NCBI RefSeq assembly: GCF_004134905.2
Contig: NZ_SDPQ02000002.1
Location: forward strand, 558,001-622,000
From: Aeromicrobium ginsengisoli
GTDB taxonomy: Bacteria > Actinomycetota > Actinomycetes > Propionibacteriales > Nocardioidaceae
Direction: 5' to 3'
DNA: 64,000 nucleotides
Shown here: one piece after another, positions 1 to 64,000 of the stretch
How the letters are laid out: each line of letters opens with the position of its first letter
Position numbering within the stretch: the stretch's first letter is position 1
Translations under genes and position numbers: made by a program
Notes under the pieces: model-generated
Seen by the model: only the letters and a program-made list of their open reading frames with translations
What the model was told of the DNA's origin: nothing
The model's database searches: none

Positions 1-2
1 CG

Positions 3-1199
3 CTGGTCAACCAGTTCGAGTTCGGCCTCGACGCGCCGATCTGCCTGACGTGGGAGCTCACGTATGCCTGCAACCTGGCGTGCGCGCACTGCCTGTCGTC
101 GTCGGGCAAGCGTGACCCGCGCGAGCTGACGACCGAGCAGTGTGAGGCGGTCATCGACGAGCTGCAGCGCATGCAGGTCTTCTACGTCAACATCGGTGGT
201 GGTGAGCCGACGATCCGGCCGGACTTCTGGCACTTGCTGCAGTACGCGGTCGATCACAACGTCGGAGTGAAGTTCTCGACCAACGGGGTGCGCCTCAACC
301 CCGAGCGAGCGGCGTTCCTGGCGTCGACGGACTACGTCGACGTGCAGATCTCGCTGGACGGCGCCACCGCGGAGGTCAACGACTACGTGCGCGGCCCGGG
401 GTCGTACGACACCGCGATCACGGCGCTGCAGAACCTGCAGGCCGCCGGGTTCAAGGACGCCAAGATCTCGGTCGTGGTGACCCGGCAGAACGTGACGCAG
501 CTGGATGAGTTCAAGGCGCTTGCTGATCAGTATGGTGCGACGCTGCGGCTGACCCGCCTGCGTCCGTCGGGTCGCGGCGCGGACGTGTGGGACGAGCTGC
601 ACCCGTTGCCGGAGCAGCAGCGTGTCCTCTACGACTGGCTGATGGCCAACGGTGACAACGTGCTGACCGGCGACTCGTTCTTCCACCTCGCCGCGTTCGG
701 TGAGTCCCTGCCGGGGCTCAACCTGTGCGGCGCCGGGCGCGTGGTGTGTTTGATCGATCCCATCGGTGACGTGTATGCCTGCCCGTTCGCGATCCACGAC
801 AACTTCCTGGCCGGCAACCTGCTGGCCGATGGTGGGTTCAAGCAGGTGTGGCAGACGTCCGAGCTGTTCCAAGAGCTGCGGTCGCCGCAGACGTCGGGCG
901 CCTGCACGTCGTGCCAGTTCTTCGACTCGTGCCGCGGTGGCTGCATGGCGGCCAAGTTCTTCACCGGTCTGCCGCTGGACGGACCTGATCCGGAGTGCGT
1001 GCAGGGCTACGGAGAGAGCGCGCTGGCCGGCGATCGTACGATCCCGGCGGCCAGCCAGGACCACTCGCGTACGACGCCCGGCCGCAACCAGCCGGTCATG
1101 CTTTCCCTCACCCGGCGCCCTGAGTTCGACGCGGGGGCCATCGAGGCTCCGCCGGTGTCCGCATGCGCCGAGAACCCCCTTGCCGGCTTCCGGCTCTGA
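3..1199 (+). CDS. mftC: Mycofactocin radical SAM maturase MftC (5' partial)
   Basis: The radical SAM/SPASM enzyme MftC acts on the C-terminal Val-Tyr of the precursor peptide MftA, decarboxylating and then crosslinking it, with MftB as peptide chaperone (family knowledge). The reading frame is already open at base 3 and starts upstream of the window. The SAM cluster motif CNLACAHC is encoded at 69-92, and the 'GGGEP' motif follows. Near the C-terminus are the SPASM cysteines, in NLCGAGRVVC, CPF and CTSCQFFDSCRGGC. It is followed by mftD after 14 nt. Only the first residues are missing; mftA and mftB should lie just upstream. Confidence 0.95.
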   Translation: MVNQFEFGLDAPICLTWELTYACNLACAHCLSSSGKRDPRELTTEQCEAVIDELQRMQVFYVNIGGGEPTIRPDFWHLLQYAVDHNVGVKFSTNGVRLNPERAAFLASTDYVDVQISLDGATAEVNDYVRGPGSYDTAITALQNLQAAGFKDAKISVVVTRQNVTQLDEFKALADQYGATLRLTRLRPSGRGADVWDELHPLPEQQRVLYDWLMANGDNVLTGDSFFHLAAFGESLPGLNLCGAGRVVCLIDPIGDVYACPFAIHDNFLAGNLLADGGFKQVWQTSELFQELRSPQTSGACTSCQFFDSCRGGCMAAKFFTGLPLDGPDPECVQGYGESALAGDRTIPAASQDHSRTTPGRNQPVMLSLTRRPEFDAGAIEAPPVSACAENPLAGFRL

Positions 1200-1213
1200 A
1201 TCGAGAGAGGACC

Positions 1214-2410
1214 ATGTCGAAGAATCCCTGGGCCAAGAACCCGTGGTTCGAGTCCGTCGCCGTCGCGCAGCAGCGGGCAAAGAAGCGGCTGCCGTCATCG
1301 GTGTACGGCGCGTTGGTCGCCGGTTCCGAGCGCGGCCAGTCGATGGCCGACAACGAGGCGGCGTTCATGGAGCTGGGCTTTGCCCCGCACGTCGCCGGGC
1401 ACCAGGCCAAGCGCGACCTGGCCACCACGGTCATGGGCCAGGACATCTCCTTGCCCGTCATCATGTCGCCCACGGGTGTGCAGGCGGTCCACCCCGACGG
1501 CGAGGTCGCCGTCGCCCGCGCTGCGGCAGCTCGTGGCACGGTCATCGGGCTCAGCAACTTCGCCAGCCGGTCGGTCGAGGAGGTCGTTGCGGCCAACCCG
1601 GCGACGTTCTTCCAGATGTACTGGACCGGCGACCGCGACGTCATGATCCAACGGATGGACCGGGCCCGCGCGGCCGGCGCCGTCGGCCTCATCGCGACTC
1701 TGGACTGGTCGTTCTCGATGGGCCGCGACTGGGGCAGCCCCGAGATCCCGGAGAAGGTCGACTTCAAAACCGCGCTGAAGTTCGCGCCCCAGGTGCTGCG
1801 CAAGCCCCGCTGGCTCAAGTCGTTCGCCGGCAACCTGCCGGACCTGACTGCGCCCAACCTCGCCCCGCCCGGCGAGGCCAAGGGGCCGACGTTCTTCGGC
1901 GCCTACTACGAGTGGATGACCACGACCCCGCCCTCGTGGGAGGACGTGAAGTGGATGCGCCAGGAGTGGGGCGGCCCGTTCATGCTCAAGGGCGTGTGCC
2001 GGGTCGATGACGCCTTGCGCGCCGTTGATGCGGGCGTCACCGCGATCTCGGTGTCCAACCACGGCGGCAACAACCTCGACGGCACACCCGCGCCGATACG
2101 CGTCCTGCCGGCGATCGCCGATGCGGTCGGCGACGACATCGAGGTGCTGCTCGACGGCGGCATCCGCCGGGGCAGCGACGTCGTCAAGGCCGTCGCGCTG
2201 GGCGCGCGAGCCGTGATGATCGGTCGGGCGTACCTGTGGGGGCTCGCCGCCAATGGCCAGCCGGGCGTCGAGAACGTCCTCGACGTGCTGCGCAGCGGCA
2301 TCGACTCCGCCCTGCTGGGACTCGGCGTCTCCTCGATCCACGAGCTGACCCCCGAGCACCTCGTCATCGCCGACGGATTCGCCCGTACGTTGGGCCGCCC
2401 GGTCTCATGA
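1214..2410 (+). CDS. mftD: Mycofactocin FMN-dependent dehydrogenase MftD
   Basis: MftD belongs to the FMN-dependent alpha-hydroxyacid dehydrogenase family. It oxidatively deaminates the MftE product AHDP to give premycofactocin, the redox-active core (family knowledge). The 398-residue product shows the FMN/phosphate-binding stretches SNHGGNNLDG and DGGIRRGSD in its C-terminal half, followed by RAYLWGLAANG. I chose the ATG at 1214 because GAGAGG lies just upstream; the frame stays open further upstream but overlaps mftC. The stop overlaps the mftE start (ATGA), which suggests translational coupling. Confidence 0.93.
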   Translation: MSKNPWAKNPWFESVAVAQQRAKKRLPSSVYGALVAGSERGQSMADNEAAFMELGFAPHVAGHQAKRDLATTVMGQDISLPVIMSPTGVQAVHPDGEVAVARAAAARGTVIGLSNFASRSVEEVVAANPATFFQMYWTGDRDVMIQRMDRARAAGAVGLIATLDWSFSMGRDWGSPEIPEKVDFKTALKFAPQVLRKPRWLKSFAGNLPDLTAPNLAPPGEAKGPTFFGAYYEWMTTTPPSWEDVKWMRQEWGGPFMLKGVCRVDDALRAVDAGVTAISVSNHGGNNLDGTPAPIRVLPAIADAVGDDIEVLLDGGIRRGSDVVKAVALGARAVMIGRAYLWGLAANGQPGVENVLDVLRSGIDSALLGLGVSSIHELTPEHLVIADGFARTLGRPVS

Positions 2411-3123
2411 AGCTCGCCGACCTGACCTGGCCCGAGGTGGATGGACGTCCACTCGTGCTGGTGCCGGTCGGCTCGATCGAGCAGCACGGCCCGCACCTGC
2501 CGCTCGACACCGACACCACGATCGCGGTCGCCGTGGCCGAGGCGATCGCCAGTGAGCTGGGTGGAGACGTGGTGGTGGCACCGCCGCTCAGCTACGGCTC
2601 GAGTGGTGAGCACCAGGCGTTCGCCGGGACGAGCTCGATCGGCACCGAGGTGCTGCGGCTCACGGTCATCGAGCTCGTACGCTCCATGAGCACGTGGGGC
2701 GGCCGCATCGTCTTCGTCAACGCTCACGGCGGCAACGTCGCGGCGCTCTCGAAGGCTGTCTTCCAGATGATCGCCGAGCAACACCCGGCCGGCTGGGTGC
2801 CCTGCGCCACCGAGTCCGTAGACCTGCACGCCGGCATCACCGAGACGTCGCTGATGCTGCACCTGCGACCCGAGTCCGTACGCCTCGAACGTGCCGAGGC
2901 GGGGGAGACCCGGCCGCTTTCCGACATCATGCCGCTGCTCATGGCCGGGGGAGTCGGTGCGGTCTCGCCCAACGGTGTGCTCGGCGATCCCACCGGAGCC
3001 TCGGCCGAGATCGGGAAGCGGGTGCTGGCCGAGATGACGGCCGACGCGGTGGAGCGCATACGTCACGGTGCTCCGGATGCCCGCGGCATGCTCGCCCGAT
3101 CCTCGATCGGCGCGCGCGCATGA
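2407..3123 (+). CDS. mftE: Mycofactocin peptidase MftE (creatininase family)
   Basis: MftE is a metal-dependent creatininase-fold peptidase that releases the modified Val-Tyr unit (AHDP) from MftC-processed MftA (family knowledge). The 238-residue product has the metal-binding motif GSIEQHGPHLPLDTD near residues 22-36, the NAHGGN motif mid-protein and HAGITETS further on. The ATG at 2407 overlaps the mftD stop by four bases, and the stop overlaps the next start in the same way. Confidence 0.93.
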   Translation: MKLADLTWPEVDGRPLVLVPVGSIEQHGPHLPLDTDTTIAVAVAEAIASELGGDVVVAPPLSYGSSGEHQAFAGTSSIGTEVLRLTVIELVRSMSTWGGRIVFVNAHGGNVAALSKAVFQMIAEQHPAGWVPCATESVDLHAGITETSLMLHLRPESVRLERAEAGETRPLSDIMPLLMAGGVGAVSPNGVLGDPTGASAEIGKRVLAEMTADAVERIRHGAPDARGMLARSSIGARA

Positions 3124-3911
3124 CCCGCGTCGCCTTGGTCACCGGAGCCGCGCGCGGCATCGGCGCCGAGACCGTCCGGGTCCTGTGCCGTGATGGCTAT
3201 GCCGTCGTCGCGGTCGACTCCTGCGCCGGCGACGACGTGCCCGACGGTGTCGCGTACGCGCTCGCCACCCGCGCCGAGCTCGATGCAGTGGCCGCGGAGT
3301 TCCCCGACCACGTGCTCGCCCGGGTCGCCGACGTACGAGACCGGGAGGCGCTGGCCGCGGCCGCTGCCGACGGCGTCGACGCGTTCGGGCGACTCGATGC
3401 CGTGGTCGCCGCTGCGGCGGTCATCGCCGGCGGGCTGCCACTCTGGGAGAGTCCCGACTCGCACCTCGACAACCAGTGGGACGTCGACGTCAAAGGAGTG
3501 TGGAACACCGCCGCCGCGACAATCCCGCACCTCCTCAATGGGCCCGATCCCTCCGGCGGCCGATTCGTCGCGATCGCCTCAGCCGCCGGCAGCCATGGCC
3601 TGTTCCACCTCGCCGCCTACAACACCGCCAAGCACGCCGTCATCGGACTCGTCAAGGGCCTCGCCGCTGACCTCGTCGGTACGGGGGTGACCGCCTGCGC
3701 GGTCTCGCCGGGCTCCACACGTACACGCATGCTCGACGCCACCGCCGCGATCTACGACCTGGCCGACGTGGAGGAGTTCGCCTCGTCGCAGCTGATCCGT
3801 CGCCTGCTGGAGCCGGCCGAGGTCGCCGCCACGATAGCCCTCTGCTGCTCCCTCGAGGGAGCAGCACTCAACGGCTCCGTCGTCTCGGCCGACGGTGGCT
3901 TCGGCCGATGA
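3120..3911 (+). CDS. Mycofactocin-cluster short-chain dehydrogenase
   Basis: An SDR of 263 residues inside the mycofactocin operon. Members of this clade are thought to keep NAD(H) bound and to pass electrons to mycofactocin instead of exchanging the cofactor (family knowledge). The N-terminal Rossmann motif TGAARGIG is at residues 8-15, the catalytic YNTAK is mid-protein, and the end is SADGGFGR. ATGA overlaps on both sides (mftE upstream, mftF downstream) place it firmly in the operon. The substrate cannot be read from the sequence. Confidence 0.88.
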   Translation: MTRVALVTGAARGIGAETVRVLCRDGYAVVAVDSCAGDDVPDGVAYALATRAELDAVAAEFPDHVLARVADVRDREALAAAAADGVDAFGRLDAVVAAAAVIAGGLPLWESPDSHLDNQWDVDVKGVWNTAAATIPHLLNGPDPSGGRFVAIASAAGSHGLFHLAAYNTAKHAVIGLVKGLAADLVGTGVTACAVSPGSTRTRMLDATAAIYDLADVEEFASSQLIRRLLEPAEVAATIALCCSLEGAALNGSVVSADGGFGR

Positions 3912-5305
3912 CCCTGCCCGAAGGCTTCGCCGTCCGGCTGGCGCCGCGCGTGCGAGTGCGCGATGGCGGTCGTACGTTGATCGGCGGTGCCCCCATCCGG
4001 GTCAACCACCTCAGCGCACGTGCCCGGGATCTCCTGCGCGATGGATCGCTCGTCGTCAGCGATGCGACCTCCGGCCGGCTGGCGGAGCAGCTCATCGGCT
4101 CCGGCATGACCGAACCCGTCACCGCGTTGCTCGACCCGATCGACCTCGACAAGGTCACCTGCGTCATCCCAGTCCGTGATCGACCCGCCGAGCTGGACCG
4201 GTTGCTTGTGGGCCTGGACAAGGCGATGCGGGTGGTCGTGGTCGACGACGCCTCGATCGACCCTGAGCGCATGGCCAAAGTGGCCGGACGTCACGGCGCT
4301 GACTTCCTACCTCTGCACCGCAACGTCGGCCCGGCCGGCGCCCGCAACGCCGGACTGCGCGAGGTCCGCACGCCGTACGTCGCATTCGTCGACTCCGACG
4401 TCGTCATCGAACCTGCCGCCGTGGCCCGCCTGCTCAAGCACCTGCACGACCCGCAGGTCGCCCTGGTCGCACCGCGAATCCTGGCGCTCGACCACGACGG
4501 CTCCTGGATCGGTCGCTACGAATCCGCCCGCTCGTCGCTCGACCTCGGCCGCCACTCGGCACTCGTACGCCCGCAGTCGACCATCGCGTGGGTGCCGTCG
4601 GCCGTCGTCGTGGCACGCGTCGACGCGCTCGGCGAGGGCTTCGACGCGTCGATGGCAGTAGGCGAGGACGTCGACCTCGTGTGGCGGCTCGACGCCGAGG
4701 GCTGGCGGATCCGGTACGACGCCGACGTCGTCGCCAGACACGACCACCGCACCTCGCTGCGCCGCTGGCTGCACCGCAAGGCCTTCTACGGCTCCGGAGC
4801 GGCGGCGCTGGCTGACCGGCACGGCTCCAAGGTCGCCCCCGCAGTGCTCACGCCTATCGGCGCTGCGACAGCCGTCGCGGCGCTCGCGCAGCGACGTTGG
4901 TCGTTGCCGGCCATGGGGCTGCTCTCGGGTGTCATGACGTGGCGGTTGTCGAGGTCCCTGCGTGGCAGCGATCATCCGGTGCGCACGGCCGGCGAGCTGG
5001 CCGTGCTCGGCATCTCGTCGAACCTCGCGCAGCTCATGCACCTCCTGCTCCGACACTGGTGGCCGGCCGCAGCAGTCGGCGCGATGTTCTCGCCTCGGCT
5101 GCGGCGCGCGCTCGTCATCGCCGCCGTGGCCGACACAGTGATCGAACGGCGCCGGCTCGAGCCCGATCTCGACCCTGTCCGCTTCGCGATGGCGTTGCGC
5201 CTGGATGATGCGGCGTACGGCGCCGGTCTCTGGGCCGGCACAGGACGCAGAAGGAGGATCCGAGCGTTGCTTCCAGACCTTCGGATCGGCGTTCGCTCAC
5301 CTTGA
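3908..5305 (+). CDS. mftF: Mycofactocin glycosyltransferase MftF
   Basis: MftF is a GT2-family glycosyltransferase that adds the beta-1,4-glucose chain to (pre)mycofactocin (family knowledge). The 465-residue product has an N-terminal extension of about 80 residues and then a GT-A domain: VIPVRDRPAELDRLL from residue 87, VVVVDDAS, NVGPAGARNAG and the metal-binding VDSD at 161-164. Hydrophobic C-terminal segments fit membrane association. It is the last gene of the operon; no mftG-type GMC gene follows. Confidence 0.93.
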   Translation: MTLPEGFAVRLAPRVRVRDGGRTLIGGAPIRVNHLSARARDLLRDGSLVVSDATSGRLAEQLIGSGMTEPVTALLDPIDLDKVTCVIPVRDRPAELDRLLVGLDKAMRVVVVDDASIDPERMAKVAGRHGADFLPLHRNVGPAGARNAGLREVRTPYVAFVDSDVVIEPAAVARLLKHLHDPQVALVAPRILALDHDGSWIGRYESARSSLDLGRHSALVRPQSTIAWVPSAVVVARVDALGEGFDASMAVGEDVDLVWRLDAEGWRIRYDADVVARHDHRTSLRRWLHRKAFYGSGAAALADRHGSKVAPAVLTPIGAATAVAALAQRRWSLPAMGLLSGVMTWRLSRSLRGSDHPVRTAGELAVLGISSNLAQLMHLLLRHWWPAAAVGAMFSPRLRRALVIAAVADTVIERRRLEPDLDPVRFAMALRLDDAAYGAGLWAGTGRRRRIRALLPDLRIGVRSP

Positions 5306-5389
5306 CATCGTCATCGATCAGTTCGTCGTCATCCCGTTGACGTCGCTCGTGGGAGAAGGTCGCTGGACTGCTTCGCTACAGTCGCCGTC

Positions 5390-5731
5390 ATGGCGAATGA
5401 CTGGCGCAGCGAGACCGTCGACTCGATCCGGGGCTTCATCAACGAGGCGGCGCCCGACGTCGTCGAGGAAGCCAAGTGGCGCAAGGCCTCCAACCCTGAC
5501 GGCGTGCCGACGTTCTCGCGATCGGGCCTGATCTGCACCGTCGAGACCTACAAGGACAAGGTCAAGGTGACATTCGCCAAGGGCGCGTCCTTGGAGGACC
5601 CTGCAGGGCTCTTCAACGCGAGTCTCGACGCCGGCACCCGGCGGGCGATCGACATCCACGAGTCCGATGACCTGGACGGCGACGCGTTCGTCGAGCTCGT
5701 ACGCACCGCCGTGGCGCTCAACGAAGGCTGA
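5390..5731 (+). CDS. DUF1801-family protein
   Basis: A 113-residue protein of the DUF1801/YdhG-like family (iron-chaperone-like fold, function unsettled). Typical features are the early helix DSIRGFINEAAPDVVEEAKWRKASNPDGVPTF, split here by FSRSGLICTVETYKDKVKVTFAKGA, and the C-terminal IDIHESDDLDGDAFVELVRTAV. No convincing Shine-Dalgarno sequence precedes the ATG. It ends three bases before the convergent VOC gene. Confidence 0.75.
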   Translation: MANDWRSETVDSIRGFINEAAPDVVEEAKWRKASNPDGVPTFSRSGLICTVETYKDKVKVTFAKGASLEDPAGLFNASLDAGTRRAIDIHESDDLDGDAFVELVRTAVALNEG

Positions 5732-5734
5732 ACG

Positions 5735-6118
5735 TCAGTCCACGGGCGGCTCCCACAGCTCGACCGGGTTGCCCTCGGGATCGTGGATCCGCGCGAAGCG
5801 CCCGGTCTCCGGCGAGTCCCACTCAGCCTTGACGGTCACCGCGATCCCGCCGGCCCTCAGGTCGTCGAGCAATCTGTCGAGGTCGCTGACCCGCAGGTTG
5901 AGCATGATCTGCCTGTCGGTCGACCAGTAGTCGGTGTCCGCGTCGAAGTGGGCGAAGGCGAGGGGTCCGCCTTGGACCTTCCACGTCCATTCCTCCGGGT
6001 CGCCGGCGTCTGGTGCGGCCAACCCGGGGCCGACGCCGAGGTGGTCGCGATACCAAGCAGTGAGCCTCTCGGGATCCTGCGCGCGAAAGAAGATCCCGCC
6101 GATTCCCAGTACGGGCAT
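5735..6118 (-). CDS. VOC (glyoxalase-like) family protein
   Basis: A 127-residue single vicinal-oxygen-chelate domain. It opens with VLGIGGIFFRAQDPERLTAWY and ends with the family signature FARIHDPEGNPVELWEPP. I chose the ATG at 6118 because GAAAGGA lies about six bases upstream; the open frame upstream has no family similarity. The substrate is unknown. It is probably co-transcribed with the upstream deazaflavin-dependent gene, 13 bp away. Confidence 0.8.
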   Translation of the reverse strand: MPVLGIGGIFFRAQDPERLTAWYRDHLGVGPGLAAPDAGDPEEWTWKVQGGPLAFAHFDADTDYWSTDRQIMLNLRVSDLDRLLDDLRAGGIAVTVKAEWDSPETGRFARIHDPEGNPVELWEPPVD

Positions 6119-6131
6119 GGTGTTCCTTTCG

Positions 6132-6635
6132 TCAGTCCGTCGGGCGCGGCTCGAGCACGACGACGGGGATCTCGCGGTCGGTCCACGAGTCGTACTTCGC
6201 GAAGTCGGCATAGAGGTCGAGCAGGCGGGGCCACAGCTCGGCTCGCTCCTCCGGCGTCGCGACGCGGGCGCGCACCGGGCGTGCCTTGCGTCTCGGCAGC
6301 GTGACCCGGGTGTCCGGGTGCGCGAGCAGGTTGGCATACCACTGCGGGTTCTTGGGCAGCCCACCCTGCGACGCGACGATGACGAGGTCGGGACCGTTCT
6401 CGAGGAAGAGCAGTGGCGCGGTGAAGTGCTTGCCGGACTTCCGGCCGACGTGGTCGAGCAGCAGGATCGGTACGGGCTTGCGGAATCCCGAGCCGACTCG
6501 CCACTTCGACCCCAGCCAGCCGTTCGTCAGCTTGAACGTCAGCACCTGGGCCTTGGAGCCGTACTTGATCAGCTTGGCCGTCGCGGGGGAGTCTAGGCCG
6601 TCGGGGCGCTCGTCCGGCATCGAGAAGCGGCCCAT
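6132..6635 (-). CDS. Deazaflavin (F420)-dependent nitroreductase-family protein
   Basis: A 167-residue split-barrel protein of the Ddn-like deazaflavin-dependent oxidoreductase family, which uses reduced F420 to reduce unsaturated or nitro substrates (family knowledge). Recognisable blocks are LLLDHVGRKSGK, the hydrophobic strand LVIVASQGG and NPQWYANLLAHPDTRV. It begins one base after the preceding PPOX gene, so the two form an operon. The physiological substrate is not predictable. Confidence 0.85.
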   Translation of the reverse strand: MGRFSMPDERPDGLDSPATAKLIKYGSKAQVLTFKLTNGWLGSKWRVGSGFRKPVPILLLDHVGRKSGKHFTAPLLFLENGPDLVIVASQGGLPKNPQWYANLLAHPDTRVTLPRRKARPVRARVATPEERAELWPRLLDLYADFAKYDSWTDREIPVVVLEPRPTD

Positions 6636-6636
6636 C

Positions 6637-7140
6637 TCAGTGGTCCGTCGCCGGCGCTGTGGTGCCGCCGAGCGGTATGGGGTCGAGGCCGAGCTTGCGG
6701 TGGTCCCACGAACGAGTGCGCTCGACGTCGAAGCGCACCGCGACCCGCTTGTGGAGCATGAGCTCGACGAGCGGCTTCATCTCCTCGGTGTAGGGCCCGC
6801 TGTAGCGCTCCCACACGTCGACGCCGACCGCCCAGAGCGCCTCGGGATCGTCGACGATCGTGCAGCGCCCTTCGAGCGAGACGCCGCGGAGGCTGTCGTA
6901 CGTGAGGCCGTCCTCGACGAGCACCGTCGCCCGAGGATCGCGCCCGATGTTGACGGCTTTCTGCGCCTTGGCCTTGGTCTCGAACCAGATCACCCCGTCG
7001 ATGACCGCGAACCACATCGCCACGGCGTGGGGATGGCCGGTACGCCCGAGGGTGACGAGGGTCGCGGTGCGCCGTGACGGGATGAAGTCGGCGATCTCGT
7101 CGGCTGTCATCTCGACCTGGGAGCGCTGGTTGATGCCCAT
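6637..7140 (-). CDS. PPOX-class, probably F420-dependent, oxidoreductase
   Basis: A 167-residue pyridoxamine 5'-phosphate oxidase-like split barrel. Signature segments are TATLVTLGRTGHPHAVAMWF, IWFETKAKAQKAVNIGRDPRATVL and SLEGRCTIVDDP. In actinobacteria such proteins commonly bind F420 (family knowledge). It heads a probable three-gene operon with the Ddn-like and VOC genes. The ATG at 7140 opens the frame. Confidence 0.82.
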   Translation of the reverse strand: MGINQRSQVEMTADEIADFIPSRRTATLVTLGRTGHPHAVAMWFAVIDGVIWFETKAKAQKAVNIGRDPRATVLVEDGLTYDSLRGVSLEGRCTIVDDPEALWAVGVDVWERYSGPYTEEMKPLVELMLHKRVAVRFDVERTRSWDHRKLGLDPIPLGGTTAPATDH

Positions 7141-7241
7141 GGGACTCCGTTCCTTCGGACCTGGCAGCCGGTCAGACGCCGTGCCTGACCGGCATCATGC
7201 CACGAGCCCGGCAGGTCACGACCGTGAAGTAGCCTCCAGCC

Positions 7242-7583
7242 ATGAGCCGCATCTTCACGGTCAGCTTCGCGTCGGTCTACCCGCTCTACGTGGCCAAGGT
7301 CGAGAAGAAGGGGCGTACGCAGGCCGAGCTCGACCAGGTGATCGCGTGGCTGACGGGATTCGACGCGGCCCAGCTGGCAGACCATCTCGAGGCCGGCACG
7401 TCGTTCGAGGACTTCTTCGACGACGCCCGGCTCAACCCGGATGCCTCGCTGATCACCGGCGTCGTCTGCGGGGTCCGTGTCGAGCAGATCGACGACCCGC
7501 TGATGCGGCAGATTCGCTGTCTCGACAAGCTCGTGGACGAGCTGGCCAAGGGCAAGTCGATGGACAAGATCCTGCGCGCCTGA
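7242..7583 (+). CDS. DUF2200 domain-containing protein
   Basis: A 113-residue protein matching the DUF2200 pattern: it starts [24 protein letters not shown], split here before [15 protein letters not shown], and ends [15 protein letters not shown]. The length is normal for the family, whose function is unknown. No clear Shine-Dalgarno sequence precedes the ATG. It stands alone upstream of the Gfo/Idh/MocA gene. Confidence 0.82.
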
Positions 7584-7668
7584 CGTCGCGGGAGCGCTGG
7601 TGGGACCGACCGAATGGCTTGCTGCTTCACTGGTCCTGAATGACGTCGAGGCAAGGAGTGGTGATCGC

Positions 7669-8700
7669 ATGGACCCCGTCAAGATCGGACTGGTTGGCTA
7701 CGGATTCGGCGGGCGCTACTTCCACGCCCCACTGATCGCCTCAGCCCCGGGCTGCGAGTTCGTCGGCGTCGTCACGGCCTCGGCCGAGCGCCGTGCCCTC
7801 GTGGCCGAGGATCATCCGGGACTCGCCGTGTTCGACTCGCTCGAGGACCTCGCCGCGTCCGGCGCCGAGGCGGTCAGCATCTCGACGCCCGCCGGTACGC
7901 ACTCCGTGCTCACGGACGAGGCGATCGCGCTGGGCCTGTCCGTGGTGTGCGACAAGCCCTTCGCGCTGGACCCCGCGGCCGCCCGCCGCTCGGTCGAGCT
8001 TGCCGCGGCACGCGGAGTCACGCTGAGCCCCTATCAGAACCGCCGGTGGGACTCCGACTTCCTGACCGTACGAGCGCTGGTCGACGACGGGACGCTCGGC
8101 GACGTGCGCAGGTTCGAGTCGAGGTTCGAGCGCTACGCCCCGGAGAACGGACCGGGCGCATCGGGCGGTGGCACGCTGCTCGACTTCGGCGCGCACCTCG
8201 TCGACCAGGCTCTCGTCCTGCTCGGCCCGGTGGAGTCGGTGTACGCCGAGTCGCGGGCTCGCGACAACGGCCTCGACGACGACGTCTTCGTCGCGCTGCG
8301 CCACGCCAACGGTGCCGTCTCGCACCTGTGGGGCAGCTGGACGCAGTACGCCTCCGGGCCGCGCCTGCGGGTCACCGGCTCGTCGGCGTCCGTCGTCATC
8401 ACGACGAGCGACTCGCAGGAGGCGGATCTCGTCGCCGGTGCGAGTCCTGCGACGAGCGATGCCTGGGGCGCCGAGGCGGCCTCGGACCTCGACCGGGTCT
8501 TCACGGCCGACGGCTCCACGCAGATCACGCTCGAGCGTGGCGCGTGGGACACCTACTACCCGACGTTCGCCAAGGCCGTACGCGGTGAGAGCCCGCCGCC
8601 GGTGGCGGCTGCCGACGCGGTGGCGACAGCAGACGTGCTTGAGGCGGCGCGCCTCAGCGCCCAGAGCCACACGGTCGTACGTCCGGGAGTCACGTCGTGA
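7669..8700 (+). CDS. Gfo/Idh/MocA-family oxidoreductase
   Basis: A 343-residue NAD(P)-dependent sugar or inositol dehydrogenase-like protein. The N-terminal Rossmann motif is GLVGYGFGG, followed by the family's VCDKPFALD motif (the EKP-like lysine) and the C-terminal domain with GGTLLDFGAHLVDQALVLLG. The frame opens at 7600, but AAGGAG at 7653-7658 supports the ATG at 7669 (MDPVKIGLVG). The stop overlaps the next GTG start (GTGA), so the two genes are coupled. The substrate is unknown. Confidence 0.87.
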   Translation: MDPVKIGLVGYGFGGRYFHAPLIASAPGCEFVGVVTASAERRALVAEDHPGLAVFDSLEDLAASGAEAVSISTPAGTHSVLTDEAIALGLSVVCDKPFALDPAAARRSVELAAARGVTLSPYQNRRWDSDFLTVRALVDDGTLGDVRRFESRFERYAPENGPGASGGGTLLDFGAHLVDQALVLLGPVESVYAESRARDNGLDDDVFVALRHANGAVSHLWGSWTQYASGPRLRVTGSSASVVITTSDSQEADLVAGASPATSDAWGAEAASDLDRVFTADGSTQITLERGAWDTYYPTFAKAVRGESPPPVAAADAVATADVLEAARLSAQSHTVVRPGVTS

Positions 8701-9176
8701 CCGGCCGCGAGCTGCTCGACGAGCTGGAGGCGCAGGAGTCGCGCCTGGTCTTCGACCGGTTCGACGAGCAGATCGCCTGGCAGCTCGGCGTCGCCCTCCG
8801 CGAAGCCGGCCTCGCTGCCGGGCTGCCGATCACGATCTCGATCCGGCGCAACGGCCAGGAGCTCTTCCACGCCGCCCTGCCCGGCGCCTCGGCCGACAAC
8901 GACGGCTGGCTCGCTCGCAAGAGCGCCGTCGTCGACCGCTACGGCCGCTCGTCGCTGCGCGTCGGCGAGGAGTTCCGGGTCAACGGCGGGTCGTTCGACA
9001 CGGACTCGCGGCTCGACACCCGGGTCTACGCAGCGCACGGGGGCGCGTTCCCGGTCCTCGTGCGCGGCACCGGGTGTGTCGGCACCATCGCGGTCTCCGG
9101 GCTGCCGCAGCTCGAGGACCATCGGCTCGTCGTCGAGACCATCGAAGCCGTGCTGGGCGACCTCAGGCCGGCGTGA
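8697..9176 (+). CDS. UPF0303 / heme-degrading-domain (GlcG/HbpS-like) protein
   Basis: A 159-residue protein of the UPF0303 branch of the GlcG/HbpS superfamily. It has LASE-like residues at the start (ELLDELEAQESRLVF), ITISIRRNGQELFHAALPG, NDGWLARKSAVVDRYGRSS and GCVGTIAVSGLPQLEDH. The GTG start overlaps the upstream dehydrogenase stop. The 3' end overlaps the convergent TetR gene by 14 bp. The biochemical role of this branch is not established. Confidence 0.82.
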   Translation: MTGRELLDELEAQESRLVFDRFDEQIAWQLGVALREAGLAAGLPITISIRRNGQELFHAALPGASADNDGWLARKSAVVDRYGRSSLRVGEEFRVNGGSFDTDSRLDTRVYAAHGGAFPVLVRGTGCVGTIAVSGLPQLEDHRLVVETIEAVLGDLRPA

Positions 9177-9813
9177 ACCGCTCGTTGATGCTGGCGACGT
9201 AGCTGCGCAGCATCGTCTTGGCCTCGGCCATCAGAGCCGTGTCGCCGGAGTCGTTGTTGCGGAACGCTTCTTGGGTGATGGCGTCGGAGGCCAGCATCGC
9301 CGCGTGGCACACCGTGGCCAGCTCGGGGGCATCGCCGGCGATGTCCTGCGAGATGAGAATGTCGCGCAGCCCCTGGGCCATGACGCGCTTGTGCGCGCGG
9401 TCAGCCTCGCGCAGGTTCTCCGACAGCAGACCGCCGAACCAGATCGCCCGCAGGCCCGCGTCGGTGCGGTAGAGGTCGGTGTAGACGTCGAACAGCATGC
9501 CGACCGGGTCGGCCCACTTCTCGGTGCGTGACTGCTGGACGAGGCCGTCCATCAGCGACTCGAACCGCGCGAGACAGCGAGCTGCGAGGGCGTCGAACAG
9601 CGCCTCCTTGTCGGGGAAGTAGCGATAGATCGTGCCGACTGCGATGCCGGCCTCGGCCGCGACCCGCGTCGTCGTGACGGCATTCGCGCCACTGCGCGCC
9701 AGGAGCCGGTCGGCGGCGTCGACGGCCTGCTCGATCTTGGCCTGGCTGCGCGGCTGCTGCGGGGCGTTGCGCAGGCGCGACTGCCAACCGAGGTCGGTCA
9801 CTGGAGCGCTCAT
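9163..9813 (-). CDS. TetR-family transcriptional regulator
   Basis: A 216-residue TetR regulator. The N-terminal helix-turn-helix is visible in AVTTTRVAAEAGIAVGTIYRYFPDKEALFDA. The frame opens at 9843, but GGAG at 9820-9823 lies six bases before the ATG at 9813, so I place the start there; this also leaves room for a promoter. It is divergent from the class II aldolase gene, and a perfect palindrome sits between them, the usual layout for a TetR that represses its neighbour. Confidence 0.87.
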   Translation of the reverse strand: MSAPVTDLGWQSRLRNAPQQPRSQAKIEQAVDAADRLLARSGANAVTTTRVAAEAGIAVGTIYRYFPDKEALFDALAARCLARFESLMDGLVQQSRTEKWADPVGMLFDVYTDLYRTDAGLRAIWFGGLLSENLREADRAHKRVMAQGLRDILISQDIAGDAPELATVCHAAMLASDAITQEAFRNNDSGDTALMAEAKTMLRSYVASINERFTPA

Positions 9814-9852
9814 CGACATCTCCGGAGTCAAATTGGTGAACATGAATTCTCT

Positions 9853-9871
9853 TTCGTGTATCTTACACGAA
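9853..9871. promoter_or_regulatory. Probable TetR operator, perfect 8-bp inverted repeat
   Basis: TTCGTGTA-TCT-TACACGAA is a perfect inverted repeat with 8-bp arms and a 3-bp spacer between the TetR gene and the aldolase gene. Its last base is the A of the aldolase ATG at 9871. TATCTT at 9859-9864 inside it could be a -10 box placing transcription start on the ATG, giving a leaderless message. Repressor binding would then block RNA polymerase directly. Confidence 0.7.
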
Positions 9872-10554
9872 TGCAGAGCACCCCGGAGCTGGACGAGCGG
9901 CGCGGCGCGATCGCCACGGCCTGCCGCCGACTCGCCGCGGACGGGCTCGTCATCGGCACCGCGGGGAATGTCAGCGCGCGCGTCGGCGACCTCGTCGCGA
10001 TCACCGCGACCGGGGCAGCCTTCGAGACGATGACGGCCGAGCAGGTCTCTGTCGTCGACCTGACCGGCCAGGTCGTGCTCGGCGCATGGTCACCGACGTC
10101 GGAGCTCGAGCTCCACCTCGGCATCTACCGCGACTTCGCCGCCGGCGCCGTCGTGCACACACACGCCCCGATGGCCACGGCCGTCGGCTGCGTCGTCGAC
10201 GTGCTGCCCTGCATCCACTACCAGATGCTGTTGCTCGGGGGCGATGTCCGCGTCGCCCCCTACGCGACGTTCGGGACGCCCGAGCTCGCGGCGCACGTGC
10301 ACGCTGCACTGCAAGGACGTACGGCCGCCTTGATGGCGAACCACGGCGCGGTGACGTACGGCGGCGATCTCGACAAGGCGGTCGAGCTGGCGCTGCTGCT
10401 CGAGTGGGCGTGCACCGTCTACTGGCGGGCCGCCGCGATCGGCACTCCACGAGCTCTCGACGCCGAGGCGCAGGCCGCTGTCATCGAGGTCGCCCTGCAA
10501 CGCGGCTACGGCAGCAGCCGACCGGCCGACGACAACGACAAGGAAGTCCCATGA
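9871..10554 (+). CDS. Class II aldolase/adducin-family protein
   Basis: A 227-residue protein of the L-fuculose-phosphate aldolase type. The phosphate-site motif GTAGNVSARV is near residues 30-39, zinc ligands HTHAP lie mid-protein, and LMANHGAVTYGG follows. An in-frame GTG at 9856 lies inside the operator, so I prefer the ATG at 9871, probably leaderless. It overlaps the next gene (ATGA), a PfkB kinase. An aldolase plus sugar kinase pair suggests catabolism of a deoxy- or branched sugar phosphate; the actual sugar is unknown. Confidence 0.85.
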   Translation: MQSTPELDERRGAIATACRRLAADGLVIGTAGNVSARVGDLVAITATGAAFETMTAEQVSVVDLTGQVVLGAWSPTSELELHLGIYRDFAAGAVVHTHAPMATAVGCVVDVLPCIHYQMLLLGGDVRVAPYATFGTPELAAHVHAALQGRTAALMANHGAVTYGGDLDKAVELALLLEWACTVYWRAAAIGTPRALDAEAQAAVIEVALQRGYGSSRPADDNDKEVP

Positions 10555-11495
10555 CCGACAACGACATGACCGTGATCGCGATGGGCGTGCACGTCCTCGA
10601 CGTCCTCGTCCGCCCCGTCGAGGAGATCCCCGAGGGTCAGGGTGGCCAGCTCGTCGAGCAGATCAAGATGACGGCGGCGGGCTCGGCCGGCGGCACCGCG
10701 CTCACGCTGGCCAAGCTCGGTGCGACGGTCCACAGCGCCGGAGCCATCGGCACCGACCCCATCGGTGACCTGCTGCTGACGCTGCTGCAGCGCGACGGCG
10801 TCGACACCTCGTTGCTCGTACGCCGTGAGGGTGAGCAGACCTCGTCCAGCGTCCTGCCGATCCGTCCGGACGGGTCACGCCCGGCGTTCCACGTCATCGG
10901 GGCCAACGGCACCTACGGACCCGACGACGCACCGTGGGACGCCATCGCGGCCGCGACGCACCTGCACCTCGGCGGTCCAGAGTTCATGGGCGGCGAGGCG
11001 GCGGCCAAGATCCTGGCGTTCGCGCAGGAGCACGGCGTCGTCACCTCGGCGGACTTCCTGGCGCCCGGCGAGCCGGGGATGCTCGACTGGATCGCGCCTG
11101 CGCTGCCGCACCTCGACTACGTGCTGCCCAACGACGAGCAGGTGCTCGGGTTCACCGCCACGACCGATCTCGCCGACGGCTGCCGCAAGCTGGTCGAGCT
11201 CGGCGCCGGCTGCGTCGCCGCGACGGCCGGTGCCGACGGTGCGCTCGTGGTCGACGCCTCTTCGGAGACCAGAGTCCCGGCGTTCGCCGTCGAGGTCGTG
11301 GACACCACCGGCTGCGGTGACGCGTTCTCCGCAGGCTTCCTGCGCGGCCTGTCCCTCGGACGTACGCCCGCCGAGGCGGCGACCCTCGGCTGCGCCACGG
11401 CCGGTCTCGTCGCCGGCGGACTCGGCAGCGACCACGGTGCGTTCGACCTGGCCGCAGCCCTCGAGCTCTCGCACGGCGAGCTCGCCACCAGCTGA
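10551..11495 (+). CDS. PfkB-family carbohydrate kinase
   Basis: A 314-residue ribokinase-fold kinase. The N-terminal PfkB region has GSAGGTALTLAKLGA; the C-terminal signature DTTGCGDAFSAGFLRGLSLG carries the catalytic Asp in GCGD. Its start overlaps the aldolase stop, so it probably phosphorylates the substrate that the aldolase then cleaves (inference). The length is usual for the family. Confidence 0.88.
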   Translation: MTDNDMTVIAMGVHVLDVLVRPVEEIPEGQGGQLVEQIKMTAAGSAGGTALTLAKLGATVHSAGAIGTDPIGDLLLTLLQRDGVDTSLLVRREGEQTSSSVLPIRPDGSRPAFHVIGANGTYGPDDAPWDAIAAATHLHLGGPEFMGGEAAAKILAFAQEHGVVTSADFLAPGEPGMLDWIAPALPHLDYVLPNDEQVLGFTATTDLADGCRKLVELGAGCVAATAGADGALVVDASSETRVPAFAVEVVDTTGCGDAFSAGFLRGLSLGRTPAEAATLGCATAGLVAGGLGSDHGAFDLAAALELSHGELATS

Positions 11496-11531
11496 CTCCA
11501 CCCTTCACTCCCGAGCAGACAGGTCCATCGC

Positions 11532-13043
11532 ATGACTGACGACATCATTTCTGCAAGCGGCGCCGGTGCGCCCAGCCGGCGCACGGTGCTCCGTGGCCTG
11601 ACGATCGGCGGTGTGCTCGCCGCGTCGGGCATCAAGCTGGGGTCGTCGGCGGAGGCCGCGACGACCACGGGCAGCCTGCCGACCTCCGTCGACGTCGTGG
11701 TCGTCGGAGGCGGGCTGTCGGGGCTCGTCGCGGCGCGCAAGGTGCGAGCCGCCGGCAAGTCGGTGCTGGTGCTCGAGGCGCGCAACCGCGTGGGCGGGCG
11801 CATCCTCAACCACACGCTGTCCGGCGGCTCGGTCATCGAGGCCGGCGGTGCGTTCGTCGGCCCGACGCAGGACCACATCCTCGGCCTGGCCAAGGAGCTC
11901 GGCGCTGCGACGTTCAAGGAGTACGTCGAGGGCAAGAACGTCTACTCCGCCAACGGCCAGCCGCCCCAGAAGTTCACCGGCACGGTGCCGCCGGACCCGC
12001 TGGTCCTCGCCGACGCCGCGATCCTGCAGGCACGCATCGACAAGATGGCCTCGGAGACGCCGATCGACGCGCCGTGGACCCGCAAGGACGCGCACAACCT
12101 GGACAGCATCTCGGTCGACACCTGGCTGCGGCAGAACTCGGTGCTGCCGCAGGTCCGCACGCTGTTCCTCAGCTATCTGCAGCCGACATTCGGGTCGGAC
12201 GGTCTCGACGTGTCGATGCTGTTCTTCCTCTGGTACATCGCCGGCGCCGGCAACGAGACCAACGTCGGCACGTTCCAGCGTTCGTCGGACACCGCCAACG
12301 GTGCGCAGGACTCCCGTTTCGTGCTCGGCAGCCAGATCGTCCCGCTGCGGCTCGCGGCCAAGCTCGGCAAGGCGGTCGCGCTCAACGCCCCGGTGCGCAA
12401 GATCAAGCAGAGCGCGAGCTACGTGACCGTCACGAGCGACCGGGGCACGGTGCGCGCCAAGCGGGTCATCGTCGCGTGCCCGCCGCCACTGGTTCTGGGC
12501 ATCGAGTGGTCGCCGCAGCTTCCGCCGCGTCGCAGGCAGCTCCTCCAGCGGATGCCGATGGGTGCCCTGATGAAGTGCGATGCGGTCTATGCCAAGCCGT
12601 TCTGGCGCGACAAGGGCCTGTCGGGCTTCGGGCTGTCCGACAGCGGTGCGGTCCGCGTCTGCTTCGACAACAGCCCGGCCGATGCCTCGGTCGGCGTGCT
12701 GCTGGCGTTCGTCGGCGGCTCCAACTGGAACACGCACGGCAACCAGACGCTGGCCGAACGGCGCAAGGCGGTCCTCGAGGGATTCGCCAAGCTGCTGGGG
12801 CCCGAGGCGCTCAACCCGATCGAGTACACCGAGCACGACTGGACGCACGAGCAGTGGACGACCGGCGGCCCCGTGGCCGTGCAGGTGCCGGGTGCGCTGA
12901 CGGCATACGGCGACACGATCCGTACGCCGTTCAAGCGGGTGCACTGGGCCGGCACGGAGACGTCGACGTACTGGGCCGGCTTCATGGACGGAGCGGTGCG
13001 CGCCGGCGAGCGGGCCTCGCACGAAGTCCTGGAGCTGCTGTGA
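11532..13043 (+). CDS. Tat-exported flavin monoamine oxidase
   Basis: A 503-residue FAD amine oxidase. A twin-arginine leader is visible at the N-terminus (SRRTVLRGLTIGGVLAASG), so folded export is likely. The dinucleotide-binding motif is VVVVGGGLSGLVAARKV, then VLEARNRVGGR. The C-terminal FAD segment GTETSTYWAGFMDGAVRAGE is typical of monoamine/putrescine oxidases. Its stop overlaps the next gene by one base (TGATG). The amine substrate is not identifiable. Confidence 0.88.
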   Translation: MTDDIISASGAGAPSRRTVLRGLTIGGVLAASGIKLGSSAEAATTTGSLPTSVDVVVVGGGLSGLVAARKVRAAGKSVLVLEARNRVGGRILNHTLSGGSVIEAGGAFVGPTQDHILGLAKELGAATFKEYVEGKNVYSANGQPPQKFTGTVPPDPLVLADAAILQARIDKMASETPIDAPWTRKDAHNLDSISVDTWLRQNSVLPQVRTLFLSYLQPTFGSDGLDVSMLFFLWYIAGAGNETNVGTFQRSSDTANGAQDSRFVLGSQIVPLRLAAKLGKAVALNAPVRKIKQSASYVTVTSDRGTVRAKRVIVACPPPLVLGIEWSPQLPPRRRQLLQRMPMGALMKCDAVYAKPFWRDKGLSGFGLSDSGAVRVCFDNSPADASVGVLLAFVGGSNWNTHGNQTLAERRKAVLEGFAKLLGPEALNPIEYTEHDWTHEQWTTGGPVAVQVPGALTAYGDTIRTPFKRVHWAGTETSTYWAGFMDGAVRAGERASHEVLELL

Positions 13044-14155
13044 TGTCGGCGCTCAGGCGTCGCCTCCCGGTCGGCGTCCTGGCTGCGTTGATGGCCCTGA
13101 CGCTCGCGGCCCCGCAGGTCTCGGCGGAGACCCCGCGACCCCGCTGGGACACCCGGGTCTTCGCCGCGGTCGGCAGTCCGGGCTATCCGGCCAACGTCTA
13201 CGCCCACCCCAATGGCCGGGTCTACGCCGGCACCTACTCCAACCTGCTCGGCGACTCGCTCCGCTCGAAGGTGTTCGAGTGGTCGGCCAGTGGCACGTTG
13301 CTGCGTACGTGGACCGTGCCGGGTCAGGACCTCGCCGCGTCCCACGGCGTGCAGGTGTCGATCAGCGACGCCAAGGGCCGCCTCATCCTGCTGGAGAAGT
13401 CCACCTCACGCATCCTGCGGCTCGACCTGAGCACGGGGAAGTTCACGACGTACGCCACGCTCCCGGACCTGCCGGTCTGCTCCGGGGCCGCCGCCGGCGT
13501 CGCATGCAGTCCCAACCTGGTCGACCACGCGGGCATCCCCAACTACTCCGTCTGGGGACCCAAGGGCGAGCTGTACGTCACGGACTTCGCGCAGGCGGTC
13601 ATCTGGCGTGTGCCGCCCGGCGGCGGCATCCCCAAGCCGTGGTTCACCGACAAGCGGCTCGACGGGCTGGAGTTCGGCACGGCCGGGATCGCCCTGTCCC
13701 CGCAGCGCAATGCCCTGTACGTCATGCAGCAGACGTCGCTCGGGCTCGGCGAGCTGAGCGTTGGGGCCGGCAAGCTCTACAAGCTGCCCATCACGAGCAC
13801 GGGTCGGCCGGGGACGCTCACCAAGGTCTGGACGAGTCGCCTCGCCGAGCTGCCCGACGGGTTCAGCTTCGCCAAGTCGGGCCGGATCTACGTCGGCAAC
13901 GCCGGGCTCATGCAACAGCTCGTGGTGCTCGACGCCCAGGGCAAGGAGATCGAGCGCTTCCCCAAGATCCCGTTGCTCGGCGACAACGGATCGGCGATCC
14001 CGTTCGACGGGCCGTCCAACGCCACGTTCGTCGGCAACCGCATCCTCGTCGCCAACCAGGCGCCGCTCGGCGCGAAGGCGCACCATGCAGTCCTCGACGT
14101 CAACGTGGGCGAGCCGGGCGTGAAGATCTACATCCCGGCCGGCGCCGGGTCCTGA
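13043..14155 (+). CDS. Secreted SMP-30/gluconolactonase-like beta-propeller protein
   Basis: A 370-residue product with a Sec signal peptide (basic RRR, hydrophobic VLAALMALTLAAP, cleavage near VSA-ET). The mature part has propeller-like repeats such as YAHPNGRVYAGTYS, VSISDAKGRLILLEKSTSRI, WGPKGELYVTDFAQAVIW and FAKSGRIYVGNAG. Its position directly after an exported amine oxidase suggests a joint extracytoplasmic role, perhaps handling the oxidised product; this is inference. It ends just before a strong terminator. Confidence 0.75.
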   Translation: MSALRRRLPVGVLAALMALTLAAPQVSAETPRPRWDTRVFAAVGSPGYPANVYAHPNGRVYAGTYSNLLGDSLRSKVFEWSASGTLLRTWTVPGQDLAASHGVQVSISDAKGRLILLEKSTSRILRLDLSTGKFTTYATLPDLPVCSGAAAGVACSPNLVDHAGIPNYSVWGPKGELYVTDFAQAVIWRVPPGGGIPKPWFTDKRLDGLEFGTAGIALSPQRNALYVMQQTSLGLGELSVGAGKLYKLPITSTGRPGTLTKVWTSRLAELPDGFSFAKSGRIYVGNAGLMQQLVVLDAQGKEIERFPKIPLLGDNGSAIPFDGPSNATFVGNRILVANQAPLGAKAHHAVLDVNVGEPGVKIYIPAGAGS

Positions 14156-14162
14156 CGACGTA

Positions 14163-14205
14163 CGACGAAGCGCCCCTGACCAGGCTGGTCAGGGGCGCTT
14201 CGTCG
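14163..14205. terminator. Bidirectional intrinsic terminator with a 20-bp perfect stem
   Basis: Left arm 14163-14182 (CGACGAAGCGCCCCTGACCA) and right arm 14186-14205 are exact complements around a GGC loop. It lies between the convergent propeller gene (ends 14155) and ABC permease gene (ends 14210). The CGAAG...CTTCG flanks take the place of a long U-tract, as often seen in actinobacteria. Confidence 0.85.
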
Positions 14206-14209
14206 AGGG

Positions 14210-15025
14210 CTACTTGACCTCGGACCGCATCAACGACCACAGACCGAACGTCAGGGGAGCGACCAGCCAGACCACGCTGGTGACACCGAGGTTGGCCCAC
14301 TGCTCCGCGTTCAGCGATCCGTTGAACAACGAGCCCTGGGCGTAGTTGAAGTCAACCCACGGCTGCAGGTTGGCGAACCAGTCCTGGGTGGAGGCCAGGA
14401 CCTCCGTGATCGCCGTCAGCGCGAACGAGTAGACGAAGTAGGCGACGATCGCGGCCGACGAGTTGCGGATCACGACGCCCAGCATGAAGCCGACCAGCAT
14501 GCCGAGGACCTGGGCCAGCACGATGTTCGCCAGGTCGACGAATCCGGCGTCCCACACGGGGCTGATGCCGAGGATCGCGGAGCCGGCGAGGGTGCCGATC
14601 ACGCCGATCGCCATGGCCATCAGCATCGACACGACGCTGATGCCGACCGTCACGCCGGCCTTGGCGGCGATGACCTTGCTGCGGTTCGGCACGAGCGTGA
14701 ACGACGTGAGGCCGCTGCGCTGGCTCCATTCACTCGTCACCGACAGCACGGCGACCATCGGCAGGATGATGGCCATCGGGAAACCGATCGCGGCGGCGAA
14801 CGTCGAGTACGTGAGCTCGGAGTCCGGCGCCCAGAGCAGCACGGCGCCCGTGGCCAGCAGGGCGGCGATGCCGATGCTGGACATCAGCCAGAAGCCGGCT
14901 CGGGTGTCGAAGCTCTTGCGGAGCTCCACCGAGAGGAGCCGGGTGAACGGGATCGGTGCCGGCTCACGCCGTTCGGCCCGGGCGACGGTTGCGGTGCCGG
15001 GGGTGTCGGCGGTGATCGTGCTCAT
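14210..15025 (-). CDS. ABC-2 type transporter permease
   Basis: A 271-residue membrane protein with about six hydrophobic segments, starting with GFWLMSSIGIAALLATGAVLL and ending with TSVVWLVAPLTFGLWSLM. It has SEWSQRSGLTSFTLVP, typical of ABC-2 permeases near the membrane face. The frame continues far upstream, but the ATG at 15025 overlaps the ATPase stop (ATGA) and gives the expected length. It pairs with the ATPase as an exporter; the substrate is unknown. Confidence 0.85.
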   Translation of the reverse strand: MSTITADTPGTATVARAERREPAPIPFTRLLSVELRKSFDTRAGFWLMSSIGIAALLATGAVLLWAPDSELTYSTFAAAIGFPMAIILPMVAVLSVTSEWSQRSGLTSFTLVPNRSKVIAAKAGVTVGISVVSMLMAMAIGVIGTLAGSAILGISPVWDAGFVDLANIVLAQVLGMLVGFMLGVVIRNSSAAIVAYFVYSFALTAITEVLASTQDWFANLQPWVDFNYAQGSLFNGSLNAEQWANLGVTSVVWLVAPLTFGLWSLMRSEVK

Positions 15026-15945
15026 GCTGCTGCTCCTTCGGTGATGGTCTCGCGCTGGTTGTCTGCGGTGAGCTCGAGGAACATCTCCTCGAGGCCTGCG
15101 CCTTCGGCGGGTCGCAGCTCGAGGAGCAGGACGCGTGCCTCGAGGGCGACCCGGCCGACGGTCTCGGTGTCGGCGTCGACCCGCAGGACGTCGTCGCCCC
15201 CGGTCGCGGCGCTCTTGGTGAACGCCACGCCGCTGGCGGAGAGGGACTGCGCCAGTGCCGTGACATCGGGCGTACGCACGAGGGTGCCCGCGGTGGCGAG
15301 CAGCTCGGACTTGGCGCCCTGGGCGACGATGCGGCCGTTGCCGATCACGACCAGGTCGTCCGCGACGACCTCGATCTCGTGCAGCAGGTGGGACGACAGC
15401 AGGACGGTCGCGCCCTGGTTGGCGTAGCCGCGCAGCAGGTCGCGCATCCAGCGGATGCCGGCCGGGTCGAGGCCGTTGGCCGGCTCGTCGAGGATCAGCA
15501 CCTCGGGCTGGCCGAGCAGCGCGGTGGCGATGCCGAGCCGCTGGCGCATGCCGAGGGAGTAGTCGCGGACCCGGCGGTCGGCCTCGCTCGATGTGAGGCT
15601 GACCAGGTCGATCATCTCCTCGACGCGCGACTTGGGCAGGCCCATCGTGCGCTGTGCGACGGTGAGGATCTCGCGGCCCGTACGACCGGCGTGCTGGGCT
15701 GATGCGTCGAGCAGGACGCCGACCTCGAGGCCAGGGTTGGGCAGGTCGCGGAACTGACGGCCGCAGACCGTGACGCTGCCGGACGTGGCGGGGGTGAGGC
15801 CGACCATGACGCGCATCGTGGTGGACTTGCCGGCGCCGTTGGGGCCGAGGAAGCCGGTGACCCGGCCGGGCCGGGCGGTGAACGTGACATCGTCGACGGC
15901 CGTGAAGCCGCCGTACGTCTTGGTGAGGGAATCGACTGTGATCAT
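15022..15945 (-). CDS. ABC transporter ATP-binding protein (DrrA/bacitracin type)
   Basis: A 307-residue ATPase. Walker A is GPNGAGKST, the signature region is DYSLGMRQRLGIATALLG, Walker B is VLILDEPANGLDP, and the H-loop is LLSSHLLHE. A C-terminal extension of about 100 residues resembles the drug/bacitracin exporter ATPases. It is the first gene of the operon. A phased direct repeat lies 58-98 bp upstream (16003-16043) and may bind a response regulator. Confidence 0.9.
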   Translation of the reverse strand: MITVDSLTKTYGGFTAVDDVTFTARPGRVTGFLGPNGAGKSTTMRVMVGLTPATSGSVTVCGRQFRDLPNPGLEVGVLLDASAQHAGRTGREILTVAQRTMGLPKSRVEEMIDLVSLTSSEADRRVRDYSLGMRQRLGIATALLGQPEVLILDEPANGLDPAGIRWMRDLLRGYANQGATVLLSSHLLHEIEVVADDLVVIGNGRIVAQGAKSELLATAGTLVRTPDVTALAQSLSASGVAFTKSAATGGDDVLRVDADTETVGRVALEARVLLLELRPAEGAGLEEMFLELTADNQRETITEGAAA

Positions 15946-16002
15946 GGGTCAACTGTCGGTGCGAGAGGGCTTCTGGCACATCGGGGAAACCGCGACCCGC
16001 AG

Positions 16003-16043
16003 CCCTCACGCACCCCTGAGGTCACCCTGAGGGTCGCCCTGAG
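16003..16043. repeat. Phased CCCTGAG direct repeats upstream of the ABC exporter
   Basis: CCCTCAC at 16003 is followed by three CCCTGAG copies at 16014, 16025 and 16037, spaced 11, 11 and 12 bp, about one helical turn. The array lies in the 158-bp gap between the exporter ATPase (minus) and a VOC gene (plus). Phased direct repeats of this kind are typical for OmpR/PhoB-type response regulators; no such regulator is encoded nearby. Confidence 0.5.
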
Positions 16044-16103
16044 TCGCCAGACGATCAGGAATCGAGAAGCGCCCGGCGTACGGACGCACCTAGCGTGAAT
16101 CAC

Positions 16104-16709
16104 ATGACAACCATCGACAGCATCACGCTCGAGGTGGCCGATCCCACGGCCGCCACCACGTTCTACGACACCGCCTTCGGGCTCGGCTCCCAGGTGCGTC
16201 TGCGCGCCTCGGACGCCCCGACGGACGGGTTCCGGGGATTCACGATGTCGCTGATCGTGTCCCAGCCCGCCAACGCCAATGCCCTCGTGGATGCCGCCGT
16301 CGCAGCCGGCGCCACGGTGCTGAAGCCGGCCGCCAAGTCCTTCTGGGGCTACGGCGGCGTCGTGCAGGCGCCGGACGGCACGATCTGGAAGATCGCCTCG
16401 TCGTCCAAGAAGGACTCGGGACCGGCCACGCGGGACATCGACGACGTCGTGCTCCTGCTCGGCGTCGACGACGTCAAGGCGACCAAGCAGTTCTACGTCG
16501 ACAGGGGGCTGAGCGTCGGCAAGAGCTATGGCAGCAAGTACGTCGAGCTCGAGACCGCACCCATCAAGCTCGCGCTCTACGGGCGTCGGGCCCTCGCCAA
16601 GGATGCCGGTGTGCCGCCGGCCGGCTCAGGGTCGCACCGGCTCGCGATCGGCGGGGACGCCGGATCGTTCACCGATCTGGACGGATTCGCCTGGGAAGCG
16701 GTCAGCTGA
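16104..16709 (+). CDS. Two-domain VOC-family protein
   Basis: A 201-residue protein with two glyoxalase-like modules: SITLEVADPTAATTFYDTAFG at the N-terminus, divided here from GVVQAPDGTIWKIASSS, and a second module from DDVVLLLGVDDVKATKQFY. I use the ATG at 16104; a GTG three codons earlier is possible. The 3' end overlaps a small convergent ORF by 8 bp. The function is unknown. Confidence 0.75.
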   Translation: MTTIDSITLEVADPTAATTFYDTAFGLGSQVRLRASDAPTDGFRGFTMSLIVSQPANANALVDAAVAAGATVLKPAAKSFWGYGGVVQAPDGTIWKIASSSKKDSGPATRDIDDVVLLLGVDDVKATKQFYVDRGLSVGKSYGSKYVELETAPIKLALYGRRALAKDAGVPPAGSGSHRLAIGGDAGSFTDLDGFAWEAVS

Positions 16710-16872
16710 TGTGCCACCCCGCGCTGGCGCGGGCCATGATCGACGCACAGCGTTCGCAGGGCCAGCCACCGACAAGTCCCAGCTCGAGGTTGAGCCGGCC
16801 GGCGAGCTCGTCGACGGAGATGCCGAAGGCCTCGGCGACGAAGACGTCCTTGGCCACGATGGCCAGGTCCAT
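16702..16872 (-). CDS. Small 56-residue protein downstream of a TetR gene
   Basis: Minus-strand ORF of 57 codons starting at the ATG at 16872: MDLAIVAKDVFVAEAFGISV, then DELAGRLNLELGLVGGWPC, with a CERC pair and the end ARASAGWHIS. Almost every third position is G or C, as in the flanking genes, which argues for true coding. It lies 27 bp after the TetR stop and in the same frame, so it could be co-transcribed with it or be a remnant of a longer gene. No Shine-Dalgarno sequence is obvious. I recognise no family. Confidence 0.5.
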   Translation of the reverse strand: MDLAIVAKDVFVAEAFGISVDELAGRLNLELGLVGGWPCERCASIMARASAGWHIS

Positions 16873-16899
16873 GGCGCGGCAGCGGTGCTGCCGAACAGC

Positions 16900-17550
16900 T
16901 CAGGATGGATGACTCGTGGCAACCATCAGGTCGGGAAGAGGCTCGCGTGAGATCGTGTGTGCCTCGTCGGCCGGCACACCGAACATGCGGAGCAGGTCCT
17001 CGGCGAGCTGGTCACTTGCTTCGCGGTCGTCGCGGTCGGGTTGTTCGTGCAGGAGCTGTCCCAGGAACAGGGTTGACCCGGCGGCTGCGACCAGCGCCAG
17101 CTGGGCATCGCGCACCGTGAAACGACCCGAGTCGATGCCGTTCTGGATGTCGCGCAAAGCCCGGGGGGCCAGACCCGACGTGGGGCTGTAGAACGCCAGG
17201 GGAGCGTGCAGGATCACCCGGCTCAGCTCCGGCTGCACACGATGCAGGCGTCCGGTGAGCCGAAAGCTCTGGGCGAATGCCCGTGCGGGGTCGTCGACGC
17301 CTGCGGTCAGCTGGTCCATCAGCGTGCCGTGCGCGTCCAAGGCCTCGGCAACCGCGGCCTCGAAGAGCTGGTCCTTGCTCTCGAAGTGGTTGTAGAACGA
17401 GCCCATCCCGACGTCGGCGGCCTGGGTGATCTCGAGGACTGCGACATGCGTTCGTCCGGAGGCGAGCAGCGACTGAGCCGCGCCGACCAGGGCGGCCCGG
17501 GTGCGGGCCTTCCGTCGCTCGACTCGACTGGGAGACGTCATCTCGGTCAT
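16900..17550 (-). CDS. TetR-family regulator of the meta-cleavage operon
   Basis: A 216-residue TetR protein with helix-turn-helix ITQAADVGMGSFYNHFESKDQLFEA. GAGGAGG precedes the ATG at 17550. It is divergent from the extradiol dioxygenase operon, and two near-identical 14-bp palindromes lie in the intergenic region. Repression of both directions, relieved by an aromatic pathway ligand, is the natural inference. Confidence 0.87.
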   Translation of the reverse strand: MTEMTSPSRVERRKARTRAALVGAAQSLLASGRTHVAVLEITQAADVGMGSFYNHFESKDQLFEAAVAEALDAHGTLMDQLTAGVDDPARAFAQSFRLTGRLHRVQPELSRVILHAPLAFYSPTSGLAPRALRDIQNGIDSGRFTVRDAQLALVAAAGSTLFLGQLLHEQPDRDDREASDQLAEDLLRMFGVPADEAHTISREPLPDLMVATSHPS

Positions 17551-17597
17551 GCGGCTCCTCCTCTTGTCATTGCGAGCGTAGCGCGGATTCTCAGGAA

Positions 17598-17611
17598 TGA
17601 CGAATTCGTCA
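17598..17611. promoter_or_regulatory. TetR operator 1 (TGACGAATTCGTCA)
   Basis: A perfect 14-bp palindrome between the divergent TetR and dioxygenase genes. A second copy differing at one base lies at 17642, centre to centre 44 bp away, about four helical turns, so bound dimers would face the same side of the DNA. Confidence 0.75.
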
Positions 17612-17641
17612 GTTTTGCGAATGTGACGTATGCTTCGGAAC

Positions 17642-17655
17642 TGACGATTTCGTCA
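17642..17655. promoter_or_regulatory. TetR operator 2 (TGACGATTTCGTCA)
   Basis: Second copy of the operator, extended by one matching pair on each side (CTGACGA-TT-TCGTCAG, 17641-17656). It ends 22 bp before the dioxygenase ATG, where binding would block transcription initiation of the catabolic operon. Confidence 0.75.
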
Positions 17656-17677
17656 GAACGGATGAGAGGAGTCCTTG

Positions 17678-18808
17678 ATGAGCGGCCATGATCCCCACAA
17701 GGGCCTGCACAGCGACCAGGGTGCGATCGCCGGCGAGCATCCAGGCAGGGCAGCAAATCCGGTGATCAAGGTCAACGACGTCGCTTGGCTGGAGTTCGAC
17801 AAGCCGGACCTCGCACGTGCCGAGGCGTTTGCTCACGCGTTCGGCTTCGTGACAGCGGCGCGTTCGGCCGACGAGCTGCAGCTGAGGGGTTCGTACGCCG
17901 GTGCACCCTGTGTCGTGATTCGTCGTGGTCCGAGATCGCGCTTTGCCGGAGTGGCGTTCACGGCTGCCGATTCACAGGACGTGCTGCGGCTCGCCGACAC
18001 GACAGGCGTCAACGCTGCGAGGCTCCCGGAGAGTCTTGGCGGTGTCGGGATCGACCTGTCCGATCCGAGTGGCATGCGGGTCCGGGTGGTGAGCGGCGTG
18101 CACACGCTTCCTGCTCTCGGCGACCAACCTGCCCCCACGTTCAACTGGGGAAACGATGTTCAGCGGACGAACGCGACCCAGCGTCCACCGCGTGCGCCGG
18201 CGACGGTGCAGCGACTCGGCCACGTCGTGCTACAGAGCACGAAGTACCGCCAGTGTCTCGACTGGTACCTGCACCACTTGGGCCTGATCGTCAGCGACTT
18301 CAAGTACTTCGAGGGTCAGCGTGAGCGAGGTCCGACGATGAGCTTCATCCGTTGCGACCGCGGGTCGGAGCCGGCCGACCACCACACCTTGGCGATGACG
18401 CTGGGGCCGACCAATCGATATGTCCATTCGGCGTACCAGGTTTCTGACGTGGATGCGCTCGCCGCCGGCGGGGAGCATCTCCGCGACCAGGGCTACGACC
18501 GATCGTGGGGGATCGGCCGACATGTCGAAGGCAGCCAGATCTTCGACTACTGGCGTGACCCGGACGGGTTCCTGGTCGAACACTTCACCGACGGTGACCG
18601 GTTCGACGCCACGCTCGAGCCCGGCTGGTCGCCGATGACGGCGTCCGGGCTCGCGCAATGGGGGCCGCCGGTCACCAAGGACTTCATGGGCATCAGCCTC
18701 AGCCGCGCCTCCCTGGTGGAGATGCGGTCGATGGTCTCTGCCCTCCGCGCCGACAACGAGTTCGATCTGACCCGCCTTCGTGGCCTCCTGAAAGTAGCCC
18801 GCACATGA
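17678..18808 (+). CDS. Extradiol ring-cleavage dioxygenase (VOC, catechol 2,3-dioxygenase-like)
   Basis: A 376-residue two-domain extradiol dioxygenase. Probable iron ligands are His in RLGHVVLQS, His in ADHHTLAM and Glu in GFLVEHFTDG of the C-terminal domain. It should open a catechol-type ring next to a hydroxyl (meta cleavage). AGAGGA at 17665-17670 supports the ATG at 17678 over the TTG just before it. It is the first gene of a three-gene operon with FAH-type and flavin-hydroxylase genes; the N-terminal 30 residues look unrelated to the fold. Confidence 0.87.
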   Translation: MSGHDPHKGLHSDQGAIAGEHPGRAANPVIKVNDVAWLEFDKPDLARAEAFAHAFGFVTAARSADELQLRGSYAGAPCVVIRRGPRSRFAGVAFTAADSQDVLRLADTTGVNAARLPESLGGVGIDLSDPSGMRVRVVSGVHTLPALGDQPAPTFNWGNDVQRTNATQRPPRAPATVQRLGHVVLQSTKYRQCLDWYLHHLGLIVSDFKYFEGQRERGPTMSFIRCDRGSEPADHHTLAMTLGPTNRYVHSAYQVSDVDALAAGGEHLRDQGYDRSWGIGRHVEGSQIFDYWRDPDGFLVEHFTDGDRFDATLEPGWSPMTASGLAQWGPPVTKDFMGISLSRASLVEMRSMVSALRADNEFDLTRLRGLLKVART

Positions 18809-19749
18809 GCATCTCCGTCCTCCGAACCGCAGGTGTCTGGTGGGTCCAGGCGCCGAACGGCACAGCTGTGAAGATCGCCACCGATGCCGGCACGACCCGG
18901 GAGCTGCTTGCCGACCGGGCCGCCATCGAGACCGCGGCAACCCGTGAGGGGCATGTGCAGCTCGATGAGCTGGAGCTGCTGTCGCCGGTGACCGCACCCT
19001 GCCGAGTCGTGGCGCAGATGACCAACTTCCGGTCGCACATCGAGGACGCGGGGATGAGCCCCGCGACCACTCCGCTGACGTTCTTCCGCAAGGCGTCCGG
19101 CTCGATCAGCGGTCCTCACGACGAAGTGATCAAGCCCGCTCATGTGCGATTCCTCGACTACGAGGTCGAGATCGGCCTCGTGTTCGGCAAGGAGCTCCCG
19201 GTCGGCACCGAGGTCTCGGCGTCCAACCTGGCCGAGTTCCTCGCGGGTCTCGTGGTCACCAACGACGTGAGCGCGCGTGACCTCCAGCTGCCCAAGACGC
19301 AGTTCTACGAGTCGAAGTCGTACCCGACGTTCACCCCCGTCGGCCCGGCGCTGGTGCTGCTCGACGCGCTCGAGCTCGAGCGGTTCACGGACCTACGGCT
19401 CAAGCTCACGGTCAACGGCGAGGTCCGCCAGGACGCGCTGGTCGGGGGCGACATGCTTTTCCAGCCACTCGAGGCATTGCAGGCCCTGACACGCTTCCAG
19501 AGGATGGACGTCGGCGACCTGCTGCTCACCGGCACTCCCGTCGGAACCGCGCTGAGCGCACCCCCGAAGCCGATCGAGATGCTTGGCTCGCTGCTTCCCC
19601 CGGCGGTGAAGTGGAAGGCGTTCTTCAAGCGCCAGGCCGGGAACCGGAAATACCTCCAGGAGGGGGACGTCGTCGAGGCCAGCGTCGCCACCGACGACGG
19701 TGCCATCGACCTGGGTCGTCAGCGCACGGTGGTGAGGTCCTCGAGATGA
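18805..19749 (+). CDS. Fumarylacetoacetate hydrolase-family protein
   Basis: A 314-residue FAH-superfamily protein. Family motifs include FLDYEVEIGLVFGKELP with the metal-binding Glu residues, VTNDVSARDLQ, YESKSYPTFTPVGPALV and GDLLLTGTPVGTA. Such enzymes hydrolyse or hydrate the dienoate produced by ring cleavage. The ATG overlaps the dioxygenase stop (ATGA), and the stop overlaps the next start, so it should act immediately after the dioxygenase. Confidence 0.87.
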   Translation: MSISVLRTAGVWWVQAPNGTAVKIATDAGTTRELLADRAAIETAATREGHVQLDELELLSPVTAPCRVVAQMTNFRSHIEDAGMSPATTPLTFFRKASGSISGPHDEVIKPAHVRFLDYEVEIGLVFGKELPVGTEVSASNLAEFLAGLVVTNDVSARDLQLPKTQFYESKSYPTFTPVGPALVLLDALELERFTDLRLKLTVNGEVRQDALVGGDMLFQPLEALQALTRFQRMDVGDLLLTGTPVGTALSAPPKPIEMLGSLLPPAVKWKAFFKRQAGNRKYLQEGDVVEASVATDDGAIDLGRQRTVVRSSR

Positions 19750-21257
19750 CGAGCCCGCAGCCGTATGCCCCAGTCGTGATCGTCGGCGCCGGACCGAGCG
19801 GTGTCACCGCGGCCGTGTTGCTGGCGCAGGAGGGGGTCGATGTGATCGTCCTCGATCGCCGGGCTGACGTCTTCGCCCAGCCACGCGCCGTCCACCTGGA
19901 CGACGAGGTCTACCGGATCCTCGCGCGGATCGGTGTCGCCGAGCGCTTCTCGGCGATCTCGCGACCATCGGTGGGCCTGCGCCTGCTCGACGCCCGGCAC
20001 GCCGTGCTCGCCGAGTTCCGGCGTGACGGCGACATCTCACGGCACGGCCATCCGCAGGCCAACATGTTCGACCAGCCCGAGCTCGAGGCATTGCTCCGGG
20101 CTCGCATGCTCGAGCACCCGCGCATCAGCTTTCGAGGTGGGGTCGAGGTGAACGCCGTCAGCCAGGGAGTCGACGGCGTGCGGATCGACCTCACGGAACG
20201 TGAGAGCGGGCGTTCCGAGACTCTCCGTGCGTCGTACGTGCTCGGCTGTGACGGGGCGAACAGCGTGGTGCGCCGATCGATCGGCGCCACGATGCAGGAC
20301 CTCAGGTTCGAGCAGCGTTGGCTGGTCGTCGACGTGAACACCGACGTCGAGCTCCATCAGTGGGAGGGGGTGCACCAGGTCTGTGACACCGAGCGTGCCG
20401 GAACATACATGAGGATCAGCGACCGTCGCCATCGCTGGGAGTTCCAGCTCGGGGACGGCGAGACGAGCGACGACTTCGCGACGGTCGCGGCGCTCTTGCC
20501 ACTCATCGAGCCCTGGGTCGGCGCGGTGCCTGACGGGGATCTCGAGCTCGTACGCGTTGCGGAGTACACGTTCCGGGCGCAGCTGGCGGACCGCTGGCGC
20601 GATGGCCGGGTCTTCCTGCTGGGCGACTCCGCGCATCTCACGCCGCCGTTCATCGGTCAGGGCATGGGCGCCGGTCTGCGGGACGCGGCGAACCTGGCGT
20701 GGAAGCTCGCCGGGGTCATCGACGGGACGCTGCCGGAGCGCGTGCTCGAGACGTACGAGCAAGAACGGCGGCCGCACGCCGCCCAGATGATCCGCCTGGC
20801 GATCATCGTCGGGACGGCCATGACGCGCGGGGGCCGCCCGGGTGACCTCATGCGGCGAGTCGTCGTGCCACGACTGCGCCTGGTGCCTGGACTGCGCGAG
20901 AAGGTGCTCGACAGTGCCACACCGAGGCTGCGAACCACGGTGATGGTCCGCCGTCAGCGATGGCGACGCGGGCTGGCCGGCACGCTGTGCCCCAACCTCA
21001 GCGTGGACGAGGAAGCGCGGTTCGATGACGTCGCGGATGGCCGGTTCATGCTGCTGACGCGCCACCCGCTGGACTCGGCGACCACCGCCGATGCCACGCG
21101 CCGACGAGTCGGGATTCTCGAGGTCGGTCGCGACGAACCGCTCGGAGCCTGGCTGACGAAGGGCGGCGCCGACGCTGCGCTCGTGCGGCCTGACGGGACT
21201 GTCATGGCATCGGGACGCACGGCCAACGCCGTGCTGGCCGGATTGGCAAGGCTCTAG
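19746..21257 (+). CDS. FAD-dependent aromatic hydroxylase (MhpA-like)
   Basis: A 503-residue class A flavin monooxygenase. FAD motifs are VIVGAGPSGVTAAVLLAQEG, the DG-type stretch VLGCDGANSVVRRSIGA and GDSAHLTPPFIGQGMGAGLR. It resembles 3-(3-hydroxyphenyl)propionate and related hydroxylases and should supply the ring-cleavage substrate by ortho-hydroxylation. It is the last gene of the TetR-controlled operon and ends four bases before a convergent gene. The exact aromatic substrate is not predictable. Confidence 0.86.
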   Translation: MTSPQPYAPVVIVGAGPSGVTAAVLLAQEGVDVIVLDRRADVFAQPRAVHLDDEVYRILARIGVAERFSAISRPSVGLRLLDARHAVLAEFRRDGDISRHGHPQANMFDQPELEALLRARMLEHPRISFRGGVEVNAVSQGVDGVRIDLTERESGRSETLRASYVLGCDGANSVVRRSIGATMQDLRFEQRWLVVDVNTDVELHQWEGVHQVCDTERAGTYMRISDRRHRWEFQLGDGETSDDFATVAALLPLIEPWVGAVPDGDLELVRVAEYTFRAQLADRWRDGRVFLLGDSAHLTPPFIGQGMGAGLRDAANLAWKLAGVIDGTLPERVLETYEQERRPHAAQMIRLAIIVGTAMTRGGRPGDLMRRVVVPRLRLVPGLREKVLDSATPRLRTTVMVRRQRWRRGLAGTLCPNLSVDEEARFDDVADGRFMLLTRHPLDSATTADATRRRVGILEVGRDEPLGAWLTKGGADAALVRPDGTVMASGRTANAVLAGLARL

Positions 21258-21261
21258 GACG

Positions 21262-22032
21262 TCAGAACGGTGGCCAGGGGATTGCGGGCATGTCGCCGCG
21301 GGGGGCGGGGAACTGGCGCCTGCGGAGCAGGGCGTCGCACCGGCCGGCGAGCACGGCGATCTCCGTGTCGGTGAGGAGCCCGGCGAGCGTCTCGCCGAGG
21401 TCGGCGGACAACGCTGAGCGCACGCGTTCCACGCCGTCCAGCTCCTCGGCCGTGAGCTCCTGGCCGAGCCAGCCCCACAGCACCGTGCGCAGCTTGTGGT
21501 CGGTGTGGAACGTGAGGCCGTGGTCGACGCCGTGCCGGTGGCCGTCGGCCATCTCGAGGACGTGGCCCCCCTTGCGGTCCGCGTTGTTGACGACGATGTC
21601 GAACACCGCCATGCGGCGCAGTGCGGCCGAGTCCTCGTGGATCAGCGACACCGGTCGTTCGCGCTCGTCGAGGCCGTCGAAGACGTGGCACCAGCCCTCG
21701 TCAGGCATGCCGTTGGTCGCGACGAGCGTGACGGCCTCCTGGGCCGGGTCGGTGTCCTGCCACAGCTGCACCATCCCGGTGCCCAGCGGCCCGTCGCGCA
21801 GCCACGTGGGCGGAGCGATGCGCCAGCCGAACGCCTCCGAGACGGCGTAGGCCGCGACCTCCCGGTGCGCGAGGTTGCCGTCGGGGAAGTCCCAGAGCGG
21901 TCGTTCGCCGGCGATGGGCTTGTAGACGACGCTGACCTCGCCGATGTGCGCGAGGAACGTCGCGTTGGACGCGGACAGGATCCGGCTCGACAGCTCGAGG
22001 TCGCCCTCGACGAGCTCGGCGGCGATCGTCAC
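21262..22032 (-). CDS. SCO1664-family protein (kinase-like fold)
   Basis: A 256-residue member of the actinobacterial SCO1664 family, distantly like PI3/4-kinase-type folds. Visible motifs are VVYKPIAGERPLWDFPDGNL, FDIVVNNADRKGGHVLE and HGVDHGLTFHTDHKLRTVLW, which mimic catalytic and metal-binding loops. The GTG at 22032 overlaps the DUF3090 stop; the frame upstream is only apparent. In mycobacteria the homologue lies with DUF3090, a phosphatase and mshC (family knowledge). Confidence 0.85.
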   Translation of the reverse strand: MTIAAELVEGDLELSSRILSASNATFLAHIGEVSVVYKPIAGERPLWDFPDGNLAHREVAAYAVSEAFGWRIAPPTWLRDGPLGTGMVQLWQDTDPAQEAVTLVATNGMPDEGWCHVFDGLDERERPVSLIHEDSAALRRMAVFDIVVNNADRKGGHVLEMADGHRHGVDHGLTFHTDHKLRTVLWGWLGQELTAEELDGVERVRSALSADLGETLAGLLTDTEIAVLAGRCDALLRRRQFPAPRGDMPAIPWPPF

Positions 22033-22589
22033 CGGAACCCGTCGGGCAGCTCGCAGATGTGATCGTCGGAGTCCATGGGCAGCCGGCACAACGGGCAGAT
22101 GGGCCGGCCGGCGCCGACGACCTCACGGGTGCGCTTGGCGAACGCGCGCGCCGTGCCGACCGGAATGCGTACGAGCAGGGCTTCCTCGGGCTCGACCTCG
22201 ATGACTTCGACATCCTCGAGCTCGTCGACATCGACCTCGATGATGGGGAACGCCTCGATGACGATCTGCGCGGTCGTGGGGTCCCAGCCGAGGCTCATGA
22301 CGCCGGCCCTGAACTGCTCGTCGATCGGCTGCTCCAGCGGCTCGTTGTCGACGAGACCCTCGGGCGTCAGCGCCGGCACGCTGTAGGGGTTGCCGTCGGT
22401 CCCCATGAGCTCGTCGAGGACCTCCTCGATGCGCTCGGCAAGGGCCGAGGACTGGTCCTTCTCGAGCGAGACGCTGACCATGCGGGATCCCGCGCGGGCC
22501 TGCATGAAGAACGTACGCGACCCGGGTTGCCCGACGGTCCCGATCACGAAGCGATCGGGCCAGTCGAATCCGTGGACGATGGGGGGCAT
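22029..22589 (-). CDS. DUF3090 family protein
   Basis: A 186-residue protein typical of DUF3090. It starts MPPIVHGFDWPDRFVIGTVG and has an acidic middle; a small zinc-ribbon-like end, CPLCRLPMDSDDHICELP, carries CxxC and HxC. It is coupled by GTGA to the SCO1664 gene and follows the phosphatase gene by 9 bp. The function is unknown; phylogenetic co-occurrence ties the trio to the actinobacterial lineage. Confidence 0.88.
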   Translation of the reverse strand: MPPIVHGFDWPDRFVIGTVGQPGSRTFFMQARAGSRMVSVSLEKDQSSALAERIEEVLDELMGTDGNPYSVPALTPEGLVDNEPLEQPIDEQFRAGVMSLGWDPTTAQIVIEAFPIIEVDVDELEDVEVIEVEPEEALLVRIPVGTARAFAKRTREVVGAGRPICPLCRLPMDSDDHICELPDGFR

Positions 22590-22598
22590 GTAGCCATG

Positions 22599-23306
22599 TT
22601 AGGAGCGAGCCCGAGGCGAGTCCTCAGGGCCTGCTCCGCCACCGACGGTTGCCGCATCCGTCGGCGGAGCCGCGGCGAGCCAAGCGAGGTCGCCGCTGTC
22701 GGAGTTGACGGTGACCACGTCGGGCCGGGCCGCGCCGAAGCGTACGACCGACACCGATGCGGGATTGACGTTGAGCCGCTGGAACAGGTCGAGGTGCATG
22801 CCGAGGGCGTCGGCCAGGATCGACTTGATGATGTCGCCGTGACTCACCGCTGCCCAGACCGCGCCCGGGCCGTGCTCCGCCTCGATCGCCGCGTCGTGCC
22901 GGCGGATCGCGGCGACCGCGCGGGACTGCATCGCGCCGAGCGACTCGCCGCCGGGGAACACCGCGGCCGACGGCTGGGTCTGCACGACGGACCACAGGTC
23001 CTCCTTGGCCAGCTCTGCCAGCGGCCGGCCCTGCCAGTCGCCGTAGTCGCACTCGGTGATCGCGTCGTCGACCGACTCGGCGGGGGAGCCGGACTGCTGC
23101 TTCACGATGGCGTCCGCCGTCTGCCGGCAGCGCTCCAACGGGCTGGAGACGACGGCGACCAGCGGCAGCGTGCTCAGCCGTTCGCCGGTGCGTACCGACT
23201 GGTCGACGCCGACCGCGTCGAGCTCGACGCCGGCGGTCCGGCCAGCCAGCACGCCGCTGGCGTTCGCGGTCGTACGGCCGTGCCGCACCAGGATGACTGT
23301 GGCCAT
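22599..23306 (-). CDS. MSMEG_4193-family histidine phosphatase
   Basis: A 235-residue histidine phosphatase/phosphoglycerate mutase-like enzyme. The catalytic motif LVRHGRT is at residues 6-12, SSPLERCRQTA mid-protein, and the second histidine is in AVSHGDIIKS. It is the first gene of the conserved trio with DUF3090 and SCO1664. The substrate is unknown. The C-terminal tail (GGGAGPEDSPRARS) is low-complexity. Confidence 0.87.
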   Translation of the reverse strand: MATVILVRHGRTTANASGVLAGRTAGVELDAVGVDQSVRTGERLSTLPLVAVVSSPLERCRQTADAIVKQQSGSPAESVDDAITECDYGDWQGRPLAELAKEDLWSVVQTQPSAAVFPGGESLGAMQSRAVAAIRRHDAAIEAEHGPGAVWAAVSHGDIIKSILADALGMHLDLFQRLNVNPASVSVVRFGAARPDVVTVNSDSGDLAWLAAAPPTDAATVGGGAGPEDSPRARS

Positions 23307-23386
23307 GCCCTTGAGCCTAGGGCGTACGTGAGGCGCTCCGCCGCTGCCAGGCCCTCTGCGTCCGTCTGCCGGCCGTTGGCATCGGG

Positions 23387-23824
23387 TCAGGTCTGCTTGC
23401 GGCGCGCGATCTGGTCAGAGAGCCGCTGCACGTCGGCGGGGTCCGCGTCGCGGGCCAGAGCGACGTAGTGGTCCATGACAGCCGGCCGGTAACGCACGGG
23501 CAACGTCTGTCCTGCAGCGAGTCGGGTGAGCTCGGCGATCGTGAAGGCTTCGTCTGCGATACCGCGGAACGAGATGCCGTCGGCGGTCTCCACGTCGAGC
23601 ATCAGGACCAGGCGTGGATTGCTGTTGACCTCCCGCCAGTCGACGAGAACGCCGAGCGCAAGCTCGCCCGTGCGCAGTTCGGCATTGCGCTTCCGTGCGT
23701 CACTGCTCATGACCGGATTCGGGGCGACGCCCGGGAAGTCGGGCCCGACGCCGAGCGACTCCCGACTCAGGTCGGGCCTGAGCTGCGCCATCATGTCGTC
23801 GAGCTTTTTCTTCGAACCGAACAT
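23387..23824 (-). CDS. Hypothetical protein (145 residues)
   Basis: I do not recognise this family. The product starts MFGSKKKLDDMMAQLRPDL, has a central beta-rich part (GELALGVLVDWREVNSNPRL and GISFRGIADEAFTIAEL) and ends QRLSDQIARRKQT. The frame is open far upstream, antisense to the aldehyde dehydrogenase, but GGCAGG lies right before the ATG at 23824. No signal peptide or membrane segment is seen. It stands alone between the phosphatase and the dehydrogenase genes. Confidence 0.65.
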   Translation of the reverse strand: MFGSKKKLDDMMAQLRPDLSRESLGVGPDFPGVAPNPVMSSDARKRNAELRTGELALGVLVDWREVNSNPRLVLMLDVETADGISFRGIADEAFTIAELTRLAAGQTLPVRYRPAVMDHYVALARDADPADVQRLSDQIARRKQT

Positions 23825-23904
23825 CCTGCCCCCCCTCGCACCAATGCCGGCATCTCGGCCTGGCGCTTCGCCGTCAGACGATTCTAGGTCGCGGGAGGCG
23901 TAGG

Positions 23905-25464
23905 TCAGGCGGTGGTGCCCGGCCCGGTGCCGGCCGGGACACCGGCGACGACGGATGCGGGGAGCTCCTGGGACGGGTCGATCGAGATGGTCCGCGCCAC
24001 CAGGTATTCCTGGACTGCCGTCACGCCGTGCTCTCGGCCGATGCCCGAGCGCTTGAAGCCGCCGAACGGCGAGCCGAGGTCGGCTGCCATCGTGTTGACC
24101 GCATAGGTGCCGGCCCGCACCCGCCGGGCCACGTCGAAGCCGTGGGCGCTGTCGGCGGTGAAGACCGAGCCGGCCAGGCCGTACTGGCTGTCGTTGGCGA
24201 TCGAGACGGCGTCGTCCTCGCCGTCGTGCGGGATGAGCGAGACGACGGGGCCGAAGATCTCCTCGCGGGACGCCGTCATCTGGTTCGTCGCGTCGGTCAG
24301 CAACGTCGGCTCGTAGTACCAACCGCGGTCGAGGTGTGCGGGCCGGCGTCCGCCGACCTTGACCGTGGCGCCCTCCGCGCGGGCACCGGCGACGTACGAC
24401 TCGACGCGGTCGCGGTGCGCGGCGGTGATCAGCGGGCTGACGACGGTGTCGAGCTCCATCGGGTCCCCGACCTTGAGCGACGAGAACGCGTCCGCCAACG
24501 CATCGGCGTACGCCGTGTACTGCGCCCGGGGCACGAGGATGCGGGTCTGCGCTGCGCAGTTCTGTCCGGCGCCGACACCGATGCTGGCGCCGACGAGAAT
24601 CGGCACGATGTCCTCGAGGCGGGCGTCGTCGAGCACGATGGCGGCCGACTTGCCACCCAGCTCCAGGACGCAGGGCTTGATCAATTGGCCGCACGCGGCG
24701 GCGATCCGGCTGCCGACCTCGGCGGAGCCGGTGAAGCTCACCATGTCGACGCCGGGGTGGGAGACCAGGTACGCCGACTCGTCGGCACGAGCCGCGACGA
24801 TGTTGACGACTCCGGGCGGGAGGCCGATCTCCTGGCACACCTCGCCGAACACGAATGATGCGAGGGGGTTGGGCTCGGTGACCTTGATGACGACGGTGCA
24901 GCCGGCGATCAGTGCCGGCGCGACCTTCTGGCCGATCGCGGCCAGGGCGAAGTTGTACGCCGGGAACGACGCGACGACGCCGACGGCTTCCTGGAGGACG
25001 AGGCTCTTGCCGGCCATGGGGATGATGCTGCCGCCCTCGGACTTGCCGGCGAGCGGCGACAGGTCGCTGACCCGCACCTCCGACAGCTGCAGCGAGCGAC
25101 CGAGCTCGGCGTTGTAATTGAGGCTCATGACCGGCGCGACGGCTTGATAGACCTGCGACAGGAACAGCGTGCAGCCCGACTCCTCGGTGATGAGCTCGGA
25201 CAGCTCCTTGGTCCGCTTCTCGAGACCGCTCGCCAGGGCCTCCAGGTAGTCGGCCCGCTCGTCGAGCGACATGCGGGGCCAGGGTCCGGTGTCGAATGCC
25301 CGCCGTGCGGCGCCCACCGCGGCGTCGATGTCGGCGCGCGCTGCGGCTGGGACGCCACCGATCCGCTCCTCGGAGCGAGGGGAGATGACGTCGAGCACGC
25401 CGGTGCCTTCGGCCTTGTGCCAGTCGCCGTCGATGAAGAAGGAGTCGTGATCGCGCATGTCCAT
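23905..25464 (-). CDS. NAD(P)-dependent aldehyde dehydrogenase
   Basis: A 519-residue aldehyde dehydrogenase. Catalytic residues are visible as N171 in FPAYNFALA, E268 in LELGGKSAA and C303 in GQNCAAQTR; SFTGSAEVG is the cofactor loop. It oxidises an aldehyde to the acid. A second ATG lies two codons in. The divergent GMC oxidoreductase shares the upstream region, and one copy of the recurring operator (site A) lies about 16 bp before this start, pointing to joint control with the catabolic regulon. Confidence 0.9.
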   Translation of the reverse strand: MDMRDHDSFFIDGDWHKAEGTGVLDVISPRSEERIGGVPAAARADIDAAVGAARRAFDTGPWPRMSLDERADYLEALASGLEKRTKELSELITEESGCTLFLSQVYQAVAPVMSLNYNAELGRSLQLSEVRVSDLSPLAGKSEGGSIIPMAGKSLVLQEAVGVVASFPAYNFALAAIGQKVAPALIAGCTVVIKVTEPNPLASFVFGEVCQEIGLPPGVVNIVAARADESAYLVSHPGVDMVSFTGSAEVGSRIAAACGQLIKPCVLELGGKSAAIVLDDARLEDIVPILVGASIGVGAGQNCAAQTRILVPRAQYTAYADALADAFSSLKVGDPMELDTVVSPLITAAHRDRVESYVAGARAEGATVKVGGRRPAHLDRGWYYEPTLLTDATNQMTASREEIFGPVVSLIPHDGEDDAVSIANDSQYGLAGSVFTADSAHGFDVARRVRAGTYAVNTMAADLGSPFGGFKRSGIGREHGVTAVQEYLVARTISIDPSQELPASVVAGVPAGTGPGTTA

Positions 25465-25479
25465 GAAGAGGGCCTAACC

Positions 25480-25500
25480 AAGATGAGGTGAATTCGGTTT
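25480..25500. promoter_or_regulatory. Regulon operator, site A
   Basis: Core TGAGGTGAATTCG at 25484-25496, flanked by AAGA and GTTT. It is the weakest of the seven copies: the last core base is G instead of A. It lies just upstream of the aldehyde dehydrogenase start on the minus strand. Confidence 0.55.
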
Positions 25501-25540
25501 AGAGCACGGTATCTCCATGTGTTCCACGCCACAAGACCCA

Positions 25541-25569
25541 TTGCCGTACTTCCTGAACTGAGTTAGATT
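25541..25569 (+). promoter_or_regulatory. Promoter of the GMC oxidoreductase gene
   Basis: TTGCCG at 25541-25546 and TAGATT at 25564-25569 are separated by 17 bp, a good housekeeping-sigma arrangement. Operator site B overlaps the -10 box. Confidence 0.55.
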
Positions 25570-25575
25570 CATGGC
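25555..25575. promoter_or_regulatory. Regulon operator, site B
   Basis: Core TGAGTTAGATTCA at 25559-25571, preceded by GAAC. It covers the -10 box of the GMC oxidoreductase promoter and ends 31 bp before the chosen start codon. Confidence 0.65.
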
Positions 25576-25606
25576 ATCAGAACCGGCACGACGAACGAGG
25601 ATCGAC

Positions 25607-27166
25607 ATGACCACGAACGCGCATTCCGCCCAGCAGGCAACGACCGGCCGACGAGTCGTCGTGGTCGGAGGAGGGTCCGCCGGCTGCGTCATGGCGTCGC
25701 GGCTCTCCGAGGATCCGTCGATCGACGTGGTGCTCGTCGAGGCGGGTCCGGACTACGAGGACATCGACGACCCTCGCGCCGCCAACGTGCGCAACGCGTG
25801 GGGGTTCGGGTTCACGACGCACGACTGGGGCTATGTCTCGGACGACCACATCCCGGAGTCGACCAACACGCCTGACTTCGCGATGGTCGAGCAGGGCGTC
25901 CTGCCGGTGTTCGCCGGCAAGGTCACCGGTGGCGGGTCCTCGGTCAATGCCACCAATGCCTTGCAGCCGACCAGGCGCGACATGGATCGCTGGGTCGGGC
26001 TCGGTGCGACGGACTGGACGTGGGACGAGGTCCTGCCCTATCTGCAGAAGATCGAGAACGATCCCATCGGCGGCGACCGGCACGGCACCGAAGGCTACGT
26101 GCCGGTGCACCGCTGGACCGCCGACAACGGACTGCGCCCGTTCATGCAGGCCTTCGTCGATGCTTGTGCCGAGCAGGGGCACCCCGTCACCGCCGATCTC
26201 AACGGTGAGTCCCAGCTCGGAGCGGGACCCGTGCCGCTCAACCAGCAGGACGGCGTGCGCCAGAGCTCTGCGGTGACGTACCTCAAGGCCGCCAGAGGGC
26301 GTCCGAACCTCACGGTGCGGGACGACGAGCAGGTCGACCGCGTCCTGTTCGACGGCACGCGGGCGATCGGGATCGTGCTGGTCTCGGGCGAGGAGCTGCT
26401 GGCCGACGAGGTTGTGCTGTCTGCCGGCAGCATCGGCAGCCCGGCGATCCTGATGCGGTCGGGTGTAGGACCGAAGGACGTGCTCGACGGCCTGGGCATC
26501 GACGTCGTCTCGGCCCTCGACGGCGTCGGACAGAAGCTCGGCGACCACCCGCTGGTCTACATGACGTACGAGGCGGATGCCGAGGCCATGGGCGAGCTGC
26601 TGCCGCCCCTTCAGACCATGCTGGTGTTCAGCTCAGGCGGCGCGGACGCCGCGCTCGAGCCGGACCTGCACGCGATCCCGTTCACCCTCGAGCCTGGTTC
26701 GCTGATCATCGCGGTCGGCCTCGTCCGGCCGTACTCGATGGGCAGCGTCTCGATCCGGTCGCGCGATCCCCTCGAGAAGCCCCAGATCCTGCTCAACCTG
26801 ATGCACCACCCCGACGACCTCAAGCGGCTTGTCGCGGGTGTCGCGCACGTGCGCGAGATCGTCGCGTCGCCGAGCCTCGAGAAGTACGTCGGGGCGGAGC
26901 TGTGGCCCGGCCCGGACGTCGTCGATCGCGGCGACATCAGCCGCGCCGTGCTCGAGGCGAAGAACACGTATGTCCACATGGTCAGCACCTGCAGCATGGG
27001 CGATGCGGGACTGCCGTGGGCCGTCGTCGGGCAGGACGGTTCGGTGCACGGGACGCAGGGTCTGCGGGTCGTCGACGCCTCGATCATGCCGGTGATTCCG
27101 TCGGTCCCGACGAACTTCACGACCATGATGATCGCCGAGCGGTGCGCCGCCTTGATGCGTCGCTGA
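25607..27166 (+). CDS. GMC-family FAD alcohol oxidoreductase
   Basis: A 519-residue GMC oxidoreductase (choline/alcohol oxidase-dehydrogenase fold). FAD-binding VVVVGGGSAGCVMASRLSE is at the N-terminus, then FAGKVTGGGSSVNATNA; the C-terminal active site region is YVHMVSTCSMG and VPTNFTTMMIAE, with the catalytic His/Asn. I use the ATG at 25607, preceded by GAGG; the ATG at 25571 lies inside the operator. It likely oxidises an alcohol to the aldehyde used by the divergent aldehyde dehydrogenase. It is not the canonical mftG context, though the organism makes mycofactocin. Confidence 0.88.
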   Translation: MTTNAHSAQQATTGRRVVVVGGGSAGCVMASRLSEDPSIDVVLVEAGPDYEDIDDPRAANVRNAWGFGFTTHDWGYVSDDHIPESTNTPDFAMVEQGVLPVFAGKVTGGGSSVNATNALQPTRRDMDRWVGLGATDWTWDEVLPYLQKIENDPIGGDRHGTEGYVPVHRWTADNGLRPFMQAFVDACAEQGHPVTADLNGESQLGAGPVPLNQQDGVRQSSAVTYLKAARGRPNLTVRDDEQVDRVLFDGTRAIGIVLVSGEELLADEVVLSAGSIGSPAILMRSGVGPKDVLDGLGIDVVSALDGVGQKLGDHPLVYMTYEADAEAMGELLPPLQTMLVFSSGGADAALEPDLHAIPFTLEPGSLIIAVGLVRPYSMGSVSIRSRDPLEKPQILLNLMHHPDDLKRLVAGVAHVREIVASPSLEKYVGAELWPGPDVVDRGDISRAVLEAKNTYVHMVSTCSMGDAGLPWAVVGQDGSVHGTQGLRVVDASIMPVIPSVPTNFTTMMIAERCAALMRR

Positions 27167-27205
27167 GGTCGCCAGGCCGCGAAAAACGCAAACCGCGCGG
27201 AGCCC

Positions 27206-27234
27206 TTGCCAAGGGTGAGACGCATCTGTACAGT
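27206..27234 (+). promoter_or_regulatory. Promoter of the CUT2 transporter operon
   Basis: TTGCCA at 27206-27211 and TACAGT at 27229-27234 with a 17-bp spacer. Transcription would start near 27241, inside operator site C. Confidence 0.6.
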
Positions 27235-27237
27235 CCC

Positions 27238-27258
27238 TAACTGAAGTCAGTTCACGTG
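27238..27258. promoter_or_regulatory. Regulon operator, site C
   Basis: Core TGAAGTCAGTTCA at 27242-27254, within the perfect inverted repeat AACTGA-AG-TCAGTT (27239-27252). It directly follows the -10 box of the transporter promoter, a classic repression position. Confidence 0.7.
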
Positions 27259-27287
27259 ACCGGAGTCACAGCGAGAGGAGTCAGCGC

Positions 27288-28844
27288 ATGAGCGTTTCTG
27301 AGAATGTCGTAGGCGCAGGCAGGACTTCCCTGGCGCCTGCCCAGACCGGCGCGGTGCTGCGGGTCGAGGGCCTCTCGAAGACGTTCCCCGGCACCCGGGC
27401 GCTGGACGATGTCAGCATCGAGATCGCCCGCGGCGAGATCCACGCGCTGATGGGCCAGAACGGGTCCGGCAAGTCGACGCTGATCAAGCTCCTCGCGGCC
27501 TATCACTCGGCCGATCCGGGTGCCACCGCCGAGATGGACGGTGCCGCGTTCGAGATCGGCAAGACCGTTCCGCACGGCCTGCGCTTCGTGCACCAGGACC
27601 TCGGCCTGATCCTCGAGCTGAGTGCTCAGGACAACCTGGCCCTGCGGGGCGGCTTCGCCCGCGGCTTCGGTGGCCGCGTGCTGTGGCGCCAGCAGGAGGC
27701 CGAGACCCGCCGCATCCTGGCCGCGTTCGACGTCGACCTCGACATCCACCGGCCGCTCGCCGCAGCGACTCCGGTCGAGCGCACGGTCGTCGCGATCGCG
27801 GCAGCGCTGCAGGGCTGGGACGGCGACGGAGTCCTCGTGCTCGACGAGCCGACCGCGGTCCTCCCGCACGACGAGGTCCAGCGCCTGTTCGACGTCGTCA
27901 CCCAGGTCCGCAAGCGCGGGACCAGCGTCCTCTACGTCTCGCACCGCATGGACGAGATCTTCACCCTCGCCGACCGGGTCACGGTGCTGCGCGGCGGTCG
28001 CCGTGTCGGCACGTACGACATCGACGGGCTCGACAGCCGGGCGCTCGCGACCTTGATGGTCGGCAACGACGTCGATCCCGACTTCCGCGCCGACGTCGTC
28101 GTCCGCACGGACACGTCGGTCACCCTCGAGGCACGGGACGTGCGCGGCAAGTGGCTGCGCGGCGTCACGCTCGAGGCTCGTGCCGGCGAGATCCTCGGCA
28201 TCGCCGGACTCGCCGGTGCCGGCACCCTCGAGCTCCCGTACGTCCTGGCGGGCCAGGGCGGCCCGCTCGCCAGCGGCGAGATCCGGCTGCCGGGACGCTC
28301 CGAGCAGTGGCACGACGTCAGGCACGCCGGCCAGCTCGGCATCCCGCTCGTCCCGTCCGACCGTCAGACCGAAGGCGTGATCGCCGAGTTCACCGTCGGC
28401 GAGAACCTCTCGTTGTCCTCGCTGCGCGGCCTCGGGCGTCCCGGTCATCTGTCCGGGGGGCAGGAGCGCAGTCTCGTCGAGCAGTGGAGCGAACGGCTCG
28501 ACGTCGTCGCTGCCGGACCCTCGGCCCCGATCTCAACCCTGAGCGGCGGCAACCAGCAGAAGGTCGTGCTGGCTCGTTGCCTCGCGATCTCACCGGACGT
28601 GCTCGTGCTGTGCGAGCCGACAGCGGGCGTGGACATCGGCACGCGGGTCGCGATCTACCAGATCATCGCCGACCTCGCCGCAGCCGGACTGACGGTCATC
28701 GTGGCCTCGTCGGACGAGGGGGACCTGTTGGCGCTCGCCACCCGGATCCTCGTGCTGCGCCACGGGGTCGTCGCCGAAGAGCTCGCTGCGGCCGGACTGA
28801 CCAAGAACGAGCTCATCCGAGCGATCGAAGGAGCGGAACAGTGA
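27288..28844 (+). CDS. CUT2-type sugar ABC transporter, double ATPase (RbsA-like)
   Basis: A 518-residue protein with two tandem ATPase domains. The first has Walker A GQNGSGKST and Walker B VLVLDEPTAVLP but a degenerate signature (TPVERTVVAIAAAL instead of LSGGQ). The second keeps the signature LSGGNQQKVVLARCLA but has no clear Walker A (LAGAGTLELP), as usual for this class. AGAGGAG precedes the ATG. It energises the permease and binding protein encoded next. Site C suggests that the imported compound is the substrate or inducer of the catabolic regulon. Confidence 0.9.
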   Translation: MSVSENVVGAGRTSLAPAQTGAVLRVEGLSKTFPGTRALDDVSIEIARGEIHALMGQNGSGKSTLIKLLAAYHSADPGATAEMDGAAFEIGKTVPHGLRFVHQDLGLILELSAQDNLALRGGFARGFGGRVLWRQQEAETRRILAAFDVDLDIHRPLAAATPVERTVVAIAAALQGWDGDGVLVLDEPTAVLPHDEVQRLFDVVTQVRKRGTSVLYVSHRMDEIFTLADRVTVLRGGRRVGTYDIDGLDSRALATLMVGNDVDPDFRADVVVRTDTSVTLEARDVRGKWLRGVTLEARAGEILGIAGLAGAGTLELPYVLAGQGGPLASGEIRLPGRSEQWHDVRHAGQLGIPLVPSDRQTEGVIAEFTVGENLSLSSLRGLGRPGHLSGGQERSLVEQWSERLDVVAAGPSAPISTLSGGNQQKVVLARCLAISPDVLVLCEPTAGVDIGTRVAIYQIIADLAAAGLTVIVASSDEGDLLALATRILVLRHGVVAEELAAAGLTKNELIRAIEGAEQ

Positions 28845-29911
28845 GCATCAAGGTCGAGGAGAAGACAGTGGCAGCACCGAGCGCGACCAAGGGAGAGCCC
28901 AGGTCCGGCGGCACCTCGCGATGGGTCAACATGCTGGCCTTCGACAAGGTCGGCGCGATCTACGTCTGGATCGCGATCGTCATCGTGTTCTCGTTCTGGG
29001 CGCCCGACACGTTCCCGAACATCACGACGGCCAAGCAGATCCTCAACTCGAACGCGATCACGGGTCTCGCCGCGCTCGCCGTGACGATCCCGCTCGCCGC
29101 CCGCGTGTTCGACCTGTCGTTCGCGCTCAACATGACGCTCTGCGGTGTCGCGGTGGCGCATTTCGTCGTCGACGGGATCCCCTTGGGCGTCGCGCTGGCG
29201 CTGGGCGTGCTGATCGGCCTCGCGGTCGGCCTCATCAACGCGACGGTCGTGGTGATCATGAAGATCGACTCGTTCATCGCGACGCTGGCCACTGGATCGC
29301 TGATCCAGGCACTCATCACCCTCGTCACGAACGACACCCCCATCAGCGACGCGAAGCTGTCCGGCGGGTTCTCCAAGATCGGGCAGACCACGGTCGGCGG
29401 CATCACGCTGCCGGTGCTCTACTTCGCCGCCGTCGCGGTCGCGATCTGGTACCTCCTCGAGCACACCGCGACTGGACGCCGGCTGTACGCCACGGGGTTC
29501 AACCCCGACGCCGCCCGGCTCGCCGGTGTCAGCGTCGCTCGGCTGCAGTTCATGACGCTCGTGACCTCGGGAGTGCTGTCGGGTGCCACCGGCATCGTGC
29601 TGGCGTCGATCCTCGGTGGCGGCTCACCGACGGCCGGCACGCCGTACCTGCTGCCCGGCTTCGCCGCGGTGTTCCTCGGCGCGACGCAGCTCAAGAACGG
29701 TCGCTTCAACGCCGGCGGCACGATCATCGCGGTCCTGCTGCTCGGCACCGGCACCACGGGCCTCGGCCTGGCGAACGCGCCGCAGTGGTCGGGCGCCCTG
29801 TTCGTCGGCATCGTCCTGATCGCCGCGCTGATGGTCACCGGGCTGCAGCGGCGTACGACCCTGTCGGCCCGCGCGCCGGCCATCGACGAGGCCGAGCCCC
29901 AGCCGGCCTGA
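28841..29911 (+). CDS. CUT2-type ABC transporter permease
   Basis: A 356-residue multi-spanning permease of the ribose/branched type. Typical segments are ITGLAALAVTIPLAARVFDLS, GVLIGLAVGLINATVVVIMK, DSFIATLATGSLIQAL and GRRLYATGFNPDAARLAGV. The GTG at 28841 overlaps the ATPase stop, with AAGGAG seven bases upstream; the longer open frame upstream is a shadow. It forms the membrane channel of the importer. Confidence 0.9.
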   Translation: MSIKVEEKTVAAPSATKGEPRSGGTSRWVNMLAFDKVGAIYVWIAIVIVFSFWAPDTFPNITTAKQILNSNAITGLAALAVTIPLAARVFDLSFALNMTLCGVAVAHFVVDGIPLGVALALGVLIGLAVGLINATVVVIMKIDSFIATLATGSLIQALITLVTNDTPISDAKLSGGFSKIGQTTVGGITLPVLYFAAVAVAIWYLLEHTATGRRLYATGFNPDAARLAGVSVARLQFMTLVTSGVLSGATGIVLASILGGGSPTAGTPYLLPGFAAVFLGATQLKNGRFNAGGTIIAVLLLGTGTTGLGLANAPQWSGALFVGIVLIAALMVTGLQRRTTLSARAPAIDEAEPQPA

Positions 29912-29977
29912 ACCACCTCCGGCGTCGCCGGTCCACCCAACTCTCGGGGCGTTATGTCCACACAGAAAGTGAGAAAA

Positions 29978-31117
29978 ATGTCCAAGCAACCTGGCAGCTT
30001 CCGCGGCCGTGCCAAGGGCGGTGCGCTGGCGATCGTACTGGCAGCGGTCCTCGTCACGGCATCCGCCTGCGGCTCAAGCGACTCATCCGGCTCGTCCTCC
30101 AAGGTCGACTCGGCGGGGCTGAAGGCGGCTGAGGCCACTGTGGCCAAGGCATCCGAGCGACCGACCACCATCCCGGTCACCGATCCGGTCGGCAAGCCGA
30201 TCCCCAAGGGCAAGAAGCTCACGTTCGTCAGCTGTGGCGTCGAGGCCTGCGCGCTGCAGGGTCCGATCCTCGCGGCCGGCGCCAAGTCGCTCGGCTGGAC
30301 GGTCGACCAGGTCGCCACCGACGGCTCGGCCGAGAAGGTGCAGGGTGCCATCGACGCGGCGATCCGCAACGGTGCCGACGCCGTCATCCTCAACGCGGCG
30401 GACCGTGACGCGTACTCCAAGCAGATCGCTGACGCCAAGAAGGCCGGCGTGCAGTTCGTGACCTGCTGCTCGCTCGCCACTGCGGGTGACGGGCTGCTCT
30501 ACAACACCGCGACCGACAAGCAGAACGGGCCGATCGGCGACTACCTGGCGGCGAAGGTCGTCACGGACAGCAAGGGCAAGGCCAACGCGCTCTACGTCAA
30601 CATCTCGGCGTTCCAGATCCTCAAGCAGGTCGGTGACACGTTCGACGCCGGCATGAAGAAGTACTGCTCGAGCTGCTCGGTCGACAACCTCGACATCCCG
30701 CTGACGTCGCTGGGCAAGGACGCGCCGGACCGGATCATCTCGTACCTGCGCAGCCACCCCAAGGTGAACTACGTCGCCCTGTCGGTGGCGGACGCTCTCG
30801 GCACGGGTCTGCCCGCGGCGATCAAGGCTGCCGGGCTCGGCGACAAGGTCAAGATCGTCGGGCAGGGCGGCGGCACGCAGAACTTCGCCGACATGAAGGC
30901 GGGCTCGATCGACGCCCTTGTGCCGGCCGACCTGTTCTCGTACGACTACCTGATGCTCGACGCGCTCGCCCGCCACTGGGCCGGCGTGCCGGTCAACGAC
31001 GCGGGCCCGCCGTACTGGCTAATCACGAAGAGCACCGTCCCGTCGGACACGTCCAAGCCGTTCCCGGTCGTCGAGGACTACCAGGCGCAGTGGGACAAGC
31101 TCTGGGGCGTCTCGTGA
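29978..31117 (+). CDS. Sugar-type ABC substrate-binding lipoprotein
   Basis: A 379-residue periplasmic-binding-protein (type I fold) lipoprotein. A basic start (KQPGSFRGRAKGG) and hydrophobic stretch lead to the lipobox TASAC, followed by a Ser/Gly linker. Binding-fold features include AAIRNGADAVILNAADRDAY and YVALSVADALGTGLPAAIKA. An in-frame ATG at 29954 is an alternative start; I prefer 29978 because GAAAGTGAG lies just upstream. It captures the solute for the CUT2 transporter; the ligand is unknown and need not be a sugar. Confidence 0.88.
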   Translation: MSKQPGSFRGRAKGGALAIVLAAVLVTASACGSSDSSGSSSKVDSAGLKAAEATVAKASERPTTIPVTDPVGKPIPKGKKLTFVSCGVEACALQGPILAAGAKSLGWTVDQVATDGSAEKVQGAIDAAIRNGADAVILNAADRDAYSKQIADAKKAGVQFVTCCSLATAGDGLLYNTATDKQNGPIGDYLAAKVVTDSKGKANALYVNISAFQILKQVGDTFDAGMKKYCSSCSVDNLDIPLTSLGKDAPDRIISYLRSHPKVNYVALSVADALGTGLPAAIKAAGLGDKVKIVGQGGGTQNFADMKAGSIDALVPADLFSYDYLMLDALARHWAGVPVNDAGPPYWLITKSTVPSDTSKPFPVVEDYQAQWDKLWGVS

Positions 31118-31136
31118 GCCTCGGCTGAACCAGCAC

Positions 31137-31171
31137 CCGGCACCGGCGTCCCCTCCAGGCGCCGGTGCCGG
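31137..31171 (+). terminator. Hairpin terminator after the binding-protein gene
   Basis: Arms CCGGCACCGGCG (31137-31148) and CGCCGGTGCCGG (31160-31171) form a perfect 12-bp stem with an 11-base loop, followed by a short pyrimidine stretch. It lies 20 bp after the stop codon. Confidence 0.65.
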
Positions 31172-31204
31172 CTGCCTTTCCCACTCTCGTCGTCAGGATT
31201 AGCC

Positions 31205-32140
31205 ATGAGTCACTTGCCCTCGTACGACCTCGACCTCGATGTGACGGCCGCGCTGCCGTTCGTCTCGTCGCCCACGACGCTCCGCGCCACGGTGTGGCCG
31301 GCGGAGCAACCGCAGTCGGTGCTCGTGTGCTGGCCGGGTGGCTCCTACAGCCGCGCGTACTGGGACGTGCACGTCGACGGGCGCGACGGCTACAGCTTCG
31401 CCGAGCACGTGGTCGGCCGGGGGTTCACCGTCGTCGCGCTGGATCCGCTGGGCGTGGGGGAGAGCTCGCGGCCCGAGGACGTCGACCAGGTGACGCTCGA
31501 GAGCATGGCCGACGCGGCCACCTCAGCCGTCCGGCAGCTGCGCGAGCGGCTGGCGCCGGCGGGAGTCCCGGTCATCGGCATCGGTCATTCGCTCGGCGGG
31601 TGCCTCACGCTCGTGGAGCAGGCCCGGCACGGCAGCTATGACGCCGTCGCCAACCTGGGCTTCACGCACGGTGCCAAGCCCATCCTCGCACCCGACTCGG
31701 CCGGGCCTGATCCCGAAGCTCTGACGATCGCGGTGGAGCACGCGAAGGCGTTCTTCGGCGGTGACTGGGACAGCGGCTATGCCCGCGCACCCCGGGAGCC
31801 CAACCACGCGTGGCTGCACGACCCGGACGTGCCGGCCGACGTGATCGCCGAGGACGATCGGCACGCCTCGGCATGGCCGCGCCAGTCGTACGTCGGCGCG
31901 CTGCTGGCGGGTCACTCCGCGTCGTACGCAGGTCAGGTCGCCTCGCCGGTGTTCGTCGCGTTCGGCGAGCACGACGTGCCGGAGCACCCGCACGACGACA
32001 TCGGCTACTACGGCGCCAGCGGCGACGTGACGCTCATGGTGCTCCCGGCGAGCGCGCACTGCCACAACTTCGCCGGCACGCGGGCCCTGCTGTGGGATCG
32101 CCTGGCGGACTGGGCGACGGGGATCAGGCCGGCGACATGA
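31205..32140 (+). CDS. Alpha/beta hydrolase
   Basis: A 311-residue alpha/beta-hydrolase. The nucleophile elbow is GIGHSLGG near residues 122-129; FVAFGEHDVPEHP holds a likely acid and SAHCHNFAGT the catalytic His. The oxyanion region is VCWPGGSYSRAYWD. It overlaps the next SDR gene (ATGA), so both follow the transporter as a unit. It probably hydrolyses an ester or lactone in the catabolic pathway (inference). Confidence 0.83.
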   Translation: MSHLPSYDLDLDVTAALPFVSSPTTLRATVWPAEQPQSVLVCWPGGSYSRAYWDVHVDGRDGYSFAEHVVGRGFTVVALDPLGVGESSRPEDVDQVTLESMADAATSAVRQLRERLAPAGVPVIGIGHSLGGCLTLVEQARHGSYDAVANLGFTHGAKPILAPDSAGPDPEALTIAVEHAKAFFGGDWDSGYARAPREPNHAWLHDPDVPADVIAEDDRHASAWPRQSYVGALLAGHSASYAGQVASPVFVAFGEHDVPEHPHDDIGYYGASGDVTLMVLPASAHCHNFAGTRALLWDRLADWATGIRPAT

Positions 32141-32895
32141 CCGGACGGATGGCCGGCCGGTCGGCGCTGATCACCGGGGCGGCGAGCGGGATCGGCGCGG
32201 CCGTGGCTGAGCTGTTCCACACCGAGGGTGCGACGGTGATGCTGACGGACGTCGCCGATGCCGCGGGTTCGGCGCTGGCGGAGCGGCTCGGCGACCGGGC
32301 GACGTACCGCCACCTCGACGTGACGTCGGAGGAAGGCTGGACGTCGGTCGTCGACGAACTCACCTCTTCTGGCGCTTGGACGACGCTCGTCACTTCGGCG
32401 GGGGCGGCGCTGCGTTCGCCGCTGGCCGACACGTCCGTCGACGAGCTGCGCCGGATCCTGGACCTCAACGTCATCGGTACGTTCCTGGGTGTGCGGGCGG
32501 CCGCGCGATCGATGACCGGTCCCGGAGCGTCGATCGTCACGATCGGATCTCTACGTGGTCTCGAGGCTACGACCGGGCTCGGCGCCTATGGCGCGTCGAA
32601 GGCCGCGGTGACGCTGATGGCCCGCGTGGCCGCGCTCGAGGTCGCCGGTCAGGGCATCCGGGTCAACACGATCTGTCCCGGCAGCATCGCGACGCCGATC
32701 ACGGACCGGCCCGACTTCGACGGCACCGACTGGTCGGCGTACGTCGCCAGCATCCCGCTCGCCCGGCGCGGCACGGCCGACGAGGTCGCCAGCGCCGCGC
32801 TGTTCCTCGCCTCCGACGACAGCGCGTACGTCACGGGCACCGAGCTCGTGATCGACGGCGGCACAGCGGCCGGACGTACGACCCCGGTCAGCTGA
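32137..32895 (+). CDS. Short-chain dehydrogenase/reductase
   Basis: A 252-residue classical SDR: cofactor motif TGAASGIG at the N-terminus, catalytic YGASK, RVNTICPGSIATPI and a C-terminal VIDGG. The ATG overlaps the hydrolase stop. It is the last core gene before the accessory island; its stop region contains CTGATCAGCTCGC, nearly repeated at the other island edge. Confidence 0.87.
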   Translation: MTGRMAGRSALITGAASGIGAAVAELFHTEGATVMLTDVADAAGSALAERLGDRATYRHLDVTSEEGWTSVVDELTSSGAWTTLVTSAGAALRSPLADTSVDELRRILDLNVIGTFLGVRAAARSMTGPGASIVTIGSLRGLEATTGLGAYGASKAAVTLMARVAALEVAGQGIRVNTICPGSIATPITDRPDFDGTDWSAYVASIPLARRGTADEVASAALFLASDDSAYVTGTELVIDGGTAAGRTTPVS

Positions 32896-32904
32896 TCAGC
32901 TCGC
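32892..32904. repeat. Possible island boundary repeat, left copy
   Basis: CTGATCAGCTCGC at the SDR stop codon matches 12 of 13 bases of CTGATCAACTCGC at 45357-45369, next to the metallo-hydrolase stop. The two copies bracket the accessory island exactly. It could be an attachment-site duplication or chance. Confidence 0.3.
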
Positions 32905-33006
32905 CCAGACGACCGAGGGGCGAATCCGGGGTCTCAGGCTGTGCCCATTCCGCCCAGATTGACGCGATCGAATGCGGACGAATTGCTAGACCGTTGACAT
33001 TGAGCC

Positions 33007-33702
33007 TTACGCTGCTCGCCACCAAGTCGAACCATAGATCTGGTAGCCAAGGGCTGCCGTGCCCAAATCGGTCCACATATTGCTCTGGTCCTTCTTGCTG
33101 AATTTGGAGACTTCGTTCAGCCGCGAGTACACGCTTGCACTGATGTACGTCGGGTATGCAGGGTCGAGGGCCGCCATCTTCGCTGCGTTGTTCGCTGCGT
33201 TGCCGACCCACACGAGGTCGTTGTTGCCTCGAATACCGGTGCGAGCGACGAAAAGCTTTGAGGTATCGACTCCAACTCGTTGCTTCAGTTGGAAGTCGGT
33301 CTTCGGCCACTTCTTCTTGTATCGCGCCAACACGATCTGTGAGGCCGCGTGATTGATGTTCAGGCCGCAGACAGCCGCGTTGGAGTTCTTGGAGTCGCCG
33401 ATGAATACACCCATCACCCGATCCCCGTCATACGCGGTGATGATGCCACCGCTGTTTCGGATGAGTTTGGCCGCGCAATAGAGATATGCCTTGTAGATCT
33501 CTGCAGCTACGTAATCATGCTTCGCCCTTACCATTGCGGTTGAACCGGCGAGATCGGCGTACAAGACAGTGGCATCGAGTTCAACGGCCGAATTCTTGAG
33601 CGCGATATCGGCGGTTTCGGGAACCTTTTGGCCTTGGCGTCGGGACCATTCCTCCGTGAACACGTTGTCGACATAGGTCTCCAACTCGGCAACTAGAGTC
33701 AT
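33007..33702 (-). CDS. Pycsar-type class III nucleotide cyclase B (PycC-like)
   Basis: A 231-residue soluble class III cyclase. Metal-binding Asp residues are D50 in VLYADLAGST and D94 in TAYDGDRVMGVF; the WVGNAANNAAKMA helix (166-178) carries the ribose/phosphate contacts N171 and K175. The N-terminal YVDNVFTEEWSRRQGQKVP is typical of Pycsar cyclases, which make cCMP or cUMP on phage infection. The ATG at 33702 has AAGGAG eight bases upstream; the frame opens earlier. It lies 80 bp downstream of the PycTM-like effector gene. Confidence 0.82.
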   Translation of the reverse strand: MTLVAELETYVDNVFTEEWSRRQGQKVPETADIALKNSAVELDATVLYADLAGSTAMVRAKHDYVAAEIYKAYLYCAAKLIRNSGGIITAYDGDRVMGVFIGDSKNSNAAVCGLNINHAASQIVLARYKKKWPKTDFQLKQRVGVDTSKLFVARTGIRGNNDLVWVGNAANNAAKMAALDPAYPTYISASVYSRLNEVSKFSKKDQSNMWTDLGTAALGYQIYGSTWWRAA

Positions 33703-33782
33703 TCGTCGAACTCCTTCGGCTGGACTCTGGAGCCAGGCCACTGGGATGTGTGTTCATATGGCTTGTAGTTGGCTTCCACGAT

Positions 33783-34430
33783 CTAGGCTCTCAGGCCGAC
33801 GATGATGGCGACGACGCCGAGCAATGCGAGTGCCACCACCAAACTCCTGATGGCTCGGTCCGCCCACGTGAACTTGCGATGGGCGACCGTTGCGTTGGCG
33901 TGAACTTGGTGCGCGATCTGTCGTGTCAGCCGCTCTGGGTCTGATGTCAATGAGCGCAACACCTCGACATAGGACGGACCATCGCCGTCGTATTCCTTAG
34001 CGATATTGGAGAAGAACAGCAGATTTATCGGGTCCTCCTGCGGCTCTTCAGGCGCAACAACATCTGCCGCTTTGGCAGCTCGCCGAACGGCTCGTTGTTC
34101 CCACTTACTGGCTATCGTCAGGCGCGGCATGAGCGCTAGGGCCGCGCTACCACCCGCTAGCACTACTGCCGCTGCACAAAGCACAGTGAACAGGTTCAAT
34201 GCACAGCCGGGCTGGTGTTGATCCTTAACGAGGTTGTAGAGCATCACGGCGATCACCCCACTAACGGCTAGCGACGCGCCCACCTTCGCATCCGCGTGCT
34301 TGATCCAGTCGTTGACTAGGCTCAATGCCTTCCATGCCTGATCTGGCTCGGCGCCAATTGGGACCTCGGGTTCGATCGCACCGGCCGGATTGGATGACGA
34401 ATCGTGTTCCGCTGGAGGGGTTTCGGCCAT
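33783..34430 (-). CDS. Pycsar transmembrane effector (PycTM/DUF5706-like)
   Basis: A 215-residue membrane protein matching the PycTM pattern. An early amphipathic part (VNDWIKHADAKVGASLAVSG) leads to transmembrane segments at about 50-67, 78-100 and 193-213; the conserved cytoplasmic blocks are LLFFSNIA (137-144) and QIAHQVHANATVAHRKF (171-187). In Pycsar, a cyclic pyrimidine nucleotide activates the effector, which disrupts the membrane (family knowledge). AGAGGA precedes the ATG. It sits between two cyclase genes on the same strand, which is unusual. Confidence 0.82.
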   Translation of the reverse strand: MAETPPAEHDSSSNPAGAIEPEVPIGAEPDQAWKALSLVNDWIKHADAKVGASLAVSGVIAVMLYNLVKDQHQPGCALNLFTVLCAAAVVLAGGSAALALMPRLTIASKWEQRAVRRAAKAADVVAPEEPQEDPINLLFFSNIAKEYDGDGPSYVEVLRSLTSDPERLTRQIAHQVHANATVAHRKFTWADRAIRSLVVALALLGVVAIIVGLRA

Positions 34431-34483
34431 ACACCATCCTCTCAGAGGAGTGCGACAATGAGTCCGCTTCAGGACCAGGCCGG

Positions 34484-35407
34484 CTATCTGAGTCCCGAGA
34501 GTCGAGCGCGGCGATCAGTGCGTCGTCTCTCGGCATTCTCCCAGATGGCGTTCTTGAAATGTTTGCGTTGTAGAGCCGCTCGGGCTTCCGTGACGTCAGT
34601 GCGGGTCTTTTTACCATCGAGAATCGCCGCGCAGTATTCGGCACCGTGTACTGAACACCAGGAGGAGACAAGTTTGCGGCCGATTGCCTCCGGATCGTCG
34701 TCGGGTAGTCGATCGATGACGAAGTCGTCCCAAATGATGTCCGACGCGCCTGAGCCGCACGAGCATGACAACGCCAAGTAGTCGTTAGAGGTGATGCGAT
34801 CCCAAACACTGCCAGTGACGATCAGTTCGTGGCGATCGGCGCTCTGTGCAGCCTTGGTGGCGTAGTTGACAGATTTCCCGGCCCAGATCGGTTCCTGTTG
34901 GGCGGGGTTCCGTGGAGTACCAACGTTCTTGACCAGGACTCGACTATTCGAGACGCCAACTTTGTATCCCGTGAGGTCCTTGAGGTTGTCCCATTTGGCC
35001 TCGAGCTTGTTGACCAGGTCGTGACTAAAGCTCAGCACCGTGATGCCTGCGCACATCGCTCTCTCATATCTCCGCTCACCCCAGAAGAGCCCGATGACAC
35101 CGTCGCCCTGAATCTGCAAGAAGTCAGCGTCGAACTCGTCGAAGATCCGGACGACGTTGCCAGTTGCGGCTTGATAGATGCTTGCGGTTGACGCGGCCCA
35201 TTTGCCGGTCCCGAGCTGCGTGGAGTTCTTGAGGTCGGCTACGACACTGACAACGTCAGTAACTATGTGCCAGCGCCTAGCTGTTACCGCCAATTTGGAC
35301 ACGTCGAGGTTGTGGCCGACGTCAATGACCTCAGGCGTCGACGCCAACTCCTCGTCCACGTCCGATGCGAGAGTCGACTGCAGTTCACTCAGGTCTACCG
35401 AGGTCAT
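34484..35407 (-). CDS. Pycsar-type class III nucleotide cyclase A
   Basis: A 307-residue second cyclase. D58 in SVVADLKNST and D102 in QIQGDGVIGLF match the metal-binding pair, and IWAGKSVNYATKAA (174-187) the substrate helix. Unlike cyclase B it has a longer C-terminus with CSCGSG (215-220) and WCSVHGAEYC (250-259), a possible metal-binding cluster. The ATG at 35407 is preceded by GGAG; an upstream in-frame ATG at 35449 lacks a good site. It is the first gene of the operon. Overall G/C bias is lower than in the flanking core genes. Confidence 0.78.
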   Translation of the reverse strand: MTSVDLSELQSTLASDVDEELASTPEVIDVGHNLDVSKLAVTARRWHIVTDVVSVVADLKNSTQLGTGKWAASTASIYQAATGNVVRIFDEFDADFLQIQGDGVIGLFWGERRYERAMCAGITVLSFSHDLVNKLEAKWDNLKDLTGYKVGVSNSRVLVKNVGTPRNPAQQEPIWAGKSVNYATKAAQSADRHELIVTGSVWDRITSNDYLALSCSCGSGASDIIWDDFVIDRLPDDDPEAIGRKLVSSWCSVHGAEYCAAILDGKKTRTDVTEARAALQRKHFKNAIWENAERRRTDRRARLSGLR

Positions 35408-35778
35408 GTGGTCTCCAATCGAATTGTCTTGATCGTAGTGATCGCCCATGACATCTCAATTGGACCGAGTCGGCGGACCCGTCGCGCAAAGCCTGAATCA
35501 AGAGCGCGGCGCCGGAGAGTCGCGTCCAACTGCCGCGAGGCGGGCGCTCAACAGAGTGGGACGAGTCCGGGAGTCGCGCACAAGCCGCTGCGCCGCAAAC
35601 CCGACGAAAGTGCACCTGCGAAACCAAAGAGGCGGTGGTACACGCGCGCTATGAGGTCGTTCGCGAGTGATGGCCCCGACCAAAATCAAAATCGTGAGAA
35701 TCTGCATAGGTACGCTCGGAGTTACAGACAGGCATGGTCTGCCCGCGTTGCTGATCGGGCCTCAATGAAAGGAAGCAG
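35408..35778. other. Intergenic region between the Pycsar operon and the TIR-like gene
   Basis: This 371-bp stretch separates the divergent Pycsar operon and the TIR-like gene and must contain promoters for both. Short ORFs exist on both strands, including a plus-strand frame rich in basic residues, but none has a ribosome site and family likeness I can defend. I see no clear hairpin or operator. Confidence 0.5.
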
Positions 35779-36669
35779 ATGCCCCAGCAGATGACAGGCG
35801 TCCTGATCCTGATTGCCTCACCCAGCGACACAGTGGACGAACGCATCGCAGTCAGCGAGGCCCTCGCCGATTGGAACGTAATGCGCGGCCGCCGCCAGGG
35901 TTCGGCTCTATTGGGCTGGCGCTTCGAAAAGCACGCCGTCGCGCGACTCGGAGGGCGTGCCCAGGAGATCATCAATGAACAGGCCGTCAATCAGAGTGAC
36001 GCCGTCGTCGCGTTCTTCGATAGCCGCTTGGGCACTACGACCGGCGTCGACGTCTCCGGCACCGCAGAGGAGATCAACAGGGCCGCAGACGCAGGTAAGC
36101 CAGTCCACGTCTACTTCTCTCAAGAAGACCTCCCACGCGACGTCGACACCGACCAACTAGAGGCACTCAACGCGTTCCAGAGCGGGCTTCGCGACCGAGG
36201 CCTGCTTGGCTACTACACCAGCCCTGCAGACCTGGCCGACCAAGTCGTCCGCGCGCTCGAGCATGACCTGGAGACTGAGGGCTGGGCAGAAGACGCCGCC
36301 CATAACGCCCGCTTCAAGCCCGGCGGTGCCGAGCTCCGATGGGAGCATCAGCACGCGCGCGAGGCGAAGGGCATGGACGGCAAGGGAAAGATGGCCTACC
36401 GGACGACGCGAAACCACCTGATCGTGAGTAATGAAGGCCGGGCCGCCGCCGAGGGACTGACTTTCACCGTCGAACCGATTGACGATACGTCGTTTCATTT
36501 TGACCCGGTTGAAGAGCCCTTCGACCTCAGCCCCCGTTCGCAGATGGCATGGCTGCTAATCGCTAGCGGCGGATGGGGCGATACGGGAAGCAACGTCCTC
36601 GTTAAAGCCCAATGGCACGAAGGAGATCAGGCCAAAGTTGGCGAGTGGACCGTCACCCTGGACTCGTGA
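35779..36669 (+). CDS. TIR/DUF4062-like domain protein with C-terminal beta domain
   Basis: A 296-residue product. The N-terminal domain has a TIR/DUF4062-like pattern: VLILIASPSDTVDERIAVSE, SDAVVAFFDSRLG and SGTAEEINRA (93-102), whose glutamates occupy the place of the TIR catalytic Glu. From about 180 on it looks beta-rich (HLIVSNEGRAAAEGLTFTVE, ending VGEWTVTLDS). GAAAGGA precedes the ATG. It is divergent from the Pycsar operon and may be an associated defence protein; PycTIR effectors are known, but I see no recognisable cyclic-nucleotide-binding domain. Confidence 0.65.
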   Translation: MPQQMTGVLILIASPSDTVDERIAVSEALADWNVMRGRRQGSALLGWRFEKHAVARLGGRAQEIINEQAVNQSDAVVAFFDSRLGTTTGVDVSGTAEEINRAADAGKPVHVYFSQEDLPRDVDTDQLEALNAFQSGLRDRGLLGYYTSPADLADQVVRALEHDLETEGWAEDAAHNARFKPGGAELRWEHQHAREAKGMDGKGKMAYRTTRNHLIVSNEGRAAAEGLTFTVEPIDDTSFHFDPVEEPFDLSPRSQMAWLLIASGGWGDTGSNVLVKAQWHEGDQAKVGEWTVTLDS

Positions 36670-36920
36670 CCTGCGCGAGGACTCGTCTGAGTCGCCGCGC
36701 AGACGCTCCCTCGCCGGCCAACTGAGCCTGCATAGATTCAGCATGAGCAGTCGCGCCTTTCGCCGCGTCCGCGCGTCCAGACGGACAGGGCAATGACGGT
36801 CTTGCTAAGCAGGAGCCATTGCGGGTCTTCGACGAGCTCGCCTGGCAAGGCGGTCGTCGTATGGCCTAATCCGCGGTCTAGATCGAACACTTGTGGGTGC
36901 TCTCGCTCACAATTGGCCGC

Positions 36921-37715
36921 ATGCCAAAGATTCGCGTTGAGGAGTTGTGGGTGGGTGCATGTGTCTCGGAAGCGCTACCTGGAGTTCAGGTGGTTCAGCA
37001 TGACGATGGATCGCGTCCGAGCATGTATGACCTGGATCTCCTGAGAGATGGCGAACCTTTCGCCGCAATGGAGGTCACCGCGGCCGCTGACGCGGAGTCC
37101 ATCGAACTCTGGAATCTCGTGAATGGATCTGGGGATCGGTGGGTTGATTCGAGCCTGCTGGGTGGCTGGATGATCACCGTCGATCCGAAATCTCGAGCCA
37201 ACCGACTCAAGAACGAATTGCCCGGGATCCTGCGAAAGATTGAGGCCAACGTTGAAGGCCCCGAGCGTCATGCAGCTATCGAATCTCTGACCGCGCTCGG
37301 CGTCGTTTCCGCGAACCAAAGCGACACGAATTTCCCGGGAAGCATCTACGTCACACTTCAGCGCCATCCAGAGCGTATGGGCGGTCCCGTGCCGCTGAAT
37401 GGCAACGGCTTGGTGAATTGGCTCAACCGGTGGATTCGTGAGCCCGGTCAGCAGCACAATCTTGAAAAGTTGCGCGTCGCGCTCCTCGGGGAGCGGCACT
37501 TGTTCGTTCTCCTCCCCGGGTTCACGACCGCTCCCTTCGACGCGTCAGACGTCCTCATGCGTGAGAACGGTCCTCTGCCCGAGGTTGCGCCAGCACTGCC
37601 CGAAGGTCTCTCCGACGTTTGGCTCATGAGCACTTGGTCGACGGGCGACCTGTTCCATTTCGGTGTCGATGGCTGGAGCCGCTCGGAGAAGGTGTTTAAC
37701 GTACAGAGCGAGTAA
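36921..37715 (+). CDS. Hypothetical protein of the defence island
   Basis: A 264-residue protein that I cannot assign. It opens PKIRVEELWVGACVSEALPG and contains DLDLLRDGEPFAAMEVTAAA, a pattern (D ... E-x-T) that loosely recalls a nuclease-like core, followed by PKSRANRLKNELPGIL. No signal or membrane segment is seen. An in-frame TTG at 36891 is a possible earlier start; no Shine-Dalgarno sequence supports either. The first 15-bp repeat lies 31 bp after its stop. Codon use is less G/C-biased than in core genes. Confidence 0.6.
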   Translation: MPKIRVEELWVGACVSEALPGVQVVQHDDGSRPSMYDLDLLRDGEPFAAMEVTAAADAESIELWNLVNGSGDRWVDSSLLGGWMITVDPKSRANRLKNELPGILRKIEANVEGPERHAAIESLTALGVVSANQSDTNFPGSIYVTLQRHPERMGGPVPLNGNGLVNWLNRWIREPGQQHNLEKLRVALLGERHLFVLLPGFTTAPFDASDVLMRENGPLPEVAPALPEGLSDVWLMSTWSTGDLFHFGVDGWSRSEKVFNVQSE

Positions 37716-37746
37716 AGAGCCTGCGCCCAGTCCCGAGTCGGACGCA

Positions 37747-37761
37747 CGTCATTCCGCCGCG
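37747..37761 (+). repeat. 15-bp dispersed repeat, copy 1
   Basis: CGTCATTCCGCCGCG, 31 bp after the stop of the hypothetical gene and upstream of tRNA-Gly. First of six copies, all in the same orientation and all intergenic. Confidence 0.7.
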
Positions 37762-37874
37762 CACGACGCCTCATGTGCGCGAAGTCCTGAGGTCCGGGAG
37801 TGGGCCCTGCCGCCCGGATTGTCCTCGAGATGGTTCATACTTCGAAATTGTCAGGCTCGACAGAGGCTGGCTTC

Positions 37875-37948
37875 GCGGACGCGGTGTAGTTGCAGCACGC
37901 TTCCCTTCCAGGGAATGAGTCGAGGTTCAAATCCTCGCGTCCGCTCCA
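37875..37948 (+). tRNA. tRNA-Gly (anticodon UCC)
   Basis: The 74-base cloverleaf folds as follows: acceptor GCGGACG with CGTCCGC, D-stem GTGT/GCAC, anticodon arm CTTCC-CTTCCAG-GGAAT (one C/T mismatch at its base) with TCC at the anticodon, and T-arm CGAGG-TTCAAAT-CCTCG. Discriminator T and CCA are encoded. It lies inside the accessory island, between the Pycsar block and the module array. tRNA genes often mark integration sites, but no integrase is present. Confidence 0.92.
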
Positions 37949-38082
37949 TATCCCGAAGTCGGAGCCCAGCCGCCGAAACCTCCCCGCTGACACGGACCGG
38001 ATTAGCCCCGCACGGCCGTGCATCGGCGATCTAGTCCTATGCGAAACGCAGCCCGCCCGCTGGCGATTGGCCGCCCAAAGGT

Positions 38083-38874
38083 CTAGGACATCCGGAAGAT
38101 GGGCCATCCAATCTCGGTGCGCCAAGCGGATGGATCCGGGTCATCAGCTGGCCCGACGAGGTAGGTCTCCCGGACAGGGCCGGCTACCGCGAGCGCGTTG
38201 GCGACGACCCACGTCCCGAGTTCCCCATAGGTGACGTCGGCGTGGTCGTGCGGACCGACGTGGGTCGCGACGGCCAGCTCCACCGCCGGCAGGGTCGTCG
38301 GGTGCACCCTACCTAGATGTGGAGGGTCCGCCGCTGGCACGTGCAACATGACGTGGCCCCGGCCCTCCTCGAAGAGAGAGTTGTCGTAGATGCCTCCCAG
38401 GGGCCCGGTGCGCTTGTCGACCGCGGCGTCGAGCTCGGCCAGCGCTCCCGCGAACCACGCGGCCATGGCGTCACTGTCGACGTCGTCTTCGATCGCGGCC
38501 ACCATGGCCTCCGGCACGGCCCTGAGCTCGACGCTCAGGGGCACCGGGTCGGGATCGAGGAGGCGCCGCAGCGACACGACTGCAGCCCGGGTCCGGTCCA
38601 GCTCGACCTCCAAGCGCGCCAGGTGATCGGAGACCAGCGCAGCACGGTTGCCGGGGTCGGTTGACTCGATGATGCGTCGGACGTCCGCGAGGGGAACGTC
38701 GAGCTCTCGGAGGCGGTGGATCACCTGCGCGGTCGCGATCTGGTCGCCGCTGTACGAGCGGTAACCCGTCGACCGGTCGACCGCAGCGGGAACGAGCAAA
38801 CCCGCCTCGTGATAGCGACGCAGCGTCCTCACGCTCAAGTGCGTCAGGCGCGAGAACTCACCGATGGCCAGCAT
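38083..38874 (-). CDS. MerR-family regulator with GyrI-like effector domain
   Basis: A 263-residue regulator. The N-terminal winged helix reads MLAIGEFSRLTHLSVRTLRRYHEAGLL (here given in two parts: MLAIGEFSRL and THLSVRTLRRYHEAGLL), then TGYRSYSGDQIATAQVI. The C-terminal part with GHVMLHVPAADPP and ELAVATHVGPHDHADVTYGE is of the GyrI/AraC-effector type that binds small molecules. I use the ATG at 38874; the longer frame upstream lacks similarity. It is divergent from the NTF2-like/SDR pair, which it may control. Confidence 0.85.
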   Translation of the reverse strand: MLAIGEFSRLTHLSVRTLRRYHEAGLLVPAAVDRSTGYRSYSGDQIATAQVIHRLRELDVPLADVRRIIESTDPGNRAALVSDHLARLEVELDRTRAAVVSLRRLLDPDPVPLSVELRAVPEAMVAAIEDDVDSDAMAAWFAGALAELDAAVDKRTGPLGGIYDNSLFEEGRGHVMLHVPAADPPHLGRVHPTTLPAVELAVATHVGPHDHADVTYGELGTWVVANALAVAGPVRETYLVGPADDPDPSAWRTEIGWPIFRMS

Positions 38875-39081
38875 GGCGACAGTCTGCACCCTCCCCCAGG
38901 GAGAGAGTCCCATCCTTGACCCTGCCGCTGCGAGACGCAGCACCGTAATGGTGACGCCCGAGGGGCGTGGTTGCGCCGGGAGCCGGACACACCTGACGAA
39001 CCCGGACATGCCAACCCTGCAGCGACACCAGATGGAAGGCGATCAGCCCAACGTCAACCGCTAGTGAAAGGAAACATCATC

Positions 39082-39435
39082 ATGAACGACAAGATTGCAT
39101 TCGCGTGGGACGACCTCCCCGAGGTCGTGGCCAACTACCTCCGCGCCCACGTCGTCCAAGACTTCGCCACGGCGACGAGGTACCTGCCTGAGGACGTCAC
39201 TGTCATCGACAACGGCGAGGTGCTCGAGGGCCGCGACGAGACATTCAAGGTCTTCGACAAGTCGGCGAACGACTACGAGGTGGAGACCACGCTGATCTCC
39301 ACCTCTCGGCCGGCGGACGACGTGTGGGAGGTCGACACGCATCTCTCGGGAAACTTCCCGGGCGGCGAGGTCGACCTCCGCATGCTCTTCACCTTGGCCT
39401 CCGGCGTGATCCAGAAGCTGGAGATCACGATCTGA
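39082..39435 (+). CDS. NTF2/SnoaL-like protein
   Basis: A 117-residue nuclear-transport-factor-2-like domain: VVANYLRAHVVQDFATATRY, then TVIDNGEVLEGRDETF, and the end GVIQKLEITI. GAAAGGA at 39066-39072 supports the ATG at 39082. It is followed after 46 bp by an SDR gene and is divergent from the MerR regulator. The function is unknown; such domains often bind or isomerise small hydrophobic molecules. Confidence 0.78.
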   Translation: MNDKIAFAWDDLPEVVANYLRAHVVQDFATATRYLPEDVTVIDNGEVLEGRDETFKVFDKSANDYEVETTLISTSRPADDVWEVDTHLSGNFPGGEVDLRMLFTLASGVIQKLEITI

Positions 39436-39481
39436 CGACCGACGTCAGGACGAAACCCACCACAACCACGAGGAGAAAGTT

Positions 39482-40267
39482 ATGTCCATGCCAGATCGCG
39501 ACCGTCTCGACGGTCGGCGCGCACTCGTCACAGGTGGGTCCAAGGGGTCGGGGAAGGCAGTGGTGGAGAGGCTGCGCGAGCTGGGCGCCGACGTGTGGAC
39601 CACGGCGCGGACGATGCCGGTCGGCTATCAGCACCCGGACCGCTTCATCGAGGCCGACACGTCGACCATAGACGGCGTGGCGTCCGTCGCGGCCAGGATC
39701 TCCGGGCAAGGTCCGCTCGACATCTTGGTGCACGTCGTCGGCGGCTCGTCGACCCCTCCGGGTGGGTTCGCGGCGGCCGACGAGGGGCAGTGGATGGCCG
39801 AGCTGAACCTGAACTTCCTGGGGGCGGTCAGGCTGGATCGAGCCTTGTTGCCAGCCATGGTCGAGGTGGGATCGGGAGTGGTCGTGCACGTCACCTCGAT
39901 CCAGCGTCAGATGCCACTGCACGACGCAACCCTGCCGTACGCCTCGGCCAAGGGCGCGCTGCGAACGTACAGCAAGGGCCTCTCCAACGAGCTAGCTCGA
40001 CATGGCATTCGCGTCAATGCCGTCAGCCCCGGTGGCATCGAGACCGAGGCCTACGAAGGCTTCGTCGACCGGCTCGCCCAGGGCAACGACCTGACGCGAG
40101 AAGAAGCGAAGCAGTCGATCTTCGACTCCCTCGGAGGGGTTCCCCTCGGGAGGTTCGCGTCTACCGCCGAAATCGCGGACCTCGTCGGCTTCCTGGTCTC
40201 CGACCGAGCCTCCTCGATCGTCGGAGCAGAGTACGTCATCGACGGCGGAACCATCCCCACCATCTGA
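39482..40267 (+). CDS. Short-chain dehydrogenase/reductase (island module)
   Basis: A 261-residue SDR: VTGGSKGSGKAVVERL at the N-terminus (an altered TGGxxGxG, with Ser for Ile), LPYASAKGALRTYSKGL as catalytic region and VNAVSPGGIETE, ending IVGAEYVIDGG. AGGAGAAAG precedes the ATG. It is the second plus-strand gene of the module next to the MerR regulator, with an NTF2-like partner. Confidence 0.85.
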   Translation: MSMPDRDRLDGRRALVTGGSKGSGKAVVERLRELGADVWTTARTMPVGYQHPDRFIEADTSTIDGVASVAARISGQGPLDILVHVVGGSSTPPGGFAAADEGQWMAELNLNFLGAVRLDRALLPAMVEVGSGVVVHVTSIQRQMPLHDATLPYASAKGALRTYSKGLSNELARHGIRVNAVSPGGIETEAYEGFVDRLAQGNDLTREEAKQSIFDSLGGVPLGRFASTAEIADLVGFLVSDRASSIVGAEYVIDGGTIPTI

Positions 40268-40302
40268 AGGGATCGGATCTCGGGCCGAGCCGGGAAGGTT
40301 TC

Positions 40303-40410
40303 ATGACCGAACGAACAGTAGGCGCGGCCCTCGTATGGCTGGCGTCCGCCCTCTCTACGGGGGTCCTCGGCCACTGGATCGCTACCAGACGAGAGACCGG
40401 GACTGAGTAG
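40303..40410 (+). CDS. Possible small membrane protein (35 residues)
   Basis: The ATG at 40303 with AAGG upstream opens 35 codons: MTERTVGAALVWLASALSTG, then VLGHWIATRRETGTE. The middle is one hydrophobic segment with charged ends. It lies 35 bp after the SDR stop, and repeat copy 2 begins 7 bp after its stop. It could be a chance ORF. Confidence 0.35.
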   Translation: MTERTVGAALVWLASALSTGVLGHWIATRRETGTE

Positions 40411-40417
40411 AGAGGCG

Positions 40418-40432
40418 CGTCATTCCGCCGCG
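40418..40432 (+). repeat. 15-bp dispersed repeat, copy 2
   Basis: CGTCATTCCGCCGCG, identical to copy 1, directly after the small membrane ORF. Confidence 0.7.
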
Positions 40433-40443
40433 ATCGCGCAGTG

Positions 40444-40695
40444 TTAGAGCAAATCGAGTCTATTTCCGGACGCGTCGCGCACGGTGATAAGCAGCTTGGG
40501 ACTGGGCCAAAGTTCGACGTACCCGGGGCTGTGGGTGATCTCGACCGTCTCGTCACTTGGGCCGGCGACGTTGATGGTGAATTCTTCACCGGCCGGAACC
40601 TCGAACTGATTGATCGGCTCAATCCGCACGGTCACTGGTTCCTCACCGCCCACCTGAATCCGGTAGCCGTCGAATGATGAGTTGTCGTTTGCCAC
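40444..40695 (-). CDS. Hypothetical small protein (83 residues)
   Basis: Minus-strand ORF from the GTG at 40695, preceded by GGAG: ANDNSSFDGYRIQVGGEEPV, then beta-rich sequence with VPAGEEFTINVAGPSDETVE and the end DASGNRLDLL. It resembles a small beta-sandwich; I recognise no family. It is the only gene between repeat copies 2 and 3, a cassette-like arrangement. Confidence 0.5.
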   Translation of the reverse strand: MANDNSSFDGYRIQVGGEEPVTVRIEPINQFEVPAGEEFTINVAGPSDETVEITHSPGYVELWPSPKLLITVRDASGNRLDLL

Positions 40696-40854
40696 ACCGG
40701 CTCCGATCTCGTGTGCTGGCCTGTCGGAGACTCTGCCTCGCCGCCAAGGATGTGTCACAAGCCTGACATGTCACTTGCGCTAACGACCACGGACAGTCAC
40801 GAAGCGCATTCATCTTCGTCTGAAGCTCACTCACCAGGTGCTGACCGTCACCCG

Positions 40855-40869
40855 CGTCATTCCGCCGCG
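40855..40869 (+). repeat. 15-bp dispersed repeat, copy 3
   Basis: CGTCATTCCGCCGCG, identical to copies 1 and 2, preceded by CCCG as in copy 4. It lies 45 bp before the next small gene. Confidence 0.7.
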
Positions 40870-40913
40870 TCTCGGCGCTGTTGCCGACACTTGTGCGGGC
40901 TACGTTGTAAGGC

Positions 40914-41123
40914 ATGAGCCCGGAAAAGAAGCCGTTGTCAACTGGCGAATTCGTCAAACGGTTGGGTGTCTGGTGGTTCGTTCTCTGGGGTGTCGCGATC
41001 GCTGCTTGGATCATCAGCGGGCTCATTGCGCATGACGGCTCCTTGATCACTGTAGGTCTGGCCGTCGCGGTGGTCTTTGTTGTCCTCTGCATCCCATTCC
41101 CGGGGACGCGCAGGCGCAATTAG
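40914..41123 (+). CDS. Small two-span membrane protein
   Basis: A 69-residue protein with two hydrophobic segments (VWWFVLWGVAIAAWIISGLI and LITVGLAVAVVFVVLCIPF) and basic ends (KKP, RRRN). The function is unknown. It is the only gene between repeat copies 3 and 4, and copy 4 starts 11 bp after its stop. Confidence 0.6.
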   Translation: MSPEKKPLSTGEFVKRLGVWWFVLWGVAIAAWIISGLIAHDGSLITVGLAVAVVFVVLCIPFPGTRRRN

Positions 41124-41134
41124 CGCCGGACCCG

Positions 41135-41149
41135 CGTCATACCGCCGCG
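41135..41149 (+). repeat. 15-bp dispersed repeat, copy 4
   Basis: CGTCATACCGCCGCG. From here on the copies carry A in place of T at position 7. Confidence 0.7.
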
Positions 41150-41184
41150 TAGCAGCTAGTGAACATCCAGAGCACTTGCCGGAC

Positions 41185-41907
41185 CTAGGGGACCATTCGC
41201 CGGCCGAGCAAATCGAGTCCTCGGACCCGACCCATGGCCCAGCGTTGCTGACGCGTCTCATTCTTGGAATTCAGGTTCGCTGCGTCTTGGACATACGCCC
41301 CGACGTGACTGAGGAAGGAGAAGGCGACCGGATGCTTGTAGGCGTATGACTCGGAGATCTCGAGGTTCTCAGGATCCTCGTTGCCGGCGGCTTCCGCATT
41401 GCTCAGTGTCTCTTTGATCTTGGCCACCCTGTCGAATCTCTTGAACTCATCGCCAAGCAGAACGCGAATCTCGCTCTCAGACCGGTCGATGATGAGCGGA
41501 GCTTTCGGATCGAATGCCTGCCAGAACCCTCGTTCACCCTTGATGTAGTCCGCATTCCCGCTGAGTTCGATTTCGCCAACCAACTTTCGAGTCGCGGGCC
41601 CCCAGGAGCGAACAAGCCCCTCCATATAGTCCTCGCACGACTTTCCGGCATCGCGCTCGTACTGCTTGACCGATTCCGGGTCCGTCAAGCCGCAAGCGGT
41701 CCGTACATCTCCTTTTGCCAAAGCGTCGTAGTAGCGAGAGACCAACTCGTCCAACGATCTCGCCGGGGCGACACCTTCCGGCCGGTCATCGCCTCCGCAC
41801 CCCGCCGCCGCAGCAACCACGACTACAACAGCAGCAATCGCCGCCAGACCTCTGCTCGACGCTCGTGTGAGGCCGGACGTCAGGCCAGCACGACAAATTC
41901 GGGACAC
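41185..41907 (-). CDS. Putative lipoprotein with NTF2-like domain
   Basis: A 240-residue product from the GTG at 41907. The signal peptide (RGLAAIAAVVVVVAAAAGC) ends in a lipobox cysteine followed by GGDD. SLDELVSRYYDALAKGDVRTACGL, read in two parts (SLDELVSRYY, DALAKGDVRTACGL), and KSCEDYMEGLV recall actinobacterial NTF2-like lipoproteins. The frame is open to 42003, so a longer start is possible. The C-terminal 30 residues are basic. Confidence 0.6.
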   Translation of the reverse strand: MSRICRAGLTSGLTRASSRGLAAIAAVVVVVAAAAGCGGDDRPEGVAPARSLDELVSRYYDALAKGDVRTACGLTDPESVKQYERDAGKSCEDYMEGLVRSWGPATRKLVGEIELSGNADYIKGERGFWQAFDPKAPLIIDRSESEIRVLLGDEFKRFDRVAKIKETLSNAEAAGNEDPENLEISESYAYKHPVAFSFLSHVGAYVQDAANLNSKNETRQQRWAMGRVRGLDLLGRRMVP

Positions 41908-42091
41908 TGCGTCATCGTAAGCGTCGCGCCCGGCCGCGATGCGACACTTTGGAGGTCTCCACCAGCACCGTTTGTGGGTCAGTGCTGACACCACCCGGAC
42001 CACGAGGGCACTCTAGTGTTGGTGGGAGTTGACACCCCGCTGGCGGCGCGCAAGCGGAGCGAGTCGGAGCAGATTGAGCGGAGGTGGGCGC

Positions 42092-42664
42092 ATGTCGGCG
42101 ACGAAGCTCCTGGTACTCGGTATCGTGCACCTCTCCGGCGGCGCGCATGGCTACCAGGTGCGGTCCGAGCTGCAGAGCTGGCGTGCGGAGATTTGGGCCA
42201 AGATCAAGCCCGGCTCGATTTATCACGCGCTGAAGAAGGCGGCGGCCGATGGCCTCCTCACCGAACACGCCGAGCCGGGCAATTCCGGGCCGGAGCGCGT
42301 TCTGTACCGCGTGACAGCTCGGGGACGTGACGAGATGGTCGAACTGGTCCGCGACGGTCTGCGGCGCACCCATGACCCCATCATGCTCAACGCGTCGATC
42401 GCCATGTTGCCCATGCTGACCAGGACAGATGCCATCGCGCACGTCAACGAGCGGGTCGCGCGCCTGGAAGCGGAGCTCGTAGAGCAGGCCAAGTGGCGGG
42501 AGCACCCGAACCCCGACATTCCCGAACACGTCCGCGATCAGGCCGAACTGTGGGCGGGACATGCACGCACCGAACTGGAGTGGGCGAAGAGCCTGAGCAA
42601 ACGACTGGCTGAGGGCGCCTACACCATGGCCGATGATCCGGGTTCGTGGCGAACGGTCTCCTAA
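42092..42664 (+). CDS. PadR-family transcriptional regulator
   Basis: A 190-residue PadR regulator: ATKLLVLGIVHLSGGAHGYQ, the winged-helix KIKPGSIYHALKKAAADGLL and YRVTARGRDEM, followed by a long helical dimerisation region. GGAGGT precedes the ATG at 42092; the upstream frame is spurious. A direct repeat of TTGACTAG lies between it and the DoxX gene, suggesting that it represses the downstream pair. Confidence 0.85.
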   Translation: MSATKLLVLGIVHLSGGAHGYQVRSELQSWRAEIWAKIKPGSIYHALKKAAADGLLTEHAEPGNSGPERVLYRVTARGRDEMVELVRDGLRRTHDPIMLNASIAMLPMLTRTDAIAHVNERVARLEAELVEQAKWREHPNPDIPEHVRDQAELWAGHARTELEWAKSLSKRLAEGAYTMADDPGSWRTVS

Positions 42665-42670
42665 TCAACC

Positions 42671-42722
42671 TTGACTAGACGCTCCTCCTTGTCTACTTTG
42701 GCTGAGTAACCAAACTTGACTA
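42671..42722 (+). promoter_or_regulatory. DoxX operon promoter with repeated TTGACTAG
   Basis: TTGACT at 42671-42676 and TACTTT at 42694-42699 have a 17-bp spacer. TTGACTAG occurs at 42671-42678 and again at 42715-42722, 44 bp apart (about four helical turns), which suits binding of the adjacent PadR regulator. Confidence 0.5.
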
Positions 42723-42756
42723 GTCGGCCAGACCCGGACACGGCAAGGAGAGCCGA

Positions 42757-43179
42757 ATGAGCACCATCCTCAAGAACAACTCGGAAACCGTTGCGCACAC
42801 ACCCGGGCGGGCGAGCAGCATCGGGGTCTGGATTCTGCAAGGCGTGCTGGCGGCGATCATCGCCGGCGGCGGAATCTCGAAGCTCGCCGGCGACCCGGTC
42901 ATGGTGGACATGTTCGCCGACATCGGGGCTGGCCAGTCGCTCCGGTACCTGGTCGGAGCGCTGGAGGTCGCGGGAGGGGTTGGACTTCTGATCCCGACTC
43001 TGGCGGGCCTGGCCAGTCTGGGGTTGGCGGCATTGCTGACCGGTGCTGTCATCACCGATCAGTTCGTGCTCGAGCAGAGCCCTTGGCTGCCGCTCGCCCT
43101 TCTCGTCGTGGCGGCCGTGATCGCAAGGACGCGGTGGTCACGCACCGAGGCCGTCGTCGGCACGCTGCTCAGGCGCTGA
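42757..43179 (+). CDS. DoxX-family membrane protein
   Basis: A 140-residue protein with four hydrophobic segments: IGVWILQGVLAAIIAGGGIS, YLVGALEVAGGVGLLIPTLA, LGLAALLTGAVITDQFVL and PLALLVVAAVIART. GISKLAG and the length are typical of DoxX/DoxD-like proteins. AGGAG precedes the ATG. It is grouped with PadR and a hydrolase. Confidence 0.82.
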   Translation: MSTILKNNSETVAHTPGRASSIGVWILQGVLAAIIAGGGISKLAGDPVMVDMFADIGAGQSLRYLVGALEVAGGVGLLIPTLAGLASLGLAALLTGAVITDQFVLEQSPWLPLALLVVAAVIARTRWSRTEAVVGTLLRR

Positions 43180-43206
43180 GACAAACCTCTCGAACGGAGA
43201 TGTGAG

Positions 43207-44040
43207 ATGAACGAGATGGCCTTTCGCGTGACATCAAACGATGGCACCACCATCGCCTACGACCGGAAGGGAAGCGGCCCGACTGTCGTCCTGGTAGGCG
43301 GCGCACAAGACGATGGAGCCGAGAACGCTCCCTTGATACCTGCACTCGCCGAGCACTTCACGATTTACAACTATGCCCGTCGGGGACGCGGCGCGAGCGG
43401 CTTCACCGAGCCCTACGCCGTGGAAAGAGAGATCGAGGACCTGGATGCGTTGATCGCGGAGGCGGGCGGCTCGGCACACCTGTTCGGGGCGTCCTCTGGT
43501 GGCGCTCTGGCGCTGGAAGCCGCCGCGGCCGGGTCAGCCATCGACACGATCGCCGTGTGGGAGGTGCCGTACGCGGTCGGGGACGACATACGCCCGCGAT
43601 TCGAGGAGTACGTCGCGGACACCCGACGCGCCTTCGACGCCGGGCGCGACGAGGAGGTTCTCGAACTGTTCATGCGCATGACCGGCGCCTCCGACGACAA
43701 CATCGCGGCCAGGAAAGCGGCAGGCAAGCAGACGGCGCATTGGGCGGATTCGGTCGCCCTCGCGCCCACGCTGGTCCACGACAGCCTCTTCCTCAACCGC
43801 TACCAGTTGCCGGCCGATCGACTGGCAACGGTCAACCAACCGGTCCTGGTCACCACCGGAGGACCGATCACGGTCCCCTACATGGCAGGCCTGCCCTCGG
43901 ACTTCTTCGACCGCGCAGCCGACGAGCTTGCAGACCTCCTACCCCACGCTCAACGGGAGACCCTCGAGGGGCCGGATCACGTCGTCGACCCACAGATCGT
44001 CGGCCCGCTGTTGCTTCGGTTCTTCAGCAGCGAACACTGA
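43207..44040 (+). CDS. Alpha/beta hydrolase (island module)
   Basis: A 277-residue alpha/beta hydrolase. The oxyanion region is VVLVGGAQDDG, the nucleophile elbow is LFGASSGGALALE (Ser in GASSGG) and the terminal His is in GPDHVVDP. It lies 27 bp after the DoxX gene. No co-substrate is evident. Confidence 0.82.
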   Translation: MNEMAFRVTSNDGTTIAYDRKGSGPTVVLVGGAQDDGAENAPLIPALAEHFTIYNYARRGRGASGFTEPYAVEREIEDLDALIAEAGGSAHLFGASSGGALALEAAAAGSAIDTIAVWEVPYAVGDDIRPRFEEYVADTRRAFDAGRDEEVLELFMRMTGASDDNIAARKAAGKQTAHWADSVALAPTLVHDSLFLNRYQLPADRLATVNQPVLVTTGGPITVPYMAGLPSDFFDRAADELADLLPHAQRETLEGPDHVVDPQIVGPLLLRFFSSEH

Positions 44041-44171
44041 GGGGCCCGCGAGGTGTTGCGGGAAGACCGAATCCGTCTGACACGGTTGAGCGGTATCGCC
44101 ACGTGCTCACGACCCTGCATACGTCCATCCCCCACCGGACCGGCTAATCCGCGACGACGGCATCTCCCCCA

Positions 44172-44186
44172 CGTCATACCGCCGCG
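44172..44186 (+). repeat. 15-bp dispersed repeat, copy 5
   Basis: CGTCATACCGCCGCG in the 215-bp gap between the hydrolase (plus) and the next minus-strand gene. The rest of that gap holds no gene I can support. Confidence 0.7.
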
Positions 44187-44255
44187 ATGATGACGACCTG
44201 AAACAGCGCCGACCAGACCGTAATCAGTTGAATCATCGACACGGTCTCCGTCTCC

Positions 44256-44891
44256 TCAGCCCGTTGCGGCGTTCACCCACTGGCACCAGACGTCTTGGGT
44301 GTGAGCGTCGCCCATTTCGGAGGCGGTCGGTATGAGTTCCGACGCCGTTGGCGGGATCGTGGTCTTGAAGGTCGTCTCCACCCAGCGCCGATACGGCTCA
44401 TTCAGCACTGAATGACCTGGGTCGGGTCGAGGCGGCTCGTGCCAGTCCTCGTTCCAGCAGATCTCGTCATAGCCGATGCCGATGAGCCGCAGAAAGTCGA
44501 CGGCGTTCTCGCCCAGGACGCAGGTGAGAAGAGATCCGCTACCTGAGCCCAAATGAACGATGAGAGTCCGTCCGTCTGGAGCGCGCCACAGTGCCGCAGC
44601 GGATCCGTCAGCGCCAGTCCGGCAAAACGGCCACAGGGTGGGCATTCCCTCACGCAGCGGACCGAACCATGCAGTGACCCGTCCGACCTCGTCAGCTCGG
44701 TCACCGCGGAGCAGGAGATTCGTCCCGGGACCCTTCGGCCACTGCGCAGACAAGGAGCCGTAGAGGTCGCCATTCCGACCTCGTTGGACGAACCCGTTCG
44801 CCTCAACCCATTCGAGCAACATGCGAAGGGGCTCGGGGACCTCGAGACCCGACGGAACGCGAGACAACGTCAGGTCCGTGAACTCAGCCAC
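44256..44891 (-). CDS. Hypothetical protein (SUKH-like possibility)
   Basis: A 211-residue protein from the GTG at 44891; GTG codons at 44918 and 44936 are alternatives, none with a good ribosome site. It is rich in Trp and ends TQDVWCQWVNAATG; the segment VDFLRLIGIGYDEICWNEDW is faintly like SMI1/KNR4 (SUKH) immunity proteins. I cannot assign it firmly. It is followed by a second small gene on the same strand. Confidence 0.5.
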   Translation of the reverse strand: MAEFTDLTLSRVPSGLEVPEPLRMLLEWVEANGFVQRGRNGDLYGSLSAQWPKGPGTNLLLRGDRADEVGRVTAWFGPLREGMPTLWPFCRTGADGSAAALWRAPDGRTLIVHLGSGSGSLLTCVLGENAVDFLRLIGIGYDEICWNEDWHEPPRPDPGHSVLNEPYRRWVETTFKTTIPPTASELIPTASEMGDAHTQDVWCQWVNAATG

Positions 44892-44943
44892 GGCACAAAG
44901 GCTACTAGCGCGGGGCACTTGGCGAAGTCCTTGCACTCACGCG

Positions 44944-45222
44944 CTAACCCGTGGAGGTCCAGGTGAGGTCAAACTCCTCCTGGGCGATTTCCCAAGGCGT
45001 CCAATCCCCTGTGTCGACGAGCTTCGCGTTGCTGAGAAAGCCGTGCTCGTCCTCGTTGTGCGAGGAGCCGTATCGCAGGGTCGGACCATCGTCGTAGATC
45101 TCGATCTGGCGCACCGGATACCCGTCTTCTGCAACTTCGAAGAGCCACGTGCTCGCGCCCCAGTGGGCGTGTTCGTCTCCACGAAACTCGTCCCATCGAC
45201 GCTTGAAATACCGAGATGCCAT
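44944..45222 (-). CDS. Hypothetical protein, DUF6881-like
   Basis: A 92-residue protein: RYFKRRWDEFRGDEHAHW at the start, WLFEVAEDGYPVRQIEIYDD in the middle and EIAQEEFDLTW at the end. The pattern (RW at the start, R-x-IE-x-Y-x-DG) recalls DUF6881 proteins of unknown function. It precedes the 44256-44891 gene on the same strand. Confidence 0.55.
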   Translation of the reverse strand: MASRYFKRRWDEFRGDEHAHWGASTWLFEVAEDGYPVRQIEIYDDGPTLRYGSSHNEDEHGFLSNAKLVDTGDWTPWEIAQEEFDLTWTSTG

Positions 45223-45299
45223 ACGACAACTCTCTCAGTGGACGACAGGCCGCACCCTGCTTGGCGGCGGATTCGTTCAAGTCGGTCGACCCGCAGGTG

Positions 45300-45314
45300 C
45301 GTCATACCGCCGCG
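45300..45314 (+). repeat. 15-bp dispersed repeat, copy 6
   Basis: CGTCATACCGCCGCG, 47 bp before the first core gene on the right side of the island. Confidence 0.7.
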
Positions 45315-45356
45315 AGTGGATCGCCTCGGCGGACTCATTCGGAAGTCCGCAGATCC

Positions 45357-45369
45357 CTGATCAACTCGC
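45357..45369. repeat. Possible island boundary repeat, right copy
   Basis: CTGATCAACTCGC at the stop codon of the metallo-hydrolase gene; see the left copy at 32892-32904 (12/13 identical). Confidence 0.3.
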
Positions 45370-46395
45370 GGAATAGATGGCGACCGGCGTCGCGGTCGCG
45401 GCGAGGCGGCCGTCTTCGACCATGACGTCGAGGTGGGCGAGGGTCTCGCAGACCGCCATCATCTGGTTGAAGGGGTCGAGCTCGGTGAAGTGGCGCTCCC
45501 GGCGGGTCCAGAGCAGGCGATCGGCGACGTCGGCGGCGGTGCCGCTGCCGAGCGTACGGACGACGCGTTCGGCCTGTTCGAAGCGCTCGGCGTGGTGGGC
45601 GAGCAGCTCCCCGACGCGGTCGTGGACGCTGTCGGCGGGATAGCCGTGCGCCGGCATGAGCCGGGCGTCCGGTCGGGTCAGCAGCATGCGGAGCGACGTG
45701 AGGTAGTGCTGCAGCGGCAGCTCGCGGGCGCCGAGCTCGAAGCCGATCGAGGGAGTGATCGTCGGGAGCACGTGGTCGCCGGTGAACAGCAGTCTGTTGA
45801 CGTGGTCGTGGAAGACGAGGTGGCCCTTGGTGTGCCCGGGCGTCGGCACGACCTCGAGCTCGCGAGGGCCGAGGTCGAGCGTCTCGGCGTCGAGCCACGA
45901 GTCGGGCAGCTCCCAGCCGTCGTGGTCGAACGGCTCGGCTGCGGTGGCGTCGATCATGTCGGAGGCGAGGGCCGGAGCGCCGGCGCGCTCGAGGTCGCGG
46001 ATCGAGCCCACCGGGACATTCGTCCGTATGGCCATGACCTCGTGCAGGCCGGGCTGCTCGTGCCGGCCGAGGTGTACGCGTGCCCCGAACAGTCGGCGCA
46101 GCTCGACCGCGAACGTGTAGTGGTCGCGGTGGATGTGGGTGACGTAGACATCGTGGATGTCGGCGGGGGAGTGCCGGATCCCGGCGAGCGCGACGGTGAG
46201 CTCACGCAGCGCCGAGGGAACGCGCCAGCCGCCGTCGATCAGGGCGAGCCCGCGGGCCGTCTCGATGGCATAGACGTTGATCGCCCGCAGCCCGTCGTTG
46301 GGCATCGACAGGGGGATGCGGTGCACGCCGGGCGCGACCTCGTAGCAGCCTGGATCGGTCCAGGCCGAGGTCGGCACACCCGAGGTCGTGGTCAC
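45361..46395 (-). CDS. MBL-fold metallo-hydrolase
   Basis: A 344-residue metallo-beta-lactamase-fold hydrolase. The metal motif is THIHRDHYTF, with further ligands in PTPGHTKGH and FTGDHVLP. The GTG at 46395 overlaps the EthD-gene stop (GTGA); the longer frame is a shadow. A C-terminal winged-helix-like part follows. It is the last gene of the right-hand catabolic operon; it could be a thioesterase or lactonase. Confidence 0.85.
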   Translation of the reverse strand: MTTTSGVPTSAWTDPGCYEVAPGVHRIPLSMPNDGLRAINVYAIETARGLALIDGGWRVPSALRELTVALAGIRHSPADIHDVYVTHIHRDHYTFAVELRRLFGARVHLGRHEQPGLHEVMAIRTNVPVGSIRDLERAGAPALASDMIDATAAEPFDHDGWELPDSWLDAETLDLGPRELEVVPTPGHTKGHLVFHDHVNRLLFTGDHVLPTITPSIGFELGARELPLQHYLTSLRMLLTRPDARLMPAHGYPADSVHDRVGELLAHHAERFEQAERVVRTLGSGTAADVADRLLWTRRERHFTELDPFNQMMAVCETLAHLDVMVEDGRLAATATPVAIYSAS

Positions 46396-46715
46396 TCGTC
46401 GGCCACCATGACCTTCTCCTCGCCCATGACGGCGATCCGGCGGCCGCGCATGTCGCCGACGTTGGCGACGGCGTCGAGCCACGCCTGGCTGGCGAGTGCG
46501 GCCTCCATGGCCTCCTTGGAGTCGAAGCTGAGGACCGACAGGCCGTCCCAGCCCTCCGACTTCTCGCCCATGGCCTCGAGGATCTCGGTGTGGTGCCAGC
46601 GCCGCAGGCCCGGCAGGGCGTACGTCGGATCGGCGTGGTCGTTGCGCCACCACTGGATGAACTGGTCGTGCGTCCAGTCCCGCGGGCGGGCGGCGAGGAC
46701 GATGAGGTTGTACAT
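46392..46715 (-). CDS. EthD-domain protein
   Basis: A 107-residue dimeric alpha-beta barrel protein of the EthD type: MYNLIVLAARPRDWTHDQFI, then WWRNDHADPTYALPGLRRWH and the end GEEKVMVADE. AAGGAG precedes the ATG at 46715. EthD proteins accompany ring- or ether-degrading pathways; the role is unclear. It lies between the acyl-CoA ligase and the metallo-hydrolase. Confidence 0.82.
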   Translation of the reverse strand: MYNLIVLAARPRDWTHDQFIQWWRNDHADPTYALPGLRRWHHTEILEAMGEKSEGWDGLSVLSFDSKEAMEAALASQAWLDAVANVGDMRGRRIAVMGEEKVMVADE

Positions 46716-46738
46716 GGGTCTCCTTGGTCTGGGGCTGG

Positions 46739-48235
46739 TCAGCCGGGCGTACGGCTCAGGTCGGTGGCGAGCCGCACGGCGTCGTCGCGCGACAGCTTGC
46801 CGACACGGTTCTGCGGCAGGGCGGCGACGCGATGGACGAACTCGGGCCACTTGAACTTGGCGAACCCGGCGGCGTCGAGATGCGCGGTGACGGTGTCGAG
46901 GTCGAGCTCGGTGCCCGTCGTGACGATGAGAGCGGCGGCACGTTCGCCGAGCAGCTCGTCGGGCACCGGCACGACACACACCTGGGCGACGTCGGGCATC
47001 TGCGCGATCGCAGCCTCGACCTCGTTGATGTCGATGTTGCGGCCGCCGCGGATGATGATCTGCTTCTCGCGGCCGACGATGTTGAGCGTGCCGTCGGGGT
47101 TGATCCGGGCCAGGTCGCCGGTCGGGAAGAACCCGTCGGCGGTGACCGCGGGTGGCTCCGGCGCGCCGTTGCGGGCATAGCCGACGAAGAACGACGGGCC
47201 CTGGACCTGCAGCTGGCCGACCTCGCCGGCGCCGCGGGGGACTCCGTCCTCGCCGACCACCCGCACCGTGGTGCCGGGGAAGGGCCGGCCGTCGCGCCCG
47301 AGGCGCACGTCCTCGCTCTCGCCCGGCAGGGGAGTCGTGTGGCCGAGGCACTCCGACATGCCGAAGACGCGCAGGAACTTCGTGCCGAGCGTACGTTCGG
47401 CGCGTCCCAGCGCTCCGGAGTCCATGGGGCCGCCGCCGACCGTCATGGCGGTCAACGACGAGAGACTGCCCTCGGAGTCGGGCTGGATCGACAGCTGCAA
47501 CGCCATGGTCGGCACGAGCATCGTCCACCGCACGTCGTGCTCGGCGAGGACGCGCAGCGCCGCCGAGGGCTCCCAGCCGTCGAGCGTGACCATGGGTGAG
47601 CCGAGCATCGCGGGCAGATACATGCCGAAGCAGAATGCGGCGACAGACGACAGGGGCACGAGCGCGCCGACCGGGTCGCCGGGCTGCAGGCCGACGGCGT
47701 CGATGGTGCACGTGCCGGCATAACGCAGCGCCTCCTCGGACTGCACGACGCACTTGGGCCGGCCGGTCGAGCCTGAGGTCATGGCGACGACGACACCGCC
47801 ACGCCAACGCTCGACGTCACTGGTTGCGCCGGGGCGGGCAGCGACGGTCCAGCCGCCGAGCGCCTCGTCGCGAGCGGAGAAGTGGTCGGCGGGCACGTCC
47901 CAGCCGATGATGACGGGTTCGGAGGCGATGACGACGTCGGGCACGAGGTCGCTGCACGCGATCGCGAACTCACCCGGCGTCGCGTGTCGGCTGACGACGG
48001 CGATCAGGCCGCCCCGCATGCCGACGGCGAGCGCCGCGGAGAGCGTGCGCCACGTGTTGTCGGCCTGCACGAGCACCGTCGGCGCCCCGTCGACGATCGT
48101 GGCGAGGACGCCGGCGAGCTCCTCGGCCTGGCGCAGGACCTCGGCAGTCGTGTGCGGGCCGGACGCGTCGATGACGGCGACCGATTCGGGCGTCGTCGCG
48201 GCACGTGCTGAGAACTCCGCTACCAGCTGTTGCAT
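46739..48235 (-). CDS. Acyl-CoA synthetase (class I adenylate-forming enzyme)
   Basis: A 498-residue ligase. The P-loop-like motif MTSGSTGRPKCVVQS, the A5 motif FGMSECLGHT, A7 region FFPTGDLARI, A8 REKQIIIRGGRNI and the A10 lysine in NRVGKLSRDD are all present. It activates a carboxylic acid to the CoA thioester and should start the beta-oxidation-like route encoded upstream. The ATG at 48235 follows AGGTAGGTCC. Confidence 0.87.
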   Translation of the reverse strand: MQQLVAEFSARAATTPESVAVIDASGPHTTAEVLRQAEELAGVLATIVDGAPTVLVQADNTWRTLSAALAVGMRGGLIAVVSRHATPGEFAIACSDLVPDVVIASEPVIIGWDVPADHFSARDEALGGWTVAARPGATSDVERWRGGVVVAMTSGSTGRPKCVVQSEEALRYAGTCTIDAVGLQPGDPVGALVPLSSVAAFCFGMYLPAMLGSPMVTLDGWEPSAALRVLAEHDVRWTMLVPTMALQLSIQPDSEGSLSSLTAMTVGGGPMDSGALGRAERTLGTKFLRVFGMSECLGHTTPLPGESEDVRLGRDGRPFPGTTVRVVGEDGVPRGAGEVGQLQVQGPSFFVGYARNGAPEPPAVTADGFFPTGDLARINPDGTLNIVGREKQIIIRGGRNIDINEVEAAIAQMPDVAQVCVVPVPDELLGERAAALIVTTGTELDLDTVTAHLDAAGFAKFKWPEFVHRVAALPQNRVGKLSRDDAVRLATDLSRTPG

Positions 48236-48301
48236 GGACCTACCTCTTCCGTGCCGGGGCCTGGAGCCCGGCGTGATCAGGACTGAATCGTGCGCTCGAA
48301 G

Positions 48302-49069
48302 TCATCGCGCCGTCCACCCTCCGTCGACGACGAGGGTCTGGCCGGTCACGTACGAGGATGCGTCGGAGCTCAGGAACAGCAGGGCGCCGTCGGCCTCACC
48401 CTCGTTGCCGCCGCGGCCGAGCATCGTGTTGCGCCGGACCCAGCCGGCGGACGCGTCGTTGGTGAACAGACCGTCGGTCATCTCGGTGTCGAACCAGCCG
48501 GGGACGACGGTGTTGACGCGTATGCCGCGGCGTCCCCACTGGCCGGCGAGCTCACGGCTGAGCCCGATGACGCCGGACTTCGAGGCGGCATAGCCGGCAC
48601 CGCCGATCGGCGCGGTCGACACCATCCCGACGACCGACGAGACGTTGATGATCGACGCCTGCCGGTCACCCTCGACGGTCTGCGCTACGGCGACGGCGAG
48701 GTGGAACCCGGCCGACAGGTTGAGGTCGAGCAGGGCGGCGAAGTCGGCGGGGGACTCGGTCTCGGCCTCCGGCGGTCCAGCCCGCCCGGCGTTGTTGACC
48801 AGCACGTCGACCCTGCCGTGGTCGGCCACGACCCGGTCGACGAGGAGCTGGCGGTCCGCGGCGTCGGTGATGTCGCATCGTATCGGGACGATGCCGTCGT
48901 GCTCCTTGGCCAGGATCTCGAGCCGGTCGAGGCGGCGGGCGGCGGCATAGACCGTCGCGCCGGCACCCGCGAGCGTACGGGCGAATCCGAGGCCGAGGCC
49001 CGACGAGGCGCCCGTCACAATGGCGGTGCGCCCCGAGAGGTCGAACAGCGACAAGGGTGATGTGGTCAC
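48302..49069 (-). CDS. Short-chain dehydrogenase/reductase
   Basis: A 255-residue SDR: VTGASSGLGLGFARTLAGAG, NNAGRAG, catalytic YAASKSG, VNTVVPGWFDTEM and the C-terminal VVDGGWTAR. The GTG at 49069 has GAGGAG five bases upstream. It probably oxidises a hydroxyacyl intermediate together with the next SDR. Spacing in the operon is 11 bp. Confidence 0.87.
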   Translation of the reverse strand: MTTSPLSLFDLSGRTAIVTGASSGLGLGFARTLAGAGATVYAAARRLDRLEILAKEHDGIVPIRCDITDAADRQLLVDRVVADHGRVDVLVNNAGRAGPPEAETESPADFAALLDLNLSAGFHLAVAVAQTVEGDRQASIINVSSVVGMVSTAPIGGAGYAASKSGVIGLSRELAGQWGRRGIRVNTVVPGWFDTEMTDGLFTNDASAGWVRRNTMLGRGGNEGEADGALLFLSSDASSYVTGQTLVVDGGWTAR

Positions 49070-49080
49070 GAAGGCTCCTC

Positions 49081-49836
49081 TCAGTAGACGGCCGTACGAC
49101 CGCCGTCGACGGCGATCACCGACCCCGTCGTGTAGCCGGATCGCGGACCCGCGAGGTGGACGACCATGCCGACGATCTCGTCGGGCTGGCCGAGGCGGCC
49201 GGCGGGCAGCCCGTCGACCACGAGGCTGATGAACTCGTCGTCCCAGTCCGCAGCCATGTCGGTCTCGAACGCCCCGGGCATGACGCAGTTGACGCGCACG
49301 GTCGGCGCGTACTCCTGGGCGTACGCCATGGTCAGCGCGTTGAGGCCGATCTTGGAGGCGGAGTACATCGCCTCGGCGGGGCTCGGCCGGATCGCGCCGA
49401 TGCTCGAGATGTTGACGATCGACCCGCCACCTGCCGCGGCCATACGGGCGCCTGCGACGGCCATGAGCCGGAACGGGCCCTTGAGGTTGACCTCGATCGT
49501 CTTGTCGAACAGGCCCTCCGGCACCTCGAGCAACGACGGTTTGAGCGGTGCGATGCCGGCATTGTTGACGACGATGTCGAGCCGGCCGTGCTGCGCGATG
49601 ATCGCGTCGACGGCGGGCTCGATCGCGTCCCACTGGCCGACGTGGAGGGGGAGTGGCGTCACGATGCTGCCGGTCTCCTCGGCGAGCGCTGCCGCGGTCT
49701 CCTCGCACGCCTCGGCCTTGCGGCTCGACACGACGACGGTGGCGCCCTCGAGCGCGAGGCCTCGGGCGATCGCGCGGCCGAGTCCGCGGGTCGCGCCGGT
49801 GACGAGGGCGACCTTGCCGTCGAGCTCGCCGGTCAC
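49081..49836 (-). CDS. Short-chain dehydrogenase/reductase
   Basis: A 251-residue SDR: VTGATRGLGRAIARGLALEG, NNAGIAP, catalytic YSASKIG, VNCVMPGAFETDM and VIAVDGGRTAVY. The GTG overlaps the acyl-CoA dehydrogenase stop (GTGA). With the kinase and ACAD10/11-type dehydrogenase it resembles the gene set of 4-hydroxyacyl-CoA catabolism, where an SDR processes the rearranged hydroxyacid (inference). Confidence 0.86.
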   Translation of the reverse strand: MTGELDGKVALVTGATRGLGRAIARGLALEGATVVVSSRKAEACEETAAALAEETGSIVTPLPLHVGQWDAIEPAVDAIIAQHGRLDIVVNNAGIAPLKPSLLEVPEGLFDKTIEVNLKGPFRLMAVAGARMAAAGGGSIVNISSIGAIRPSPAEAMYSASKIGLNALTMAYAQEYAPTVRVNCVMPGAFETDMAADWDDEFISLVVDGLPAGRLGQPDEIVGMVVHLAGPRSGYTTGSVIAVDGGRTAVY

Positions 49837-51041
49837 GAGGTCGCCTGCTTCTTGAGCTCGAGCCGGGCGATCGTCCGCAGGTGCACCTCGGTCGGGCCGT
49901 CGGCGATCTGCAGCGCGCGGGTGATCGCGAAGAGCCGGGCGAGGACCGTGTCGTCGCTGACCCCGGCTGCCCCGTACGTCTGCACGGCGCGGTTGACGAC
50001 GGTGTGCGCGGTCTCCATCGCGGCGACCTTGATCGCGGCGACCTCGGACCGCGCGGCGGCGTTGCCGGCGGTGTCCATGAGCCACGACGCCTTGAGCGTC
50101 AGCAGGCGGATCTGGTCGATCTCCATGCGACTGCGGGCGATCCACTCACGTACGACGCCTCGGTCAGCGAGCGGTCCGCCGAACGCCTCGCGGGCGACCG
50201 CCCGTTGGCACATGAGCTGCAGCGCGCGCTCGGCGAACCCGATCGCCCGCATCGCGTAGTGCATGCGGCCGGGCCCGAGCCGGCCCTGCGCGATGGCGAA
50301 GCCGCCGCCCTCCTCGCCGAGGATGTTGGTGACCGGCACGCGGACGTCGGTGAACTGCACCTCACCGTGGCCGAGCCGGTCGCGGTAGCCGAACATCGGC
50401 AGGTCGCGGAGGATCTCGATGCCGGGGGTGTCGAGCGGCACGAGCACCATGCTCTGCTGACGGTACGACGGTGCGTCGACGTCGGACTTGCCCATGAAGA
50501 TCACGAGCTTGCAGTCGGGGTCGAGGACGCCCGAGGCGTACCACTTGCGGCCGTTGAGGACGTACTCGTTGCCGTCACGGCGGATCGTCGAGGTGATGTT
50601 GGTGGCGTCGGAGCTCGCGACGTCGGGCTCGGTCATCGCGAACGCCGAGCGGATCTGGCACTCCAGCAGCGGCTTGAGCCACTCGTCCTTCTGCGCGTCG
50701 GTGCCGTACATCGCGAGGATCTCCATGTTGCCGGTGTCCGGCGCGGAGCAGTTGATGGCCTCGTTGCCGATGATCGACCGGCCGACGAGCTCGGCCAGCG
50801 GGGCGTACTCGAGGTTCGTCAGTCCGGCGCCGAGGTCGTCGTGGGTCATGAAGAGGTTCCAGAGGCCCTGCTCGCGGGCGATGGCCTGCAGGTCGCGCAT
50901 GACCTGCGGCTGCTCGTGCGGGTTGTCGTTGGCCTCGACCTGCGAGTCGTAGACCGCCTCGGCGGGGTAGACGTGCTCGGTCATGAACGTCTCGAGCCGC
51001 TCGAGCAGCGCCGTGGTGCGGGGTGAGTAGTCGAAGTCCAC
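49833..51041 (-). CDS. Acyl-CoA dehydrogenase, ACAD10/11 type
   Basis: A 402-residue acyl-CoA dehydrogenase. FAD/substrate motifs FAMTEPDVASSDATN, GRKWYASGVLDP, RAIGFAERALQLMCQRA, EAFGGPL and VQTYGAAGVSDD are visible. The pattern SDATNITSTIRRDG is typical of the ACAD10/11 branch. It is followed on the same strand by an SDR and preceded by an APH-type kinase gene; in eukaryotic ACAD10/11 these two activities are fused. Confidence 0.88.
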   Translation of the reverse strand: MDFDYSPRTTALLERLETFMTEHVYPAEAVYDSQVEANDNPHEQPQVMRDLQAIAREQGLWNLFMTHDDLGAGLTNLEYAPLAELVGRSIIGNEAINCSAPDTGNMEILAMYGTDAQKDEWLKPLLECQIRSAFAMTEPDVASSDATNITSTIRRDGNEYVLNGRKWYASGVLDPDCKLVIFMGKSDVDAPSYRQQSMVLVPLDTPGIEILRDLPMFGYRDRLGHGEVQFTDVRVPVTNILGEEGGGFAIAQGRLGPGRMHYAMRAIGFAERALQLMCQRAVAREAFGGPLADRGVVREWIARSRMEIDQIRLLTLKASWLMDTAGNAAARSEVAAIKVAAMETAHTVVNRAVQTYGAAGVSDDTVLARLFAITRALQIADGPTEVHLRTIARLELKKQATS

Positions 51042-51068
51042 GAGGAACCCTCTCTGGTGTCCGGGCGC

Positions 51069-52022
51069 TCAGCCGAGCCGGTCGCGGCCGGTACGGATGA
51101 GCGTGATGATGGTGTCGGGGAGACGTTCCTGGTCGGGGTCGACGTGGCGGCCCTCGCGGTGGCGGCGCAGGTTGTGGCCCATGATCGCGGCCATCTTGAA
51201 GCGGCCCAGCGCGTTGAACCACGCGAGATCATCGAGCGGTCGGCCGTACAGCTCGACCAGCTCTTCCTCGCTCGGCAGCCCGGGGACCTCACGGCCGACG
51301 CCGGGGAAGTTGGTGCCGTCGGCGAACACCAGGAACCAGCCGAGCTCGACGCGCGGGTCGCCGGTGCTCCAGATCTCCCAGTCGATGACGGCGGCCGGGT
51401 CGAGCCCGGTCGAGATGATGTTGCCGAGGCGGTAGTCGCCGTGCACCAGAGTCGGCGCGACGGCTTCGGGGACCGACGCGGCGAGCCGAGCCTCGAGGTC
51501 GGCCGCGCCGGGTACGAGCTCGGGCGGCACGGCGGCCATCGTGCGCGACCACCGCTGCAGCTCGTCTTCGGGGCTCAGTGCGGGACCGTCGACGGGGATC
51601 TTGTCGAGCGGTACGTCGTGCAGCGCCGGCAGGATCTCGGCCGCCCGTCGCATCCGCGCTGCTGCGAGGCCGGGTTCGACCTCGGGGTCGTCGAGCACGG
51701 GCTCCAGCGACTCGCCGGTGACGAACTCCATGGCGAACCACGCCGTCTCGGTCTCGTCGACCACGATGATCTCGGGCACCGGTACGTCCGTCGGTGCGAG
51801 CGCCTGCATGATGCGCGCCTGGCGCACCATGTCGTGCCGGCCGACGGGGCGCTGGCCCTCCGGCACGGCCTTGACGACGACCGGGCCGTTCGACGTGGGG
51901 ACGCGATAGGTCAGCCCGGAGTGACCGCCGAGCAGCGGCTCGAGCGCCTGCACCTCGAGGCCGGGGTCGACCCGCTGGAGGGCGGCGGCGACGCGAGCGC
52001 CGAGGGTCTCTTCGAACGTCAT
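51069..52022 (-). CDS. APH-type phosphotransferase (ACAD10-like kinase)
   Basis: A 317-residue aminoglycoside-phosphotransferase-fold kinase. The catalytic loop is VHGDYRLGNII and the metal-binding motif is VIDWEIWSTGDP. VVVKAVP holds the ATP lysine. The ATG overlaps the upstream dehydrogenase stop. The adjacent ACAD10/11-type dehydrogenase suggests phosphorylation of a hydroxyacyl-CoA and not of an antibiotic (family knowledge for ACAD10/11 and LvaA). Confidence 0.85.
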   Translation of the reverse strand: MTFEETLGARVAAALQRVDPGLEVQALEPLLGGHSGLTYRVPTSNGPVVVKAVPEGQRPVGRHDMVRQARIMQALAPTDVPVPEIIVVDETETAWFAMEFVTGESLEPVLDDPEVEPGLAAARMRRAAEILPALHDVPLDKIPVDGPALSPEDELQRWSRTMAAVPPELVPGAADLEARLAASVPEAVAPTLVHGDYRLGNIISTGLDPAAVIDWEIWSTGDPRVELGWFLVFADGTNFPGVGREVPGLPSEEELVELYGRPLDDLAWFNALGRFKMAAIMGHNLRRHREGRHVDPDQERLPDTIITLIRTGRDRLG

Positions 52023-53215
52023 GGGCGCGGCTCCCGCGGCAGGCCGAGCACGCGCTCGGCGAGGATGTTGTGCTGGATCTCGTCGGTGCCACCCGCGATG
52101 CGATAGCCCGGGGCGCCGAGGACGTGCTCGGTCCACGCCCACGTGCCCCACTCGCCGGACTCGACCGTGAGATCGCTGCCGAGCAGCATCCGCACGACTT
52201 CAGACGTACGCGCCATGGTGTTGGTGGCGAGCAGCTTGCCGACCGACGCCTCGGGCCCGGGTGCCTCGCCGGCGACGACCGCAGCGGCGACGCGCATGCC
52301 GGTGAGCCGCTGGACATAGCTGCGAGTGATGAGGTCGGCGACCGTGTCACGCTCGATCTCCGACAACGGTCCGCGGTGCCGGGCGAGCTCGACGGCACGG
52401 TCGGCGTTGTCGAGGCCGAGGTTGCCGGAGTCGAGGCGTTCGGCGGCGAGCACCGTCAGCGCGACCTGCCAGCCCGCGCCGACCGGGCCGAGCCGCATGG
52501 AGTCATCGAGGACCACGCCGTCGAGGTAGACCTCGTTGAAGCTGCTACCGCCGGTCATCTGCCGGATGGGCCGCACCTCGACGCCGGGGGTGTCCATCGG
52601 CACGAGGAACACCGTCAGGCCGGCGTGCTTGGCGGCGGTCGAGTCCGTGCGGCACACGGCGATGCCCAGATCGGCGATCCGCGCGCCGGAGGTCCACACC
52701 TTGTGCCCGTCGAGGACCCACGAGCCGTCGCGCTGCACGGCCTTCGTACGTACGGCGGCGAGGTCCGATCCCGCCTCGGTCTCGGAGAACAGCTGACAGG
52801 CGATGAGGTCGGTGCGCAGCATCGCGCGTACGTAGGTCGCCTTCTGCTCGTCGGTGCCCCACTGCGCGATGGTCGGCGCCACGAGCTGTTGCGTCACGGA
52901 GAACATCTCGGTGCGGCGCGGCACGTCGAACGTCGCCTCCTCGCGCTGGAACGCCAGCGCGTGGGCGAGCGGGAGCTCGCGGCCGCCGTACTCGGCGGGC
53001 CAGGTCAGGGCGGCGCCCCAACCGGCGTCGAACTTGGCCTGTTCGTAGACCCGGATCCGGTCGGTCTCGGCGCGCTCCTCGGCGGCGGTCCAGTTCTCGA
53101 AGACCGCGACGGTGTCGTCGCCGTCGCCCCAGGCGGTCGCCTGGCGAGGCGGCGCCTGCTGGGCGAGCCAGGCGCGGGCCTCGGCGATGAACGTTGCGGT
53201 GTCGGGTGTGGGCAC
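52019..53215 (-). CDS. Acyl-CoA dehydrogenase
   Basis: A 398-residue acyl-CoA dehydrogenase: LTWPAEYGGRELPLAHALAF, CQLFSETEAGSDLAAVRT, GHKVWTSGARIADLGI and the C-terminal YRIAGGTDEIQHNILAERVL. This FadE-type end suits the larger subunit of heteromeric actinobacterial enzymes; the shorter dehydrogenase at 55640 could be its partner (inference). GTG start with GAGAGG upstream. It overlaps the kinase gene (ATGA). Confidence 0.88.
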   Translation of the reverse strand: MPTPDTATFIAEARAWLAQQAPPRQATAWGDGDDTVAVFENWTAAEERAETDRIRVYEQAKFDAGWGAALTWPAEYGGRELPLAHALAFQREEATFDVPRRTEMFSVTQQLVAPTIAQWGTDEQKATYVRAMLRTDLIACQLFSETEAGSDLAAVRTKAVQRDGSWVLDGHKVWTSGARIADLGIAVCRTDSTAAKHAGLTVFLVPMDTPGVEVRPIRQMTGGSSFNEVYLDGVVLDDSMRLGPVGAGWQVALTVLAAERLDSGNLGLDNADRAVELARHRGPLSEIERDTVADLITRSYVQRLTGMRVAAAVVAGEAPGPEASVGKLLATNTMARTSEVVRMLLGSDLTVESGEWGTWAWTEHVLGAPGYRIAGGTDEIQHNILAERVLGLPREPRP

Positions 53216-53226
53216 GCTGCTGCCTC

Positions 53227-54375
53227 TCAGACGGCCAGGACGGTGCAGGCGCTGATGCCCGGTGCGCCGTAGACGTGGGTGAAGCCCAGATGCGGGCTGC
53301 CGGGCACCTGACGGTCGCCGGCCTCGCCGCGCAGCTGGGTGACGATCTCGTGCACCTGCCGCAGTCCGGACGCGCCGATCGGTTCACCGTTCGCGATGCA
53401 GCCGCCGTCGGTGTTGACCGGCATGCTGCCGTCGATCAGCGTCGCGCCCTTCTCCAGCAGCTGCTCCTGCTCGCCGTGCTCGCAGAACCCGCACTCGGCC
53501 ATGTGCATGATCTCCGCGCCGCTCTCGGTGTCCTGCAGCTGCAGCACGTCGATCTCGTCGGGGCGTACGCCGGCGGCATCGAACGCCGCAGCGGCCGCCG
53601 TGGTGCTGACGCTGGTGGGTGCCCCGATGCCCTGGATGGCCGGCGCGAAGACCTCGAACGTGCCGAAGCCGCGCGTACGTGTGACAGCCGACAGCAGCGA
53701 CACGGGTCGTCCACCGAGCCGGGTCGCCACGGCCTCGCTGGCGACGATGATCGCCGCGCCGCCCTCGCCGGGGGAGCAGAACATGTAGCGCGTCAGCGGG
53801 TCGTTGACCATGTCCGCCGAGGCGATCTCCTCAGCCGACATCGGCGTGCGACGCCAGGCGTTGGGGTTGAGGGTGCCGTTGGCGTACGCCTTCTCGGCGA
53901 CCTTGGCGAGCGTCTGCGCGGTGATGCCGTACTCGCGCATGTAGCGGGCGATCTTGATGCCGAAGAACTGCGTCGTCACCATCAGCCCGGCCTCGCCGTA
54001 GCCCGCCGGGAGGCCCCATTCCTCGGGCAACGGGGCGAACGCACCGCGGCCGTGCTTGTCGAACCCGACCGCCAGGGCGATCTCGGCGGAGCCCGAACGG
54101 ATCGCGTTGACCGCCGACACGAGGGCGCTGCCGCCGGTCGCGCAGCCGTTCTTGACGTTGGTGAACGGGATGCCGGTGAGGCCCAGCTCGGCAACCAGCG
54201 TGTCGGCGAGGCCGGATCCGTCGCTGCCGCCGAAGGCGATCTGCACGTCCGACCACTCCAGGCCGGCATCGGCGAGCGCGGTGCGGATGGCCTGCACGGC
54301 CATCTCGCGTCCGCTGACCCCGGGCTGGCGGCCGAACGCCGACAGGCCGGCGCCGACGATAGACACCCCGGTCAT
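53227..54375 (-). CDS. Thiolase-superfamily (Ltp2/SCP-x-like) enzyme
   Basis: A 382-residue thiolase-fold protein. The nucleophile cysteine is C78 in KNGCATGGSALVSA. In the usual GHP position it reads ANGEPIGASGLRQ, so the catalytic His is replaced by Glu. The ATG at 54375 overlaps the stop of the DUF35 gene, and such pairs form Ltp2-type retro-aldolase or acyltransferase complexes (family knowledge). The substitution argues against ordinary Claisen thiolysis. Confidence 0.85.
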   Translation of the reverse strand: MTGVSIVGAGLSAFGRQPGVSGREMAVQAIRTALADAGLEWSDVQIAFGGSDGSGLADTLVAELGLTGIPFTNVKNGCATGGSALVSAVNAIRSGSAEIALAVGFDKHGRGAFAPLPEEWGLPAGYGEAGLMVTTQFFGIKIARYMREYGITAQTLAKVAEKAYANGTLNPNAWRRTPMSAEEIASADMVNDPLTRYMFCSPGEGGAAIIVASEAVATRLGGRPVSLLSAVTRTRGFGTFEVFAPAIQGIGAPTSVSTTAAAAAFDAAGVRPDEIDVLQLQDTESGAEIMHMAECGFCEHGEQEQLLEKGATLIDGSMPVNTDGGCIANGEPIGASGLRQVHEIVTQLRGEAGDRQVPGSPHLGFTHVYGAPGISACTVLAV

Positions 54376-54731
54376 GCCACGACCTCGAAACGGGGGACCG
54401 GCACGGTCGCGGTCAGGCGTACGGGCGCATGGCCCTCGAGCTCGGCGAAGTCGGCGCACTCGAGCACGGCCTCGACCTTGACGCCCTCGGACAGCTCGAC
54501 GTAACCGACGGCGAACGGCACGAAGCCGTCCGCCGGCGGCACGTACGGCGGGGACTTCGGTGCGAACCGCTGCACCGTGAAGCCCCACACCGTGCCGTGC
54601 TCCGACAGCTCGATGGGCTGCATGACCTGCTGGCCACACCGCTGACACCCGTCGGCGACCGGGAAGGCGACGTTGCCACAGCTGTCGCACCGGCTGCCGT
54701 GCAGGCGGGGCGCTGATTCGGTCGGGCTCAC
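54372..54731 (-). CDS. Zn-ribbon OB-fold (DUF35) protein
   Basis: A 119-residue DUF35 protein: zinc ribbon CDSCGNVAFPVADGCQRCG (two CxxC) and then an OB-fold with GFTVQRFAPKSPPYVPPADG, FAVGYVELSEGVKVEAVLE. It is coupled to the thiolase-like gene by ATGA overlap and should be its obligate partner subunit. GTG start with AAGGAG five bases upstream. Confidence 0.88.
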   Translation of the reverse strand: MSPTESAPRLHGSRCDSCGNVAFPVADGCQRCGQQVMQPIELSEHGTVWGFTVQRFAPKSPPYVPPADGFVPFAVGYVELSEGVKVEAVLECADFAELEGHAPVRLTATVPVPRFEVVA

Positions 54732-54772
54732 GTCATCTCCTTGTCGTACGGCGGGGTCGTCGGCGGCTCAGG

Positions 54773-55561
54773 TCAGCGGCCGACCCACTTGGGCTCACGC
54801 TTCTCCAGGAACGCCTGGACGCCTTCCTTGGCGTCCTCGGACTGCAGCGCGTTGCCCACCGCGAGGTGCTCCATGACCATGAGCGACTGGATGTCGGCGT
54901 CGAGGCCGCGGTCGATCGTCATCTTGGTGAGCCTCATCATGAACGGGCTCTTGTCGGTCAGCTGCGCGGTGAAGTCGGCGACGGTCTTGTCGAGCTCGTC
55001 GGCCGGCGCCGAGGCGTTGATGAGGTCGAAGTCGACCGCTTCCTGGCCGGTCAGCAGCTTGCCGGTGAGCATCAGCTCCTTGGTCTTGCGGATGCCGATC
55101 ATGCGGGGGAGGCGGTAGATCGGTCCGGCGCCACCGAACAGGGCGCGGCGGATGTGGAAGTCGCCGATCAGGGCGTCGTCGCTCGCGATCGCGAAATCGC
55201 ACGAGATCATCAGCTCGAAGCCACCCGCGGTGACGTAGCCCTCGAGGACCGCGACGGACGGCGTGTTCATCGAGTAGAGGCGGTCACAGACCTTCGCCGA
55301 GATGACGGCGACCTCCATCGCGGTGGTCGTGCCGACGTAGTTGGCCAGCAGCTCGTCCAGGTCGAAGCCGGAGCAGAACGTGTTGCCGCGCCCGCGGAGC
55401 ACCAGCACCTTGAGCTCGGGGTCGTTGTCGACCTCCACGATGATCTCGTCGAGCCGGTGGAGCAGCTCGAGCGTGACGGCGTTCTTCTTGTGCGGACGGT
55501 TGAGCCACACGCGTGCGACCTCGCCATCCTTCTCGAGCACGATGTGGTCGGTGTCAATCAC
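54773..55561 (-). CDS. Enoyl-CoA hydratase/isomerase-family protein
   Basis: A 262-residue crotonase: RVWLNRPHKKNAVTLELLHR, oxyanion-hole segments GRGNTFCSGFDLDEL and GYVTAGGFELMISCDFAIAS, and DFHIRRALFGGAGPIYRLPR. The GTG at 55561 has AAAGGA six bases upstream; the TTG at 55576 is less likely. A consensus promoter and operator site D lie immediately upstream, so it heads the minus-strand operon running towards 53.2 kb or beyond. Confidence 0.87.
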   Translation of the reverse strand: MIDTDHIVLEKDGEVARVWLNRPHKKNAVTLELLHRLDEIIVEVDNDPELKVLVLRGRGNTFCSGFDLDELLANYVGTTTAMEVAVISAKVCDRLYSMNTPSVAVLEGYVTAGGFELMISCDFAIASDDALIGDFHIRRALFGGAGPIYRLPRMIGIRKTKELMLTGKLLTGQEAVDFDLINASAPADELDKTVADFTAQLTDKSPFMMRLTKMTIDRGLDADIQSLMVMEHLAVGNALQSEDAKEGVQAFLEKREPKWVGR

Positions 55562-55574
55562 GGCATGTCCTTTC

Positions 55575-55595
55575 AAAATGAACTGGATTCATTTC
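55575..55595. promoter_or_regulatory. Regulon operator, site D
   Basis: Core TGAACTGGATTCA at 55579-55591 inside the inverted repeat AAATGAA-CTGGA-TTCATTT. It lies at the predicted transcription start of the enoyl-CoA hydratase operon. Confidence 0.7.
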
Positions 55596-55624
55596 AGTAT
55601 GGGTGACGATGGGTCACCGGTCAA
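55596..55624 (-). promoter_or_regulatory. Promoter of the enoyl-CoA hydratase operon
   Basis: On the minus strand TTGACC (55624-55619) and CATACT (55601-55596) are separated by 17 bp. Site D starts right after the -10 box. Confidence 0.6.
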
Positions 55625-55639
55625 CAGGTGGGGTGGTGA

Positions 55640-56731
55640 TCAGAGGCCGACGAGGTCGGCGATCGCGGCGCGATGCGCGCGTGAGCTGCCGAACAATCCC
55701 TCGTCGCCGAGGGCGCGGCGGACGTACAGGTGTGCGGTGTGCTCCCAGGTGAAACCGATGCCCCCGTGCAGCTGGACCGATTCGTGGGCCGCGCGGATCA
55801 CGACGTCCTGGCAGACCGCCGCGGCGATGCGGGCGGGCAAAGTGGCTGCCTCGGGGTCGGCGTCGAAGATCGCAGCGGCATAACGTGATGCCGATCGAGC
55901 CCGCTCGAGGTCGACGAGGAGGTCGGCGAGCCGGTGCTTGATCGCCTGGAACGAGGCGATCGCCCGGCCGAACTGCTGGCGTTCGAGCAGGTACGCCGTC
56001 GTGGTCTCGAGCAGGTGCGTCGCCATGCCGGTGTGCTCGGCCGCGACGCCGATCGCCCCAGCGGTCTGCACTGTATGCCAGACGTCGTCGAATCGTTCAG
56101 GGCCGACCAGCAGCCGAGCGGGGGCTTTCGCGATCGAGACGTCGGCCAGCGGGCGAGTGTCGTCGAGCACCTGTCGGGTGCGGGTGGTGACGGCGTCGTG
56201 CCGCAGGTCCACGACGAAGAGTGCCGTCCCGGCGTCAGTGGTGGCCGGCACGATCAGGTGCTGCGCGGTCTCCGCGTGCGGGATGCGCTCGGTCGTGCCG
56301 ACCAAGGTCCAGCCGTCGCCCGACGGCGTCGCGCGTACGTCATGAGGGCTCGCCCAGGTCACGGTGGCGACCTCGCGGCCCGACGAGATGGCCTCGAGGA
56401 GGTCGTCGGCCGGCTGGTCGGCGGCGATCACTGCCTGCACCGCGACGACCGCCGAGGTCAGGACCGGATCGGGCAGCAGTGCGGCGCCGGTCTCCTCCAG
56501 CACGACGCCGACCTCGCGCAGCCCGAAACCCGCGCCGCTGAGGGCTTCGGGGACGGCGAGCGAGCCGATCTCGAGCTCCGACATCAGCCGATCCCACGTG
56601 CCGTCAGCCTTGGCGACCACGGCGCGGACGATCTCGCGGAGGTCGTCGTGCTCGGGGACAGGAGTGAGGATCGATGGATCCGCGGCGGGGGCCGCGTCGA
56701 ACGTACGGGCAGCGGTTGACGTGGCTGGCAT
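55640..56731 (-). CDS. Acyl-CoA dehydrogenase (short form)
   Basis: A 363-residue acyl-CoA dehydrogenase: SLAVPEALSGAGFGLREVGV, ERQQFGRAIASFQAIKHRLA, ESVQLHGGIGFTWEHTAHLY and the end AIADLVGL. The shorter N-terminal part suits the small subunit of heteromeric FadE pairs. The ATG at 56731 has GAGG upstream; the frame opens at 56758 inside the operator. It appears to be a single-gene unit behind its own promoter and site E. Confidence 0.86.
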   Translation of the reverse strand: MPATSTAARTFDAAPAADPSILTPVPEHDDLREIVRAVVAKADGTWDRLMSELEIGSLAVPEALSGAGFGLREVGVVLEETGAALLPDPVLTSAVVAVQAVIAADQPADDLLEAISSGREVATVTWASPHDVRATPSGDGWTLVGTTERIPHAETAQHLIVPATTDAGTALFVVDLRHDAVTTRTRQVLDDTRPLADVSIAKAPARLLVGPERFDDVWHTVQTAGAIGVAAEHTGMATHLLETTTAYLLERQQFGRAIASFQAIKHRLADLLVDLERARSASRYAAAIFDADPEAATLPARIAAAVCQDVVIRAAHESVQLHGGIGFTWEHTAHLYVRRALGDEGLFGSSRAHRAAIADLVGL

Positions 56732-56756
56732 GAGGACCTCGATGGGGTGACGAAGC

Positions 56757-56777
56757 AAACTGAGACGAATTCAGTTT
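56757..56777. promoter_or_regulatory. Regulon operator, site E
   Basis: AAACTGA-gacgaat-TCAGTTT, perfect 7-bp arms. On the minus strand CTGGCA-N18-TAAACT (-10 at 56778-56773) forms a plausible promoter whose -10 box lies inside the operator. It ends 26 bp before the dehydrogenase start. Confidence 0.72.
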
Positions 56778-56825
56778 AGATCAGACACGACGTACGTGCC
56801 AGAGCCCCACCCTGAGGAGGCCGGC

Positions 56826-57473
56826 TCAGGCCCGGGCCGGAACCTCTGCGGAGTCGACGAGGCGCGCCGCGGCCTCGGCCATGACCTCAGTGATCTGCTC
56901 GAGCGTCATCTCACCGCCGGGTCGGTACCAGCGCCACACGCCGACGACCAGGGCCAGCAGCATGCGCGCCGACAGCAGCGCGTCGTCGACCCGGAACGTG
57001 CCGTCGTCGATGCCCTTCTGGACGAGCCCGGTCCAGTTGTGCTCGATCTCCTGGACGAGGGACCGGCAGAGGAGGCGCTCTTCCTCCTCCTTCTTCGAGG
57101 GCCGCTTGGTGGCGAGCAGGTCCATGTGGTTCTGCAGGATGCGGCGCTGCAGCGCGTCGCGGGGCGAGGCCTCGTACGCGCTCGCGACGGCGGCCGTCAG
57201 GGCGGCTGCGGGGTCATCGGCGGCGGACGTGGCGGCCTTGAACCGCTCGACGGAGTTGCTGAGCTCGAGCCGCATGATCGTGAGGAGGCAGTGCACCTTG
57301 GACTCGAAGTAGTGGTAGAGCGCGGTCTGGCCGATGCCGACGTCGTCGGCGATCGTGGCCCACTTGGTGTGCTCGAACCCCTCCTCGCCGAAGCGGTCGA
57401 TCGCGGTGGCGATGATCACCGCACGCTTGGAGCGCGGGCTCTCGGTGCGCGGTGCGTTGTCGACTGTGCTCAT
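56826..57473 (-). CDS. TetR-family regulator, candidate master of the catabolic regulon
   Basis: A 215-residue TetR protein with helix-turn-helix TKWATIADDVGIGQTALYHYF, then ESKVHCLLTIM. The ATG at 57473 gives the normal length; a TTG five codons upstream is possible. It lies amid the catabolic operons, divergent from the medium-chain oxidoreductase, with operator site F in the shared upstream region and site E beyond its 3' end. It is therefore the best local candidate for binding all seven sites, with an acyl-CoA or pathway acid as ligand (inference). Confidence 0.86.
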   Translation of the reverse strand: MSTVDNAPRTESPRSKRAVIIATAIDRFGEEGFEHTKWATIADDVGIGQTALYHYFESKVHCLLTIMRLELSNSVERFKAATSAADDPAAALTAAVASAYEASPRDALQRRILQNHMDLLATKRPSKKEEEERLLCRSLVQEIEHNWTGLVQKGIDDGTFRVDDALLSARMLLALVVGVWRWYRPGGEMTLEQITEVMAEAAARLVDSAEVPARA

Positions 57474-57592
57474 CGATGCGATTCCCAACTCTCGTGGCCG
57501 TCAGCGACCATGACCTGAACTCGGCTCATTCGTACAGTGCCACGGGTGAAAGCGTGTGGCAATTCTTAGCGACCTTTGTGGAGATGTGTCCC

Positions 57593-57613
57593 AAACTGAT
57601 ATGAGTTCAGTAT
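57593..57613. promoter_or_regulatory. Regulon operator, site F
   Basis: AAACTGA-tatgagt-TCAGTAT, 36 bp before the medium-chain oxidoreductase start and 120 bp before the divergent TetR start. It suggests autoregulation of the TetR gene. Confidence 0.68.
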
Positions 57614-57649
57614 GACGCATTCTTTCTTCTTCTGCTCGGGCGACGCGCG

Positions 57650-58690
57650 ATGAGCCTCAGTGGTCGGCAGGTCCAGGTCGTCGCCTATCCGCGCGGACCG
57701 GTCGAGGAGCGGCACTTCGAGGTCGTCGAGGTGCCGGTCGAGCCGGTCGGGCCGGGGCAGGTGCTCGTGCGCAACACGTGGACGTCGGTCGATCCCGGTC
57801 TGCGACTCCGGCTGCGCGAGGCGGCGCCGGAAGGCTACTTCGTGGCCTTCCCGTTGCACGCCGCCATGGACGGGATCATGACGATCGGCGAGGTCGTGGA
57901 GTCGCGTGCCGAAGGGTTCGCACCGGGTGACACGGTCTGGCACGCGCGGGGGTGGCGCGACTACGCCGTCGTCGACGCCTCCGCGGTGCAGCTCAGCGGC
58001 CTCGGCACGCTGCGGGTGCTCGACACGTCGATCGCCGAGCCGCAGTGGTATCTCGGGGTGCTCGGTGGCATGGGCCTCACGGCGTACGCCGGCCTGTCGG
58101 TCGTCGGCGCGCTGAAGGGTGGCGAGACGGTGTGGGTCTCGGCGGCAGCGGGAGCCGTCGGCAGCCTCGCCGTCCAGATCGCCAAGTTGCACGGCAACCG
58201 GGTCGTGGCCAGTGCCGGTTCGGACGACAAGGTTCGCTGGCTGCTGGACGATCTCGGCGTCGACGCAGCGTTCAGCTATCGCGCAGCACCCGTCGGCGAG
58301 GGCCTCGCCATCGCCGCGCCGGAAGGCATCGACGTCTACTTCGACTGTGTCGGCAGCGATCATCTCGAGGCCGCGCTCGACGCGATGAACCGCGACGGCC
58401 GGATCGCGATCTGCGGATCGGTGTCGGAGTACGAGTCGGAGCCCGCCGGTCCGCGCAACCTGTTCCTCGCCGTCGCCAAGGACCTGACGATCCGTGGGTT
58501 CCGCGGCAGCAGCAACCTCGACCTGCTCGACCAGATGCAGGCTGAGCTCGGGGCGGCACTCGCCGACGGTCGACTGCAGCAGCGCGAGACCGTCTTCGAC
58601 GGGCTCGCGAGTGCCCCGAAGGCGCTGATCGAGATGATCGCCGGCCGCACGACCGGCAAGACTCTCGTCCACCTCACCGACGTACGTTGA
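57650..58690 (+). CDS. Zinc-independent medium-chain NADP oxidoreductase
   Basis: A 346-residue MDR-superfamily reductase of the leukotriene-B4 12-hydroxydehydrogenase/CurA type. Signs are VRNTWTSVDPGLRLRLREA, GGMGLTAYAGLSVVGALKGG, the cofactor motif SAAAGAVGSLAVQIAKLHG and FDCVGSDHLEAALDAMN; there are no zinc ligands. It probably reduces an enone or enoyl double bond. It is followed after 13 bp by an SDR gene. The ribosome site is weak. Confidence 0.86.
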   Translation: MSLSGRQVQVVAYPRGPVEERHFEVVEVPVEPVGPGQVLVRNTWTSVDPGLRLRLREAAPEGYFVAFPLHAAMDGIMTIGEVVESRAEGFAPGDTVWHARGWRDYAVVDASAVQLSGLGTLRVLDTSIAEPQWYLGVLGGMGLTAYAGLSVVGALKGGETVWVSAAAGAVGSLAVQIAKLHGNRVVASAGSDDKVRWLLDDLGVDAAFSYRAAPVGEGLAIAAPEGIDVYFDCVGSDHLEAALDAMNRDGRIAICGSVSEYESEPAGPRNLFLAVAKDLTIRGFRGSSNLDLLDQMQAELGAALADGRLQQRETVFDGLASAPKALIEMIAGRTTGKTLVHLTDVR

Positions 58691-58703
58691 AGGGCTGACC
58701 ACG

Positions 58704-59471
58704 ATGACCACGATGAGCTCCAGGATCGACGGCAAGGTCGTGCTGCTGACCGGCGCGACGGGCGGGCTCGGGGCTGCGACGGCACGCCGTATCGCCGACG
58801 AAGGCGGGCACCTCGTCCTGACCGATCTCGACGTCGCAGCCTGCGAAGCGCTGGCGCAGAGCCTCGCCGACACCCCCGGCCGGCACACGGCGCTGGCCCT
58901 CGACGTGTCGGTCGAGGGCCAGTGGCGGGCGGCCGCGGGCTTCGTGGAGGGCGAGTACGGCAGGCTCGACGCACTCGTCAACAACGCGGCGATCGGGAGC
59001 ATCGCGACGGTGGAGGACGAGGACGTCGAGCACTGGGACCGGGTCATGGCCATCGGGGTCAACGGCGTGTGGCTCGGCATGAAGCACTGCGGCCCGCTGA
59101 TGGCTGCCGCCGGCAGCGGCTCGATCGTCAACGTGTCGTCGATCCTCGGCACGGTCGGCGGGTTCGGCAACAGCGCGGCCTATCACGCGGCCAAGGGCGC
59201 GGTGCGGACACTGACCAAGAACGCCGCGCTCCACTGGGCCACGTCGGGCGTACGGGTCAACTCCCTGCACCCGGGCTTCATCGGCACCGAGCAGCTGCTG
59301 GCGCGGCACGAGGGATCGGAGCGCCACGCGGCGATGCTCGCCGGTACGCCCATGGGCCGGCTCGGCCACGGTGACGAGATCGCGGCGGTCGTCGCGTTCC
59401 TGGTGAGCGACGACTCGACGTTCATGACCGGCTCCGAGGTCTATGCCGACGGCGGGTGGACGGCTGCTTAG
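58704..59471 (+). CDS. Short-chain dehydrogenase/reductase
   Basis: A 255-residue SDR: LLTGATGGLGAATARRIADEG, NNAAIGS, catalytic YHAAKGA, VNSLHPGFIGTEQL and ADGGWTAA. ATG at 58704 with AAGGG upstream; a second ATG three codons on is possible. The 3' end overlaps the convergent alcohol dehydrogenase gene by 4 bp. It is co-transcribed with the MDR reductase under site F. Confidence 0.87.
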   Translation: MTTMSSRIDGKVVLLTGATGGLGAATARRIADEGGHLVLTDLDVAACEALAQSLADTPGRHTALALDVSVEGQWRAAAGFVEGEYGRLDALVNNAAIGSIATVEDEDVEHWDRVMAIGVNGVWLGMKHCGPLMAAAGSGSIVNVSSILGTVGGFGNSAAYHAAKGAVRTLTKNAALHWATSGVRVNSLHPGFIGTEQLLARHEGSERHAAMLAGTPMGRLGHGDEIAAVVAFLVSDDSTFMTGSEVYADGGWTAA

Positions 59472-60505
59472 TCCGGGACGACGACGATCCGGCCGCGTAC
59501 GTCGCCCTCGCGGAGCCGCTGGTACGCCTCGAGGGTGTCGCTGAACCGTACGACCTCGATGTCCGCATGGATCTGCCCGTTGCGGGCGAGTTCGACGACA
59601 GCTTCGAGGTCCTGGCGTGGACCCCAGAACGGCGCGTTGACGTGCCACCCGAGCGGCAGGTCGCGGCCCTTGGCGACCGTCATCGAGCCGCCACCACCGC
59701 CGACCATGATGAGCCGGCCGCCGGGAGCGAGTGCAGCGCCACCGGCCGAGAGCGTGCTGTCGGCACCCACGAAGTCGAGGACGACGTCGACGAGCGGGGA
59801 CTCCAGCTGGTCGACGGCGTCGGCGACCGTGGTCCCGGTCGTGTGGGCGCCGTGCTCCCGTGCCGCTTCGAGGGCAGCGGGACGCGTGTCGACGGCGACG
59901 GTGTGGGCTTCCGTCGTCTGCTTGAGGATCTGCACCGCGAGATGGCCCAGACCGCCGGCGCCGATGACGAGCACGGTCCCGCCCTCGATGGCATCGCGGT
60001 GCAGCCGGATCGCGTGGTGCGCCGTGAGTGCGGCGTCGGCGAGCGGAGCCAGCTCGGTCGCGGCCATGCCGTCGGCGGCGACGAGCTGGCGCTCGGCGGG
60101 CACCAGGACGTACTCGGCGAGGCCGCCGGGCCTGCCGAGGCCGAAGCCGACGCGCCCCTCGAGGCGCAGGCAGTGGTTCTCCTGGCCGCGCCGGCAGTTG
60201 TGGCAGGTGCCGCATGACCAGACCCCGTGCACGACGGCGAGCCGGCCGAGCCATGATGCGGCGACGCCGTCGCCGACCTCGACGACCGTTCCGGCGATCT
60301 CGTGACCCAGGGTCATCGGCAGGTCGTACGGCAGGGTGCCGGGCGCGCACGACATGACGTGGAGGTCGGAGTGGCACAGGCCGGCGGCGTCGACGCGGAG
60401 CAGGAGCTCGCCGGCTCCGGGCCGGGGGACCGGCACCTCGCGGATCTCCGGCTCGCTCTCCCACGCGGTCAGCTGGACGGCTCTCATCGACGAGGGGATG
60501 GGCAT
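59468..60505 (-). CDS. Zinc-dependent alcohol dehydrogenase
   Basis: A 345-residue zinc MDR alcohol dehydrogenase. Catalytic-zinc motifs LCHSDLH and TLGHEIAGTVVEVGD; structural zinc cysteines in CGTCHNCRRGQENHC; cofactor motif VIGAGGLGHLAVQIL. GGAG lies seven bases before the ATG at 60505. Its upstream region contains site G, shared with the divergent NTF2-like gene. Confidence 0.88.
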   Translation of the reverse strand: MPIPSSMRAVQLTAWESEPEIREVPVPRPGAGELLLRVDAAGLCHSDLHVMSCAPGTLPYDLPMTLGHEIAGTVVEVGDGVAASWLGRLAVVHGVWSCGTCHNCRRGQENHCLRLEGRVGFGLGRPGGLAEYVLVPAERQLVAADGMAATELAPLADAALTAHHAIRLHRDAIEGGTVLVIGAGGLGHLAVQILKQTTEAHTVAVDTRPAALEAAREHGAHTTGTTVADAVDQLESPLVDVVLDFVGADSTLSAGGAALAPGGRLIMVGGGGGSMTVAKGRDLPLGWHVNAPFWGPRQDLEAVVELARNGQIHADIEVVRFSDTLEAYQRLREGDVRGRIVVVPD

Positions 60506-60546
60506 CGCGGGTCTCCGAACTGGGTCGAGGTCGCTCCCGAACGTAC

Positions 60547-60575
60547 TCGACATCGGCCAGAAACTGAACTAGGTT
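60547..60575 (+). promoter_or_regulatory. Promoter of the NTF2-like gene pair
   Basis: TCGACA at 60547-60552 and TAGGTT at 60570-60575 with a 17-bp spacer. Transcription start would fall near 60582, exactly the GTG start codon, so the message is probably leaderless. Confidence 0.5.
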
Positions 60576-60581
60576 CATGTA
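60561..60581. promoter_or_regulatory. Regulon operator, site G
   Basis: Core TGAACTAGGTTCA at 60565-60577, a perfect TGAAC-TAG-GTTCA palindrome preceded by AAAC. It overlaps the -10 box of the NTF2-like gene promoter and lies upstream of the alcohol dehydrogenase. Confidence 0.72.
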
Positions 60582-60953
60582 GTGGCTTCGAACGACCTGC
60601 ACCTGGCGCGCTACTACGCGACCCTCGACGACATCGGCATCCGCGACGCGGTCTCGCTCCTCCACGAGGAGGTGACCTACGCGATCGTGCTGCCCAACGG
60701 CGTGCTGCGGGGGACCAGCCGGCAGGACATGCTGGACTACCTCGAGTCGCGTCCGCCAGTGCAGCGTCGCCACCACCTGCTGCGCACTGCTGTCGACGGC
60801 GACACCGAGTTCGTCTACGGCGCGGTCACGGACAACGACGCGGTCACGGGTCGGTTCGCTGCGGTCGCCCGCATCGAGGACGGCGCGATCCGCACCTACC
60901 AGGTCACCTTCGACCTCGAGCTGGTCGTGGTGTCGTCGGGGGAGGAAGCATGA
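60582..60953 (+). CDS. NTF2/SnoaL-like protein
   Basis: A 123-residue NTF2-like protein: LHLARYYATLDDIGIRDAVS, LPNGVLRGTSRQDMLDYLES and FAAVARIEDGAIRTYQVTF. The GTG at 60582 has no ribosome site and probably coincides with the transcript start. It overlaps the second NTF2-like gene (ATGA). The pair may form a heterodimeric isomerase or hydratase, as do some steroid and aromatic pathway proteins (inference). Confidence 0.75.
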   Translation: MASNDLHLARYYATLDDIGIRDAVSLLHEEVTYAIVLPNGVLRGTSRQDMLDYLESRPPVQRRHHLLRTAVDGDTEFVYGAVTDNDAVTGRFAAVARIEDGAIRTYQVTFDLELVVVSSGEEA

Positions 60954-61318
60954 GCGCGACGCCGTTCCTCGACGACTGGTTCACGTTCATGGACTCCGAA
61001 GAGCCCGAGCGCGTCCTCGACCTGATCACGGACGACTTCGAGATGTCGATCCAGTTCTCGACCGGCTCTGGGCAGGCCTCGGAATTCCTCGGTGACCGCG
61101 CGGGCCTCATCGCGTACCTCGAGCAGCGCGAGGTCAGTGTGCTGGTCCATCACCTCACCCACAGCGCCCGCGTCGACGACGTGGAGATCGCCCTGGGCAA
61201 GACAACGCGAGACGGCGTGTTCGAGGCCGCGTTCAACGTGTCCGCCGAGCTCGATCCTGCGGTCAACAAGGTTCGCCGGCTGCTGATCGCGCGTACGCCG
61301 GAGATCGAGTTCGCCTGA
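60950..61318 (+). CDS. NTF2/SnoaL-like protein
   Basis: A 122-residue NTF2-like protein: FLDDWFTFMDSEEPERVLDL, FEMSIQFSTGSGQASEFLGD and VRRLLIARTPEIEFA. GGAGGAA precedes the ATG at 60950, which overlaps the stop of the first NTF2-like gene. The function is unknown. Confidence 0.75.
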   Translation: MSATPFLDDWFTFMDSEEPERVLDLITDDFEMSIQFSTGSGQASEFLGDRAGLIAYLEQREVSVLVHHLTHSARVDDVEIALGKTTRDGVFEAAFNVSAELDPAVNKVRRLLIARTPEIEFA

Positions 61319-61324
61319 GGGTCG

Positions 61325-62149
61325 TCAGCCCTTGACGGCGCCCTCGGTCAGTCCGCTGACGAAGCTGCGCTGGAAGATCAGGTAGACGATCACGATCGGT
61401 GCGATGACGATCAGGCTGGCCGCCGAGAGCAACGGGATGTTGGTCGAGTACTGGCCGACGAAGAAGCCGAGGCCCGCGGGCGCGGTCCGCTTCGACGGGT
61501 CCTGCATCAAGATGATGACGAGCAGGAACTGGTTCCACGACCACATGAAGTACAGCACCGCGAGCGTCGTGACGGCCGGCCACGAGATCGGCATGAGGAT
61601 CCGGAACAGGACGACCAGGTCGTTCGCGCCGTCGACCCGGGCCGCTTCGATGAGCTCGCGCGGCACCGAGGCGAAGTGGTTCTGCATCCAGTAGACGCCG
61701 AACGGCATGAACAGTGCCGCCTCCGCGAGGATCACCCCGGCGTACGAGTTGGTGAGGCCGATGTCCTGCAGGTTGTAGTAGAGCGCCACCACGACGAGCT
61801 CGATCGGCAGGGTCAGTCCGACCACGAAGCCGGTCGACATCAGGCGGCCGCCGAGGGGATTCAGTGTGGCCAATGAGTACGCCGCCAGCGTCACGAGCAC
61901 GATCGACAACGGCACGACGCACAACGCGATGATGAGGCTCGAGCTCACCAGGTCGTTGAAGTGCGCGGCCTCCCACGCATCGGCGAAGTTGCTCCACGTC
62001 CAGCTCGACGGAAGGCTCAGGCCGTTGACCTGGGCGCCGGAGGGCTGGAACGCGGCCAGGATGATGCTCACGAACGGCAGCAGCACCGCCGCGGCCATCA
62101 GCGTCATGACGAGGTAGCGACCGGCGGTCGCCGAAGCGGTGGGTCTCAT
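61325..62149 (-). CDS. CUT1-type carbohydrate ABC permease (MalG-like)
   Basis: A 274-residue permease with six hydrophobic segments. The EAA motif is ELIEAARVDGANDLVVLFRI; other typical parts are YLVMTLMAAAVLLPFVSIIL and MWSWNQFLLVIILMQDPSKR. The ATG at 62149 overlaps the first permease stop (ATGA). It forms the channel with the MalF-like partner. The substrate is unknown. Confidence 0.88.
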   Translation of the reverse strand: MRPTASATAGRYLVMTLMAAAVLLPFVSIILAAFQPSGAQVNGLSLPSSWTWSNFADAWEAAHFNDLVSSSLIIALCVVPLSIVLVTLAAYSLATLNPLGGRLMSTGFVVGLTLPIELVVVALYYNLQDIGLTNSYAGVILAEAALFMPFGVYWMQNHFASVPRELIEAARVDGANDLVVLFRILMPISWPAVTTLAVLYFMWSWNQFLLVIILMQDPSKRTAPAGLGFFVGQYSTNIPLLSAASLIVIAPIVIVYLIFQRSFVSGLTEGAVKG

Positions 62150-63093
62150 GCCTTCTCCCTCGCGAGCAGCCGGATCAGGGTGATGACGGTGAGCACCATG
62201 AGCGTCAGGAGCACAGCCAGGGCGCTGGCGGCGCCGATGTTGCCCTCGTTGAACGCCAGCCGATAGACGAGCAGTCCAGGCACCGTCGTCTGGTTGGCCG
62301 GCCCGCCGTTGGTCGTCACGAAGACGAGGTCGAAGCTGGCCAGTGCGGCGATCGTCGTGATGACGCTGGCGATCGTGATCTCGCCCCGCAGCGCCGGCAG
62401 GGTGACGGTGAAGAACTTGCGGATGCTGCCGCCACCGTCGAGGGCGACAGCCTCGTAGAGCGAGACGTCGATCTTCTGGGCGCCGGCGAGGAACAGCACC
62501 ATGCAGAGCCCCGTCATGGCCCAGGTGCCGATCAGGCCGAGCGCGATGAGGGCGTAGTCGTAGTCGCCGAGCCATGCGCGGGTGATCCCGTCCAGGCCGA
62601 CGAGGTCGAGACCTTGGTTGATCAGGCCGTCGGAGCTGTAGAGCCAGCGCCACGTGATGCCGACGGCGACGAGGGGCAGGACCTGCGGCAGGAAGTAGAT
62701 CACCCGGAACGCCGTCATGCCGCGGCGGTTGCCGCCCTGCAGCAGCGCCGTCAGGAACAGCCCGAACGCACACGGGATGATGGCGAAGAAGATGATGAGG
62801 ACGAGGCCGTGCCACAGGGCCGGGCCGAGCGTCGGACTCGTGAAGATCGTGCGGTAGTTCTCCAGGCCGACCCAGGTCGACGGCGAGATGCCGTCCCACT
62901 CGACGAACGACAGATAGGCCGTGTTGAGCGCGGGCCAGATCGCGAAGCCGAGATAGACGGCGGCGGCCGGGAGGATGTAGAGGAGCGCCGTGGCGCGGCC
63001 CCGCGTACGTCTGCGGGTCCGCACCGCGGCGGTGGTCGTGCCGAGACGGACCTGAGCCCGTCCCGGCACGACGCGGGTGACGTCATCACTCAT
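62146..63093 (-). CDS. CUT1-type carbohydrate ABC permease (MalF-like)
   Basis: A 315-residue permease: ATALLYILPAAAVYLGFAIW, TAYLSFVEWDGISPSTWVGL, the EAA motif SLYEAVALDGGGSIRKFFTV and FVTTNGGPANQTTVPGLLVY. The ATG at 63093 overlaps the binding-protein gene end by 8 bp; the longer frame is a shadow. No ATPase gene is in the window; a shared MsiK-type ATPase is common for such actinobacterial systems (family knowledge). Confidence 0.88.
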   Translation of the reverse strand: MSDDVTRVVPGRAQVRLGTTTAAVRTRRRTRGRATALLYILPAAAVYLGFAIWPALNTAYLSFVEWDGISPSTWVGLENYRTIFTSPTLGPALWHGLVLIIFFAIIPCAFGLFLTALLQGGNRRGMTAFRVIYFLPQVLPLVAVGITWRWLYSSDGLINQGLDLVGLDGITRAWLGDYDYALIALGLIGTWAMTGLCMVLFLAGAQKIDVSLYEAVALDGGGSIRKFFTVTLPALRGEITIASVITTIAALASFDLVFVTTNGGPANQTTVPGLLVYRLAFNEGNIGAASALAVLLTLMVLTVITLIRLLAREKA

Positions 63094-64000
63094 GGAATGA
63101 GTTCCACGACTCCTGCAGTGAGGCCAGGTAGTCCGGCGCTGTCGTCTTGTCACTGAGGAGGCCCTGCACGCCGGCGGTCAGCTTGTCGATCATGTCCGGA
63201 GCGGCGAAGTCGGGGAACGGCACGATGCCGTTGTCCTCGACCACGCTCTTGAACGCGCCAGAGATGTCCGCGAGCACACCGCTCGTCTCGACCGCGGTCT
63301 CGGTGTCGACCGGCATGAACCCGCTCTCCACCTGCACCTTCGCGGCTTCGGGCGAACTCATGAAGTCGAGGAACGCTGCGGCCTCGTTGGGGTGTTTGGT
63401 CTTGGACGAGATCGAGAACGCGACGCTCGCTCCGGACGCGATCTTGTCGGCGTCGGCCGTCTTCTGCGGGAACAGGAAGAAGCCGACGTCGTCACCCATC
63501 TCCTTCTGGATCGCCGAGGCGGCCCAGTTGCCGGTGATCAGGTAGGCGCTCTTGCCGTTGACGAAGTCCGCCTGGGCGTCGCTGTCGGCTGTGGCGTTGG
63601 CCGACTGGGGGACGTATCCGGCCTTGACCCAGTCGCTGACCTTCTGCGCGGCTTCCTTGGCGCCGGCGGTCTCGATCGACGAGCCCGACTTGCCGTAGAC
63701 CCAGTCGCGGTACTGCGTCACGTCGCCCAGTGAGTTGGTCAGTGCGTTCCAGAGCTGGAATCCGCCGACCTGCAGGCCGCCGAGGCTGAACGGCGTGGTG
63801 CCGGAGTCCTTGACCTTCTTGAGGTCTGCCTCGAAGTCGGCGAGCGTCGCCGGGGTCTCCGAGATGCCGGCCTTCGAGACGAGATCCTTGTTGTAGTAGA
63901 CGCCGAGGACCGACAGGGCGCCCGGCACCGCGTAAAGGCCGCCGGTGCCGTACTCCTTGGCCTTCTTGTCCGAGCTCAGCACCTCCAGGCTCGAGGCGGG
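63086..64000 (-). CDS. CUT1-type extracellular solute-binding protein (5' partial)
   Basis: The C-terminal 304 residues of a type-II-fold sugar-binding protein; the start and signal peptide lie beyond base 64000. Typical segments are GGLYAVPGALSVLGVYYNKD, GKSAYLITGNWAASAIQKEM, KHPNEAAAFLDFMSSPEAAK and TTAPDYLASLQESWNSFHE. It precedes and overlaps the MalF-like permease gene. The ligand is unknown. Confidence 0.88.
   Translation of the reverse strand, partial: PASSLEVLSSDKKAKEYGTGGLYAVPGALSVLGVYYNKDLVSKAGISETPATLADFEADLKKVKDSGTTPFSLGGLQVGGFQLWNALTNSLGDVTQYRDWVYGKSGSSIETAGAKEAAQKVSDWVKAGYVPQSANATADSDAQADFVNGKSAYLITGNWAASAIQKEMGDDVGFFLFPQKTADADKIASGASVAFSISSKTKHPNEAAAFLDFMSSPEAAKVQVESGFMPVDTETAVETSGVLADISGAFKSVVEDNGIVPFPDFAAPDMIDKLTAGVQGLLSDKTTAPDYLASLQESWNSFHE

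Follow-up and report, generated by a model that had tools for sequence, protein, structure and literature searches.

Phosphorylation-driven dehydroxylation of acyl-CoA compounds has been worked out only lately, with levulinate as the substrate in Pseudomonas and 4-hydroxy acids in mammals. In the lvaABCDE operon of P. putida, LvaA is the kinase and LvaC the acyl-CoA dehydrogenase (ACAD), as described in PMC11342911. For ACAD11, PMC12440821 assigns binding of the 4-phosphate to R626 and R637, and the role of catalytic Asp to D753; His634 belongs to the phosphate-binding trio, and its change to Ala or Leu is among the most disruptive. In the ACAD11 model of the same source, Arg176 touches the CoA.

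Here, we consider a locus of the actinobacterium Aeromicrobium ginsengisoli, found in a window of 64,000 nucleotides (NZ_SDPQ02000002.1, positions 558,001 to 622,000, forward strand), which is the basis of the coordinates below. It is probably a conserved actinobacterial catabolic cluster in which an acid is activated as its CoA thioester and a hydroxyl at about the gamma position is removed in two steps. Phospho-dehydroxylation of the kind known for 4-hydroxyacyl-CoA is the best reading of the sequence, but the cluster should not, on present evidence, be filed as an lva operon.

The cluster and its distribution

The original prediction is borne out: an APH-type kinase and an ACAD10/11-type dehydrogenase share an operon with a CoA ligase and two SDRs, the five genes occupying 46739-52022 on the minus strand. 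The full cluster, however, reaches beyond them to fill 45361-61318, with everything in 45361-57488 on the minus strand and a further five genes in 57650-61318. The ligase (46739..48235, FadD-like) matches PF00501 (AMP-binding, 157.3 bits) and PF13193; none of the best 25 of its 98 matched NCBIfam models reaches the cut-off. SDR 2 (48302..49069) and SDR 1 (49081..49836) both match PF13561, with YxxxK in 65/65 and 64/64 rows, respectively. The ACAD11-clade enzyme (49833..51041) and the kinase (51069..52022) come next. The ligase is flanked on its other side by an EthD-family small protein (46392..46715; PF07110; TIGR02118 at 34.5 bits, cut-off 30.5) and an MBL-fold metallo-hydrolase (45361..46395; PF00753, 73.9 bits), and a TetR-family regulator (56826..57488; PF00440 and PF17932) closes the minus-strand run. 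With start codons as chosen, four gene pairs overlap by four bases (SDR1/ACAD, kinase/ACADa, thiolase-like/DUF35 and EthD/MBL), as is seen where the genes of an operon are translated together.

The remaining five genes are an NADPH enone-reductase-like MDR (57650..58690, plus strand), SDR 3 (58704..59471, plus), a zinc alcohol dehydrogenase (59468..60553, minus), a SnoaL/NTF2-like protein (60582..60953, plus; PF12680 at 28.0 against 27 bits) and a conserved protein (60959..61318, plus) with no Pfam match at E 0.001. The last four have counterparts in a Rhodococcus BH4 cluster, at 60%, 53%, 48% and 62% identity, respectively. The MDR is CurA/prostaglandin-reductase-like, scoring below the cut-off of the CurA model (254.8 against 440 bits), and a 94% relative adjoins the cluster in Aeromicrobium sp. 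Root344. The zinc alcohol dehydrogenase is displaced here from its usual site between SDR2 and the ligase.

Gene content and its conservation, like the clade of the ACAD and the residues kept or changed that are described below, are matters of observation. The cluster occurs in Aeromicrobium, Nocardioides, Rhodococcus, Nocardia, Gordonia, Streptomyces and others, and is also plasmid-borne; its gene order is repeated in other genera, so that the adjacency is not due to chance. Sixty-five loci were located by way of the kinase, which biases counts of co-occurrence upwards, and near relatives among them are not independent; read in that light, the thiolase-like protein and ACADa are each present at 65/65, DUF35 and SDR2 each at 64/65, and the ACAD11-like dehydrogenase, ECH, SDR1, the ligase and EthD each at 63/65.

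It had also been noted that there is no small subunit like LvaB. This agrees with the gap of only 27 bases between the kinase and ACAD11-like genes, in which no such gene lies, and with the absence of any match to DUF6285 (PF19802), the family that we take to be that of LvaB, in the whole genome at E 0.001. Three small proteins beside other kinase loci were considered as LvaB candidates, and none of the three has a Pfam match.

The dehydrogenase and the kinase

The best solved relatives of the operon dehydrogenase are ACAD11 (8v3u, 424.9 bits; 8v3v; 2wbi) and 4hr3 (405.3 bits), compared with 133.6 bits for the best ACAD outside the ACAD11 group. In a tree with 12 operon rows sampled, and with LvaC left out of the comparison set, it joins ACAD11 rather than the ordinary ACADs (starred support of 99; 93, unstarred, in a smaller row set); the alternative of a grouping with a far clade of ACAD11-like proteins is rejected (p-AU 0.035). 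The phylogeny thus places the enzyme in the ACAD11 clade rather than among ordinary FadE enzymes, as the original prediction expected. R626, R631, R637 and D753 are kept in 74/74 operon rows (66/66 when each locus is counted once), and the ordinary ACADs in the set (n = 4) are without R626, R637 and D753. The change is at His634, which is replaced by Tyr in 66/66 operon enzymes, counting each locus once (74 with repeats), and is present in 42/42 other readable relatives counted in the same way (46 with repeats), mouse ACAD11 among them.

The kinase (PF01636, 110.9 bits) has also been altered. The equivalents of Asp220, Asn225 and Asp238 (the metal Asp) are found in 133/133 kinase rows. The operon kinase belongs, however, to a class, here termed K/Q, in which Lys replaces the beta-3 Arg, Gln takes the place of the alpha-C Glu and the CoA-contacting Arg176 is missing. 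The alpha-C Gln and the loss of Arg176 are seen in 100/100 K/Q rows, and alpha-C Glu together with Arg176 in 33/33 canonical rows. Recognition of a CoA thioester by this kinase is therefore only putative. In a comparison that left out LvaA (59-row sample), a branch with starred support of 100 sets apart the group to which the ACAD11 kinase belongs (33 rows), and the operon kinase lies outside it. When outgroups are added, neither a grouping of the operon kinases with the canonical ones (p-AU 0.26) nor one with the other K/Q kinases (p-AU 0.098) is rejected, on a tree that is unrooted and in which two of five same-genome outgroup candidates passed the profile search, their end branches measuring 4.4 and 7.5. 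The outgroup-free AU tests (p 0.51 and 0.38) are uninformative because those trees, too, are unrooted. The dehydrogenase is thus of the ACAD11 clade, but membership of the ACAD10/11 type proper is not supported, given the residues of the kinase and its place in the tree, and the clade-wide change of His634 to Tyr in the dehydrogenase.

The predicted structure of the kinase (pLDDT 92.2) has 3dxp as its top structural match (Z 27.8), and structures entitled as 25-hydroxy steroid kinases, 9ft5 and 9fsg, are among the best (Z 24.7 and 23.8). The ACAD11 chains 8v3u and 8v3v are absent among the best 50 matches listed, from which nothing is inferred. Antibiotic kinases match the model at Z up to 21.1. 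A grouping with antibiotic phosphotransferases would have told against the original prediction; the kinase proves nearer to 3dxp, Rv3168 and the steroid-alcohol kinase than to these, the APH fold being common to all. It is highly improbable that ordinary beta-oxidation genes simply lie beside an unrelated or antibiotic-type kinase. The shared fold and a weak likeness to APH(3') (37.3 bits) would allow it; the APH(3') NCBIfam model, however, has a cut-off of 205 bits, and on this score and the ranking by fold the antibiotic-kinase reading was dropped. In addition, the kinase and ACAD11-like genes stay adjacent across genera, and the tree sets the ACAD apart from ordinary ones.

The steroid kinase provides a precedent for another possibility, namely that the kinase acts on an alcohol elsewhere, for example a tertiary one carried by a ring or a side chain, whether CoA activation has already taken place or is still to come, with an elimination that is not at C4. 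The absence of the CoA-contacting Arg176 throughout the K/Q class would suit such a role. We nevertheless consider it unlikely: it is 3dxp, and not the steroid kinase, that ranks first, and the partner ACAD retains the acyl-CoA Arg631, the catalytic Asp and the two phosphate-binding Arg residues, which fits a phosphate near C4. The placing of the hydroxyl at C4 is itself putative.

Within 6 kb of 88 K/Q kinases, an operon-type ACAD is found for 64 and a far-clade ACAD11-like gene for 18. We infer that the kinase and the ACAD of the operon act in sequence, at about the 4-position. The kinase would use ATP to phosphorylate a hydroxyl at roughly the gamma position relative to the thioester. In the ACAD11-clade flavoenzyme, the Asp would then take the alpha proton, with transient oxidation of the acyl-CoA, after which the phosphate would be expelled and the electrons handed back to give a 2-enoyl-CoA. 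The altered kinase and ACAD, taken as a pair, suggest a substrate different from the 4-hydroxy acids of mammals and Pseudomonas.

Partner enzymes and the nature of the substrate

ACADa (52019..53215) and ACADb (55640..56758) probably form a two-subunit ACAD, as each has a different subunit of a single solved enzyme as its best PDB match, Tcur3483 (6wy9) and Tcur3481 (6wy8_A), respectively; the catalytic Glu of ACADa is found in 66/66 rows. The thiolase-like protein (53227..54375) has SCP2-thiolases (6hsj and 6hrv) as its best PDB matches, with a rebuilt active site. The Cys is retained, the HDCF region reads QDTE and GHP reads GEP; both thiolase His residues are replaced (by Gln and Glu) in 66/66 rows, and the scored first and third positions of the QDTE window are Gln and Thr in 66/66. 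In the DUF35-bound aldolases Ltp2 and Sal, the aldolase motif is YDHF or YDCY (PMC12329534). Neither form is found in the thiolase-like protein, where the window is QDTE, and a retro-aldolase reading is weakened for this reason. Judged by these motifs, the protein corresponds neither to thiolases nor to any known aldolase, and the part of the proposal that concerns a ring-bearing side chain is therefore weak. Its DUF35 partner (54372..54731), with a ChsH2-type OB fold and zinc ribbon, matches PF01796 (OB_ChsH2_C) at 48.6 against 27.1 bits and the PF12172 zinc ribbon at 21.0 bits, under the cut-off of 23.2; the two Cys scored are both present in 65/65 rows. In the crotonase-family enzyme (54773..55576; PF00378), the second catalytic Glu is His in 64/64 rows.

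The steroid-side-chain type of the two-subunit ACAD and the rebuilt DUF35/thiolase-like pair argue, at the level of sequence, for a bulky, perhaps alicyclic, substrate over levulinate. The original suggestion of a variant suited to hydroxy acids that are longer or branched, with DUF35/thiolase-like enzymes taking part, is compatible with this and is strengthened by the partner enzymes. Thus, the ligase would convert a carboxylic acid to its CoA thioester, the acid being most likely alicyclic or bulky in some other way; the SDRs would reduce a ketone to the hydroxyl and also oxidize the 3-hydroxy product; and the side chain, with its putative ring, would be handled by ACADa/b together with the crotonase and the DUF35/thiolase-like pair.

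Two other substrates have to be weighed. Catabolism of levulinate or 4-hydroxyvalerate as by Pseudomonas lvaABCDE, the genes being merely rearranged, was the leading analogy of the original prediction and is quite improbable. The same types of enzyme are present (ligase, SDR, kinase and an ACAD11-like protein), but the kinase is without Arg176 and stands outside the ACAD11-kinase group (in a comparison that did not include LvaA), the ACAD has Tyr634, and the genome holds no protein of DUF6285, presumably the LvaB family. The two-subunit steroid-type ACAD and the rebuilt DUF35/thiolase-like pair would, moreover, be superfluous for a C5 acid. It is rather unlikely, too, that the cluster serves to break down gamma-lactones or 4-hydroxy fatty acids of longer chain, with the MBL protein opening the lactone, the ligase forming the 4-hydroxyacyl-CoA, and the kinase and ACAD11-like enzyme then acting as in mammals. 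Longer-chain 4-hydroxy acids are handled by mammalian ACAD11 (PMC12440821), and the HxHxDH metal-binding residues of the MBL protein are invariant in 59/59 aligned rows. Its sole NCBIfam lactonase match, however, is to AidB, far under the cut-off (31.3 against 360 bits), its gene is absent at 7/65 kinase-picked loci, and ACADa/b, the DUF35/thiolase-like pair, the alcohol dehydrogenase and SnoaL would be left unexplained. The quorum-quenching qsd operon of Rhodococcus (gamma-lactone catabolism; QsdA, QsdC and QsdR) was considered and set aside; the word ‘phosphotransferase’ is absent from the main text of PMC6262395.

Returning to a bulky substrate, we tentatively entertain the possibility that the pathway is one not described before: a kinase of a new class (K/Q) and an ACAD11-like lyase with Tyr634 would dehydroxylate a ring-derived acyl-CoA, possibly from plants. 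The new enzyme classes are the likelier half of this suggestion; a jasmonate-type cyclopentaneacetic acid as the substrate is purely inferential and very doubtful. In that form, the acid would be activated, and its acetyl arm desaturated by ACADa/b and hydrated. Cleavage by the DUF35/thiolase-like pair would give a cyclopentane-1,3-dione and, on ring opening, a 4-oxo acid. Reduction of the latter to a 4-hydroxyacyl-CoA would supply the kinase and ACAD11-like enzyme, with beta-oxidation to follow. The cleavage step is disfavoured because the aldolase motif is missing. Among the matches listed, no paper describes a bacterial jasmonate operon in its title or abstract. For abscisic acid, no catabolic genes are named in PMC12509608 or in the available part of PMC12349427, and no link to the cluster is therefore drawn.

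Comparison with known systems

A different class of kinase and an invariant substitution in the phosphate pocket, common to many actinobacteria, would broaden the known chemistry. The cluster would offer a natural experiment on which residues govern the position and bulk of the phosphorylated hydroxyl, as well as a functional lead for genes annotated ‘phosphotransferase family protein’, relatives of which are easily mistaken for antibiotic kinases.

With mammalian ACAD10 and ACAD11, the cluster shares the ACAD clade, the catalytic Asp, Arg626, Arg631 and Arg637, and the partnership of kinase and ACAD (PMC12440821 and PMC11342911). It differs in having separate polypeptides in a large operon, Tyr in place of His634, and a kinase that carries Lys at beta-3 and Gln in alpha-C and is without Arg176.

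P. putida lvaABCDE similarly brings together a CoA ligase, an SDR, a kinase and an LvaC-like ACAD, a likeness at the level of enzyme types. In contrast to lva, a TetR regulator is present and no LvaB-like gene is seen; the two-subunit ACAD, DUF35/thiolase-like pair, crotonase, EthD, MBL, alcohol dehydrogenase and SnoaL proteins are additional.

The 25-hydroxysteroid kinase (9fsg and 9ft5) is close by fold, being an APH-fold enzyme that phosphorylates an alcohol; according to the entry titles, it acts on the sterol 25-hydroxyl, and its identity to the cluster kinase is approximately 20%. Steroid side-chain enzymes resemble the cluster in the Tcur3481/Tcur3483 relatives of ACADa/b and in a thiolase-like protein beside a ChsH2-type DUF35. 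Unlike the Ltp2- or Sal-DUF35 aldolases, the thiolase-like protein has neither a YDHF/YDCY motif nor the thiolase His residues. Finally, pairs of a K/Q kinase and a far-clade ACAD, in Mycobacterium and others, have the same class of kinase, whereas their ACAD is 34-40% identical and has kept His634.

The gene cluster and its distribution

The five genes named in the original prediction are all present, on the minus strand, where it had placed them, and encode an acyl-CoA ligase (46739-48235), two SDRs (48302-49069 and 49081-49836), an ACAD11-like dehydrogenase (49833-51041) and an APH-fold kinase (51069-52022); gene starts were chosen by us from among the in-frame starts. On this strand the run of genes extends beyond these five in both directions. 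Upstream it encodes ACADa, a second ACAD (52019-53215), a thiolase-like protein (53227-54375), a DUF35 protein (54372-54731; PF01796 OB_ChsH2_C, 48.6 bits), a crotonase (54773-55576), ACADb, a third ACAD (55640-56758), and a TetR regulator (56826-57488); downstream of the ligase come genes for an EthD protein (46392-46715) and for an MBL-fold hydrolase (45361-46395). Also counted with the cluster are five genes at 57650-61318 whose homologues adjoin the same operon in other genomes; they encode an MDR of enone-reductase-like type, an SDR, a zinc ADH and a SnoaL-like protein, the fifth product having no Pfam match.

The region 23905-32895, which may be a module for uptake and early oxidation in the pathway of the cluster, encodes an aldehyde dehydrogenase, a GMC oxidoreductase, a sugar-type ABC transporter, an alpha/beta hydrolase and an SDR with 56% identity to SDR4 of the homologous Rhodococcus BH4 cluster. 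A Pycsar-type anti-phage locus is found on the minus strand at 33007-35449, in a stretch of lower G+C near tRNA-Gly (37875-37948); its two cyclases, with different best PycC models (307.9 and 297.8 bits), stand on either side of one PycTM effector. The adjoining 35779-36669 encodes a protein with a sub-threshold DUF4062 match and, over about 140 residues, a match to PDC-S60, a candidate defence model.

Within the family of the host organism, the kinase occurs at an identity of at least 70% in six of 149 genomes (G000, the host itself, G109, G071, G090, G144 and G072); one more has it at 47%, and 96 of the 149 encode a relative at the looser limit of E up to 1e-20. Relatives are encoded by 236 stretches of the species-level genome collection, and the best 79 distinct loci, down to 39% identity, were retained. 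The best is in Aeromicrobium sp. Root344 (97%), followed by Nocardioides, Rhodococcus, Kitasatospora, Dietzia, Nocardia, Williamsia, Gordonia and others. Plasmid copies occur in Rhodococcus qingshengii J1-2 and Rhodococcus sp. BH4, and a plasmid of Streptomyces sp. NBC_01450 has most of the cluster.

Co-occurrence was scored in 65 loci of 14 kb or more whose kinase is at least 50% identical; a gene counted as present from 40% identity upwards, a threshold that may admit paralogues, SDRs above all. The thiolase-like protein and ACADa were present in 65, DUF35 and SDR2 in 64, ECH, the ACAD11-like protein, SDR1, ligase and EthD each in 63, MBL in 58, TetR and ADH each in 57, SDR3 and the family-less protein each in 49, ACADb in 48, SnoaL in 46 and an ABC permease in 42. 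These counts are not independent frequencies: the loci were selected by the kinase, flanks may be cut off, and close kin are numerous among them, two being near-identical Rhodococcus plasmids. The flanks of the cluster on the Rhodococcus plasmids L052 and L063 encode an OYE/FadH-like reductase, an ABC transporter with solute-binding proteins, and a FAD_binding_2 flavoprotein whose matches to tricarballylate and ketosteroid dehydrogenases are below threshold. At the left end of locus L042 (G071; same contig as Nocardioides pocheonensis L127), a second, different pair of kinase and ACAD11-like genes (32% and 34% identity) adjoins the cluster, with an ORF that looks MaoC-like by eye.

The cluster is real and conserved, and we found no description of it within the open-access journal literature searched. 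A search for LvaA, LvaC, 4-hydroxyacyl-CoA or ACAD11 in Rhodococcus or actinobacteria gave no paper treating the system in actinobacteria among the best 25 of 4,099 matches (by title, abstract or term counts), and one for the phosphotransferase family with EthD in Rhodococcus and others gave two papers, neither of them about the cluster by title and abstract.

The dehydrogenase and its kinase

According to PMC12440821, the 4-phosphate in mouse ACAD11 is bound by R626, H634 and R637, the residues whose change to Ala or Leu is most disruptive; R631 is general to ACADs, D753 is catalytic and LvaC shares the phosphate-binding trio. PMC11342911 describes the reaction: the substrate is phosphorylated, then oxidised, loses its phosphate and is reduced to a 2-enoyl-CoA.

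The operon ACAD matches ACAD11 with 424.9 bits, against 133.6 for the best ACAD outside the ACAD11 group. A tree of 64 rows, rooted on ordinary ACADs, places 12 sampled operon sequences in one clade (support 100, starred), which is nested in a clade with ACAD11 and relatives of 50-65% identity (99, starred); a 34-row set gave the same grouping with ACAD11 (93, unstarred). These comparisons contain mouse ACAD11 and not LvaC. The enzyme belongs to the ACAD11 clade, in line with the original prediction, and is not an ordinary FadE-like one. Joining the operon sequences with the far clade (ACAD11-like genes of 34-40% identity) was rejected in the 34-row set (p-AU 0.035).

The operon ACAD departs from the mouse enzyme at one of the three phosphate-site residues. 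All 74 operon sequences, the host's included, retain R626, R631, R637 and D753 and carry Tyr in place of H634 (66/66 with each locus counted once). His634 is present in 17/17 sequences of the 50-65% group, one of which lacks D753, and in 28/28 readable ones below 40% identity (25 with each locus once); with mouse ACAD11 this makes 46/46 outside the operon, or 42/42 with each locus once, one unreadable partial sequence being left aside. Four ordinary ACADs lack R626, R637 and D753, and also His634 where readable. Tyr634 may change the shape of the phosphate pocket to suit another position or a bulkier chain; alternatively, it may weaken the pocket, a point against phospho-dehydroxylation. The host genome encodes another ACAD11-clade dehydrogenase (L050, C3:399705-400916; 57% identical), which keeps His634; the 19 kb examined at that locus gave no relative of the operon kinase at E 1e-8.

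All 133 aligned kinases, which include that of mouse ACAD11 and not LvaA, have the catalytic Asp, Asn and metal Asp. A class here called canonical (33 sequences: mouse ACAD11 and 32 others, including proteobacterial and Deinococcus plasmid kinases) has beta-3 Arg, alpha-C Glu and Arg-Gln at 176-177. The other 100, here called K/Q, lack Arg at 176 and carry Gln in alpha-C; beta-3 is Lys in 99 of them and residue 177 is Glu in 99. With each locus once the classes number 32 and 89; in the unrooted tree of a 59-row sample they are split by a branch of support 100 (starred). The operon kinase is of the K/Q class and stands apart from that of ACAD11 in both residues and grouping.

By sequence, the operon kinase is closest in the PDB to 3dxp, 9o56 and ACAD11. 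The predicted structure (pLDDT 92.2) best matches 3dxp (Z 27.8, rmsd 2.7, 298 residues), followed by Rv3168 (Z 24.9, rmsd 3.9, 301 residues), 25-hydroxysteroid kinase (Z 24.7, rmsd 4.0, 310 residues) and homoserine kinase (Z 22.4), with antibiotic kinases from Z 21.1 down; the same four lead in Foldseek, with APH(3') next.

When each kinase, each locus once, was paired with the nearest ACAD11-like gene within 6 kb, 88 K/Q kinases had 64 operon-type (Tyr634) and 18 far-clade (His634) partners and six had none; 31 canonical ones had 14 partners of the 50-65% group, three far-clade and one operon-type, and 13, many on stretches below 5 kb, had none. Therefore, the operon unites a K/Q kinase with an ACAD11-clade ACAD, and other K/Q kinases adjoin far-clade ACADs. 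Far-clade ACADs also stand in operon-like surroundings lacking the operon-type ACAD in Prauserella (L121) and Nocardia harenae (L125), which suggests ACAD replacement during the operon's history.

Partner enzymes and comparison with known systems

The best PDB hits of ACADa and ACADb are Tcur3483 and Tcur3481, chains of one complex, and each also matches one of the two 4x28 chains; all of these act on steroid side chains. The catalytic Glu of ACADa is kept in 66/66 sequences. In the crotonase, the second catalytic Glu is His in 64/64. The thiolase-like protein keeps its Cys in 66/66, with the HDCF His and Cys being Gln and Thr and the GHP His being Glu. It matches neither the thiolase residue set nor the YDHF/YDCY aldolase motif described for Ltp2 and Sal in PMC12329534. 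Such fixed active-site changes in several enzymes favour one unusual pathway over generic beta-oxidation.

The analysis shows the gene set, kinship and residues. Most likely, the ligase would make the CoA ester, an SDR or ADH would set a hydroxyl gamma to it, the kinase would phosphorylate this, and the ACAD11-like enzyme would expel the phosphate, its FAD being transiently reduced, to form a 2-enoyl-CoA, leaving a bulky or cyclic remainder for the other cluster enzymes to degrade; the step order, the hydroxyl position and the ring substrate are what we infer.

The likeness to an ACAD10/11-type couple in the original prediction holds for the clade of the dehydrogenase, but not for the residues and grouping of the kinase or for one of the three phosphate-site residues. 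The present evidence does not justify classing the cluster as an lva operon, and we have moderate confidence that it works like the ACAD10/11 and LvaA-LvaC couples.
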